A stretch of DNA of 45,325 nucleotides. Source: Myxococcus sp. (lineage in GTDB: Bacteria; Myxococcota; Myxococcia; Myxococcales; Myxococcaceae). The stretch spans positions 1 through 45,325 of the forward strand of contig JACSRE010000108.1 in NCBI GenBank assembly GCA_014879945.1. The letters run 5' to 3'. Numbering within the stretch: position 1 is the stretch's first letter; the number at the start of each line of letters is the position of its first letter. The notes under the pieces are model-generated. The model was not told where the DNA came from. It worked only from the letters and a program-made list of their open reading frames with translations, and ran no database searches. Made by a program: the position numbers and the translations under genes. Of this stretch, positions 1 through 45,325 are shown one piece after another.

Positions 1-180
1 GCGGTAGAGCCACGAGCGCTCGTTGGTGCCGCGCGGGGCGGTGAAGGGGGAACCGGAAAACTGCTCGGCATAGAGGCCGTAGGCCGGCCGCTGCGGCGAG
101 TTGCGGCCCTGCGGCAGGGCGCCGGGAAGCGCCTCCGTCTCGAAGTCGTTGCCGAAGCCCGGCATGTAGGAATACGCCAT
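1..180 (-). CDS. hmgA: Homogentisate 1,2-dioxygenase, N-terminal fragment (runs off left end)
   Basis: An open frame reads from an ATG at 178-180 (minus strand) to base 1, giving the first 60 residues. It begins [20 protein letters not shown] and ends [14 protein letters not shown], the conserved start of homogentisate dioxygenase, the Fe(II) ring-cleavage enzyme of tyrosine and phenylalanine breakdown. The catalytic residues lie in the missing C-terminal part. The wording of this N-terminus is that of alphaproteobacterial enzymes, from memory of the family. It is divergent from an hppD start at 477, the pathway partner that makes homogentisate. Because the rest of the window is myxobacterial, this piece probably belongs to another organism joined at a chimeric contig end. 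Confidence 0.88.
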
Positions 181-232
181 GCTGCTTCTCCCTCGTCTTT
201 GCGTCGCCGCCGGTCGTGCCGGCGCGATCGAT

Positions 233-269
233 TGGTTGCGTTCGTAACCATCAAAAATGTAACCATCAA
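233..269. promoter_or_regulatory. Putative operator: inverted and direct repeats between hmgA and hppD
   Basis: The 296-base divergent region holds TGGTTGCG (233-240), then two bases, then CGTAACCA (243-250), an inverted repeat with one mismatch. The block GTAACCATCAA occurs twice, at 244-254 and 259-269, spaced 15 bases apart. This arrangement fits a binding site for a dimeric regulator acting on both genes; homogentisate pathway genes are often controlled by MarR- or IclR-type repressors. The regulator is not in the window, so the assignment is inference. Nothing else stands out between 181 and 476. Confidence 0.45.
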
Positions 270-476
270 CGGCCGCCGCGCCGTTTGCGTTGCCCGCGGC
301 GCGCGCTTGCCGCGTTCCTGCATACAGGCCGGGCGCGTGCGGCGCCCGGAATGCACGTTTCGTGCATGAGATGCCGATTCGCCTCACGCCTTCGCACACA
401 ATTTGCGCCCCGGACGCGTTAGGATTTTCTCCACTGTACGCAACAGGCGGAAGCATCCCGCCGACTGGAGGAGAAG

Positions 477-803
477 ATGGGTCCTTTCCCGCACGACGCG
501 CCGCCCGCCCGGATCGGCGCCGACAACCCCGCCGGCACCGACGGCTTCGAGTTCGTCGAATTCGCCCATCCCGAGCCGCAGAAGCTCGCCGAGCTCTTCG
601 AGCGCATGGGCTACGTGCCGGTGGCCCGCCATCGCACGAAGGCCGTCACCGTCTGGCGGCAGGGCGACATCAATTACGTGGTCAACGCCGAACCGGGCTC
701 GCACGCCATGCGCTTCGTCGACAAGCACGGCCCCTGCGCCCCGTCGATGGCCTGGCGCGTCGTCGACGCGAAGCATGCCTTCGAGCACGCCGTGGCGCGG
801 CTT
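477..803 (+). pseudogene. hppD: 4-hydroxyphenylpyruvate dioxygenase N-terminal fragment
   Basis: The ATG at 477 follows a GGAGGAGAAG ribosome site. About 107-109 codons match the N-terminal VOC domain of 4-hydroxyphenylpyruvate dioxygenase, including [52 protein letters not shown] and [19 protein letters not shown]. The enzyme converts 4-hydroxyphenylpyruvate to homogentisate, the substrate of the divergent hmgA product. The C-terminal catalytic domain with the iron ligands is absent; the frame continues into a radical SAM protein instead. The fragment cannot be an active dioxygenase. It is most likely a contig-joining artefact rather than a decayed gene. Confidence 0.85.
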
Positions 804-2258
804 GCGCGCGGCGCGCCTTCGCTTCTCGCGGCAGCCGAGGGCGCCTCGGCGGAGGCGCGCGCCCGACTCGAGGCGAGCCACGCGCGCGCCGCCGCCCACT
901 GGAGGGAGGAGGAGCCACGGCTGCGCGGCCTCGTCGACGGCGGCGGGCGGGGAGCGGCGGCCTGGCTCGAGCTGGACCGGGCGCGAGACCTCATCGTGGG
1001 CGTCATTCCCCACACCCAGTGCGTGCCGCGCAGCGCGGCGTGCGGCTTCTGCACCTTCCCCCACGACCCCGCCAACAAGCCCAGCCGCCTGCGCATGCTC
1101 GAGGCCGTGTGCCGCGACGTCGAGGCGGTGACGGCCCACGAGGCGCTGCGCGGCCGCCGGGTGCACGCCCTCTACCTGGGCGGCGGCACCGCCAACCTCT
1201 CGTCGCCCGAAGAGGTGGAGCGGCTCCTGTCGGCGCTGCGCCACCGGCTGGTGCTCGACGACGCCGAGCTCACCCTCGAGGGCACCCCCGCGCTCTTCGA
1301 GGGCTGGTTCTCGTCGCACCTCGAGCTCCTTGCGTCGCAGCCGGTGGCGCAGCGGCGCATCAGCATGGGCGTGCAGACCTTCGACGCGCGCTTCCTTGGG
1401 CTGATGGGGCGCGAGAAGTTCGGTGACGCCGCCCTGGTGAAGAAGCTCGCCCGCAGGTGCAGGGAGCGCGACATCACCACCTCGGCCGACCTGCTCTTCA
1501 ACCTGCCCGGGCAGACGCTCGAGCAGATGGAGCGCGACGTCGACACCGCCCTCGCGGCAGGGCTCGAGCAGCTGTGTCTGTACAACCTGGTGCTCTACGC
1601 GGGCCTGGGCACGCCCTGGTCGAAGGACGCGGCGCTCGTCGGCGCGATGCCCGACAACGGCCGCGCCGCGGAGCACTGGCTCGCCCTGCGGGAGCGGCTG
1701 CTGCGGGCCGGCTACGTGCAGGCGACGCTGACGAACTTCGAGCGCAGCGACGTGCGGGGGAGCGTCAAGGCCTTCCGCTATGAGCTCGCGAGCTTCGCGC
1801 CCGACCGCACCGACGCGCTGGGCTTCGGCCCCTTGAGCCTCACCACCTTCCTCGACTGGCCGCGGCTGCGGGGGCTGAAGCTGCTGCGCCGCAACGACCT
1901 GAGCCGCCCCGCGTGGTCGGGCGAAGACCTGGCGTACCGCTACGACGCCGCGGGCCTTCGCCTGCTGTTCGTCACCCGCAGCTTCGCCACCACCCGCGTC
2001 GAGCTCGGGCGCTACGCCGCGTGCTTCGGCACCGCGCTGGCCGACGACTTCTCAGCGGCGCTCGCGGCGGTGCGCGCCGAGGGCCTCGTCACCGTCGACG
2101 ACGGCGCCGTCACGCTCACGCCCCTGGGCATGTTCTACGCCGACGCGGTGGTGTCGACCTTCGCCCAGGGCCTGGCCCGCGCCGACGGCGCCGGCGTGCA
2201 CACCGCCGACCTGCTCGAGGAGCGCCCGCGCAGCGAGCAGTACCTGAGCATGGGCTGA
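477..2258 (+). CDS. Radical SAM HemN/HemW-like protein, 5' end replaced by HPPD sequence
   Basis: The whole frame is 593 residues. From about residue 110 on it is a coproporphyrinogen-dehydrogenase-like radical SAM protein. Features are the cluster motif [19 protein letters not shown] (about residues 180-198, spacing CX6CX2C rather than the usual CX3CX2C), [30 protein letters not shown] and a C-terminal winged-helix-like region ([17 protein letters not shown]) as in HemN/HemW relatives. Such proteins use SAM and a 4Fe-4S cluster for radical chemistry or heme handling; the substrate here is unknown. Its true start lies upstream of the junction and is lost. A DALFGFGPLS-type central segment is also HemN-like. 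The family is confident; the native N-terminus is not. Confidence 0.75.
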
Positions 2259-2267
2259 CGTCGGGCC

Positions 2268-2714
2268 TCAGCGCGCGCGGCTGTCGAGGAGGATGGTGAC
2301 CGGCCCGTCGTTCACCAGCGCGACCTTCATGTCGGCGGCGAAGACGCCCTCGGCGACCGTCAGCCCGGCCGCGCGGCACTTCTCGCAGAAGGCGGCGTAG
2401 AGGCGCCGGGCCTCGTCGGGCGGCATGGCGTCGATGAAGCTCGGCCGGCGGCCCTTCTTCGTGTCGGCGAAGAGGGTGAACTGGCTCACCGCGAGCAGCG
2501 CCTTCGAGCCGTCGACCAGCGCGCGGTTCATCTTGCCCGCCTCGTCTTCGAAGATGCGCAGGCCCGGCACCTTGTCGACCATGAAGTCGACGTCGGCGTC
2601 GGTGTCACCCTTGCCGACGCCGAGCAGCACCAGCAGCCCGGGCCCGATGGCGCCCACCACGGCGCCGTCGACCGTCACCGACGCCTCTTTCACCCGCTGG
2701 AGCACCGCCCGCAC
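2268..2714 (-). CDS. dtd: D-aminoacyl-tRNA deacylase
   Basis: A full-length 148-residue Dtd. It hydrolyses D-amino acids wrongly attached to tRNA, a cytoplasmic proofreading step in translation. It starts [17 protein letters not shown] and carries the family signatures [17 protein letters not shown] (catalytic SQxT) and [11 protein letters not shown] (the Gly-cisPro-like GP motif). Length matches the family norm of about 145-150. It ends 9 bases from the radical SAM stop, tail to tail, and starts 1 base after the stop of the lipoprotein hydrolase upstream on the same strand, so the two are probably co-transcribed. Confidence 0.95.
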
Positions 2715-2715
2715 G

Positions 2716-5700
2716 TCAGGGCCCCGAGACGGGCTGCGAGATCCACGGGCAGCTCGAGGTGTGCTGGCAGCCGTCGAACGACACCTGGGTGCCCTCGGAC
2801 GCGAGGTACCGCGCCAACAGGTTCACCAGGTAGGTGCCGTCGTCGAAGGCCTTCTTCGGGTCGGGCAGGTCGAAGCCGTGGCGCCCGGTGGGGCTGGGCA
2901 TCGGGTAGAGCACGCCGACGGTGCCGCCGACGACCTCGCTCCTGAAGACGTGGCGCAGCGGCGGGGTCAAGCGGGGCACGTCGAACTTGTCGTCCACGGG
3001 CACGGTGCTCGAGAGGTTCTCGATGTCCATCAGCACGGGCTGGCCGCGGGAGTTTCTGAAGGGGCTGGTGCGCGAGACGCCCTCGATGATGTGCGAGTCG
3101 ACCAGCACCTGGTTGACGGTCTTGCCGTAGCGGGCGTCGCGCGAGGTGAGGTCGAGGTAGCCCGCGGCGCGCGCGAGGGCCGTGCCCGCCGCCACCGGCA
3201 CCACCGGGTCGCCGACGGTGTTCATGATGAGGGCGCGGGTGCGCACGCGCTCGCCGGTGCCGTACTGGAGAATGCGGCGCTGGTAGTTGGGCGCGAAGTT
3301 CACCGGGTCGGCGGCGTCGAGGAGCGTCTGGGCGAAGCCGATGAAGCGCCGCGCCTCGGGGGTGCCGCGGCGCAGCCCGAAGCCGTCGCCGAGGGCGATC
3401 AGCGGCGCGCCCTTCGCCAGCGTCTTGCCCTGCCACCTGGTGTCGTCGCCGAAGGCGTCGAGGCTCCACGAGGCGACGGCGCCGGCGGGCACCACGCAGC
3501 CCTCGGGGCGGCTCGAGGGGAGCACGCCCGCGTACACGTCGAGGCGCAGCTGGTGGCCCTGGTCGCTCGAGACCGCGACGCGGAGCAGGCCGTTCTTCTG
3601 CACGCGCGCGCACCGGTGCTCTCGGGTGGTGAGGTTGGTGACGACCGCGGTGTCGCCCTCGTTGAGCGTCGCGTCCACCGGGCCCACCTTCACCCGGCCG
3701 CGCTTGTTGCCGTCTGGCACGTACTGCCAGACGTCGAGGCGCCCCTGGGCGTTCTTCTCGGTGAGCAGCAGCGGGCCCATCATGCGCAGCGACACCGCCT
3801 CTTTCACGCCGCCGTTGGCCGCGCGCTTGCCGATCTCGGCGAAGCCCGCGCCGGCCGAGATGGGCACCACCACGCCCACGCGGGGCTCGGTGCCGCCCAC
3901 CAGCGCGCTCATGATGCCGCCGAGCGAGCCGCCGCCCATCGAGAGCTTCGAGCCGAGGCCGACGTCGATGACGCCGTCGCCGTTGAAGTCGCCCGCGAGG
4001 TCCTTCTCGCCGTCGCGGTTGACGTCCCAGTCCCACCGGGTGGCGCCGTCGAACGACTCGAGCACGTGCACCAGCCGCAGGTAGTCGACGGTCGACTGCC
4101 GCACCATGTCGCGGGTGTGCACCGCGTACGCCGTCCAGAAGTCGGCGCCCGAGTCGGCCACGCCGTCGCCGGTCTGGTCGAACGCGCGGTCGCGGCGCAG
4201 GCCCTTGAAGAGCCCGGTGAGGCCCTTCGAGGTGAAGAGGCCCTCGGCCGCCTGGAGCTCGAGGTCGCCGAAGCCGAGGCCGTGGCTGGGGCAGTCGATG
4301 GCGATCGACGCGATGCCCTGGCGCGCGAAGAGGCCCGAGTAGAAGAGGCCCTCGAGCTTGTTGCTGCCGTAGCCGTGGCCGGCGATGGCCAGCGGGGCCG
4401 GGCCGGTGCGGTGCTTGGGCACGGCCAGCCAGAACGTCACCTTCTCGGAGCGCGGCTTGCCCCCGGGCAGGTCGATGGCGCCGGTCTCGGGGTTCAGCCG
4501 CCAGGTCTGCTGGTGAATCGGCAGCGGGGCGCCGGCGGCGTCGGTGCGCGCGAAGAACTGCGGCGACTCGAAGGCGCCGGTGGCGAAGAAGTCGATGGCC
4601 TTGAAGCCGTCGGTGAGCGCGCGGATCTGCGGAGAGTCGGCGTCGGCGCCCAGCAGCCCCGGCAGCAGGCTCGCCAGCGCGTTCACCAGCTGGTCGCCCG
4701 GCACGATCTTCACGTTGAGCGTGCGCGTGGGGTCGTCGCGCACCGAGTCGAGGTCGACCAGCTTCGAGGGGAACTCGGTGGAAAGGCGCGCCAGCGGCCC
4801 CAGCCCGCGCAGCCCGTCACGAATGGCGACGAAGTACGACGACACGCTCTGGGTGGTGAAGGTCCAGGTGAAGGCGACGTCGTCGAGCGCCAGGCCGTGG
4901 TTGGGCAGGCAGCCGGGCAGGGGCGCGAGCGCGGCGGTCTGCGAGGTGTGGTTGACGTACGCGAAGGGTGAGCGCACCGGGCGGCCGTCTTCGTCGACGA
5001 GGCGGCGGGTGACGACGACGGCGTAGGTGGTGCGCTCGCGCAGCGGCATCAGCGGGCGGAACAGGAGCGACCTCGTCTCGCGCTCGTAGTGCAGCATCAC
5101 CTTCGGGTCGCCCTCGAAGCGCACGTTCGGGTGGTCGAGCACCCCGTCCATGTCGGTGTCTTCGCCGGGGTCGAGCGCGCCGTTGCGGTTCAAGTCCTCC
5201 TCGACCTCTTCGAAGAGCAGGTTGCCGGTGTCGCCGCGTGGGTCGTTGGGGAAGTAGTCGCGGTCTTCGATGACGGCGGGGAAGTTGTCGTTGCCCACGT
5301 CGAGCGGCACCGACTGGCAGAGGTCGGGCGAGTTCGGCGTGACGTCGATGACGTAGAGCACGTCGTCGCGCTGGTCGTAGTCGTCGCCCACGTGCCGCCT
5401 GGCGATGTTGCCGAGGTCGAGCTGCTTCGTGAACGACAGCGACATCGGCGCGTAGGTGCCCCAGCCATCGAGGCGGGCGAGCTCGTCGCGGGTGGCGCGC
5501 TCCCAGGAGGTGCTGGCGGTCTTGCTCGCGTTGAGGCGCTTCTTCGTCGGGCTGGTGGCGTCGAAGCGGCTGGCGAAGTCGTTGGGCAGCGGCACGTTGG
5601 GGAAGGGGCGCTCCTCGATGTCGAAGACGACGCTGGCGCCAGAGCCCTGGGGCGCCAACGCCAGGCCGCTGCCTTCAGGGGCCGCGCACCCGACGGCGAC

Positions 5701-5742
5701 GGTGAAGACGAGCGATGCAGCGAGCAGACGAACGCGGACCAT
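2716..5742 (-). CDS. Large alpha/beta-hydrolase lipoprotein with Asp-rich calcium-type loops
   Basis: The frame is open well upstream, but the ATG at 5740-5742 has a GGAG site 8 bases before it and begins a lipoprotein signal ([19 protein letters not shown], Cys as lipid site), giving 1008 residues. An Ig-like N-terminal part is followed by a hydrolase core with AGHGYGSNK (oxyanion region), IDCPSHG, and [12 protein letters not shown], a GxSxG-like nucleophile elbow. Two Asp/Asn-rich stretches, [19 protein letters not shown] and DVNRDGEKD...[11 protein letters not shown], look like EF-hand or dockerin-type Ca2+ loops; the second sits just before the elbow. It is probably an outer-membrane-anchored esterase or lipase of unknown substrate. 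It is followed directly by dtd. Confidence 0.8.
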
Positions 5743-5861
5743 CGGTGGAGCTCCAGGGCAGGCGTCGCGAAGCGCGGCGACGCCCGGGTTGGTGACAGTC
5801 AGGCCGCTGCGGGTCAAGCACCCTGCGGTGACTCCATGCACGTCACAAGGTTTCGTCAGCC

Positions 5862-7325
<1,464 letters not shown>

Positions 7326-7410
7326 GGCGCCTCACCTAGCGCCTGCCCGAAGCGCGCGCACGCCAGACTCGGGTGGTGCGATGATGGGGCGCACGCCCCA
7401 TGGAGGTCGA

Positions 7411-8016
7411 ATGAGCCCGTGGTTCTTGTTGGTGTCCCTCGCGGTGACGGGCGCGGACGGCGCGCCGCAGCTCAAGCTCGGCCCGATGCGCAGCGACGTC
7501 GGTGAGTGGCCCCAGGAGCACCTCACGCGCGAGGCGGCGCGCTCGCTGAGTCGAACGGCCGAGCAGCGCGACGCGGGCCACGCGATGGCCGGCCCTGACG
7601 ACCGGGGCGACGTGCAGCTGCGCGGCGTGTTGAAGGCGCGCGCGGGGCAGGGCGTGCGCCTGACGTGGCAGCTGTCGACCCAGGAGTGCCCGCTGCTCAC
7701 CGACGCCGTGGCCTACGACTTCAAGAGCGGAGCGGTGACGCCAGCGGGGCTCGACGCGGTGAGCGTGCAGCTGGCGCAGCGCGCCAAGAAGCTCCTGGCG
7801 AAGGCGCAGGGCCAACGGGCGGTCGCCTGCATCAGCGCCTCGGGCACCCGAGGGACGGTGCGGGCCGCTCACGGCGCCTCGACGGGCGCCACCGCTGAGG
7901 GGGCGACGCCCACCCTCACGCCCTCACCCCAGGCGCCGCCGCTGGTGACCCCCATCGGCGGCGCGCCCTTCATGCTGCGCGGGGCCGGGAGCGACCCGAA
8001 CTCCCGGTCGTACTGA
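7411..8016 (+). CDS. Small exported protein of unknown function
   Basis: The frame is open from 7297, but the ATG at 7411 has GGAGG at 7402-7406 and starts a signal peptide (MSPWFLLVSLAVTGADGAPQ), giving 201 residues. The mature part has a mixed sequence with two cysteines (QECPLL and AVACISA) that could form a disulphide. Its C-terminus is rich in Ala, Thr and Pro. No known domain is recognised. It diverges from the photolyase, with 85 bases between starts, and lies upstream of two further secreted or barrel-like proteins on the same strand. Confidence 0.7.
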   Translation: MSPWFLLVSLAVTGADGAPQLKLGPMRSDVGEWPQEHLTREAARSLSRTAEQRDAGHAMAGPDDRGDVQLRGVLKARAGQGVRLTWQLSTQECPLLTDAVAYDFKSGAVTPAGLDAVSVQLAQRAKKLLAKAQGQRAVACISASGTRGTVRAAHGASTGATAEGATPTLTPSPQAPPLVTPIGGAPFMLRGAGSDPNSRSY

Positions 8017-8071
8017 CGACCGCCGTTTCGCGTCGACACCGGCCCCAGAAAGTGGTCCTTGCCCCCGCTTC

Positions 8072-9172
8072 ATGCGGGACGGAATCGTGAAGTGGTGCGG
8101 TTGTGTGGCCCTCGCGCTCGGGGCGGTCGTTCACGCCGCCGGGCCGGTGGAGCCCCTGACTGACGCGGGCGTCGTCGCGACCGCCGAGCCTTCGCCTTCG
8201 GCCCCGCGCCTGGCCGGTGACGCGGGCGTCGTGGCGAAGGAGCAGCGCCCGGCGCAGGCCCAGCCCGAGGGCCCGAGCTTCGTCGAGGAGCACTTCTCGG
8301 GCACCCGCGTGTACGCGAGCTCGTCGCACTACGAGGTGGCGCTCCTGGCCGGGCAGGGCGGCCTGCTCTTCGCCGATGGTGTCGCGCCCATTCCCCTCAA
8401 CGGCGTGGTGCTGCGGGAGCGCAACGGCCTGCTCTCGTACCTCTTGACGCTCGTCGCAGGGCAGGCGCTCAGCGCCGCCGTCATCGCGAGCTCGGCCGTC
8501 GAGGTGTCGAACGTGCGCAGCACGCGCTCGACGTCAACCCGCTACAACGCCGACGGCTCCCGCACCCGCGTCACCACCACCACCAACTCGGCCACCGTGA
8601 AGCAGCTCAAGACGCAGGGCCAGGTGGACCGCGAGACCGCCGCGGCGAACCGGAGCCTCGAGACCGGGCTGGTCGGCCACACCTTCGCAGACCTCACCAT
8701 CTACGCCGAGCTGCCGGGCCTCTCGGCCTTGAGCGGCGCGCGCCCCGCTGGCGCCGGCTACGAGCTCACCGTCGGCGGCCAGGGCACGCTCTTCGAGCTC
8801 TTCGAGCTGCCGGTGGTGCTCGACGTCGGCTTTCACCTCGCCAACGTGCGCGTGAAGACGCCGCTCTCGCCGGGGCTCGGGGGGCCGCTCTTGTACCACT
8901 CGGCTGGCGGGGTGATGGGGCGCCTGCGCGTTCCCCTCACGCGCTTCGCGGCGCTCTCGGTGGAGTGGGTGCTCAACTTCCTGTCCTTCGACTACCTGTT
9001 CGACCCCGAAGACCTGCTCAGCAAGGGGAGCCGGCCGCTGAGCCCGCTGCGCTTCTCGCTCGATCTGTTCGCGACCGACCACGTCTTCGTCCGCGGTGAC
9101 GCCACCTTCGGCGCGCTCGGCGTCGCCGATGGCCGCCTGGGCTTCTCGCTGACGGCGGGGGTGCGGCTGTGA
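8072..9172 (+). CDS. Secreted protein with beta-rich C-terminal half
   Basis: 366 residues from the ATG at 8072; a GTG at 8087 is an alternative start that would place the signal peptide (KWCGCVALALGAVVHAAG) at the N-terminus. A Pro/Ala-rich linker follows, then a hydrophobic segment (YLLTLVAGQALSAAVIASSA) and a Thr/Ser-rich stretch near RVTTTTNS. The last ~180 residues are alternating hydrophobic strands with Gly and aromatics, ending SLTAGVRL, as in outer-membrane beta-barrels or lipid-binding beta sheets. The stop overlaps the next start in GTGA, so the pair is translationally coupled. The family was not recognised. Confidence 0.65.
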   Translation: MRDGIVKWCGCVALALGAVVHAAGPVEPLTDAGVVATAEPSPSAPRLAGDAGVVAKEQRPAQAQPEGPSFVEEHFSGTRVYASSSHYEVALLAGQGGLLFADGVAPIPLNGVVLRERNGLLSYLLTLVAGQALSAAVIASSAVEVSNVRSTRSTSTRYNADGSRTRVTTTTNSATVKQLKTQGQVDRETAAANRSLETGLVGHTFADLTIYAELPGLSALSGARPAGAGYELTVGGQGTLFELFELPVVLDVGFHLANVRVKTPLSPGLGGPLLYHSAGGVMGRLRVPLTRFAALSVEWVLNFLSFDYLFDPEDLLSKGSRPLSPLRFSLDLFATDHVFVRGDATFGALGVADGRLGFSLTAGVRL

Positions 9173-9954
9173 CGCGCGCGCTCCTGGTGGTGGCGATGGC
9201 GACCGGCGGCGGGGCGTGGGCGGCCGACTTCTCGGTCGACTCCCCGCTGAAAGACGAGCGCAGCCTCATCGCGGGCCGCCTCGGGGGCTCGCCGGCCGAC
9301 GTGGTCGCGCGGGGCCTCGTGGTGTCGGGCGCGCGCGCCGACGTTCCGTACACCCAGACCGGCGGCGAGGTGGTGCTCCAGGGAGGGCTCCACTTCTTCC
9401 AGACGTCGATGGGCGGCATCCTGGGCGCCGAGGCGGACTTCTCGCTCGGGGGCACCACCAGCGAGCGGTCGAACGACGGCACGGTGCGCGACCAACGCAA
9501 AGACGGCGGCACGGCGCAGGAGCGCGCCACGCCGCTGGTGTGGATGACGATGCGCCTGGGGCTGCGCGCGGTGCTGTCGCTGCCGGTGCTGCAGCTCGGC
9601 GAGCAGGTCGCCTTTCGCCTCGGCGGCGCAGGCGGGTTCCTGCTCGACGCCGACGGCAGCCGCTCGTACCTCTTCAGCCCCGTCTTCACTGCCGGCGCCC
9701 AGCTCGGCTTCGTGCTCGGGCCGCTGGCGGGCCTGGCGTCGTGGCTGGCGGTGCCCACCCAGGGCCTCGAGCAGACGCTCACCCGACACAAGGTGAGCCT
9801 CGAGCTCGGCGTGGGCCCCATCGTGCTCGGGGGCTCGTGGCAGCTCGACGCGCTCACCCTGGCGCCGCTGCGTGGCGTCGCGCAGGGCCCGCTCTCGAGC
9901 CAGACCATCGGCTTCCACGCCGGCTACCGGTTCCCCGCGCTCGAGCTGAACTGA
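9169..9954 (+). CDS. Secreted beta-rich protein coupled to the preceding gene
   Basis: 261 residues from GTG 9169, overlapping the previous stop by 4 bases (GTGA). It has a signal peptide (MTRALLVVAMATGGGAWAADF), then strands rich in Gly and alternating hydrophobics, ending IGFHAGYRFPALELN. It is likely an outer-membrane barrel or a periplasmic beta-sandwich. The overlap and similar architecture suggest it works together with the 8072 product, possibly as a paralogous or heteromeric pair. No known family was recognised. Confidence 0.65.
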   Translation: MTRALLVVAMATGGGAWAADFSVDSPLKDERSLIAGRLGGSPADVVARGLVVSGARADVPYTQTGGEVVLQGGLHFFQTSMGGILGAEADFSLGGTTSERSNDGTVRDQRKDGGTAQERATPLVWMTMRLGLRAVLSLPVLQLGEQVAFRLGGAGGFLLDADGSRSYLFSPVFTAGAQLGFVLGPLAGLASWLAVPTQGLEQTLTRHKVSLELGVGPIVLGGSWQLDALTLAPLRGVAQGPLSSQTIGFHAGYRFPALELN

Positions 9955-9976
9955 CGGCGCGCTCCTGGTGTACACG
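9946..9976 (+). promoter_or_regulatory. Putative leaderless promoter before the beta-CASP ribonuclease gene
   Basis: TACACG at 9971-9976 lies 6 bases before the ATG at 9983, with no Shine-Dalgarno site between. CTGAAC (9946-9951) sits 19 bases upstream as a weak -35. Transcription would begin at or next to the ATG, giving a leaderless message. Confidence 0.35.
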
Positions 9977-9982
9977 GGCGCC

Positions 9983-11389
9983 ATGATCGAGCTCGAGTTC
10001 GTCGGCGCCGCGCAGACCGTCACCGGCTCGAAGCACCTGCTGCGCGCGCCCAAAGCGAACGTGCTGCTGGACTGCGGCCTCTTCCAGGGGCACCGCCGCG
10101 AGGCCAACCAGCGCAACCGCAGCCTCCCCCTCGACGTGGGCGAGCTCGACGCGGTGGTGCTCTCGCACGCGCACATCGACCACAGCGGGGCGCTGCCCAT
10201 CTTGTTCCAGAAGGGCTACCGGGGCCCGGTGTTCGCCACGCCCGCCACGCGGGACCTGTGCCTGCCGATGCTGGAGGACGCGGCCGCGATTCAAGAAGCC
10301 GACGCCCGGCACATCGCGCGGCTGATCGAGCGAAAGCACGCCGACCTCGAGCCGGTGGAGCCGCTCTTCACCTCGGACGACGTGGTGGGGCTGCTGGGCC
10401 AGATGGTGGCCATTCCCTACGGGCGGCGCACGGTGGTGGCCACGGGGGTGACGGCGACCTTCCTCGACGCCGGGCACGTGCTGGGCAGCGCCATCGTGGT
10501 GCTGGACATCGACGACGAAGGTGCGGTGACGCGGCTGGTCTTCACCGGCGACCTGGGCCGGCCCCACCTGCCGATCTTGCGAGATCCCCAGGTGCCCGAC
10601 GGGGCGAACTGCCTGCTGATGGAGAGCACCTACGGCGACCGCCTGCACGGGCCCCTGGAGCAGTCGGCCACCGCGCTGGCCGAGACCATCAGCCGCACGG
10701 TGGCGCGCGGCGGCAAGGTGATCATCCCCTCGTTCGCGCTCGAGCGGGCCCAGGAGGTCATCTTCGAGCTCAAGCGCCTGCGCCTGGCCGGGCGCATTCC
10801 GCTGGTGCCGGTGTACGTGGACTCGCCGCTGACGGTGAAGCTCACCGAGGTCTTCCGGCGGCACCCCGACTGCTACGACCGCGAGACGTTCGAGCTGCTG
10901 CGCAGCGGTGAGTCGCCCTTCGACTTCGAGGGCCTCGAGTACGTGTCAGAGGTCGCGAAGTCGAAGGCCATCGACGCCGCTGACGAGCCCTGCGTCATCA
11001 TCTCGGCCAGCGGCATGTGTGAAGGCGGGCGGGTGCTGCATCACCTGCGCATGGCCATCGAGAACGAGCGGAACACCGTGCTGATGGTGGGGTTTCAGGC
11101 GCAGCACACCCTGGGGCGGCGCCTGGTGGAGCGGCGGCGCGAGGTGCGCATCTTCGGCCTGATGCACCCGCTGCGCGCCGAGGTGGTGGTGCTCGACGGC
11201 TTCTCGGCGCACGCCGATCAGCGCGGGCTGGTGGAGTTCGCCGAGGCCACCCGCAAGCGCGGCCAGCTGCAGCAGGTCATTCTCGTGCACGGCGAGCTGC
11301 CCGCGCAGAAGGCCCTGGCCGGGGTGCTGGACGAGCACGGCTTTCCCACCGTGCACATCCCCGAGGCCGGAACCCGCCTGCGCCTGTGA
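9983..11389 (+). CDS. MBL-fold beta-CASP RNA-metabolising hydrolase (RNase J/CPSF-like)
   Basis: 468 residues from ATG 9983 (MIELEFVGAAQTVTGSKH, the typical start of this family); an in-frame GTG at 9968 is less likely. Zinc-site motif HAHIDHSGAL (HxHxDH), a downstream DAGHVLGSA, TYGDR, and beta-CASP motifs FALERAQE, IISASGMCEGGRVLHHL and GFSAHADQ are all present. Enzymes of this type are endo- or 5'-exoribonucleases in the cytoplasm acting in RNA processing. Length and motif order match the stand-alone bacterial CPSF-like group rather than the longer RNase J1. The next gene is tail-to-tail 25 bases away. Confidence 0.92.
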   Translation: MIELEFVGAAQTVTGSKHLLRAPKANVLLDCGLFQGHRREANQRNRSLPLDVGELDAVVLSHAHIDHSGALPILFQKGYRGPVFATPATRDLCLPMLEDAAAIQEADARHIARLIERKHADLEPVEPLFTSDDVVGLLGQMVAIPYGRRTVVATGVTATFLDAGHVLGSAIVVLDIDDEGAVTRLVFTGDLGRPHLPILRDPQVPDGANCLLMESTYGDRLHGPLEQSATALAETISRTVARGGKVIIPSFALERAQEVIFELKRLRLAGRIPLVPVYVDSPLTVKLTEVFRRHPDCYDRETFELLRSGESPFDFEGLEYVSEVAKSKAIDAADEPCVIISASGMCEGGRVLHHLRMAIENERNTVLMVGFQAQHTLGRRLVERRREVRIFGLMHPLRAEVVVLDGFSAHADQRGLVEFAEATRKRGQLQQVILVHGELPAQKALAGVLDEHGFPTVHIPEAGTRLRL

Positions 11390-11414
11390 GCGCGGCGCTC
11401 GGGCCCGCCCGTGG

Positions 11415-12152
11415 CTACCAGCGGCCCTGCACGCCGACCGTCGCGCCCTGGCCCCTGGGCAGCACCGAGAGCGTCGGCGCCATCGTCGCGTCGTCGCTCG
11501 AGCCCACCTCGTAGCCGATGATGGAGCCCAGCAGCGGCAGCGCGAACGTCGCCGACAGCGCGTCAGGCCCACCGAAGGCCACCGCCGCCGCCCCGACCGC
11601 CGCGCCGAGCAGGTCGCCCAGCACCGGCGCGTACCAGGGCGCGTCTCCGCGAAAGAGCAGCCCCGACACCAGCACGCCGATGGGCGCGCCGATCGCGAAG
11701 CCGATGGCCCCGCCCGTCCAGATGTTGCCGATGGAGGTCAGCCCGGGCCTGAGGTACTCGCCGCCGACGAAGCCGCCGATGATGGCCGTCGCCGTGCCGA
11801 TGCCGGCGCCCAACAACGCCGACATGCCGATGCGGACGAAGCGCGGGTTCGCGATGGGCTCGGCCTGCTGCACCGTGCCCGGCTGTTGCGGCCCCCCCTG
11901 TGGCACCTGGTAGTTGGGCTGCGGCGCCTGGGGCGCCTGGGGCTGCAGCGTTCCAGGCACGGTCGAGGGCAGCGGCTGAGAGCCCTGGGGCTGCAGGCTG
12001 GGGTCGAGCGGCGCGTTGGCCACCACCGGCGGCGCGATGATGCGGCCCTGGCTCGGATCGACGACGTCGGCCTGCACCAACGGAGGGGCAGAGAAGTCTT
12101 GCGCCGCCGACACGCCGGCGAGCGCCATCGGAATGAGGAGGACTGCTCGCAT
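11415..12152 (-). CDS. Exported Pro/Gln-rich, Gly-rich membrane protein of unknown function
   Basis: The ATG at 12150-12152 has AGGTGG upstream and begins a signal peptide (MRAVLLIPMALAGVSAAQDF), giving 245 residues; the frame is open further upstream without such a signal. Residues 45-100 are rich in Pro and Gln (LQPQAPQAPQPNYQVPQGG). The C-terminal half holds several glycine-zipper-like hydrophobic helices (GAGIGTATAIIGGFVGG, GGAIGFAIGAPIGVLVSG, GAAVGAAAVAFGG) that probably insert in a membrane. No known domain was recognised. It diverges from the 12326 gene; the 173 bases between hold no clear gene. Confidence 0.7.
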   Translation of the reverse strand: MRAVLLIPMALAGVSAAQDFSAPPLVQADVVDPSQGRIIAPPVVANAPLDPSLQPQGSQPLPSTVPGTLQPQAPQAPQPNYQVPQGGPQQPGTVQQAEPIANPRFVRIGMSALLGAGIGTATAIIGGFVGGEYLRPGLTSIGNIWTGGAIGFAIGAPIGVLVSGLLFRGDAPWYAPVLGDLLGAAVGAAAVAFGGPDALSATFALPLLGSIIGYEVGSSDDATMAPTLSVLPRGQGATVGVQGRW

Positions 12153-12325
12153 CACAACCACCTGGAAGCTCGAAGACCTGCGACCTCGACCGAGACGTGC
12201 CCACCTCGACGGGCCGGCTTCATCTTTCTTCACCGCGCCCACCTCTGACCCTTCACAGTCGATTCCTACTGTCCCTCGACGCGACGAGCCACTGGCGGCT
12301 TGGGCGACGAAAGGGACGGTACGAC

Positions 12326-12847
12326 ATGTTCGGCTTCATCGTTGGAACGCTGAGCCTCATCGGGTTGATCAAGGTGGCGCGCTGGGGGCGGCACGGCGGC
12401 GGCGGTTGGGGGCGGCGCGGCATGCACGGCGGCGCCCGCAGGTGGATGCTGAGGCGGCTCTTCGAGCGGCTCGACACCACGCCCGGGCAGGAGAAGGTGG
12501 TGCTCGAGGCCGCTGACGAGGCGCAGCGGGTGATGTGGCAGGCGCGTGAAGCGCTGTTCCGCGCGCGCAGCGAGTACGCGAAGGCGATGCGGGGCGAGCA
12601 GTTCGACAACGAGGCCGTCAACGCCGCGTTCGAGAAGCAGCAGGCCAGCGTCGACGAGGTGAAGAAGACGGTGAAGTCGCGCCTGCAGGCGATTCACGAG
12701 GCGCTCAACCCCGAGCAGCGCACGGTGCTGGCCGACCTCATCGAGTTCGGGCCCGGCCGCCTTCACCACGGCGGGCACTGCGGCGGCTGCTTCTCGCAGC
12801 ACGGGCGCGGGCCGATGGGCCACGGGCCGTCGACGGTCAGCGTCTGA
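12326..12847 (+). CDS. Spy/CpxP/CnrX-like periplasmic metal- or stress-sensing protein
   Basis: 173 residues from the ATG at 12326, with an AGGGAC site 11 bases upstream; longer in-frame starts run through unlikely sequence. An N-terminal membrane segment (MFGFIVGTLSLIGLIKVARW) is followed by a Gly/His/Arg-rich stretch and a long helical region (about residues 45-140) with EKQQASVDEVKKTVKSRLQA and LNPEQRTVLADLI, an LTxxQ-like motif as in Spy, CpxP and CnrX. The C-terminus holds HHGGHCGGC and HGRGPMGHG, likely metal ligands. It precedes a small His-rich exported protein and an OmpR/histidine-kinase pair, a layout typical of envelope-stress or heavy-metal sensing modules. Confidence 0.75.
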   Translation: MFGFIVGTLSLIGLIKVARWGRHGGGGWGRRGMHGGARRWMLRRLFERLDTTPGQEKVVLEAADEAQRVMWQAREALFRARSEYAKAMRGEQFDNEAVNAAFEKQQASVDEVKKTVKSRLQAIHEALNPEQRTVLADLIEFGPGRLHHGGHCGGCFSQHGRGPMGHGPSTVSV

Positions 12848-12883
12848 AGCAGCGTTCATTTCAATCACACGAGGAGAAGACAC

Positions 12884-13231
12884 ATGCGTTACGCACTGAT
12901 GGCGGTCCTGGCGTTCGGAGTGGTGGGTGGGTTCGGTTCGGCGATCGCGCGCGCGGCCCACTGGAGGCACGGCGGCGGTGGCTGCCACGCCGAGGGGCGC
13001 TGGCACGACGCGCGCTTCGGCTCGCGCTTCGAGGAGCCCCGGGCCGAGGTGAAGCAGGCCGCGCCCCAACCGCAGACGGTGGTGGTGCAGTCACCCGCGC
13101 CGGCCGCGGCGCCGGCGCCGCAGATCTTCGTGATCATGCCTGGCGCGCAGGCCTCGCCGACCCAGGCGCAGCCCATCGTGGTGCCCGCGGTGGCCGTGCC
13201 CGCCGCGCAGGCCCCCGCGCAGCCGCAGTGA
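12884..13231 (+). CDS. Small His-rich exported protein
   Basis: 115 residues from ATG 12884 with a GAGGAG site about 8 bases upstream. The signal peptide (MRYALMAVLAFGVVGGFGSA) is followed by HWRHGGGGCHAEGRWHD, a cluster of four His and a Cys that resembles the HGGHCGGC tail of the preceding protein. The rest is low-complexity Ala, Pro, Gln and Val. It lies 36 bases after the Spy-like gene and 86 before the response regulator. A periplasmic metal-binding or accessory sensor role is inferred from composition and context only. Confidence 0.65.
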   Translation: MRYALMAVLAFGVVGGFGSAIARAAHWRHGGGGCHAEGRWHDARFGSRFEEPRAEVKQAAPQPQTVVVQSPAPAAAPAPQIFVIMPGAQASPTQAQPIVVPAVAVPAAQAPAQPQ

Positions 13232-13317
13232 CGGGCTGAAAAACGAGCGTGGGCGCATCGGGTGCTGCATGCTCGATGCGCCCCCGGAGCACCTTCAGAG
13301 GAAGGCGACATCACCCC

Positions 13318-13992
13318 ATGGCCTCACGAGTGCTGCTCATCGACGACGACGCCCGGCTGCCCGAGCTGCTCCAGAGCTACATGGAGCAGAACGGCGTCAC
13401 CCTCGCGCACGCCCCCGACGGGCCCCGGGGCCTGGCCATGCTGGAGCAGGGCGCGTGGGACGCGGTGCTCCTTGACGTGATGATGCCGGGCATGGACGGG
13501 CTCGAGGTCTGCAAGCGCATTCGCGCGAAGTCGAGCCTGCCTGTGATCATGCTGACCGCGCGCGGTGACGAGACCGATCGCGTGGTGGGGCTCGAGCTGG
13601 GCGCCGACGACTACGTGGGCAAGCCGTTCTCGCCGCGGGAACTCTTGGCGCGGCTGCGGGCGGTGCTCCGGCGCTCGAGGCCCGAGGTGGTGAACGAGCA
13701 GCTCCAGGTGGGCGCCATCGCCCTCGACGTGCCCGCGCGCAGCGTGACGGTGTCGGGCAAGGCCGCAGACCTCACCGGCATCGAGTTCGACATCCTCGTG
13801 GCGCTGATGCGCCGGGCCGGCCGGGTGGTGCCCCGCGACGCGCTGCTGTCTGAGGCCGGGCGCTCCGACGTGGTGGTGGGTGAGCGCACCGTCGACGTGC
13901 ACATCAGCCACCTGCGCCAGAAGCTGGGCGACGACCCGCCGAAGCTGATCAAGACGGTCCGAGGCGTCGGCTACGTGCTGACGAAGGAGTGA
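13318..13992 (+). CDS. OmpR/PhoB-family response regulator
   Basis: 224 residues from ATG 13318, preceded by GAGGAAGG. The receiver domain has the acidic pocket IDDD (residues 8-11), phospho-acceptor Asp53 in LLDVMMPGMDG, and the GKPFSPRE lysine motif. The C-terminal winged-helix DNA-binding domain ends with HISHLRQKLGDDPPKLIKTV and RGVGYVLTKE. It is paired with the kinase 57 bases downstream and follows the two metal-sensor-like genes, which it likely controls. Its closest family resemblance is to CpxR/RstA-type regulators. Confidence 0.95.
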   Translation: MASRVLLIDDDARLPELLQSYMEQNGVTLAHAPDGPRGLAMLEQGAWDAVLLDVMMPGMDGLEVCKRIRAKSSLPVIMLTARGDETDRVVGLELGADDYVGKPFSPRELLARLRAVLRRSRPEVVNEQLQVGAIALDVPARSVTVSGKAADLTGIEFDILVALMRRAGRVVPRDALLSEAGRSDVVVGERTVDVHISHLRQKLGDDPPKLIKTVRGVGYVLTKE

Positions 13993-14049
13993 CGAGGTGA
14001 GCGCTCCCCAGGTGCACGGCGTGAAGGTGAACGCGCGGCGGGGCGCCCC

Positions 14050-15372
14050 ATGAGGCAGCGTCATGCGTTCCGTCACGGCCACCGGGCCATGGGGCCCATC
14101 GGGCGCTTCGTGCGCTCGCGCCTGCACCGGCGCATCTTCGCGTGGTTCGCCGGCGGCATCGTCGCCACCATGGTGTTGACGTCGTTCGTCTTCATGGTGC
14201 TCGGCAAGCTGCAGGAGCCGGTGTGGCAGCGCAGCATGGACCGCGGGCTGATCTGGGTCGGTGATCAGTTCGCGCGCGATTGGAACGACCCGGGCGCCCG
14301 CCAGGCGTTCGCCAACCAGACGGCCGACCAGATGGACATGAACCTCGCGCTGCTCGACCCGAACGGCGCGGCGCTCTTCACCGTCGGGCCCGCCTGCGGG
14401 CGGCACGCCTTCGAGTTTCCGGTGGCGCGCAACGGCGTTCGGCTGGGCACCGTGCGCGCCTGCTCGCGCAGCGTCTCGCCGCAGGCCTGGCGCTTCGGCC
14501 TGGGCTTCGCCATCGCCGTCGGCATTCTCTGGCTCGCCTCGGGCAAGGTGGCGCGGCGGCTCGCGAGGCCGCTCGACCACCTCACGCAGGTCGTCAAGCG
14601 CATCGGCACTGGCGAGCTGTCGGCCCGCGCGGAGCTCGTCTCGTGTCACGAGCCGGATGAGCTCGGGGTGGTGGCCGACGCGGTGAACGACATGGCCAGC
14701 CGCATCGAAAAGCAGCTGGCTGATCAGCGCGAGCTGCTGGCGGCCGTCTCTCACGAGCTGCGCACGCCGTTGGCCCGCATGCGCATCGTCTCGGAGATCG
14801 CCCGGGACACCGGCGCGACGACGAAGACCTACGACGACCTCGACCGTGAGGTGGAAGAGATGGACGCGCTGGTCGGGCAGTTGCTGGCGAGCTCGCGCCT
14901 CGACTTCGGCGTCTTGACGATGCGCGAGCTCTCGCTGCGCGACGTGGTCGCCCGCGCGACCGAGCGCGCGGGGCTGCCCATCGACGTCGCGCAGGTCGAA
15001 GGCGAAGGCGACCGCCTGACGGGCGACGCCACGCTGCTCCAGCGCGCCATCGCCAACCTGCTCGACAACGCGAAGAAGCACGCCGGCGGCGTCGAGGCCC
15101 TGCGCGTCGTCATTCACGCCGACCGGGTCTCGTTCGACGTGCTCGACCGCGGGCCGGGGCTCCCCGAAGGCGGCGAGGCCGCGCTGTTTCAGAAGTTCCA
15201 GCGACGGACGGACGACAACGGCACCTCCGAGGGCCTCGGGTTGGGCCTGGCCCTCGTCAAGCGCATCGCGAAGGCGCACGGGGGCGCGGTCTGGGCGAGG
15301 CAGCGTGATGGCGGCGGCGCGGTGTTCGGCTTCGACGTGGCGCTGAAGTCGGCTCCTTCGACCGGCTCGTAG
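14050..15372 (+). CDS. Membrane sensor histidine kinase
   Basis: 440 residues. A His/Arg-rich cytoplasmic start is followed by TM1 (about 30-51), a ~95-residue periplasmic sensor with two Cys (GPACGRHAF and VRACSRS), TM2 (about 147-165) and a HAMP region. The dimerisation box AAVSHELRTPLARM has phospho-acceptor His235. ATP-binding motifs are ANLLDNAKKHA, DRGPGLPEGG and GLGLGLALVKRIAKAHGG. The layout is that of CpxA/RstB kinases. It lies 57 bases after its response regulator. The sensor Cys and His residues could bind metal, which is inference. Confidence 0.94.
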   Translation: MRQRHAFRHGHRAMGPIGRFVRSRLHRRIFAWFAGGIVATMVLTSFVFMVLGKLQEPVWQRSMDRGLIWVGDQFARDWNDPGARQAFANQTADQMDMNLALLDPNGAALFTVGPACGRHAFEFPVARNGVRLGTVRACSRSVSPQAWRFGLGFAIAVGILWLASGKVARRLARPLDHLTQVVKRIGTGELSARAELVSCHEPDELGVVADAVNDMASRIEKQLADQRELLAAVSHELRTPLARMRIVSEIARDTGATTKTYDDLDREVEEMDALVGQLLASSRLDFGVLTMRELSLRDVVARATERAGLPIDVAQVEGEGDRLTGDATLLQRAIANLLDNAKKHAGGVEALRVVIHADRVSFDVLDRGPGLPEGGEAALFQKFQRRTDDNGTSEGLGLGLALVKRIAKAHGGAVWARQRDGGGAVFGFDVALKSAPSTGS

Positions 15373-15459
15373 ACTCCGGCGTCACCGTGCTCGCCCCGAA
15401 TTTCGGCCTCTGCACTGCGTCACGCAGCCTCATTGCGCAGTTCGGCCGCAGAGGGTGTG

Positions 15460-16194
15460 ATGACCAACGTGCTTCGCCGTACCGTCCTGGCTGCCCTCCT
15501 CGTCACCAGCGCCAGCGCGGCCGCAGACAAGGTGACGGTGCCCGCTGACGTCGGCATCGGGCCCGAGGCGTTCTGGTTCTACGGCCCGCTCCTCGAGAAC
15601 CGCGGCGCCGTGCCGCACTTCGCGCTGGCCTTCAACCTCTACGCCGTCATCGACAAGGACTGGATCAACGAGAACCGCGACCGCGTGCCGGCGAAGTACC
15701 GCGGCCAGGCCGATCGCATCACCGAGCTGAAGATCGGCCCGTCCATCTTCATTCCCTCGACGCTCTACATCTCGCCCTCGATCGACGCGCTCAACGGCGT
15801 GGGGCTGTTCGGCCTGAGCTGGAAGCCGCTGGGCCTGACGCTGGTGTCCACCGGGCAGAAGTCGGAGCGCAGCTGGAACCAGAGCCGGGGGCGCTTCAGC
15901 CTCGACGCCAACCTGCTGCTCACCTACCTGTACATCTACTCGAACGTGCGCGGCGTCGAGCTCGCGGGCATTCCGTCGACGCACTTCTTGAGGCCGGGCG
16001 TGGAGCTGCAGACGACGTTGCTGCTGAACGTCTCGCGCACCTTCCTGGTGAGCGTCGGCGGCGGCGCGCAGGCCTACATTCCGCAGCGCCTGGGCGCGTT
16101 CTTCGACGTGCTGCCGATCGAGCGCACCGTGTGGCTCTCGTTCTTCGCGTTCTTGAAGTTCCACTGGCGTTTCCCCTACGAGCTCAACCTGTAG
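15460..16194 (+). CDS. Exported outer-membrane-like protein
   Basis: 244 residues from ATG 15460 (GAGGG 8 bases upstream). A signal peptide (MTNVLRRTVLAALLVTSASA) is followed by alternating strands rich in Tyr, Phe and Leu (FWFYGPLLENRG, LLLTYLYIYSNVRGVEL, TLLLNVSRTFLVSVGGG), ending FHWRFPYELNL. This suggests an 8-stranded barrel or a related outer-membrane protein. No named family was recognised. A short inverted repeat CTGCG-TCA-CGCAG (15415-15427) lies in the leader region. Confidence 0.65.
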   Translation: MTNVLRRTVLAALLVTSASAAADKVTVPADVGIGPEAFWFYGPLLENRGAVPHFALAFNLYAVIDKDWINENRDRVPAKYRGQADRITELKIGPSIFIPSTLYISPSIDALNGVGLFGLSWKPLGLTLVSTGQKSERSWNQSRGRFSLDANLLLTYLYIYSNVRGVELAGIPSTHFLRPGVELQTTLLLNVSRTFLVSVGGGAQAYIPQRLGAFFDVLPIERTVWLSFFAFLKFHWRFPYELNL

Positions 16195-16218
16195 CCCTCG
16201 CCGCATCCCCGGAGTCCC

Positions 16219-17739
16219 ATGCCTGGCCCGATTCGCAACGCCCCCACCGCCCCGCCCAGCGTCACCACGCCGACCAACACGCCGTCGCCGGCCGCGCCCG
16301 CGACCGCCTCGACGCCCGCCGCGCCACAGGCGTGGGGCCCCGCGACCGGCCCAGCGCCGCGCCCGGCGAGTGACGGGTTCAGCGGCCTCGCGGGAGCGGT
16401 GACGGGCCGGGTGGCCCAGGCCTTGGGGGCGAAGACCGGGAGCGCCTACGAGCTCGTGCCGGGCCGTTACCCCACCACCGTCGCGCTCCCGCAGGTGCTG
16501 CAGGGCCTCGCCAGCTCGCCCCAGGGGGGCGCCGCGGCGCAGCAGCTGCTCACCCAGTTCCAGCAGCGCACCGGCATCGCGCTCCCGCCGAGCGTGGTGG
16601 CCGCCGTGAAGGCCAACCCGGCGGCGTTGACCCAGGCGCTCGAGGTGACGCCGGAGCAGATGTCGGGCGGCGTCGGCGCGCTCAACCAGGCCTACCGCGC
16701 CGGCAAGGTGAAGAACCCCGAGCCCCGCAAGGACATGCTCCCCCAGAAGTTCGACCTGGCGACGCTCGACTCGGTGGACTGGCCCCGCCCGAAGTCGACG
16801 CTCAAGGAGGTCGCGCCCGGGCTCTTCACCGGCGACGTCGCCAGCACCACCTCGGACGCGAAGGTGAAGCAGAGCTGCGTGATGTCGGAGATCTTCCAGC
16901 GGCTCGCGCGCAACCCGACGGCCGGCGCCGACGCGAAGTTCGAGGTCGCCTTCAACGGCCAGTCGTACACCAGCACCCAGGAGTTCGTCGGCGCGCTCCA
17001 GAAGGCCGGCTACGACGTCTCGGTGCGCTTCGACACGCGCGTCGCCAACTTCGCGGCGCTCAAGGCAGCGGTGCCGGGCACCAACCCACCGCAACTGGTC
17101 GACGTCGCCGCCCCGCTGATGATCAAGACGGGCCTCAAGGACGCCTCGGGGAAAGAGGCCGTGGTGCCCGCCGCGCACTCCGAGATGCTCATCAGCATCT
17201 CGTCGGGCCCCAACGCGCGAGGCCCGAAGCTCGACGCCACCACGCGCTTCTTCCAGGGCGTCTCGGGCACGGGCTTCTTCCCCGACGTGCACGCCAGCCC
17301 CGACTGGCTCGGCAGCACGAAGAGCGAACCGCTCGGGGGGAAAGAGGCGCTCAAGGCCATCACCATCGCGGGCGCCTTCACCGACGTGGTGGAGGACGCG
17401 GCGAAGCGGCTCGGCCTCTACGCCGACGGCTACGGCATCACCGGCGTGTGCAACGACTCGGTCGCGGTGGTGCAGCAGGCCGTCACCGGCGCCGCCTCGC
17501 AGTACCCGCTGTTGATGAACGACGACGTGCTGCTCGGGGAGCTCAAGAAGCGCTTGTCCGACGGAGATCGCACCGGCGACTCGACCTACCGCGCCATCAA
17601 GAAGGCCATCGTCGACCTGCCCAGCGACACCCGCCCCAACCCGACCGCTCAGCGCCGCGCGCTCTCGTCGATTCCATGGAGCGAAGGCCGCGAGCCCTTT
17701 GTGTCCACCGTCGACGCCCGCCGCATTCTGGGCGGGTAA
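16219..17739 (+). CDS. Unrecognised 506-residue protein with disordered Pro/Thr N-terminus
   Basis: ATG 16219 has GGAG 5 bases upstream and lies 24 bases after the previous stop. Residues 1-60 are Pro, Thr and Ala rich with no signal peptide. A globular part follows from about residue 60. Candidate catalytic-type positions are Cys220 (KVKQSCVMSEIF), His320 (AAHSEMLISIS) and Cys411 (GVCNDSVAVVQQ), which might form a Cys/His site, but this is speculative. It resembles no family I can name. A further short gene at 17804 begins 64 bases downstream and could be a partner. Confidence 0.6.
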   Translation: MPGPIRNAPTAPPSVTTPTNTPSPAAPATASTPAAPQAWGPATGPAPRPASDGFSGLAGAVTGRVAQALGAKTGSAYELVPGRYPTTVALPQVLQGLASSPQGGAAAQQLLTQFQQRTGIALPPSVVAAVKANPAALTQALEVTPEQMSGGVGALNQAYRAGKVKNPEPRKDMLPQKFDLATLDSVDWPRPKSTLKEVAPGLFTGDVASTTSDAKVKQSCVMSEIFQRLARNPTAGADAKFEVAFNGQSYTSTQEFVGALQKAGYDVSVRFDTRVANFAALKAAVPGTNPPQLVDVAAPLMIKTGLKDASGKEAVVPAAHSEMLISISSGPNARGPKLDATTRFFQGVSGTGFFPDVHASPDWLGSTKSEPLGGKEALKAITIAGAFTDVVEDAAKRLGLYADGYGITGVCNDSVAVVQQAVTGAASQYPLLMNDDVLLGELKKRLSDGDRTGDSTYRAIKKAIVDLPSDTRPNPTAQRRALSSIPWSEGREPFVSTVDARRILGG

Positions 17740-17803
17740 CCGGCTGGAACGACAGGGCTGATTCCTTCGCAACCGCGCGCCCACCCCGGCCGACAATGTC
17801 TCC

Positions 17804-18253
17804 ATGAACGTCTTGAGGTCGCTGGCGCGCGAGCTGTTCAGCCTCTACGGCAGCGACGCGACCCGCAAGACGACCGGCGGCGAGGTGGGCCTTCGCACGG
17901 CGCTCGAGAAGCGGGTGGTGCCACCGGTCGTCAACCTCAGCCGCTATCAAGACTCGTTCGAGCGGCTCCCGCAGAGCGTTCAAGGCGCGCTGCACACGCT
18001 CCGGGGCGAGCGCGCGATGGCGAAGGCCAGCTGGGCCCCGCTGGCGATGACCGGCCCCATGGGGGCGTCGCTCGGCGTGGCGGCTGCCCCGGCGCACCAG
18101 GCCCACCTGTCCGATGGTTTCGATGGCTCGCGGCGCCCGCCGGTCGATCTGAGCGGCGGCGTGAAACCACCGGTGGTGCTGCCCATCGAGACGCCGGCGC
18201 CCAGGGCCGCTGGTGCGAACGGCTTCACCGCGTCGCTCGACGACCTGCTCTGA
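17804..18253 (+). CDS. Small unrecognised protein, possible partner of the 506-residue protein
   Basis: 149 residues, starting MNVLRSLARELFSLYGSD. The first 60 residues are helical; the rest is low-complexity with PPVDLSGGVKPPVVLP and an acidic hydrophobic end (ASLDDLL) that could be a recognition tail. No Shine-Dalgarno site precedes it, but GACAAT (17792-17797) sits 6 bases before the ATG as a possible -10 of a leaderless message. Function unknown. Confidence 0.55.
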   Translation: MNVLRSLARELFSLYGSDATRKTTGGEVGLRTALEKRVVPPVVNLSRYQDSFERLPQSVQGALHTLRGERAMAKASWAPLAMTGPMGASLGVAAAPAHQAHLSDGFDGSRRPPVDLSGGVKPPVVLPIETPAPRAAGANGFTASLDDLL

Positions 18254-18290
18254 GTCCAGGCGCCTCGCCGACCAGCCGGGCACCTCACCT

Positions 18291-18319
18291 CTGACATCAC
18301 GCGAGTGCTCGTGTACCTT
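18291..18319 (+). promoter_or_regulatory. Sigma-70-type promoter for the DUF2752-plsY unit (leaderless)
   Basis: CTGACA (18291-18296) and TACCTT (18314-18319) are separated by 17 bases. The predicted start of transcription, about 7 bases after the -10, falls on or beside the GTG at 18328, so the message would be leaderless. No Shine-Dalgarno site is present, which fits. Confidence 0.5.
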
Positions 18320-18327
18320 GGGCGCGC

Positions 18328-18756
18328 GTGCAGCTCGTCCTCCCATCGCGCAACCGCACCCTCGGCACCATCGACGCCCTCGGCATCGTGGGCCTGGTGG
18401 GCCTGCTGGTGGCCCGCTACGTGCCGGTGGCGCGCATCATTCCCTTCTGGGGCTGCACCTTCCGCGAGACGACCGGCGTGCCGTGCCCGGGCTGTGGGCT
18501 GACGCGCGTGGCCGACCGGGTCGCGCACTTCAACCTGCTGGGCGCCCTCCACGCCAACCCGCTGGGCACCTTCGCCGCGCTGGTGTTCGCGGGCGCGGTG
18601 GTGGCGTCGGCCGTTCACCTCATCTTCGGCGTGCCGTTGCCGGAGCTGCGCCTCGACGACAAGGAGTGGAAGCGCGCGCGCTACGCCGCCATCGGGCTCT
18701 TCGTCGCCAACTACGCGTTCGTCATCTTCGCCTATCGGGTGCTGCACTGGCGCTGA
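18328..18756 (+). CDS. DUF2752 family membrane protein
   Basis: 142 residues from GTG 18328. The hallmark GVPCPGCGLTRV, with two Cys, marks DUF2752, small inner-membrane proteins of unknown function. Three hydrophobic segments are seen (TIDALGIVGLVGLLVARYV, a central LGTFAALVFAGAVVASAV, and a C-terminal AAIGLFVANYAFVIFAYRVL). Its stop TGA overlaps a CTG that is the probable plsY start (CTGA at 18753-18756), suggesting co-translation and perhaps a role near phospholipid synthesis. Confidence 0.85.
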   Translation: MQLVLPSRNRTLGTIDALGIVGLVGLLVARYVPVARIIPFWGCTFRETTGVPCPGCGLTRVADRVAHFNLLGALHANPLGTFAALVFAGAVVASAVHLIFGVPLPELRLDDKEWKRARYAAIGLFVANYAFVIFAYRVLHWR

Positions 18757-19334
18757 CCGTCATCGGGCTCATCGCCCTCGGGTACCTCTCGGGCTCGATT
18801 CCGTTCGGGGTGCTGGTGACGAGGGTCTTCACCTCGAAGGACGTGCGCGCCCACGGCAGCGGGAACATCGGGGCCACCAATGTCGCGCGGGTGGCGGGGA
18901 AGAAGGTGGGCGCGCTGGTGCTCCTGCTCGACGCGTTGAAGGGCACCGGGCCGGTCTTGTTGGCCATGCACCTGGTGCCTGAGGGCCCGCTCGCCCATGC
19001 GGCGGTGGGGTACGCCGCGTTCCTGGGGCACGTCTTTCCCGTCTGGCTGCGGGGCAGGGGCGGCAAGGGCGTGGCGACGGCGCTCGGCGTGCTGATCGTG
19101 CTGGTGCCCGTCGCGGCCCTGGTCGGCGCGGTGGTGTGGGGCGCCATCGTCGCCGTGACGAAGGTGAGCAGCGTCGGGAGCCTCGTGGGCGGCCTGTGCG
19201 CCATCATCGCCAGCTTTCTCTTGAACAAGCCCATCGAGTACCCCGCGCTCGCGGTGGTGCTGTTGGCGTCGATGGTGTGGACGCACCGGGCGAACATCGG
19301 GCGCATGCTGAAGGGCACCGAGAACACCGTGTGA
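18753..19334 (+). CDS. plsY: Acyl-phosphate glycerol-3-phosphate acyltransferase
   Basis: A polytopic inner-membrane enzyme that transfers acyl from acyl-phosphate to glycerol-3-phosphate, the first step of phospholipid synthesis. Conserved motifs are GYLSGSIPFGVLV, HGSGNIGATNVAR, and LGHVFPVWLRGRGGKGVAT. No ATG, GTG or TTG lies near the family start in this frame; CTG at 18753 overlaps the upstream stop as CTGA and gives 193 residues, close to the family norm of about 200. CTG 18747 is the alternative. A hairpin with a T-run follows the stop. Confidence 0.9.
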   Translation: MTVIGLIALGYLSGSIPFGVLVTRVFTSKDVRAHGSGNIGATNVARVAGKKVGALVLLLDALKGTGPVLLAMHLVPEGPLAHAAVGYAAFLGHVFPVWLRGRGGKGVATALGVLIVLVPVAALVGAVVWGAIVAVTKVSSVGSLVGGLCAIIASFLLNKPIEYPALAVVLLASMVWTHRANIGRMLKGTENTV

Positions 19335-19357
19335 CAAACACGGCGTGATGGTTTTTT
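19327..19357 (+). terminator. Putative rho-independent terminator after plsY
   Basis: CCGTGT (19327-19332) pairs with ACACGG (19338-19343) around a GACAA loop; six T follow at 19352-19357, 8 bases after the stem. The plsY stop codon lies inside the hairpin. The gap before the T-run makes it weaker than a textbook terminator. Confidence 0.45.
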
Positions 19358-19389
19358 CCGGCTGGTCTTCCGTGGACTAGAGACGGGCC

Positions 19390-20025
19390 ATGCGTCCTCT
19401 CTTGTTCGTCGGTCTGGTGGTCGTCTCCTGTGGCACGCCGGTGACCCCGGTCGGTGATGGGGGCACCGCGGGAGGGAGCGCGGCTGGCACCGCGGGAGGA
19501 AGCGCGGCTGGTGGAAGCGCGGCCGGTGGCAGCGCGGCCGGTGGAAGCGCGGCCGGTGGAAGCGCGGCTGGCGGGAGCGCGGCTGGTGGAAGCGCGGCTG
19601 GCGGGAGCGCGGCTGGTGGAAGCGCGGCTGGTGGAAGCGCGGCTGGTGGAAGCGCGGCTGGTGGAAGCGCAGCTGGTGGAAGCGCGGCTGGCGGAAGCGC
19701 AGCTGGAGGCAGCGCCGGTGGCGGGGTCGCCGCGTGCATGCGACTCGAGGCCGCCTACGACGCCGCGCTCGCGGTGGCCAAGCGGTGCAACCTGAGCTCA
19801 CTCGTCAACCCCTGCTCCGACACCCGGCCGCTCGTCGTCACCTGCGGGTGTCCGACCTATGTCGACCCCAACAACGCGGCGCCGCTCGATGCCGTGCAGG
19901 CGAGCTACACGGACGCCGGCTGCGTGATGACGGCCTGCCCGCGGTGCGCGCCGCTCGACGCCGGGGTCTGTCTGCCTGTCGATGGTGGCGCGCCCGACGA
20001 AGGCGAGTGCGTCGACCGCCGCTGA
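19390..20025 (+). CDS. Lipoprotein with long Gly-Gly-Ser-Ala-Ala repeat
   Basis: 211 residues. A lipoprotein signal (MRPLLFVGLVVVSCGTP, Cys14) is followed by about 16 near-perfect GGSAA units (residues ~26-112), then a Cys-rich globular domain of about 95 residues with eight or more Cys (RCNLSSLVNPCSD, TCGCPTYVD, DAGCVMTACPRCAP). The repeat is probably a flexible spacer carrying the domain away from the outer membrane. Such Gly/Ser/Ala repeat lipoproteins are common in myxobacteria. TAGAGA (19378-19383) lies 6 bases before the ATG as a possible leaderless -10; no ribosome site is seen. Confidence 0.8.
   Translation: MRPLLFVGLVVVSCGTPVTPVGDGGTAGGSAAGTAGGSAAGGSAAGGSAAGGSAAGGSAAGGSAAGGSAAGGSAAGGSAAGGSAAGGSAAGGSAAGGSAAGGSAAGGSAGGGVAACMRLEAAYDAALAVAKRCNLSSLVNPCSDTRPLVVTCGCPTYVDPNNAAPLDAVQASYTDAGCVMTACPRCAPLDAGVCLPVDGGAPDEGECVDRR
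19465..19725 (+). repeat. 15-bp tandem repeat coding for GGSAA
   Basis: About 16 copies of a 15-base unit (consensus GGTGGAAGCGCGGCT, with GGC/GGA/GGG and GCC/GCT variants) in frame within the lipoprotein gene. Mostly silent third-base differences suggest expansion by slippage or recombination with selection on the protein sequence. It is not CRISPR-like: there are no spacers. Confidence 0.9.
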
Positions 20026-20449
20026 GGGGGCGGCCTCCTCGCGCAGCAGCAGCAGCGCCGGCCCAGGGGCCGGTCACGGAGGCAGAAGCGCGGCTCGGTC
20101 GGTCTGCGGGTCTTGCTTGCGGTGGCTTCGTCGGCCGGCCTCCCACGCGGAGCAGCCAGTGCGGAGCCGTCGAGCGTGGGCGCTCCGAGGGCGATGGGGC
20201 CGAGCGCGACGACCGGGGGCTTCCTCGCGCAGCAGGCGATCGAGCCAGCGCGTCGCCGCTGGTGATGACCTCGACCCGCTCGAGGAGCTCGAGGGCAACG
20301 GCGGGTCACCCGCACGCGCGGCGTTCTTGTGTCGCGAGCGCAGACGGTGGTTCGGCTGCAAGCTCAAGGAGGTGCCCAGGGGGCCCGCCCGTTCGCGCTC
20401 AGGCCGGAGAGCCCCAGTGCCGCGGCGCGGAGGATGTGCTCATCGTCGG
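20026..20449. other. 424-base region without a convincing gene
   Basis: All six frames are broken or Arg-rich shadow frames. A GC hairpin CCGGCCC-AG-GGGCCGG (20058-20073) lies 33 bases after the lipoprotein stop but has no T-run. The plus frame near 20255-20370 (DDLDPLEELEGNGG and RERRRWF) hints at decayed coding sequence. I see no start, ribosome site or known motif. Confidence 0.5.
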
Positions 20450-20803
20450 TCAGCGCTCCGACCACACCGCCAGCTCGTTTCCGCTGGGGTCGCTGAAGTG
20501 AAACCGTCGCCCGCCCGGGAACGAGTACGGCGCCTTGAGGACGGTGCCGCCCGCCGCCTGCACCGCGCGGAGCGAGGCCTCGAGGTCGGTCGAGAACAGC
20601 ACCACCAGCGGCCCGCCTTTCGTGACGACGGGCGTCACGCTCAACCCGCCCACCTCACGCCCCTCGCCCTGAATGCCCGCGTAGCCCGGGCCATAGTCGT
20701 TGAAGCGCCAACCAAACGCTGCCGCGTAGAAGGCCTTCGCGGCCGAGAGATCGGTCACCGAGAACTCGAGGTAGTCGATGGCGTGGTGCGTGTGGGCTGA
20801 CAT
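20450..20803 (-). CDS. VOC (glyoxalase/bleomycin-resistance fold) family protein
   Basis: 117 residues, starting MSAHTHHAIDYLEFSVTDLS. The vicinal-oxygen-chelate fold is shown by the strand DYLEFSVTDLSAAKAFYAAA, the GWRFNDYGPGYAGI segment and a C-terminal HFSDPSGNELAVW. His8, a mid-protein residue and Glu in the NELAVW strand are the usual metal ligands of the fold. The function within this broad family is unknown. The ATG is directly next to the stop of the upstream lipoprotein gene, so it is the last gene of a minus-strand operon. Confidence 0.88.
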   Translation of the reverse strand: MSAHTHHAIDYLEFSVTDLSAAKAFYAAAFGWRFNDYGPGYAGIQGEGREVGGLSVTPVVTKGGPLVVLFSTDLEASLRAVQAAGGTVLKAPYSFPGGRRFHFSDPSGNELAVWSER

Positions 20804-21703
20804 CTAGCGGGCCTCTGGAGAGATGATGGTGGTGGCCCAGCCAAGCGCGGCGCGCATGTCGGGCGGGTGGTGCATCCACAACGTCAACATGGCCGCGGCG
20901 CTGCGCACCTCGGGCGCCAACGCCGTCTGCGTCAGCCGCAGCAGCAGCTCGTTCGGCACCTCGCAGCCTTCGCGGTGCTCCACCCACGGCCCGGCCAGCT
21001 CGATGAGCGCCCGCACCTGGGTGCCGGCGTCGGTCGACGCGAGGTTGGTCACGTGCGTGCGGCAGAGGTTGGGCGGCGGCTTTCCCACCGGCGCCGTCGG
21101 CTCAGGCAGCGGCACCCGCGACAGGCCGCGACACGCGGCGGGCGGCACGTCGATGTTGAAGCCGGTGAGCGTCGTGCACAGCAGCGCGCGCTCGTCTGCC
21201 GGGCGCTGCGGGGTGGCCGAGAGGCTCCGCTCGAGGGCGCCCACCGACATGCTCTGGCGCAGCGCCCGCACCGCCTCGACGGCGGCCATTCGCACGGCGG
21301 GGTCGGCGTCGTTCACCAGGTCGGCCACCGCCGAGGTGCCCGGTTGCCACTTCGCCATCGCCGCGAAGCGGGCCAGCTCGAGGCGCGTGGCGGTGTCGGG
21401 CGCCCGGCTCTCGGCGCCCCAGGCCAGGGCGTCGGTGCGCGCGAGCGAGACCAGGCGGACCCGGGCCATCGAGCGCGGGCAGCTGGGCTGGGCGGCGACC
21501 ATGGCGTCGAGCTGCTCTCCGGCCTTTCGGGTGTCGGCCACCGCGAAGAACCAGGCGGCGACGCACCCGTCGTCGGGGAAGGGGCCGCGCGCGACCGCCA
21601 GCTGGAGCTCCTTCACCGTCATCGCCGCGGTCGCGGCCGGCTCCACCCGCTTCGGAGCGCACGCCAACGGCAGCAGGGCTGCGCACAGCAGGGGCCAGCG
21701 CAT
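20804..21703 (-). CDS. HEAT-repeat-like lipoprotein
   Basis: The ATG at 21701-21703 has AGGTGA upstream and starts a lipoprotein signal (MRWPLLCAALLPLACAPK), giving 299 residues. The body is alpha-helical with HEAT-type units such as DADPAVRMAAVEAVRALRQ and APEVRSAAAMLTLWMHH, repeats that usually make protein contacts. It lies 4 bases after the Ser/Thr kinase stop on the same strand and may be a partner or substrate of that kinase, inferred from context only. The following VOC gene starts at its stop. Confidence 0.78.
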   Translation of the reverse strand: MRWPLLCAALLPLACAPKRVEPAATAAMTVKELQLAVARGPFPDDGCVAAWFFAVADTRKAGEQLDAMVAAQPSCPRSMARVRLVSLARTDALAWGAESRAPDTATRLELARFAAMAKWQPGTSAVADLVNDADPAVRMAAVEAVRALRQSMSVGALERSLSATPQRPADERALLCTTLTGFNIDVPPAACRGLSRVPLPEPTAPVGKPPPNLCRTHVTNLASTDAGTQVRALIELAGPWVEHREGCEVPNELLLRLTQTALAPEVRSAAAMLTLWMHHPPDMRAALGWATTIISPEAR

Positions 21704-21707
21704 CACG

Positions 21708-23423
21708 TCACCTGGGCCGCTTGAGGTCGTTCGCCGGAGGCGGCGCGTGGGGCGCGAGCGGGTCGTCATCGTCGAGCTTCGAGGGCGCGGTCTTCGTCGG
21801 CTTCTTGTTCGGCTGCGCCGCGGCTTTCGGCGCTTGCTTCACCGGCGTCACCACGGGCAACGCCTCGACCTTCGCAGGGGGCGGCTTCGTCGGCTTCGCG
21901 GGCTCGTGGAACGCCTTCTCGATGGGGTCGACCTTCGGCGGGGGCGGCTTCACCGTCGGGTCGGGCGCCGGCTTCTCGGTGGCGCTGGGCTTCTCGACGA
22001 CGGTGGGCTGCTCGACGGGGGTGGGCTTCTCGACGGGCGTGGGCTTCTCGACGACCGGCGGCGTCACCTTCGGCGTCCCTTTGGTTGGGACCGGCGGCGG
22101 CTCGGGGGCCTTCTCCTGGAGCTTCTGGGTCAGCTCGATGCGCGGGCCCGAGCCGGCGGCCGTCACCGTCATCGGCAGGTAGCCCTCTTTCTGCAGGGTG
22201 ACATCGGCCCGGGCGCGCCCGTCGACCGTCGCCAGCTCGATGTCCAACGGCGTGACGCCCTTGATCACCTTCCCGATGACGACCTGCGCGCCAGGCGGGT
22301 CGGTCTCGATGTGGAACTGCACCCGGGCGCCGGGGTCGGTCACCGGCTTGTTCGGCTTGCGCAGCACCAGCGCGGTGCCGCCGATGCCCAACAGCAGCGC
22401 GACGACGAACCCACCGATGAGGAGCGGGGTGGCGTTGCGGCCGGGGCTGGTCGCCGGGAGCGGGCTCGACGGCGCCGGCGTGTCGAAGGCTGGCGTCGAG
22501 ACCGGTGAGGCCAGCTCGCTCATGGCCTGGAGCACCTCGTCCATCGACTGGAAGCGGTCCATCGGCGACTTCTGCATGCAGCGGGTGACGATGGCGCTCA
22601 TGCCCTCGGGGATCGTCTCGAACCGCGGCGGCGTCTTCACCGGGGGGATCGGGTCGTTCACGTGCTTCAAGATGATCTCGAGCGGCGCGCCCCCCCAGTA
22701 CGGCGGCTTGCCGGTGAGGCACTCGAACAGCATGCAGCCCAGGGAGTAGATGTCGCTGCGCGGGTCGGCGCGGTTCTTGTCGCCCTGCTCGGGCGCCATG
22801 TAGGGCGGGCTGCCCATCAGCATGCCCTGCTGGGTGATGGCGCGGCCCTCGAGCTCCTGGCCCTCGACGAACGACTTCACCAGGCCGAAGTCGAGCACCT
22901 TGACGTGGTCGGTGTCGTCGTCGGCCGACAGCATCATCACGTTGGCGGGCTTGAGGTCGCGGTGCACCACGCCCAGCTCGTGCGCCTCTCGCAGCGCGCG
23001 GGCGATCTGCTGGCCGATGGACAACACCCGCCGCCACCCCAGGGGGCCCTTCGAGAGCGAGCGGTCGAGCGTCTCGCCTTCGAGGAACTCCATGGCGAGG
23101 TAGAAGATGCCGTCTTTGGAGCAGCCGTAGTCGAAGATGCGCACCGTGTTGGGGTGCGACAGCTTCGCGGTGAGCGCGGCCTCGACCAGGAAGCGCTGGC
23201 GAAACGACTCGTCTTTTCCGGCGCCGTAGTTCGAGTCGAGCACCTTGAGCGCCACCGCACGGTTCAGCCCGACCTGCACCGCCCGGTACACCTTGCCCAT
23301 GGCTCCTTTGCCGATGCCGCCGACGATGCGGTAGCGGCCGTCGAGCGTGACGCCGATGAGCGGATCGAGCCCTTCGGCGGCGACCTCGGCGGTGACGTCT
23401 TCGTGGGCCTCGGAAACGGACAC
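21708..23423 (-). CDS. Transmembrane Ser/Thr protein kinase with PEGA-like extracellular domain
   Basis: 571 residues from GTG 23423. A Hanks-type kinase domain covers about 31-290: glycine loop GKGAMGKV, Lys60 (AVALKVL), HRDLKPANV with Asp156, DFGLVK with Asp178, and GSPPYMAPEQ. One TM segment lies at about 334-355. Outside is a PEGA domain (about 367-435, IETDPPGAQVVIG and GVTPLDIEL) and a Pro-rich tail with EKPTPVEKPTPVEQPTVVEK repeats that may span or bind the wall. No ribosome site is seen; TATACG (minus, 23441-23436) is 12 bases upstream. It is typical of myxobacterial signalling kinases. Confidence 0.95.
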   Translation of the reverse strand: MSVSEAHEDVTAEVAAEGLDPLIGVTLDGRYRIVGGIGKGAMGKVYRAVQVGLNRAVALKVLDSNYGAGKDESFRQRFLVEAALTAKLSHPNTVRIFDYGCSKDGIFYLAMEFLEGETLDRSLSKGPLGWRRVLSIGQQIARALREAHELGVVHRDLKPANVMMLSADDDTDHVKVLDFGLVKSFVEGQELEGRAITQQGMLMGSPPYMAPEQGDKNRADPRSDIYSLGCMLFECLTGKPPYWGGAPLEIILKHVNDPIPPVKTPPRFETIPEGMSAIVTRCMQKSPMDRFQSMDEVLQAMSELASPVSTPAFDTPAPSSPLPATSPGRNATPLLIGGFVVALLLGIGGTALVLRKPNKPVTDPGARVQFHIETDPPGAQVVIGKVIKGVTPLDIELATVDGRARADVTLQKEGYLPMTVTAAGSGPRIELTQKLQEKAPEPPPVPTKGTPKVTPPVVEKPTPVEKPTPVEQPTVVEKPSATEKPAPDPTVKPPPPKVDPIEKAFHEPAKPTKPPPAKVEALPVVTPVKQAPKAAAQPNKKPTKTAPSKLDDDDPLAPHAPPPANDLKRPR

Positions 23424-23444
23424 AGGTGGGGAAAGCGTATACCG

Positions 23445-24599
23445 CTACGGCGTGCGCTTGGGCAGCCGCGCCGGGTAGTGGAGCAGCTCGCAGGCGATGG
23501 CCCCATTCCACAGCGCTTGTTTCGAGCCCGGGCGCATGCCGAAGGCGCTCTCGAAGGCGTCATTTCCAGCCAGAACGGAGAAGCGCCAGCCCTCCCAGCG
23601 CTTCAGGTTGGTGCCCAGCTTGTGGAAGAAGGACTTCATGCCCTTCTGGCCGCCGGTGCCCAGGCGCTCGCCGTAGGGCGGGTTGGTGCACAAAAGGCCC
23701 GGGTCGCAGGGCGGCGGGTCGGCGACGGTCGCGTCGGCGGACTCGATGCGCAGGCTCGAGAGGCCGGCTGCGGTGACGTTGCGCTTGAGGGCGGTGATGA
23801 CCTCGTCGTCGTAGTCGCGCGCGTAGAGCGGGGCGGGCGCGGCGCGCACCTGGCCGTGGGCCGCTCTCTTCACCTCGTCCATCAGCGGCTTGAGCTTCGG
23901 GGCGAACGAGGGCCACGCCTCGCAGGCGAACGAGCGCGAGAGGCCGGGCGCGCGCCGGGTGGCGATGAAGCCGGCCTCGATGGCCAGGGTGCCGGAGCCG
24001 GCCATGGGGTCGAGGAAGGGCTCGGTGCCGTCGTACTTCGAGGCCATCAAGATGGCGGCGGCCAGCGTCTCTTTCATCGGGGCCGCGGTGGTGGCGGTGC
24101 GGTAGCCGCGCTTGAAGAGCGGGTCGCCCGAGAGGTCGAGCGAGACCGAGAGCGACGTCCTGGCCAGGTGCGCGACGATGTGGAAGGTGGGGGTGCGGGT
24201 GTCGACGTCGGGGCGCTGGCCCCACTTCTCGCGCAGGCGATCGACCAGCCCGTCCTTGAGCTTGAGGGCGACGAAGCCCGAGTGGGTGTGCTCCGAGTCC
24301 TTGAGCGTCGCTTCGATCGAGAAGGTGCTGCCGCGCTCGAGCCAGTCTTCCCACGGCAGTGAGTGCGCGGCCTCGTAGAGGCCCTCGGCGCCCTGGGCCT
24401 CGAACTGGCGCAGCGGGTAGAGCACGCGCATGGCGATGCGGGAGTGCACCAGCACGCGGGCGATCTCGTCGAGCGCGGCGAAGAAGCGCACGCCGCCGCG
24501 GTCCTGGCGAATGCGCTTGCAGCCGAGCGTCTCGAGCTCCTGGGCGAGGAAGGGCTCGGTGCCCCGAGAGGCGGTCGCGTAGAGCGGCAGGCGTTCCAT
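23445..24599 (-). CDS. rlmL: THUMP-domain rRNA methyltransferase (RlmL-like)
   Basis: 384 residues matching the N-terminal half of E. coli RlmKL, which makes m2G2445 in 23S rRNA. It has an N-terminal THUMP region (ATASRGTEPFLAQELETLGC, with RQDRGGVRF), then SLDLSGDPLFKRGYR, PMKETLAAAILMASKYDG, the SAM motif DPMAGSGTLAIEAGF and catalytic NPPYGERLG. The RlmK half is absent, as in many bacteria with a stand-alone protein. It heads a minus-strand block with the kinase 21 bases downstream. Confidence 0.9.
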   Translation of the reverse strand: MERLPLYATASRGTEPFLAQELETLGCKRIRQDRGGVRFFAALDEIARVLVHSRIAMRVLYPLRQFEAQGAEGLYEAAHSLPWEDWLERGSTFSIEATLKDSEHTHSGFVALKLKDGLVDRLREKWGQRPDVDTRTPTFHIVAHLARTSLSVSLDLSGDPLFKRGYRTATTAAPMKETLAAAILMASKYDGTEPFLDPMAGSGTLAIEAGFIATRRAPGLSRSFACEAWPSFAPKLKPLMDEVKRAAHGQVRAAPAPLYARDYDDEVITALKRNVTAAGLSSLRIESADATVADPPPCDPGLLCTNPPYGERLGTGGQKGMKSFFHKLGTNLKRWEGWRFSVLAGNDAFESAFGMRPGSKQALWNGAIACELLHYPARLPKRTP

Positions 24600-24662
24600 G
24601 AGGCTGCGCCTAGCAGCATGGACGGCCGGGTGTCTCTGGGTGGGAGCGGACGCGGGCTGAGG

Positions 24663-25208
24663 CTACTGCGCCGGCGCGACCTGGAAGCGGGCCGCCATGA
24701 TGCGGTTGTTGCCGTCGTTGGGCACCGCGTCCTTGTTCACCAGCGGCAGGCGCGCGTCGGTCTTCGGGTCCCAGAAGCCCAGGAGGATGTTGAGGCCCCG
24801 CACCGGCATCTGCGGCGGGATGGGGATCTCGAACTCGTCGCGCACCGTCTCGCCCACCGTCCACTTCGAGGTGGGGCGGGCGCCGCGCATGGGGGCGTGG
24901 TCGACGTTGAGGCGGTCGACGCGGCCGTCGATGTCTTCGACGTGCACGAAGATCATGTAGTCGATGTCGGTGGCCTGGAGGACCTTGAAGTTGAGGCCCA
25001 CGCGCACGGTGTCACCGGCGATGGCGCTGCCCGGCGCGAGGATGGTGGAGAGCAGCTCGATCTTGTCTCCGAAGTTCGCCCCGCTCTTGAACTCCTGCGG
25101 AGGCGCGACGGGCGGGCGGGGCTTGCTGGCCTGGGTGCCCTCCTGGGTTGGGGCGGGCACGATGCAGGCCGAGAGCGAGACGCAGAGGGCGACGAGCAGG
25201 GAGCGCAT
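24663..25208 (-). CDS. Lipoprotein with beta-sandwich domain
   Basis: The ATG at 25206-25208 starts a lipoprotein signal (MRSLLVALCVSLSACIVPAP), giving 181 residues; the frame is open upstream but without a signal. After a Pro-rich spacer (KPRPPVAPPQEFKSG) comes a beta-rich domain (YMIFVHVEDIDGRVDRLNVD, MRGARPTSKWTVGETVRDEF, NILLGFWDPKTDARLPL). It resembles the carbohydrate-type beta-sandwich seen at the end of some GT39-like membrane proteins, recalled only in general form. It diverges from ftsY across 88 bases. Confidence 0.72.
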   Translation of the reverse strand: MRSLLVALCVSLSACIVPAPTQEGTQASKPRPPVAPPQEFKSGANFGDKIELLSTILAPGSAIAGDTVRVGLNFKVLQATDIDYMIFVHVEDIDGRVDRLNVDHAPMRGARPTSKWTVGETVRDEFEIPIPPQMPVRGLNILLGFWDPKTDARLPLVNKDAVPNDGNNRIMAARFQVAPAQ

Positions 25209-25238
25209 GACGTGCCGGTGCGTACACAAGGCCCCTCG

Positions 25239-25254
25239 TCGGCGCCAGCGCCGA
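25239..25254. promoter_or_regulatory. Perfect inverted repeat in the lipoprotein/ftsY divergent region
   Basis: TCGGCGC-CA-GCGCCGA, two 7-base arms. It sits between the divergent starts and could be an operator or a hairpin in the ftsY leader; no regulator is known. GTACAC occurs on either side (25222-25227 and 25282-25287). Confidence 0.3.
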
Positions 25255-25260
25255 ACGTGC

Positions 25261-25288
25261 TTGGGGGGCTCGGCGTGCGTGGTACACG
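25261..25288 (+). promoter_or_regulatory. Putative leaderless promoter of ftsY
   Basis: TTGGGG (25261-25266) and TACACG (25283-25288) are 16 bases apart; the start of transcription would fall about 7 bases later, at the ATG 25297. No Shine-Dalgarno site lies before that ATG. Confidence 0.4.
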
Positions 25289-25296
25289 CGCGGGTC

Positions 25297-26772
25297 ATGA
25301 TGCTGGTTCTGGCTGATGTCGCGCCCGTTCAGGCCGAGGGGAGCCCGGTGGGCACCGTGGTTTCGGTGCTCCTGGGCCTGGGCTTCCTGGTGCTGGTGGT
25401 GTTGGTGCTGCGCAAGATGTTCTCGAAGGGCCTCACCAGGCCCATCGTGAGGCCGGGGCCGACCGCGCTCCCGCCGATGGGGCCTTTGGAGCCCGCGCTC
25501 CAGGCGCCGCCGAAGCCGAAGGTCGAGCTGCCGCCCACCGAGGCCGAGGCGAAGGCGAAGGCCGAGGCAGAGGCCAGGCGGCTCGAGGCCGAGAAGCTCA
25601 AGGCCGAGCGGGAGGGGCTGGAGAAGGGCTCGGTCGAGGCCGAGGCGCTCAAGGCGAAGGAAGAGGAGCTGAAGAAAGAGGCGTACCGCGCGCAGAAGCA
25701 GGGCGAGGCGGAGGAGAAGGAGCGCCGGAAGCGCGAGCGTGAAGAGGCGGAGCGGCTGGCGGCGGAGGAGAAGAAGCGCGCCGAGGCGGCTGCGGCGGAG
25801 GCGAAGCGGCACGCCGAGGCGGTGCAGCGCGCGAAGGTGGACGCGGAGGGTGGCGCCACGCTCGCGGCCGGGTTGTCGAAGACCAGGTCCGAGGGCTTCA
25901 TGGCGAAGCTCAACGGGCTCTTCGGTGGCGCGCCGAAGCAGCTCGACGAGAAGGTGCTGGCCGATCTCGAAGAGGTGCTCTTCACCGCGGACATCGGCGT
26001 GAAGACGGCGTCGGCGCTGGTGGAGCTGGCGCGCGACAAGGTGAAGTCGAAGGAGCTCGACAGCGCGGCGGCGCTGAAGGCCATCATCCGCAAGGAGATT
26101 GAGCGCATCGTCTCGCTCAAGGGCAACACCGCGCTGGCCGGGGGCGGGCCGCCGCACGTGATCATGGTGGTGGGGGTCAACGGCGCGGGGAAGACGACGA
26201 CCATCGGCAAGCTGGCGGCGAAGGCGAAGGCCGAGGGGAAGAAGGTGGTGCTGGGCGCGGGTGACACCTTCCGCGCGGCGGCCACGGAGCAGCTCGACGT
26301 GTGGGCCGAGCGCGCGGGCGCCGAGCTGGTGAAGGGGAAGGACGAGTCAGACCCGGCGAGCGTGGTGTTCGAGGCGATCAAGCGGGGCATCGAGACGGGG
26401 GCCGATCTGGTCATCGCCGACACCGCGGGGCGGCTGCACACCAAGCTGAACCTGATGGAGGAGCTGAAGAAGGTGAAGCGGGTGGCGGACAAGGCGCTGC
26501 CAGGGGCTCCGCATGAGGTGCTGTTGGTGCTCGACTCGACGATGGGGCAGAACGGCATCGCGCAGGCGAAGCAGTTTCATGAGTCGGTGGGGGTGACGTC
26601 GATCGCGCTGACCAAGCTCGATGGCACGGCGAAGGGTGGGGTGATCATCGGCATCTGCGACGAGCTGAAGGTGCCGGTGTCGTGGGTGGGGGTCGGCGAG
26701 AAGGTGTCGGACCTGCGGAAGTTTGAACCGAAGGAGTTCGTCGAGGCGCTGTTCGAAGCGTCAGCGTCGTGA
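25297..26772 (+). CDS. ftsY: Signal recognition particle receptor FtsY
   Basis: 491 residues from ATG 25297 (a second ATG follows at once). It is the GTPase that receives SRP-ribosome complexes at the inner membrane. An N-terminal TM helix (about 18-40) is followed by a long Ala/Glu/Lys-rich coiled-coil A domain (about 75-190), then N and G domains with GVNGAGKTTTIGK (292-304), DTFRAAATEQL (323-333), DTAGR (375-379), TKLDGTAKGG (439-448) and a C-terminal VGVGEKVSDLRKFEP. The membrane anchor plus coiled coil resembles other deltaproteobacterial FtsY. Its last 12 bases overlap the convergent glycosyltransferase gene. Confidence 0.97.
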   Translation: MMLVLADVAPVQAEGSPVGTVVSVLLGLGFLVLVVLVLRKMFSKGLTRPIVRPGPTALPPMGPLEPALQAPPKPKVELPPTEAEAKAKAEAEARRLEAEKLKAEREGLEKGSVEAEALKAKEEELKKEAYRAQKQGEAEEKERRKREREEAERLAAEEKKRAEAAAAEAKRHAEAVQRAKVDAEGGATLAAGLSKTRSEGFMAKLNGLFGGAPKQLDEKVLADLEEVLFTADIGVKTASALVELARDKVKSKELDSAAALKAIIRKEIERIVSLKGNTALAGGGPPHVIMVVGVNGAGKTTTIGKLAAKAKAEGKKVVLGAGDTFRAAATEQLDVWAERAGAELVKGKDESDPASVVFEAIKRGIETGADLVIADTAGRLHTKLNLMEELKKVKRVADKALPGAPHEVLLVLDSTMGQNGIAQAKQFHESVGVTSIALTKLDGTAKGGVIIGICDELKVPVSWVGVGEKVSDLRKFEPKEFVEALFEASAS

Positions 26773-27858
26773 GCGCGCGGCGGTTTCGATCAGCTCGATG
26801 AGCGTGGGCGCCCAGCGGGTGACGGAGTAGCGCTCGACGACGGTCTGGCGGCCAGCGTCGCCGAGTCGTTCTCTGAGCGCGTGGTCGTCGATGAGGTCGG
26901 ACAGCCGCGCGACCCACTCGTCTTCGGAGTTGGCGAGGAACCCGTTCTGTCCGTGAGTCACGATGGTGGTGTTCACGCCAACGGGAGACATCACGGTCGC
27001 AGCGCCGCACGCCATCGAGGTGAGACCTTTCAGGCCGCACTTCCCACGCGTCCACTCATCGTCTGGCAGCGGCATGAGGCCGATGTGCATGGCCTGAAGG
27101 AAGGGCACTTCGGTGGTCGCGCTCCACGGCTCGCCCTGGACCGCGAGCTGGTCGTCGCGGAAGTCGGGAGCGCCCATGACGCGAATCCGAACGCGGTCTT
27201 TGAAGCGGGCCTTCACGCGACGTAGCGCAGGCACGAGGGGCTTGAGGTGCGCCAGGGTCGACGCGCTCCCGCTCCAGCCGATGGTGATGGGGCCCTCGGT
27301 GCTTCGGGGCGCGCTGGTCCAGACGTCGGTGTCGACGCAGGTGGGGATGACGTGCACGTTGTCGCTGTGCTGGCGCGCCCACGAGGCGAGGTAGTCGTTG
27401 CCCGCGATGACGGTGTGCGCGAGCCCGACGATTCGGGGGAGCTTGTCGACGTTCTTCAGGAAGGCGAAGCGCCGGTTGGCCTCGGAGACGGCGTGGATCC
27501 AGATGGCGTCGTCGAAGTCGTAGACGATCGGCGCCTGGAGCGAGGCGAGCCATTCGCTCCAGTGGTTGAAGAGGAAGAAGGCCTCGCGCTGCACGAAGAT
27601 GACGTCGGGGCGGGAACGGAGCCGCGGACGCACGCTCGAGACCCGACGAGCGACTGCCTTCAGCGCGACGAGGGCCTTCTGATGGACGGGGGCGGCGCCG
27701 TAGAAGACGCGCAGGTCCTCGGCCGAGAGCACATGGCGCTCGTCCACCGTGATGCCAGCCCGATGAAGGGCCGGCTCGAAGGCTTCGATGCGGTAGCGCT
27801 GGCTTGGTGAACGGTCGTGCTCCTGAAGAGCCAGATAGAGAACTCTGAGTGGACTCAT
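26761..27858 (-). CDS. GT4-type glycosyltransferase
   Basis: 365 residues. A GT-B fold enzyme of the GT4 type that probably adds a sugar in exopolysaccharide synthesis at the inner membrane. Conserved blocks are APIVYDFDDAIW, AHTVIAGNDYLASWA, IPTCVDTDVW, TIGWSGSASTLAHL and LMPLPDDEWTRGKCGLKGL. The same blocks occur in the enzyme at 38580-39653, so the two are paralogous. Its stop overlaps ftsY by 12 bases. It starts the polysaccharide locus, diverging from another GT4 at 28063. The 204 bases between the starts hold no clear gene. Confidence 0.85.
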   Translation of the reverse strand: MSPLRVLYLALQEHDRSPSQRYRIEAFEPALHRAGITVDERHVLSAEDLRVFYGAAPVHQKALVALKAVARRVSSVRPRLRSRPDVIFVQREAFFLFNHWSEWLASLQAPIVYDFDDAIWIHAVSEANRRFAFLKNVDKLPRIVGLAHTVIAGNDYLASWARQHSDNVHVIPTCVDTDVWTSAPRSTEGPITIGWSGSASTLAHLKPLVPALRRVKARFKDRVRIRVMGAPDFRDDQLAVQGEPWSATTEVPFLQAMHIGLMPLPDDEWTRGKCGLKGLTSMACGAATVMSPVGVNTTIVTHGQNGFLANSEDEWVARLSDLIDDHALRERLGDAGRQTVVERYSVTRWAPTLIELIETAARSRR

Positions 27859-28062
27859 GGCCAGGCTCGCCTGATGCCTCGCGCAGAGGCCGGCGAGGAG
27901 TCGTCGACGTTATCAGCGCGCGCGCGCCAGTGAGCCCAAAGTCTGAATCTGGAGCGCGCTGCCTGCCACATGAGGCAAAGCGCGCACCCTGTTGGGTGAA
28001 ACCGGCTACGTTGGAATTTGATGTGCATCGCGGCGCCCCATCTGCTTCGAGCTGAGTGACCG

Positions 28063-29181
28063 ATGGCCCGGCTGATCTTCGTCGTCAACAACCCCGACTT
28101 CCTGGTGTCGCACCGCATGGTCCTGGTGCGAGGTGCGGTCGCGGCGGGGTACGACGTTCACGCGATCGCGCCAGCCGGTGCCGGTGCCGCGGAGCTCAAG
28201 GCGGCAGGGGTCGAGACGCACGAGTGGTCGCTCGACCGGAAGGGGCAGGCGTTGGCCTCAGAGGCCAGCTCGGTGGCCGACCTGGTGCGGCACTACCGTC
28301 GACTCGCGCCTGACGTGGTTCATCACGTCACCATCAAGCCAGTGCTCTACGGCAGCGCTGCTGCGCGGCTCGTCCGCCGACCGGCCGTCGTGAACGCCGT
28401 CTCGGGCTTCGGCTACGTCTTCCTCGCGCAGGGGCCCGTCGCTGCGCTTCGAAGACGAGCCATCGCCGCCGCGTACCGAGTGGCCCTCTCGACGCCGCGG
28501 TCCGTGTGCGTGCTCCAGAACGATGACGACGAGAACGACCTGCGCCGGTTTGGCGCGCTCGGCAGAGCCGACGTCGTGAAGATCCGCGGGAGCGGGGTCG
28601 ACCTCGGTCGCTTCGTCGCCTCGCCGGAGCCCGAGGGGCCGCCGGTCGTCATGCTCCCCGCGAGGCTGCTGAAGGACAAGGGCGTGGTCGAGTTCGTCCA
28701 GGCCGCGCGGCTCGTGAAGGTCACGCATCCGACGGTTCGCTTCGTGCTCGCGGGTGGGCTCGACGCGGGCAACCCCGCCGCCGTGACCGAGGCCGAGGTC
28801 AGGCGATGGGTCGCCGAGGGCGCGGTCGAGTGGTGGGGCCACCAGCGCGACATGGCAGCCGCGTTCTCCAGCGCGACGCTCGTTTGCCTGCCCTCCTATC
28901 GAGAGGGCATGCCGAAGGCGCTCCTCGAGGCCGCCGCCGTGGGGCGAGCGCTCATCACCTGTGATGCCCCCGGGTGTCGCGACGCCGTCGATGGGGGTCG
29001 CGCTGGCGTGCTCGTTCCGGTGAGGGACGGCGGCGCCATCGCGGTCGCGGTCCGACGACTCCTTCAGGACCCGGCGGAGCGGCTTCGGTTGGCGGAGGCC
29101 GCGCGAGGCCTGGCCGTGGAGCGCTTCGACGAGCAGCTGGTCTTGCGAGCCCACCTCCGCCTGTACGAGCGCTTACGTTGA
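28063..29181 (+). CDS. CapM/PglA-like GT4 glycosyltransferase
   Basis: 372 residues with an N-terminal half typical of CapM-like enzymes (FVVNNPDFLVSHRM, HHVTIKPVLYGSAAARL, NAVSGFGYVFL) and a GT4 donor site (IRGSGVDLGRF, LPARLLKDKGVVEF, LPSYREGMPKALLEAAA, TCDAPGCRDAV). Such enzymes transfer hexosamine-type sugars to a lipid-linked acceptor. It is 101 bases upstream of the WecA-like initiating transferase, which fits it being an early step of the same repeat-unit pathway. Acceptor and sugar are unknown. Confidence 0.9.
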   Translation: MARLIFVVNNPDFLVSHRMVLVRGAVAAGYDVHAIAPAGAGAAELKAAGVETHEWSLDRKGQALASEASSVADLVRHYRRLAPDVVHHVTIKPVLYGSAAARLVRRPAVVNAVSGFGYVFLAQGPVAALRRRAIAAAYRVALSTPRSVCVLQNDDDENDLRRFGALGRADVVKIRGSGVDLGRFVASPEPEGPPVVMLPARLLKDKGVVEFVQAARLVKVTHPTVRFVLAGGLDAGNPAAVTEAEVRRWVAEGAVEWWGHQRDMAAAFSSATLVCLPSYREGMPKALLEAAAVGRALITCDAPGCRDAVDGGRAGVLVPVRDGGAIAVAVRRLLQDPAERLRLAEAARGLAVERFDEQLVLRAHLRLYERLR

Positions 29182-29282
29182 ACCGTCGCTGGCGGGCGCG
29201 CTGTGGGGTCGGGTAGGGTGACACTTCGCTTGAACGGTGCGACCGGCGCGGGGGACTGACGCCAAAGCGAGTCGGAGAAGTG

Positions 29283-30800
29283 ATGCAGACCTACGTCGCC
29301 AGCTTCGTCGTGGCAGCGATCGCAGCGGCGGTCGCCACCCCGCTTGCCCGCCGCGTGGCCTTCCGGTTCAAGGTGGTCTCGACCCCTGGCGGCCGGCACA
29401 TCCACGGGCAGGTCATTCCCCGGCTTGGCGGGCTGGCGATTTTCGCAGGGGCGATGGTCACGATCCTCGGCACCGTGGTGCTCGGCCCCGTTGGCGAGCT
29501 GTTCGATGCCGAGGCGCGGTGGCGTGGGCTCGGCCTGCTGATCGGCAGCGCCGTCATGTTCGCGCTCGGCGCCGCCGACGACTTCAAGTCGGTGCGCGCG
29601 CTGCACAAGCTGCTGGTGCAGATCCTGGCCGCGTCCATCGCGTGGTCCTTCGGGTTTCGCATCGACGTCGTCGACCTGCCGCTCCTCGGGACCTTCTCGA
29701 TGGGGGTGTTTTCGCTGCCCATCACGGTGTTCTGGATCGTCGGCATCGTCAACGCGGTGAACCTCATCGACGGCCTGGACGGCCTGGCGGCCGGCGTCGT
29801 GTTCTTCGCGGGCGTCACGAACTTCGTCGTGGCCTACCTGCAGGGCACGACCTTCGTCGCGGTGGTGATGGCGACGATGGCCGGGTCGGTGTTGGGGTTT
29901 CTCTTCTTCAACTTCAACCCGGCACGCATCTTCATGGGTGACTCCGGGAGCTACTTTCTCGGGTTCGTGCTCGCCGTATGCAGCATCGCCGGCCCGCTCC
30001 AGAAGGCGTCAGCGGCCGTCTCCATCGCGGTCCCCATCGCCGCGCTCGGCGTTCCCATCATCGACACGCTGCTCGCGATGGTGCGGCGCTTTCTCGAGCG
30101 TCGGCCGCTCTTCGCGCCTGATCGGGGTCACATTCACCATCGGCTGCTCGACATGGGGATCACCCATCGTCGCGCGGTGCTGATCATCTACGGGGTGACC
30201 GTCGCGCTGTGCATTGGCGCCATCGCCATCGCCTTCGGCCGGAACTGGGAAGTGGGCGCCGCGGTGCTCGCGGTCTCGGCGGTGCTGTTCGGCCTCATTC
30301 GTTTCATCGGATACTTCGAGTACCTCGCGGTGGCGGCGCGACAGAAGAAGCGCATCAACAGCCGGCACGTCGAGTGGTTGCGCAAGGTGGTCATGCGACT
30401 GCCCGCGAGGTTCGGCGCCGCTCGGACCGAGAGCGAGGTGCTGAGCACCCTTGCGTGGCTGGCCGTCGAAGCGCGCTTCGAGTCGATTGAAGTCGTGCAG
30501 GGATCAGGTGCGACGCGCACTGCCATGTTCACCTTTCGTGGGGCTGACTATGGCGACATGGAGAAGCGCGACGTGACGGCGAGCGAGCTGCCGCTGGCTC
30601 CGGGCGCGAACGTGAGCGTCTACTTCTCGTGGCGCAGCGAGTTCGGTGACGTTCCGCCACAGATGGACATTCTGCTTCAGTTGGTCGTCGATGAACTGTC
30701 GGCGCACCTCCGAAGGGTGGGCAGCATGCTCAGCCCTGTTGAGCCGGAGCCAGTTGAGACGTCGGTTGCTGTTGCGGAGATGAAGACCGTGCGTTTGTAG
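29283..30800 (+). CDS. WecA/MraY-family initiating phosphoglycosyltransferase with soluble C-terminal domain
   Basis: 505 residues from ATG 29283 (GGAG at 29274-29277). The polytopic half has the family motifs NAVNLIDGLDGLAAGV, FMGDSGSYFLGF and DRGHIHHRLLDMGI, which bind the UDP-sugar and Mg2+. It joins a sugar-1-phosphate to undecaprenyl phosphate, the first step of polymer repeat-unit synthesis. It is about 150 residues longer than WecA: after the last TM, from about residue 350, a cytoplasmic domain (SEVLSTLAWLAVEARFESIE and MDILLQLVVDELSAHLRRVG) looks GAF-like, though this needs structural support. Its 3' end overlaps the next, convergent gene by 71 bases. Confidence 0.92.
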   Translation: MQTYVASFVVAAIAAAVATPLARRVAFRFKVVSTPGGRHIHGQVIPRLGGLAIFAGAMVTILGTVVLGPVGELFDAEARWRGLGLLIGSAVMFALGAADDFKSVRALHKLLVQILAASIAWSFGFRIDVVDLPLLGTFSMGVFSLPITVFWIVGIVNAVNLIDGLDGLAAGVVFFAGVTNFVVAYLQGTTFVAVVMATMAGSVLGFLFFNFNPARIFMGDSGSYFLGFVLAVCSIAGPLQKASAAVSIAVPIAALGVPIIDTLLAMVRRFLERRPLFAPDRGHIHHRLLDMGITHRRAVLIIYGVTVALCIGAIAIAFGRNWEVGAAVLAVSAVLFGLIRFIGYFEYLAVAARQKKRINSRHVEWLRKVVMRLPARFGAARTESEVLSTLAWLAVEARFESIEVVQGSGATRTAMFTFRGADYGDMEKRDVTASELPLAPGANVSVYFSWRSEFGDVPPQMDILLQLVVDELSAHLRRVGSMLSPVEPEPVETSVAVAEMKTVRL

Positions 30801-32085
30801 AGCGGCGCTCGGCCCGGACCGCGAGGAGCAGGAAGAGAAAGAACGGCATCATAGGGGCTCGATAGCGGCTCAACGCCCCGAGGTTCGCGGTCGAGAGCCC
30901 CGTGCCAAGCGCCAGCACGAGCACGAAGGTGACGCAGAACATCAGCACGGGTTCTTGAATGACGAAGTTGATTGCCCGCGCAAATCCTGATCCCCAGAAG
31001 GCCTGAAAGAACAAGATGAGCAGCCACGTCATCTCCAGCGCGTTGAGGACTTGCATCGCTTTGCGGGCCTCAAAAATGAACGGACGGAACAGCGAGGTAA
31101 CGAGCGCGAACGGTGCCAGGCTGAGTTGGCTGGTGAGCGAGAGATTCTGGGTGCTTTCGACGTCAACTCCAGGGCCTTCGACCGAGAAATTCGAGGCCCC
31201 CGCAACCTCGCCGGCAACTCGCCGCTGGAAGGCCATTGACTCTCCGACTGAGTCGAGTGTGAGTTTTGGAAAGAACTTGGTCGCCCCAGAGAATCCGATG
31301 AACACCACGAGGGCCGCGAGAGCGAGGTAGCCCGGCTTGAGCGCGATGGCGCCGCGATCTCGAATGACGCGTGCCCATGTGATCCACACGCCCCCCGCGA
31401 TCACGAGGGCGATGAGGACGTAGGGCTTGAAGAGTGCGATCCCGCCGCCGGCCACCAGCCCTGTGACTATTGCCAACGCGAGACGTCGGCCCTCGAGCAG
31501 CCAGCGGAAGGAAAGGACGAGCGGCCCAACAAACACCATGACCATCGGTTCCTTCAGGAGGCCGCTCGTCCAGATGATGCCGCTCGGTGAGAGCATTACG
31601 GCGAACAGAAGCAACTGGCGAGAACGAGCACGAACCACGTCTCGAAGTGCGCGATAGATGAGCACCTTCGAGACGTAGGACCAAATTGTTATCATCAGGG
31701 CACCCGCATAAAGAGAGTCTCCTAGGATGAACGAGAGTACGACCGCGACCGCCTGCATCGACCCGGTGGACGATTCGCCGACGACTTCGAACGGCAGTCG
31801 CTGTTCCTGCTGGAACAAGAGATTCAAGACTTCTGGGGCGATCGCTTCGAAGTCGAACCGCAAACCATCAGCGATTGGCACGCTGAACCGGTGGTAGGTG
31901 ATCATGTCCCCGCCCTCCGTGTAGTAGAGCGTGTAGATCAGGATCAGCCCGATGGACGCGGCGACGTGGAAGGCGAAGCTCAGCGTCAGCACGCGGCCTT
32001 CTTCACGATCGTGGAACCTCAGCACCACGGCGTGAATCGCGAGCCCCACCAGGAGCACGATCGGCGTAAAGATGAAGTCTTCCAT
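30730..32085 (-). CDS. Polytopic membrane protein, probable polysaccharide polymerase-type
   Basis: 451 residues with about 10-11 TM segments (from FIFTPIVLLVGLAIHAVVL to PMMPFFLFLLLAV). A large external loop follows the second TM (YYTEGGDMITYHRFSVPI), with SPSGIIWTSGLLKEP mid-protein, a motif seen in Wzy-like and GT-C-like polytopic proteins. It is probably a polymerase or membrane glycosyltransferase of the locus. Base composition looks more AT-rich than its neighbours, suggesting separate acquisition. Its ATG (32083-32085) overlaps the ATG of the divergent gene at 32084, and its 3' end overlaps the initiating transferase. Confidence 0.8.
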   Translation of the reverse strand: MEDFIFTPIVLLVGLAIHAVVLRFHDREEGRVLTLSFAFHVAASIGLILIYTLYYTEGGDMITYHRFSVPIADGLRFDFEAIAPEVLNLLFQQEQRLPFEVVGESSTGSMQAVAVVLSFILGDSLYAGALMITIWSYVSKVLIYRALRDVVRARSRQLLLFAVMLSPSGIIWTSGLLKEPMVMVFVGPLVLSFRWLLEGRRLALAIVTGLVAGGGIALFKPYVLIALVIAGGVWITWARVIRDRGAIALKPGYLALAALVVFIGFSGATKFFPKLTLDSVGESMAFQRRVAGEVAGASNFSVEGPGVDVESTQNLSLTSQLSLAPFALVTSLFRPFIFEARKAMQVLNALEMTWLLILFFQAFWGSGFARAINFVIQEPVLMFCVTFVLVLALGTGLSTANLGALSRYRAPMMPFFLFLLLAVRAERRSTNARSSSPQQQPTSQLAPAQQG

Positions 32086-33139
32086 GGCGCTGGCTGCTCA
32101 GTACTCCAGAACCGCCCCACTATTCGAGGTGCTCGCCAGGATTCCGCACCGGACGGCGGAGCTGCGCGAGCTCGTGCCACGGCTCGAGCCCGTCGACCTC
32201 GTGAGCGCTGCAGCTCGCCACGGCGTCAGCGCCTGGGTCGCCGAGGCCTTCAGCGCCGAGCGGCTGACGTTCGCGGCCCAGGCGCAGCTCATCGCCGACG
32301 CGAGGGCCACCGTCGCGTCGGCGCACAAGATCAAGCGGCTCACCCTCGCGGTCATCGACGCGCTGGCGACGACGGGGGTCGAGCCCGTGGCGCTCAAGGG
32401 CGCCGTGCTGGCGCAGCGGCTCTATCCGCACAGCCCCCTCTGCCGGCCATCGACCGACGTGGACGTGCTGGTTCGACCAGACGAGCTGCCGCGCGTGGCG
32501 ACGGTGCTCGAAGCGATGAGCCTCGCGCGCCAGGTCGACCAGGCCCTCGGCGACGTCTTTGAAGACCATCACCACCTGTCCTTCGCGGGCCCGCCGGGTC
32601 TCGTCGAGGTGCACTTTCGGCTGATCTCGACCCTCGGCCGCGGCCTGTTCGATGACGCCTCGGTGCGCGCTCGCACCAGCGCGTTCACCTTCGAAGGGCG
32701 AAGGGTCTTGGTGCTCTCGCCCGAAGACGAGTTCCTCTACCTCGCGACCCACGCGGCGAATCACGGGTTCCTTCGAATCGGCTGGCTGGTCGATCTCCAG
32801 CAGTTCCTTCGCTACCACCCTGCGCTCGACTTCGAGGCGATCGCGGAGCGCGCTCGCGACGCCGGGTTCCTGCAGGCCCTCTCGGTGACTCTGGGCCTGC
32901 TCGAGGGGCTGCTCGCCGTCGAGCTCCCCCGCGCGGCGCGCATCGCCGTGCCACCGCGACGCCGGCGCTGGGTTGACGCCGCCCTCTTCTCGGGCGCGCG
33001 GGTCGAGCGCGCCTCGCTCTCTGGCCATCGCCTGGGCGGCTTCGCGCTCAGGCTCTGGTTGGTCGACTCTCCGCGTCGTGGATTCCGTCACGTCCTCGAC
33101 GGCTTGAGGCGGTACGCTCGACGAGGCGCGCCCAGCTGA
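32072..33139 (+). CDS. NTP_transf_5-type nucleotidyltransferase-like protein
   Basis: 355 residues from ATG 32072; the in-frame ATG 32084 is equally possible. The motif region VEPVALKGAVLAQRLYP, CRPSTDVDVLVRPDELPRV holds the DxD of the nucleotidyltransferase fold (Asp in STDVDVLV). Later VEVHFRLIS and ATHAANHGFLRIGWLVDLQQ match the uncharacterised family often found in exopolysaccharide and exosortase loci. The substrate is unknown. It diverges from the polymerase-like gene with overlapping start codons, and its stop overlaps the O-antigen-ligase start (TGATG). Confidence 0.82.
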   Translation: MKSSMALAAQYSRTAPLFEVLARIPHRTAELRELVPRLEPVDLVSAAARHGVSAWVAEAFSAERLTFAAQAQLIADARATVASAHKIKRLTLAVIDALATTGVEPVALKGAVLAQRLYPHSPLCRPSTDVDVLVRPDELPRVATVLEAMSLARQVDQALGDVFEDHHHLSFAGPPGLVEVHFRLISTLGRGLFDDASVRARTSAFTFEGRRVLVLSPEDEFLYLATHAANHGFLRIGWLVDLQQFLRYHPALDFEAIAERARDAGFLQALSVTLGLLEGLLAVELPRAARIAVPPRRRRWVDAALFSGARVERASLSGHRLGGFALRLWLVDSPRRGFRHVLDGLRRYARRGAPS

Positions 33140-35616
33140 TGCCTTCTCAGGACTCCACGCGGTGGTGGTACGCGGCCGAAGCGGCCCTCGGCCTCGCCAT
33201 CGTCAGCCTCCCGGTCTGCCTCGGCGGCGCGCCCCCCTGGACCGCGGTCGTCTTGTTCGGCCTCGCCCTCGTCGCGCTCACCACCTGGGTGGTGGGGGCC
33301 GTCAGGCACGGGCGTCGCGCGACCTGGCACCCCGTGCTGGCGGTGCTGGCGTTCCTGACGCTCGTGGCGGCGCTCGCCCTCGTCCCGCTGCCGCCAGCGC
33401 TCCTGGCGCTCCTCTCGCCAGAGGCTGGCGAGCTGCGCGACTTCGCCCTGGTGCCCCTCGGCCTCGAGGCCCCGCGGCCCCTCACCGTCGACGCGCCCTC
33501 GACCTGGCGCGCGTTGGCGCGGCTGGCCTCGCTGCTCGCCATCGGCTTCGTCGCGCTGCAGCTCGGGCGGCTCGAGGCGTCGCGCCGAAGGCTGCTGATG
33601 GTCATCGCGGGAACCGGAGGGCTGGTCGCGGTGGTTGGCTTCGGCCACCTGCTCGCCGGCGCCGACGCGCTGTTCGGCCAGTGGCGGTTCTTCGCGACCC
33701 TTCCGTTGCTCTCGTTCTTCGGCAACAGCAACCACCTCGCGGCCTGGCTGGCGTTCTGTGGAACCGTCGCGCTCGGCCTCGGGCTCGAGGCCCGCTCCAG
33801 AGAGGCGGCGGTCGGCTGGGTGGGGCTCGGCCTGGCGTGCGGAACCGGGGTCTTCCTCTCGTTCTCGCGCGGCGGCATCGGCACCTTCGTCGTCACGTGG
33901 GCGATGGTGGGCGCGCTGCTCCTCGCCCGCCGGCAGGGGGGCGTTCGGGCGGTGTTGCCGTGGCTGGTGATCGGCGCGACCACCTTGTTCGCCCTCTCGC
34001 TCGCGAGCGAACAGCTCATCGAGCGGCTCGCCTCGGTGTCGACCGTCGAGCGGCTTCAGAAGACGAAGCTCGACCTGTGGCCGATGTTCTGGGAGGCCGC
34101 CGTCGCGTACGGCCGCGCCGGAATGGGGCCCGGCGCCTTCGAGCTGGGCTTCACCCGGTTTCAGACCACCCAGCCCGGGGTGACGTTCACGCACCCCGAG
34201 AACCTCGTCCTCCAGGGGCTGGCAGAGCTGGGCGTTCCCCTCTTCACCGTGCTGCTGGCGCTCGGGCTGTTCGCTGCCTGGCGGCTGGTTCGGCAAGCGC
34301 GCGGCGCCCTGCTGGAGCAGGTGCTGCTCCTGGCGGTGCTCGGCGCCGGCCTCCACGATCTCTTCGACTTCGCGCTCGAGCTGAACGCGCTCCCGGTCGC
34401 GGTGGTGGTCGTGCTGGGCCTCTGCGGCGCGCGCGAGCAGGGCCTGGCCCCCCAGCGGTGGGCGGTGCGAGGCTGGTGGAGCTCGCTGCCAGCGGCGCTC
34501 GCCGTCGTGGGCGTCGTGGCGCTCGCGAAGGGCCTGCCGCCGCACGGCGCGGCCGAAGAAGCGCTGCTCGGGCTGGTCGACGAGGGCGCGAGCGCCGAGC
34601 AGGTGCGCGCCGCGGCCCTCGTCTCCATCGACCGCCACCCAGCCGACTGGGTGCTCTACGCGGCCGTCGCCGATCGCTTCAGCCGCGAAGGGGCCGCGCG
34701 GGAGTCGCTGGCCTGGGTGAACCGGGTGCTCGCGCTGCGGCCCTTCGATGCGTCTGCCCACGTCGTCGCTGGCCGGGCGCTCCGACGGCTCAACCAGCCG
34801 ACGCAGGCGCTGCTCGAGTTCAAGGTCGCCTGGACCCTGGGCGACACCGCGAGCTTCGACGAGGGCCTCACCCTGGCCGCCGCGCTGGGCGCGTACGACC
34901 GGCTCCTGGTCGAAGACGCCGGGCTGCTCGGCCGAATGTGGGAGCGCTACCGGGTGATGGGGCTGCTGGCCGAGAGCAAGGCGCTGCTGGCGGCGGCCGA
35001 GCAGCTGCCCCCATCACAGGCGGTGGCCATGGAGGCCCGGGTGCTCCAGGTCTGGCAGGCGAACGCCGAGCAGGATTTTCCGCGCGCCCTCGGCGCCCTC
35101 GAGCAGCTCCCGCTCGAGGTGCGCGCCCAGCCCGAGCTGCTCATTCTCTCAGCGCGGCTTTTGGCGCAGGTCGGCCGCCTCGCCGAGGCCATCGCCCAGC
35201 TCGACGCCGTCGCGCGCCGGGAGCCGCAGCACCTGAACGTCGCGACGACGCTCGCCGAGCTGCTGGCGCTCGACAAGCGGCCCCGCGAGGCGCTGGCGGC
35301 GCTCGACCGGACCCGGCCCTTCGTCTCGGGCCCCCAGGGGCGCTCGCTGCTCTTCCAGCGCGAGGCGGGCCTGTGGGCGCAAGAAGGCCGGTGGCCGCGC
35401 GCCCTCGAGGCCCTCCAGACCGCGGCCCGCATCGAGCCGACCCGCGCCGACCTGCGCTACCGCATCGCGGAGGTGTACGAGCAGATGGGCAGCCTCCACT
35501 CGGCCATCGACGAGGTCCGCAAGGGCCGGCTGCTCGACACGCCGCAGGGCGCGAAGGCCCAGGACGCCTGGGTCAGCCGACTGCAGCTGGCGATGGAAGC
35601 GCAGCGCACCGAGTAG
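33139..35616 (+). CDS. O-antigen ligase/polymerase fused to TPR repeats
   Basis: 825 residues. The first ~480 residues hold about 11 TM segments with the Wzy_C/WaaL signature: LPLLSFFGNSNHLAAWLAF, SFSRGGIGTFVV, a large loop with GMGPGAFELGF and TFTHPENLVLQGLAELG. The last ~340 residues are periplasmic or cytoplasmic TPR-like helices (WVLYAAVADRFSREGAARES, ARLLAQVGRLAEAIAQLDAV, LRYRIAEVYEQMGSLHSAID). Such fusions join or polymerise polysaccharide chains, the TPRs probably binding partners. The start overlaps the previous stop by one base (TGATG). A possible promoter for the next gene lies 9 bases after its stop. Confidence 0.88.
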   Translation: MPSQDSTRWWYAAEAALGLAIVSLPVCLGGAPPWTAVVLFGLALVALTTWVVGAVRHGRRATWHPVLAVLAFLTLVAALALVPLPPALLALLSPEAGELRDFALVPLGLEAPRPLTVDAPSTWRALARLASLLAIGFVALQLGRLEASRRRLLMVIAGTGGLVAVVGFGHLLAGADALFGQWRFFATLPLLSFFGNSNHLAAWLAFCGTVALGLGLEARSREAAVGWVGLGLACGTGVFLSFSRGGIGTFVVTWAMVGALLLARRQGGVRAVLPWLVIGATTLFALSLASEQLIERLASVSTVERLQKTKLDLWPMFWEAAVAYGRAGMGPGAFELGFTRFQTTQPGVTFTHPENLVLQGLAELGVPLFTVLLALGLFAAWRLVRQARGALLEQVLLLAVLGAGLHDLFDFALELNALPVAVVVVLGLCGAREQGLAPQRWAVRGWWSSLPAALAVVGVVALAKGLPPHGAAEEALLGLVDEGASAEQVRAAALVSIDRHPADWVLYAAVADRFSREGAARESLAWVNRVLALRPFDASAHVVAGRALRRLNQPTQALLEFKVAWTLGDTASFDEGLTLAAALGAYDRLLVEDAGLLGRMWERYRVMGLLAESKALLAAAEQLPPSQAVAMEARVLQVWQANAEQDFPRALGALEQLPLEVRAQPELLILSARLLAQVGRLAEAIAQLDAVARREPQHLNVATTLAELLALDKRPREALAALDRTRPFVSGPQGRSLLFQREAGLWAQEGRWPRALEALQTAARIEPTRADLRYRIAEVYEQMGSLHSAIDEVRKGRLLDTPQGAKAQDAWVSRLQLAMEAQRTE

Positions 35617-35625
35617 CGCTCCGGT

Positions 35626-35655
35626 TTGAACATGGGGGCCAGTCGGTGGTACTGA
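35626..35655 (+). promoter_or_regulatory. Putative leaderless promoter before the BY-kinase gene
   Basis: TTGAAC (35626-35631) and TACTGA (35650-35655) are 18 bases apart; transcription would begin at about 35662, one base before the GTG 35663. There is no Shine-Dalgarno site. Confidence 0.45.
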
Positions 35656-35662
35656 ACCCGTC

Positions 35663-37822
35663 GTGTCGAACTCCAGCGAAGCTCAGCTCAGCTCCAGCAT
35701 CGACCTTCGCCAGTACCTCAGGGTTCTCCTCAAGCGTAAGTGGCTGATCTTGATTGTCTTTTCGCTGGTGGTCGGGGCCACGACGCTCTGGGCCCGCAGC
35801 CAGCCGAAGGTCTTCGCGGCGCAGATCTCGCTCATCATCGACTCGAAAGAGCCGCGCTTCCTCGACAACCAGATCCAGGACGTCAATAACGACTCCACCT
35901 CGGCCTACTGGGCGAACAAGGAGTACCTCGAGACGCAGTCGAAGATCATCACCAGCCGCGCGGTCTCGCAGCGGGTGGTCGAGAAGCTGGGCCTGAACAA
36001 CGACCCCGAGTTCCTTCGCCTGACGAAGCTGCCCGAGGCGCAGCGCGACGAGGCGATGAAGCGCGCCGACGCGGTGGCGATGGTGCAGGGGCGAATCAAG
36101 GTCGAGTCGCTCAAGGACAGCCGCGTCACCTTCATCAAGATCGAAGACTCGGACCCGAACCGGGCCGCGCTCCTGGCGAACGAGGTGGCGCAGGCGTACA
36201 TCGACGAGTCGCTGTCGCAGAAGCTCAAGGTGACCGAGAACGCCTCGAAGTGGCTCGACGAGCGGCGCGACAGCCTCTCTGACGCTGCGCGCGCGAGCGA
36301 GCTGGCGCTGTACGCGTTCCGCAAGCAGTCCGACATGCTCAGCACCTCGATCGACGATCGCGCCAACATGGTGTCGTCGAGGCTGACGGCGACCAGCCAG
36401 GCGTTGACCGACGTGCAGCTGAAGATCGCCGGGCACAAGGCCCGGGTCGCGGCGATTCGGAACGTGCAGCACCAGCAGGGCTCGGACGACTCGATGTGGG
36501 CCGAGGCGCTGCCCGCCGCCCGCGAGAACCCGACGCTCCAGAAGCTCAAAGACCGCATGCTCTCGCTGCGCACCGACTGCACCGAGCTGCAGTCGCGCTA
36601 CCTGGGGGAGCACCCCAAGCTGATGGAGTGCCGCGACAAGCTCGCGCTCGTCGAGAAGGACTTTCAGCGCGAGCTGTCGAACCTCGTGGTGGGCACCGAG
36701 GCCGAGCTGCGCGAGTCGGTCGAGAAAGAGAAGAACCTGCAGGCGCTCTTCAACGAGGTGCGCGCCGAGGCCTTCGAGGTCGAGAAGAAGAAGCTCGAGC
36801 TCGACCGCCTCAAGCAGGAGTCGGACAGCGCCAAGCGGCAGTACGACTCGGTCTTCAAGCGCCTCAAAGACATCGAGCTGTCGGGCCTGCTGCGGACGTC
36901 GAACGTGCGCGTGCTCGACGCCGCGCGCCCCCAGCTCGCGCCCGTCAGGCCGAACGTGCCGCAGTCGATTCTGCTGGGCATCGTCGCGGGCCTCGTCGCC
37001 GCCATCGGCCTGGCGCTGCTGCTCGAGTTCCTGGACTCCACCGTGACGTCGCAGCAGGAGATCGAGGAGCGCATGGGCCTGACCTTCCTCGGCTTCGTGC
37101 CCTCGATTCCGCCGACCGACGGCCAGGCGAAGGACCTGCACATTCACCGCGAGCCCAAGTCGCACATCGCCGAGTGCACGCGCGCGGTCAGAACGAACCT
37201 GCTCTTCATGTCGCCCGACAAGCCGCTCAAGCGCATGCTGGTGACGTCGAGCGGGCCGCAAGAGGGCAAGTCGACGACCGCCATCAACCTCGGCATCGCC
37301 ATGGCGCAGAGCGGCCAGAAGGTGCTCATCATCGACACCGACATGCGGCGGCCGCGCCTGCACAAGGCGTTCGGCGTGCCGAACGACGTGGGGGTCTCGT
37401 CGCTGGTGGTCGGAGAGGGCACCCTGGAGGCTGCCATCAAGACGACCGAGGTGCCGGGCCTCTACCTGCTGCCCTGCGGCCCGGTGCCGCCCAACCCGGC
37501 CGAGCTGCTCCACACGCGCGCCTTCGGCGAGCTGCTCGAGACGCTCGACGGCAAGTACGACCGGGTCATCCTCGACAGCCCGCCGGTGGGGGCCGTGGCC
37601 GACGCGGTGGTGCTCGCGACGCGCGTCAACGGGGTGGTGCTGGTGCTCAAGTCGGGCGTCACCCACCGCGACGTGGCGAAGCGAACCGTGCGCGCGCTCA
37701 ACGACGTGAAGGCCGTGATGCTCGGCGCGGTGCTCAACGACGTGAACCTCGATCGCTCGAGGTACGGCGACTACTACTACGGCTACGCGTACCGGAACTA
37801 CGGCTACGGCGAGAAGAGCTGA
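35663..37822 (+). CDS. Wzz/BY-kinase polysaccharide co-polymerase (Wzc-type)
   Basis: 719 residues from GTG 35663. An N-terminal Wzz domain has TM1 (about 27-45), a long coiled-coil periplasmic part and TM2 (about 436-457). The cytoplasmic tyrosine kinase domain has Walker A GPQEGKSTT (531-539), Walker A' VLIIDTDMRRPRLHK, and Walker B VILDSPPVGAVAD. The C-terminus is a Tyr cluster (YGDYYYGYAYRNYGYG, eight Tyr) that is the autophosphorylation tail controlling oligomerisation and chain length. It follows the O-antigen-ligase gene by 46 bases and precedes a YdcF-like gene by 12. Confidence 0.95.
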   Translation: MSNSSEAQLSSSIDLRQYLRVLLKRKWLILIVFSLVVGATTLWARSQPKVFAAQISLIIDSKEPRFLDNQIQDVNNDSTSAYWANKEYLETQSKIITSRAVSQRVVEKLGLNNDPEFLRLTKLPEAQRDEAMKRADAVAMVQGRIKVESLKDSRVTFIKIEDSDPNRAALLANEVAQAYIDESLSQKLKVTENASKWLDERRDSLSDAARASELALYAFRKQSDMLSTSIDDRANMVSSRLTATSQALTDVQLKIAGHKARVAAIRNVQHQQGSDDSMWAEALPAARENPTLQKLKDRMLSLRTDCTELQSRYLGEHPKLMECRDKLALVEKDFQRELSNLVVGTEAELRESVEKEKNLQALFNEVRAEAFEVEKKKLELDRLKQESDSAKRQYDSVFKRLKDIELSGLLRTSNVRVLDAARPQLAPVRPNVPQSILLGIVAGLVAAIGLALLLEFLDSTVTSQQEIEERMGLTFLGFVPSIPPTDGQAKDLHIHREPKSHIAECTRAVRTNLLFMSPDKPLKRMLVTSSGPQEGKSTTAINLGIAMAQSGQKVLIIDTDMRRPRLHKAFGVPNDVGVSSLVVGEGTLEAAIKTTEVPGLYLLPCGPVPPNPAELLHTRAFGELLETLDGKYDRVILDSPPVGAVADAVVLATRVNGVVLVLKSGVTHRDVAKRTVRALNDVKAVMLGAVLNDVNLDRSRYGDYYYGYAYRNYGYGEKS

Positions 37823-37834
37823 CGCTCCTGGGGC

Positions 37835-38590
37835 GTGTTCTTCTTCCTCTCGAAGACGCTCGACCTGCTGCTCGACCCCTGGTGGTGGGGCGTCGGGCCC
37901 GCGCTCGCGGGGGTCGTGCTGCTCGCCGTCGGGCGGCGCCGCGCGGGGCTGGCGCTCGCCGCGGTGGGCCTGGGCACCCTCACCCTCTTCAGCGCGCCCG
38001 CGGTGTCGAACCGGCTGTGGGCCTCGCTCGAAGGCGACGCGCGCGACACGTCTCGACGAGACGGCGGGTACGACGTGGTGGTGCTCCTCGGCGGCGTGGT
38101 GGCGTCGTTCGGGGCGACGGCCGAAGAGGCGGCCTGGGGCGACAACGTCGAGCGGCTGACGGTGACCTTCGAGCTGCTCCGAACCGGCCGGGCGAGGTAC
38201 GTCATCGTCAGCGGCGGCACCCTGCGCGAGGGCCTGCCCACCGAGGCGGCGTACCTGGCGCGGCAGCTCGAGGCCTGGGGCATCGAGCCGGAGCGGGTGA
38301 TTCAGGAGCCGAGCGCCCGCAACACGCTCGAGAACGCGAAGTCCTCAAAGGCGCTCATCGACGCGCGTGGCTTTCGATCGACGCTCCTCGTCACGAGCGC
38401 GTTTCACCTGCCGCGCGCGGTGGACTGCTTCCGCGACGTGGGGCTCGAGCCCGACACGCTGCCGGTCGATTACCGCATGCGCGACCCGGCGTTCGACTCG
38501 CACTGGCTGCCGCGCGCGGCGTACCTGGAGCAGTCGGCGGCGGCGCTCCGCGAGCTGGCGGGCCGCTTCGTCTATCGCCTCAGGCGCTGA
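37835..38590 (+). CDS. YdcF/ElyC-like DUF218 membrane protein
   Basis: 251 residues from GTG 37835. Two N-terminal hydrophobic helices (about 18-60) are followed by the DUF218 domain: VVLLGGVVASFG, RYVIVSGGTLREG, SARNTLENAKSS and LLVTSAFHLPRAVDCF. E. coli members act in envelope polysaccharide or lipid-carrier homeostasis (ElyC, SanA); a similar role is likely next to the co-polymerase. It begins 12 bases after the BY-kinase stop and overlaps the convergent glycosyltransferase by 11 bases. Confidence 0.88.
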   Translation: MFFFLSKTLDLLLDPWWWGVGPALAGVVLLAVGRRRAGLALAAVGLGTLTLFSAPAVSNRLWASLEGDARDTSRRDGGYDVVVLLGGVVASFGATAEEAAWGDNVERLTVTFELLRTGRARYVIVSGGTLREGLPTEAAYLARQLEAWGIEPERVIQEPSARNTLENAKSSKALIDARGFRSTLLVTSAFHLPRAVDCFRDVGLEPDTLPVDYRMRDPAFDSHWLPRAAYLEQSAAALRELAGRFVYRLRR

Positions 38591-39653
38591 GCGCTGACGC
38601 GGTGGCGTGCTCGGCGACGACGCGTCGGAAGAGCGCCTCGTAGCGGTCGATGACGCTGGCGACGGAGTACCTGGCCTCGACGTGAGCCCGGCCAGCGGCC
38701 CCCAGGGCGGCGCGGGCCTTCGCTGAACGCCCGGCCAGCGCGAGCACCTCGCGGGTCCAGTCGCCGCATGGCTTCACCAGCGCCCCGGCGCCGCTGCCCT
38801 CGAAGAGCCCGACGTTGGCGCCGACCGCCGAGGCCACGACCGGCACGCCGCAGCTCATGTACTGGAGCATCTTGAAGCCGCACTTGCCGCGGGTCTGCTC
38901 GGTGTCGGGCAGGGGCATCAGGCCGAGGTCGAAGCTCTGCAGCGCCATCAGCTCGCGCTCGTCGCTCCATCGCCACTGCTCGACCTTCGGGTGGGCGCGG
39001 TACTCCGGGAGCGTTCCGTTCGAGACGATGCGCAGGCGCGCGCGGGGCAGCTGCTCGAGGGCGCCGAGCACCGACGGAATCACCTCGCGCAGGTAGGGGA
39101 AGTTCGAGGCCGTGCCCATCCACCCGATGACGAGCTCATGGGCGTCTCTCGGTGGCCCCGGAAGGAAGCGCTCGGTGTCGACGACCGTGGGGAGCGTCGT
39201 CGTCTTGTGCGGCGCCTGGGCGCGGGTGGCGAGGTGGTCGTTGCCGGCGATGACGTGCGAGGCCGCGCGAACGGCCTGCTTGAAGGTGCGCTCCCGCATC
39301 GTCGAGGGGGCCCCACCCACCCCGAGGTAGATGGCGTCGTCGAAGTCGAAGATCGACGGGGTGCCGCGCAGGCCTTGAACGAACTCGGGCAGGCCGGTGA
39401 CGGCCATCGTCGTCTTGTGGAGGAAGAGCAGGTCGTGGCCGCGCTGGAACAGGAGTCGACCGGCGCGCGCCACCCGGCCCTTCGCCTTGTAAAGCGGCGC
39501 CCAGGGCTTGTCGTGAACGTCGTTGTAGCGCTCGTCGTAGGCGAACTGCGCCTCGCACGAGATGCCGCGCCGCTCGAGCCAGGGGAAGAACTGGAGGCAG
39601 CGGAAGCGGCTGCCGGGGCTGATGGGGCCGTCAGTGAAGAAGAGAACGCGCAT
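38580..39653 (-). CDS. GT4-type glycosyltransferase (paralogue of 26761-27858)
   Basis: 357 residues. It starts MRVLFFTDGPISPGSRFRCL and shares most block motifs with the enzyme at 26761: SIFDFDDAIYLG, HVIAGNDHLA, TVVDTERFLPG, VIGWMGTASNFPYLRE and LMPLPDTEQTRGKCGFKML. It is an inner-membrane-associated glycosyltransferase of the locus. It is third in a minus-strand unit after two amidotransferase genes, 24 bases downstream of the second. No clear ribosome site precedes the ATG. Confidence 0.88.
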   Translation of the reverse strand: MRVLFFTDGPISPGSRFRCLQFFPWLERRGISCEAQFAYDERYNDVHDKPWAPLYKAKGRVARAGRLLFQRGHDLLFLHKTTMAVTGLPEFVQGLRGTPSIFDFDDAIYLGVGGAPSTMRERTFKQAVRAASHVIAGNDHLATRAQAPHKTTTLPTVVDTERFLPGPPRDAHELVIGWMGTASNFPYLREVIPSVLGALEQLPRARLRIVSNGTLPEYRAHPKVEQWRWSDERELMALQSFDLGLMPLPDTEQTRGKCGFKMLQYMSCGVPVVASAVGANVGLFEGSGAGALVKPCGDWTREVLALAGRSAKARAALGAAGRAHVEARYSVASVIDRYEALFRRVVAEHATASALSA

Positions 39654-39677
39654 GTCAGGACTGCCTCGTGAAGCTCG

Positions 39678-41603
39678 CTACCCGTTGGCCCGCCACGCCT
39701 GCAGCATCAGAATGTCCCACAGGTGGTACTCCCAGGGGCGCGCGCCGCTCAGGTGCTCAGCCCAGCGTGCCAAGACGACCGTCGGGTCGAGGCCGACCGC
39801 TTCGAGCGACGCGGGGTCAAGCAGTGATTCGGCCCAGTCCCTCAGCGGGCCGCGGAGCCAGGCCCCGATGGGCACGCCGAACCCCATCTTGGGTCCCGAG
39901 ACGATGGTGTCGGGGACGTACCGGGAGAGCACCTGACGGAGAACCCACTTGCCGGTGGTGCCGCGGATCTTCAGCGAGAGCGGCAGGGTCCACGCGAACT
40001 CGACGAGGCGGTGGTCGAGCAGGGGCTCGCGGGCCTCGAGGCCGACCGCCATCGAGGCGCGGTCGACCTTCGCGAGGATGTCGTCGGGCAGGTAGCCGGT
40101 GAGGTCGCGGAGCATCATCTCGTTGGTGAGCGCCTCGACCGAGTCGCCCTCGAAGGTGCGAGGCGGCGGCGCGGGCCAGGCGCCGTCGTCACGCAGCACG
40201 TGGTCGGCGGGGGTCCAGTGCGACGAGAGGGTCTCGTAGACGCGGTCGGCCGACTCGCTCCCGAGCACGCCGGCGAGCTTGTGCATGCGAATGCCGGCCA
40301 GGCGGACGGTGGGGAGCAGGGGCCTGCCGCGCTGGAAGACCTGGTCCCAGGCGTCGGGCGAGAGCGAGGTGATGGCGCTGGCGAGCCGGCGACGGGCGGC
40401 CTCGGGCACCCAGCCGCTCGCGGCGCCGAGTCGCGGCGCGTAGAGGTGGCGGGTGTAGCCGCCGAAGAGCTCGTCGCCGCCGTCTCCCGAGAGGGCCACC
40501 GTGACGTCGCGGCGGGCCAGCTTCGAGACGAGGTAGGTGGGGATCTGCGAGGAGTCCGAGAAGGGCTCGTCGAACATCGTCGGCAGCAGCGGGATGACCT
40601 CGAGGGCGTCTCTCGCGGTGACGGTGAAGGCGGTGTGGTGGGTGTTGAGGTGGCTGGCGACGGCGCGGGCGGCGTCACCCTCGTTGAAGGCGGCCGTCTC
40701 GTTCTCGATCGAGAAGGTGTGCACCGGGCGCGAGCTCTGGGCCTGCATGAGCGCCACGACGGTGGAGGAGTCGATGCCGCCCGACAGGAACGCCCCCAGC
40801 GGGACGTCGGACACCATGCGCAGCTTGACCGCGTCGCGCAGCAGCTCGTCGAGCGCCTCGATGGCCTGGGCCTCGGTGCCGGCGAAGCGGGTCGACTGGC
40901 CCCTCCGGGCGACCTCGACCGGGTCCCAGTAGCGGGTGAGGTGGGGCTCGGCGTTCCACGCGCTGAAGGAGAGGAAGGCGCCGGGGGGGACCTTCTGGGT
41001 CGAGCGGTAGATCGACCGGCTGCCGGGGACGCAGTTCGACGAGAGGAAGCCGGCGAGGGCGGTCGGGTCGAGGGTGGTGTCGAAGCCGGGCACCACCTTG
41101 AGCGCCTTGAGCTCCGAAGCGAAGGCGAGGGCGGTCGGGGTGCGGGTGAAGTAGAGCGGCTTGAGGCCGAGGCGATCGCGAACGAGGTGGAGCCGGCGGT
41201 CGCGCTCGTCCCAGAGGCCGAAGGCGAACATGCCGATGAAGCGGCAGACGGCGGCCTCGAGGCCCCAGGCTTCGATGGCGGCGAGCATCACCTCGGTGTC
41301 GGAGCCGCCTCGCCAGGCGGGGGCGAGGCCTTCACGCTCGAGCTCATCGCGAATGGTGCGGTAGTTGTAGACCTCGCCGTTGAAGGTGATGGTGAAGCGG
41401 CCCGAGGGCGAGACCATGGGCTGCGCGCCGGCTGGGGAGAGGTCGAGAATCGAGAGGCGGCGGTGACCGAACCAGAGCCCTGGGCTGGGGGAGTGCACGC
41501 CCCACGCGTCAGGACCGCGATGGGCGAGTCGAGCGGTCGCGTCGCGGACGACGGCCTGCGCGTCGATTCGATCGGTGCCCCAGAGACCGGTGATGCCGCA
41601 CAT
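39678..41603 (-). CDS. asnB: Asparagine synthase-type amidotransferase 1
   Basis: 641 residues, glutamine-hydrolysing class. An N-terminal class II amidotransferase domain has catalytic Cys2 (MCGITGLWG), HRRLSILDLSPAG and FNGEVYNYRTIRDEL. The synthetase domain has the PP-loop PLGAFLSGGIDSSTVVAL, LSGDGGDELFGGY, VGLEAREPLLDHRLVEFAW and KMGFGVPIGAW. In polysaccharide loci such enzymes probably amidate a sugar acid or peptide rather than making asparagine. It lies 12 bases after its paralogue and is shorter in base-composition contrast: this gene is very GC-rich, the next one less so. GAGGAA precedes the ATG. Confidence 0.92.
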   Translation of the reverse strand: MCGITGLWGTDRIDAQAVVRDATARLAHRGPDAWGVHSPSPGLWFGHRRLSILDLSPAGAQPMVSPSGRFTITFNGEVYNYRTIRDELEREGLAPAWRGGSDTEVMLAAIEAWGLEAAVCRFIGMFAFGLWDERDRRLHLVRDRLGLKPLYFTRTPTALAFASELKALKVVPGFDTTLDPTALAGFLSSNCVPGSRSIYRSTQKVPPGAFLSFSAWNAEPHLTRYWDPVEVARRGQSTRFAGTEAQAIEALDELLRDAVKLRMVSDVPLGAFLSGGIDSSTVVALMQAQSSRPVHTFSIENETAAFNEGDAARAVASHLNTHHTAFTVTARDALEVIPLLPTMFDEPFSDSSQIPTYLVSKLARRDVTVALSGDGGDELFGGYTRHLYAPRLGAASGWVPEAARRRLASAITSLSPDAWDQVFQRGRPLLPTVRLAGIRMHKLAGVLGSESADRVYETLSSHWTPADHVLRDDGAWPAPPPRTFEGDSVEALTNEMMLRDLTGYLPDDILAKVDRASMAVGLEAREPLLDHRLVEFAWTLPLSLKIRGTTGKWVLRQVLSRYVPDTIVSGPKMGFGVPIGAWLRGPLRDWAESLLDPASLEAVGLDPTVVLARWAEHLSGARPWEYHLWDILMLQAWRANG

Positions 41604-41615
41604 GGTGTTGGTTCC

Positions 41616-43436
41616 TCAGGGAAGTGCGGAGTTCGCGCGAAGGTCGCGGTCTCGCCAGGCGTTGAGAGCGTTGCTGGCCCACTGCTCCATCGGGCGCGTG
41701 GGGTCGGCGCCCCTGAGGCCGCTTTGCCACGTCGCGAGTGGAACCCCGAAGCCCATCTTCTTCCGGTTCACGGCGGCGTCGACGAGCAGGTCTCGACAAG
41801 CGCGCTTGAGCACCACCTTCGTCTCGGTTCCGCGGAGCTTCGTGTGGCCTGGGAGCGAGAAGGCGTACTCCATCAGCGCGGTGTCGAGGAACGGTGCCCG
41901 ACACTCGAGGCTCGCGGCCATCGAGGCGCGGTCGACCTTCACGTTGAGGTCGTCGAGAAGGTAGGTGCGCGCGTTGGCGTAGAGGATCTGGTTCAGTGCG
42001 TCGGCGCCGCGGTTGCGTGCGTGTTCGCAGAGGTCGACGTACCGCTGGCCGAGCTGTGGGTCCGAAACCACCACCTCGGCGCCGGCGAGCCGCTCGTTCA
42101 GTTCGGCCGCCGAGTAATACGACACCCAGCTGCGCAGGCGGTCGGGAAGGTCCTTCGTGGCCCGGTTCAGGAACCGATGGGCGCGCGCTGGGAGCCGGGA
42201 GTCCCCGGGGCGCTCCGGAACGAATGAGACGAGGCGGTTCATCACGCGTCGAAGTGGCCGCGGCACGCGCTCGGCAGCCAGCACCGCCGCAAAGCGCGGG
42301 TAGCCTGCGAACACCTCATCGCCGCCGTCGCCAGTCAGCGCGACTGTGCAGCCGGCTTCACGCGTCAGCTTTGAGACAAGGTAGGTGGGAATCGAGCTTG
42401 AGTCGCCGAACGGTTCATCGAAATGCCAGGCGAGTCTGTCGACGAGCTCGAATGCTGCGGGTTTCACCTTGAACTCGGTGTGGTCGGTACCGTAGCGCTC
42501 GGCGACCATGCGCGCGTACTTCGTCTCGTCAAATTCAGGCGAGCCCTCGAAGCCGATGCTGAAGGTCTTGATGGGCTTCGTCGATTGCTGCGCCATTGCC
42601 GCGACCACCAAGGACGAGTCGAGCCCGCCCGAGAGGAACGCTCCCAGCGGCACGTCGGCGACCATTCGTCGCCTCACGGCCGCGAGAAACAGCTTTCGGA
42701 CCTCGTGCTCGACCTCGCGCCAGTCATCTTCGCTCTCGACGCGACGCTCAGGCCCGAGCGGGAAGTCCCAATAAGTCTCGGCATACGTCTCGCGGCGGCC
42801 CCAGGCGAGCACCTCGAACGTCGCGGGCTGGAGCTTGCGGATCTGCGCATAGAAGGTGTGCGGGGTGGGCACGTACCCGTGTGAAAGGAACTGTGCCGCG
42901 GCTTCGGGCCACTCACGGGTGTTGATGTTTGGGTGGCTCAAAATGGCCTTGATCTCGGAGCCGAAGACGAGCTTCTCTGTGTCCTCGTATACGTAGAGCG
43001 GCTTCTTTCCGGTGCGGTCGCGCGCGAGGAGCAACTGGCGAGAGCGACCATCCCACAAGGCGATCGCGAACATCCCGTCGAGCCGGCCGATGGCTCGCTG
43101 ACCCCACTGAAGCCACGCTGCGAGGATGACCTCGGTGTCGCTCTGGCTCTTGAATCGGTGGCCCAACCCCTCGAGTTCGGCCCGCAGTTCCCGGAAGTTG
43201 TAGATCTCTCCGTTGAAGGCAATCCAGACGCTGCCATCGTCTGTGCTCATCGGCTGCGCGGCGTCGGGGCTCAGATCGATGATGGCGAGGCGCCGATGTG
43301 CGAGACCTCCTCCGGGGAATACGTGCACCCCTTCGCCGTCGGGCCCACGGTGCGCTTGCGCAGTTGCCATCGTCCGCAGCAACTCGGCCGGTGGCGTCCT
43401 GCCGTCGCGATAGATGACCCCAGAGATGCCGCACAT
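41616..43436 (-). CDS. asnB: Asparagine synthase-type amidotransferase 2
   Basis: 606 residues with the same domain order: Cys2 (MCGISGVIYRDG), HRRLAIIDLSPDAAQPM, FNGEIYNFRELRAEL, PP-loop PLGAFLSGGLDSSLVVAAM, LTGDGGDEVFAGYPRF, AASLECRAPFLDTALMEYAF and KMGFGVPLATW. The sequence differs too much from the next gene for a recent duplication, so the two may act on different substrates. It begins the minus-strand unit and diverges from a glycosyltransferase at 43536; no clear ribosome site is seen. Base composition seems more AT-rich than the neighbours. Confidence 0.92.
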   Translation of the reverse strand: MCGISGVIYRDGRTPPAELLRTMATAQAHRGPDGEGVHVFPGGGLAHRRLAIIDLSPDAAQPMSTDDGSVWIAFNGEIYNFRELRAELEGLGHRFKSQSDTEVILAAWLQWGQRAIGRLDGMFAIALWDGRSRQLLLARDRTGKKPLYVYEDTEKLVFGSEIKAILSHPNINTREWPEAAAQFLSHGYVPTPHTFYAQIRKLQPATFEVLAWGRRETYAETYWDFPLGPERRVESEDDWREVEHEVRKLFLAAVRRRMVADVPLGAFLSGGLDSSLVVAAMAQQSTKPIKTFSIGFEGSPEFDETKYARMVAERYGTDHTEFKVKPAAFELVDRLAWHFDEPFGDSSSIPTYLVSKLTREAGCTVALTGDGGDEVFAGYPRFAAVLAAERVPRPLRRVMNRLVSFVPERPGDSRLPARAHRFLNRATKDLPDRLRSWVSYYSAAELNERLAGAEVVVSDPQLGQRYVDLCEHARNRGADALNQILYANARTYLLDDLNVKVDRASMAASLECRAPFLDTALMEYAFSLPGHTKLRGTETKVVLKRACRDLLVDAAVNRKKMGFGVPLATWQSGLRGADPTRPMEQWASNALNAWRDRDLRANSALP

Positions 43437-43535
43437 GACGAAGGCAAGAACCTCAGTGCCGGGCGCGCCGGCCGATATTCAGGGCTCGTACCATGAATGC
43501 TTGAGAACGTACTTCGTGGCAAAAGGCACGGCGAG

Positions 43536-44774
43536 ATGGCTCGCGCTCCGCTGCTCTACCTCACCCAAGACGGCCTCCTTGAGCCACTGAGCCACAGCCA
43601 GGTAGTACGGGTTGTGGAGGGCCTCGCGCGCAAGGGCTGGCGGTACCGGATCGTCTCGCTCGAGAAGGAGAAGGACCTGGCAGACTCGCGCCGTGTCAGT
43701 GCTCTGCGAGCCCGACTGGCGGACGTAGGTGTCCAGTGGGACTTTGAGGCCTTCGACTGGTCTCAATCGAGTCTTGCTGCCGGGCGAAACCTCGGCACCC
43801 TCGTGAGCCGCGCAGTCGAACTGGCACGCGCCGAGAAGGTGAGCGCGATTCACGCGAGAGCCTATGTGCCAGCCGTCGCCGCACTCGCAGCGTGGAATGC
43901 GACCGGCCTGCCCTGGATCTTTGACGCGCGCGGTTTCTGGATCGACGAACGCCTCGAAGAGGGGCGGTGGTTTACCACGCCGCTGAGGCTTGGCATTGCG
44001 CGCGGCCTCGAACATCAGCTCTTCACCACGGCCTCGGGTGTGGTGACGCTGACGGAGCTGCAGGCCAGGGAGGTCGAGGAACGTTTTCGTCCGCTGGGGC
44101 GGCGTTCGGTCGCTTGCATCACCACGACCGCCGACTACACGGACTTTGTGCGCCGGCCTACCTCGGCGCTCAAGCGAGTTCCCGCTGAGCTGGTTGATCG
44201 CCTAAGCAAGAAGCGTGTCATCTCGATAATCGGGTCAATCAACCGCTCCTACCTCGTTGACGAGACGATCGATCTTGCGCGGAGGATTCTGGCGAAGTCG
44301 CGCCAGGCGCACCTACTCGTGCTGAGCGCACAGCGAGACGAGTACGCGCGACGGCTTACCGCGCTCGGCGTGCCGCTCGAGCGCGTCACCATCACTCGTG
44401 CAGAACACGACGCGATGCCTGAGTGGCTCTCCTTGGTCGAGTGGTGCCTGCTGGTTCTCAATCCGTCCAGTCCGGCGAAGCGCGCATCGATGCCGACCAA
44501 GCTGGGCGAACTCTTCGCCTCAGGCGTCAGGCCGATTCAGTACGGGTGCAATGACGAGGTGAGCGACTGGGTGCGCCGGGCAGGGACGGGACTTGTGCTT
44601 GCGTCCGTTGAGTCGGCCGAACTCGAGCGCGCAGCGGAGTTCGTCGCGGAGTCTGCGACTCTCGACGAGCGCTCGTTTGCCCGCGCTCGCAACGTCACCG
44701 CTGGCCACTTTTCCCTGGCGGCTGGAGTCGAGAAGTACCACCGCCTGCTCGCGCAGGTGCTCGCTATCGGGTGA
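43536..44774 (+). CDS. GT4-type glycosyltransferase
   Basis: 412 residues from ATG 43536 (MARAPLLYLTQDGLLEPLSH); two in-frame upstream starts give no conserved residues. It is a GT-B fold enzyme: N-terminal SQVVRVVEGLARKGW, AIHARAYVPAVAALA, WIFDARGFWIDERLEEG, and a C-terminal donor domain with ISIIGSINRSYLVDETI and SMPTKLGELFASGVRPI. Divergence from the two paralogous GT4s suggests a different sugar. It has a more AT-rich look than the GC-rich centre of the locus. Its stop overlaps the convergent Gly-rich gene by 11 bases. Confidence 0.82.
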   Translation: MARAPLLYLTQDGLLEPLSHSQVVRVVEGLARKGWRYRIVSLEKEKDLADSRRVSALRARLADVGVQWDFEAFDWSQSSLAAGRNLGTLVSRAVELARAEKVSAIHARAYVPAVAALAAWNATGLPWIFDARGFWIDERLEEGRWFTTPLRLGIARGLEHQLFTTASGVVTLTELQAREVEERFRPLGRRSVACITTTADYTDFVRRPTSALKRVPAELVDRLSKKRVISIIGSINRSYLVDETIDLARRILAKSRQAHLLVLSAQRDEYARRLTALGVPLERVTITRAEHDAMPEWLSLVEWCLLVLNPSSPAKRASMPTKLGELFASGVRPIQYGCNDEVSDWVRRAGTGLVLASVESAELERAAEFVAESATLDERSFARARNVTAGHFSLAAGVEKYHRLLAQVLAIG

Positions 44775-45312
44775 AGACGATGCCCGCGGCGCCCGCTTGG
44801 CCGGCTCCTGAGAGTCCGGCGCCGCCAAGGCCACCTCCGACGAAGACGTTTCCGATCGTGGTGAAGCTGGCCGCGCCGCCATCGCGCGCCTCAAGGTGCA
44901 CACGCCCACCTCCGCCACCGCCACCACCACCGCCGAGCGTCGGACTGGTTCGGCTCACGCCCGTGCCACCACGGCCACCGAGCGCGGAGATTGACCCGCG
45001 GTTCGAGAACACATCGACCGCGAAGAGCCATGAGCCGCCAGCTCCACCGCCCCCGCCCGCAGCGAGAGCGTACGCGCCCACCGGCGAATCGCCGGAGCTC
45101 CCGTCTGCGCTCAAGAGACCGTCGTTGAGGAACCGCACTGCGTGAACTCTGACGATCCCGCCGCCATTTCCACCCGCACCAAGGCACGCTTCTGGTGGGA
45201 AGGTCACCATCAAGGTCCCGGACGAGCCGCCACCTCCGCCACCGAAAGCGGGCGCGACCGAGGGAAGGCCCTCAGGTTCACCGGGCAGACCGCCATCCGC
45301 AGTCCCAAAGGG
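44764..45312 (-). CDS. Gly-rich surface-type protein, C-terminal fragment (runs off right end)
   Basis: The frame is open from base 45312, where adapter sequence begins, to a TAG at 44764-44766: 182 residues of the C-terminus. Much of it is glycine (GGNGGG, LAAGGGGGAGGSW, GGGGGGGGGGRVHLEARDG) mixed with beta-type repeats such as RFLNDGLLSADGSSG, VFSNRGSISALGGRGG and FVGGGLGGAGLSGAG. Its composition resembles extracellular adhesin-like proteins with Gly-rich turns. A TTG at 45213 could be read as a start, but the same frame is open and similar in style further upstream, so a longer protein is likely. Confidence 0.75.
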   Translation of the reverse strand, partial: PFGTADGGLPGEPEGLPSVAPAFGGGGGGSSGTLMVTFPPEACLGAGGNGGGIVRVHAVRFLNDGLLSADGSSGDSPVGAYALAAGGGGGAGGSWLFAVDVFSNRGSISALGGRGGTGVSRTSPTLGGGGGGGGGGRVHLEARDGGAASFTTIGNVFVGGGLGGAGLSGAGQAGAAGIVFTR

Positions 45313-45325
45313 CTGTCTCTTATAC
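45313..45325. other. Sequencing adapter remnant (Tn5/Nextera mosaic end)
   Basis: CTGTCTCTTATAC is the first 13 bases of the transposase mosaic-end sequence used in tagmentation libraries. It lies exactly at the contig end. It is not genomic and should be trimmed. Confidence 0.93.

Follow-up and report, generated by a model that had tools for sequence, protein, structure and literature searches.

Two AsnB-type amidotransferases in a polysaccharide locus

The window analysed, a 45,325-nucleotide stretch of Myxococcus sp. DNA, carries two successive genes encoding AsnB-type glutamine amidotransferases (Table 1). Both lie on the minus strand, so that gene 1, the higher-numbered one, is transcribed first and gene 2 second. 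The first-pass annotation had described two amidotransferases with a full catalytic set, clearly differing in sequence, 12 bases apart within a polysaccharide locus and followed by a glycosyltransferase, and all of these points held. The reading frames are intact, and their products (41% identity over 622 alignment columns) both start with MCGI and contain the Pfam domains GATase_7 (155 bits for gene 1, 139 bits for gene 2) and Asn_synthase (309 and 365 bits, respectively), with scores far beyond chance. The residues aligned with Cys2, Arg50, Asn75, Glu77 and Asp99 of E. coli AsnB (ORF numbering) are kept in both proteins, as are the SGG(L/I)DS PP-loop and the lysine at E. coli position 450. 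The stop codon of gene 1 overlaps GAGGA, the ribosome-binding-site-like stretch of gene 2.

Family scans covered 20 ORFs of the window. The polysaccharide locus is of the Wzy type. The gene downstream of gene 2, on the same strand, encodes a GT4-type glycosyltransferase. A homologue of the GT4-type gene divergent from gene 1 was found within ∼2.3 kb of gene 1 in eight of the ten other ortholog loci (all but those of genomes G088 and G094). The conserved multi-spanning protein listed in Table 1 is possibly a polymerase-like membrane protein.

Table 1. Features of the polysaccharide locus, with positions in the window
Feature	Position	Strand	Remarks
Gene 1, AsnB-type glutamine amidotransferase	41616..43436	-	606 aa; C-terminal segment shortened
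Gene 2, AsnB-type glutamine amidotransferase	39678..41603	-	641 aa; C-terminal segment full-length
Junction	41604..41618	-	12-base spacer plus gene 1 stop codon; 15–20 kb of other genes here in G132 and G134
GT4-type glycosyltransferase, next after gene 2	38580..39653	-	Pfam; ortholog behind gene 2 in all 4 same-genus relatives that carry the two amidotransferases
GT4-type glycosyltransferase, divergent from gene 1	43497..44774	+	Pfam
DUF218/ElyC-like envelope protein	37835..38590	+	
Wzz-type chain-length protein fused to BY-kinase	35663..37822	+	
Wzy_C (O-antigen ligase/polymerase type) plus TPR protein	33139..35616	+	
NTP_transf_5	32072..33139	+	Uncharacterised nucleotidyltransferase family
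Conserved protein	30730..32085	-	∼8 predicted TM segments; no Pfam/NCBIfam match
WecA/MraY-type phosphoglycosyltransferase	29280..30800	+	Initiating enzyme
GT4 glycosyltransferase	28063..29181	+	
GT4 glycosyltransferase	26761..27858	-	

The C-terminus of the gene 1 product is ∼30 residues shorter than that of its orthologs in other genera, with 40 residues past the GFGVP motif versus 65–82 in six genomes from those genera. All five genus members carrying gene 1 are short at this point (33–52 residues past GFG(V/I)P), and a frameshift was rejected as the cause on this ground. In the AF2 model of the protein (mean pLDDT 84.9), residues 564–606 scored <50.

Ancestry and family placement

In a 97-row tree (94 different rows; 40 of the 80 genome-contig loci used; AsnB-like proteins <560 aa and near-copies omitted), gene 1 and gene 2 fell in separate clades, and a single joint clade was rejected (p-AU 7 × 10–10) using a 45-row tree made from part of the same rows. 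The pair is therefore not a tandem duplication. In both clades the window branched outside its four same-genus relatives (SH-aLRT 92 and 91), to which it shows identities of 71–73% (gene 1) and 76–78% (gene 2). The gene at 41616–43436 had earlier been noted as AT-richer, perhaps reflecting a different origin. It is indeed AT-richer (GC content 65.6% in gene 1 and 71.3% in gene 2; third-position GC 0.82 and 0.94), but a differing recent origin does not follow: within each of the four same-genus relatives and G088, third-position GC is likewise lower in gene 1 than in gene 2, although only slightly so in G134 (0.83 and 0.85). Since this trait is common to the relatives, it does not support a recent separate origin, and recent import of gene 1 was rejected.

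Polysaccharide-locus enzymes of this type are easily annotated as asparagine synthases, and both proteins exceed the TIGR01536 cutoff for that function (506.5 and 461.3 bits; cutoff 267.1). That both, or one of them, are ordinary asparagine synthetases lying in a polysaccharide locus by chance is nevertheless improbable. TIGR01536 does not discriminate, because a clear XrtA-type enzyme also passes it (497 bits), and both genes are found in a polysaccharide locus in relatives as well. Neither protein reached the cutoff of NF006949 (PRK09431, asparagine synthase B; 288.2 and 256.5 bits; cutoff 499), and nor did the product of a gene on contig C398 of the same genome (310 bits). The C398 protein scores higher on TIGR01536 (517 bits) than on TIGR03108 (432 bits), and carries Glu at E. 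coli position 349; the two window proteins carry Asp there, and this residue may separate functions. Judged by sequence, this gene is a better asparagine-synthetase candidate than the pair. An AsnB tree with capsule-locus enzymes had been suggested earlier as a check. In the 97-row tree neither gene adjoined E. coli AsnB, a weak result, since E. coli AsnB was the sole named housekeeping reference and formed the root, on a very long branch.

For both proteins the top-ranked NCBIfam model by E-value was TIGR03108 (eps_aminotran_1, of XrtA/PEP-CTERM systems). Their scores (576.3 bits for gene 1, 541.4 bits for gene 2) are far under its cutoff of 816.9, and exosortase (PF09721) was found in none of six genomes, this one and five relatives; an XrtA/PEP-CTERM system was therefore rejected.

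The pair in related genomes

Among 145 genomes of the order, six, this one included, carry close orthologs of both genes, and only here are the two directly adjacent. With the same order and orientation, they lie ∼15.3 kb apart in G132, ∼20.4 kb in G134 and ∼14.8 kb in G088, and on different contigs in the remaining two. Each also has linked partners of its own in relatives, and for these two reasons the earlier suggestion of a sequential pair, as a dedicated unit, is not supported. A motif search revealed a second AsnB-type gene in the flank of at least 4 of 80 genome-contig loci, directly adjacent in one of them, a tandem-pair count that is a lower bound (12 kb or more of sequence is present for 50 of the 80 loci).

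Four same-genus relatives have both amidotransferases, and in these the adjoining sequence carries nonulosonic-acid and acetamidino-sugar genes. NeuB (E ≤ 1 × 10–40) and WbuX (E ≤ 1 × 10–20) were searched for in 15 chosen genomes, 8 and 12 of which were positive, respectively; at these thresholds both were present in all four relatives, and neither was found in this genome (G000), the assembly of which is rated 98.7% complete. This absence is qualified by one weak NeuB-type match on contig C270 of this genome, which at 36 bits passes the Pfam cutoff. At the DNA level, homology to G134 and G135 reaches the start of gene 2 (41604–41605), that to G132 and G131 extends to 41472 and 41533, and homology to these relatives resumes inside gene 1, at 41717–41824; the nearest relatives being only ∼72–78% identical in DNA there, the breakpoint is not settable at base level.

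Probably, then, the tandem is the junction left by loss of this cassette, with both amidotransferases kept, each presumably serving sugar-carboxylate amidation rather than forming a two-step pair. Gene 1 and gene 2 would formerly have flanked a 15–20 kb sugar-synthesis block (nonulosonic acid, acetamidino modification, flippase); in the absence of this block they would meet across the 12-base spacer, possibly with a coupled start. Loss here is most likely, rather than gain elsewhere. Since the window branches outside the other four genus members in both clades, the cassette could instead have been gained in their ancestor by insertion between genes already in tandem. The NeuB, LegB-like, PseB-like and cytidylyltransferase proteins are also more alike among relatives (78–96%) than are the gene 1 copies (72–83%), which fits later gain or exchange, or slower evolution; for other cassette proteins (flippase, HisH/HisF of G132) the figure is far lower, at 29–46%. 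This order of events is rather unlikely, however: G088, from another genus, has the two genes apart in the same orientation, even if its intervening genes differ from the cassette. Furthermore, an old link is indicated by four of six loci from other genera, where gene 1 lies near WbuX (G051, G130), HisH/HisF (G094) or nonulosonic-acid genes (G052); no such genes were seen near gene 1 in G088, nor in G050, where the contig ends close by.

An assembly error that missed the cassette is very unlikely. The assembly does comprise 448 contigs, and where both genes occur in the other five genomes, different sequence adjoins them, but the window contains no N, no 18-mer near the junction is repeated within the window (which dismisses a repeat-mediated collapse), NeuB and WbuX were not found in a nearly complete assembly, and the way in which the stop codon overlaps the ribosome-binding-site-like stretch seems natural. 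It is also unlikely that the enzymes are idle remnants of a lost nonulosonic-acid/acetamidino pathway. WbuX/HisH/HisF modules are adjoined or flanked by both genes in relatives, and for an asnB in the pse cluster of Tannerella forsythia, a role in forming an acetamidino group has been proposed (PMC6120980). Against this, reading frames and checked active-site residues are intact despite the well-diverged lineage of the window, and the acetamidino step is carried out by enzymes of its own, WbuX, HisH and HisF. A natural comparison is offered by the genus: one lineage without and four with the nonulosonic-acid/acetamidino genes all keep both AsnB-type enzymes, a pattern suggesting that they act independently of that pathway. 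A point against the proposed cassette loss is that cassette and amidotransferases are not strictly tied: in G136, also of this genus, NeuB and WbuX share a contig, and neither amidotransferase has a close ortholog. Gene adjacency need not mean a shared pathway; a missing cassette best explains this tandem.

Proposed function and known systems

In the asparagine-synthase superfamily, the N-terminal Cys2 domain frees ammonia from glutamine, while in the C-terminal PP-loop domain ATP activates a carboxylate as an acyl-adenylate, which the ammonia converts into an amide. Both enzymes would act in this way on building blocks of a surface polysaccharide. By analogy with WbpS, the two enzymes most likely use ATP and glutamine to amidate sugar carboxylates; the substrates may be NDP-hexuronic acids, giving uronamides as with WbpS and WbqG, and each enzyme might serve a different sugar or position. 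The earlier proposal of two amidations, for example of uronic acids, is upheld insofar as two different lineages occur in a polysaccharide locus, where sugar acids are the most plausible substrates; what speaks against it is that no nucleotide-sugar dehydrogenase was found on this contig. The two of this genome sit on other contigs, unlinked to the pair (the TuaD-like one on C362). In two other genera, a TuaD-like, UDP-glucose-dehydrogenase-like gene lies ∼110 bases (G088) or 2.4 kb (G052) from gene 1.

A bolder and rather doubtful extension is that in this clade gene 1 and gene 2 serve as conserved boundaries of an exchangeable cassette of sugar genes, in a manner resembling capsule switching, with this genome a natural empty allele. 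The polymer would then keep two amidations and lose its nonulosonic acid and acetamidino groups, the flippase would be encoded elsewhere, and the C-terminal shortening of gene 1 would mark a change of substrate.

To our knowledge, few AsnB-type enzymes of polysaccharide loci have a proven sugar substrate, and a literature search combining Myxococcus exopolysaccharide, Wzx and asparagine synthase returned no paper. By sequence, the best solved relative of both proteins is the hydroxyamidotransferase TsnB9 (PDB 7ylz), which was also nearest to the predicted fold of gene 1, followed by E. coli AsnB (1ct9), with 29–30% and 24–25% identity in the fold alignments. WbpS (P. aeruginosa; PGN_1234 in P. 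gingivalis) and WbqG (E. coli O121), compared by family placement, are likewise AsnB-type enzymes of surface-polysaccharide loci and form a uronamide; PMC7468200 describes PGN_1234/WbpS as needed for a uronamide and assigns WbpS and WbqG to eps_aminotran_1. Like them, the pair combines intact Cys2 glutaminase and PP-loop synthetase domains with a polysaccharide locus; in contrast, two genes here stand in direct succession. Also reported are a polysaccharide cluster with three wbpS-like genes, one with a mutant phenotype (PMC3684757), and a polysaccharide locus in which an 'Amidotransferase, exosortase associated', WbuX, HisF2 and HisH were all hits of a colony-morphology screen (PMC11340318). 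Several asnB-type genes per polysaccharide locus are already known, as in Rubrivivax psc1 and Alishewanella jeotgali locus L080. In L080 two such genes are just 3 bases apart and the first passes the TIGR03108 cutoff (1012 bits), whereas in the window the two genes adjoin at the site that a cassette occupies in relatives.

Gene pair and polysaccharide locus

The window is the entire contig C351 of a 7.7 Mb genome (G000) assembled in 448 contigs, with a completeness rating of 98.7%. Gene 1, transcribed first, and gene 2 lie on the minus strand with a spacer of 12 bases, and both encode AsnB-type glutamine amidotransferases with GATase_7/GATase_6 and Asn_synthase domains, the glutaminase residues and the PP-loop; the two products are 41% identical. 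The region at 26.7-44.8 kb also encodes a WecA/MraY-type initiating enzyme, four GT4-type transferases, a Wzy_C/TPR protein, a Wzz/BY-kinase fusion and an ElyC-like protein, a gene content that makes it a Wzy-type polysaccharide locus. A genome-wide search for flippases (PF01943) gave two matches, both off this contig. One membrane protein of the locus, without a Pfam or NCBIfam match, has homologues (35-66% identity) encoded in the relatives' loci and is possibly polymerase-like. At the contig end, the DNA encoding a truncated Gly-rich protein aligns to the site of a longer ORF in the same-genus relative G135.

Coordinates of the gene pair and of other features considered
Feature	Location	Strand	Description
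Gene 1	window 41616-43436	-	intact ORF, 606 aa
Gene 2	window 39678-41603	-	intact ORF, 641 aa
Membrane protein gene	window 30730-32085	-	451 aa, ~8 predicted TM segments
Gly-rich protein gene	window 44764-45324	-	low complexity, cut by contig end
Aligned ORF of G135	L157:7238-9238		666 aa
Third AsnB-type gene of G088	L153:7541-9403	-	divergent
Candidate asparagine synthetase gene of G000	L167:9397-11385	+	contig C398
Adjacent AsnB-type pair of G025	L173:5411-7420 and from 5423 down	-

Ancestry and spacing of the two genes

A search of 145 genomes of the order gave 11 with a close ortholog of gene 1 (at E < 1e-220) and 9 with one of gene 2 (at E < 1e-225). Both occurred in six genomes: G000, its same-genus relatives G131, G132, G134 and G135, and G088, from another genus. 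Each gene fell with its orthologs in its own supported clade in a 97-row tree, and a branch with support 100 split off each ortholog group in a 45-row tree, in which a joint clade was rejected (p-AU 7e-10). Local duplication as the origin of the pair is ruled out by these separate clades and the rejected joint clade.

Among the six genomes, the tandem arrangement occurs in G000 only. Order and orientation are the same in G132, G134 and G088, where the genes lie ~15.3, ~20.4 and ~14.8 kb apart, respectively, while G131 and G135 carry them on separate contigs, each beside other genes. Between the G088 orthologs, other genes fill the interval, not the set found in the same-genus relatives; one of them is a third AsnB-type gene with a very long tree branch. 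Because DNA homology between the window and G134 and G135 extends to the start of gene 2 (41604-41605), and homology to relatives restarts within gene 1 (41717-41824), the difference falls within the spacer and the end portion of gene 1. Beyond the GFG(V/I)P motif, gene 1 continues for 33-52 residues in every one of the five genus members but for 65-82 in six genomes from other genera; the shortened protein still has a helix-like final end. Its AlphaFold model (mean pLDDT 84.9; below 50 for residues 564-606) is closest to the solved folds of TsnB9 and AsnB. Third-position GC within the genus is 0.75-0.83 for gene 1 versus 0.85-0.95 for gene 2, the AT-richness of gene 1 being common to the relatives.

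Loss or gain of the intervening cassette

Parts of one nonulosonic-acid/acetamidino-sugar gene set, the cassette, occupy the interval in G132 and G134 and flank both genes on the G131 and G135 contigs. The set includes NeuB fused to GNAT and a cytidylyltransferase (G131, G132 and G134; in G135, NeuB sits on a third contig, C546), PseB-like and LegB-like dehydratases, a DegT-type aminotransferase (absent from the G131 parts examined), a WbuX N-acetyl-sugar amidotransferase with HisH and HisF/WbuZ partners (more distant versions in G132), methyltransferases and a Polysacc_synt-type flippase. In searches of 15 hand-picked genomes, NeuB (E<=1e-40; 8 genomes positive) and WbuX (E<=1e-20; 12 positive) were not found in G000; its weaker matches were one of NeuB type at 36 bits, above Pfam's cutoff, and one to WbuX at 21 bits, below cutoff. 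The rmlBDA genes, which adjoin gene 2 in G132, are in G000 on another contig, C55 (87% identical DNA). NeuB and WbuX share one contig in G136, of the same genus, without a close ortholog of either gene, which counts against a strict tie between cassette and pair.

Since in each of the two clades the window branches outside the other four genus members, the cassette may have been gained in those four. However, the two genes stand apart in G088 as well, and in four of the six loci from other genera gene 1 lies near cassette-type genes: WbuX (G051, G130), HisH/HisF (G094) or nonulosonic-acid genes (G052). For these reasons, we judge that the cassette was probably lost in the G000 lineage. A dedicated two-step pair, in line with one of the options in the first-pass annotation, was not borne out; the tandem is most likely the junction left by the missing cassette.

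Function and precedents

The top NCBIfam model for both genes was TIGR03108 (XrtA amidotransferase), under its cutoff in each case, and no exosortase was found in any of the six genomes searched. Both exceeded the cutoff of TIGR01536 (asparagine synthase), but a clear XrtA-type protein does so equally, so this is no proof of asparagine synthesis. G000 has two more full-length AsnB-type genes (contigs C397 and C398) and three weak matches. The one on C398 scores best against TIGR01536, and its product shares with E. coli AsnB a Glu at position 349 (E. coli numbering), where both gene products have Asp; judged by sequence, it is the likelier asparagine synthetase of G000 and probably the housekeeping one. 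A flippase-type gene lies ~16.5 kb from it. UDP-glucose-dehydrogenase-like genes near gene 1, beginning ~110 bases away and divergent in G088 and ~2.4 kb away in G052, support a uronic-acid substrate, short of proof. Overall, neither the enzyme family of the two genes nor its setting is unusual.

Formation of a uronamide is described as requiring PGN_1234/WbpS, and WbpS and WbqG are given as members of eps_aminotran_1 (PMC7468200). Rubrivivax psc1 is listed with three wbpS-like genes, one with a described mutant phenotype (PMC3684757), and floc formation is cited as needing two glutamine-dependent asparagine synthases (PMC7662799). A Sphingomonas polysaccharide locus contains an 'Amidotransferase, exosortase associated', probably AsnB-type, with WbuX, HisF2 and HisH, all four transposon-hit in a colony-morphology screen (PMC11340318); in T. 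forsythia, a predicted asnB adjoins pse genes (PMC6120980). From such published loci, multiple AsnB-type genes per polysaccharide locus are already known. Directly adjacent pairs also occur elsewhere: in Alishewanella (L080) the two genes are 3 bases apart, compared with 12 in the window, and in G025, of the same order, the start of the second overlaps the preceding gene.
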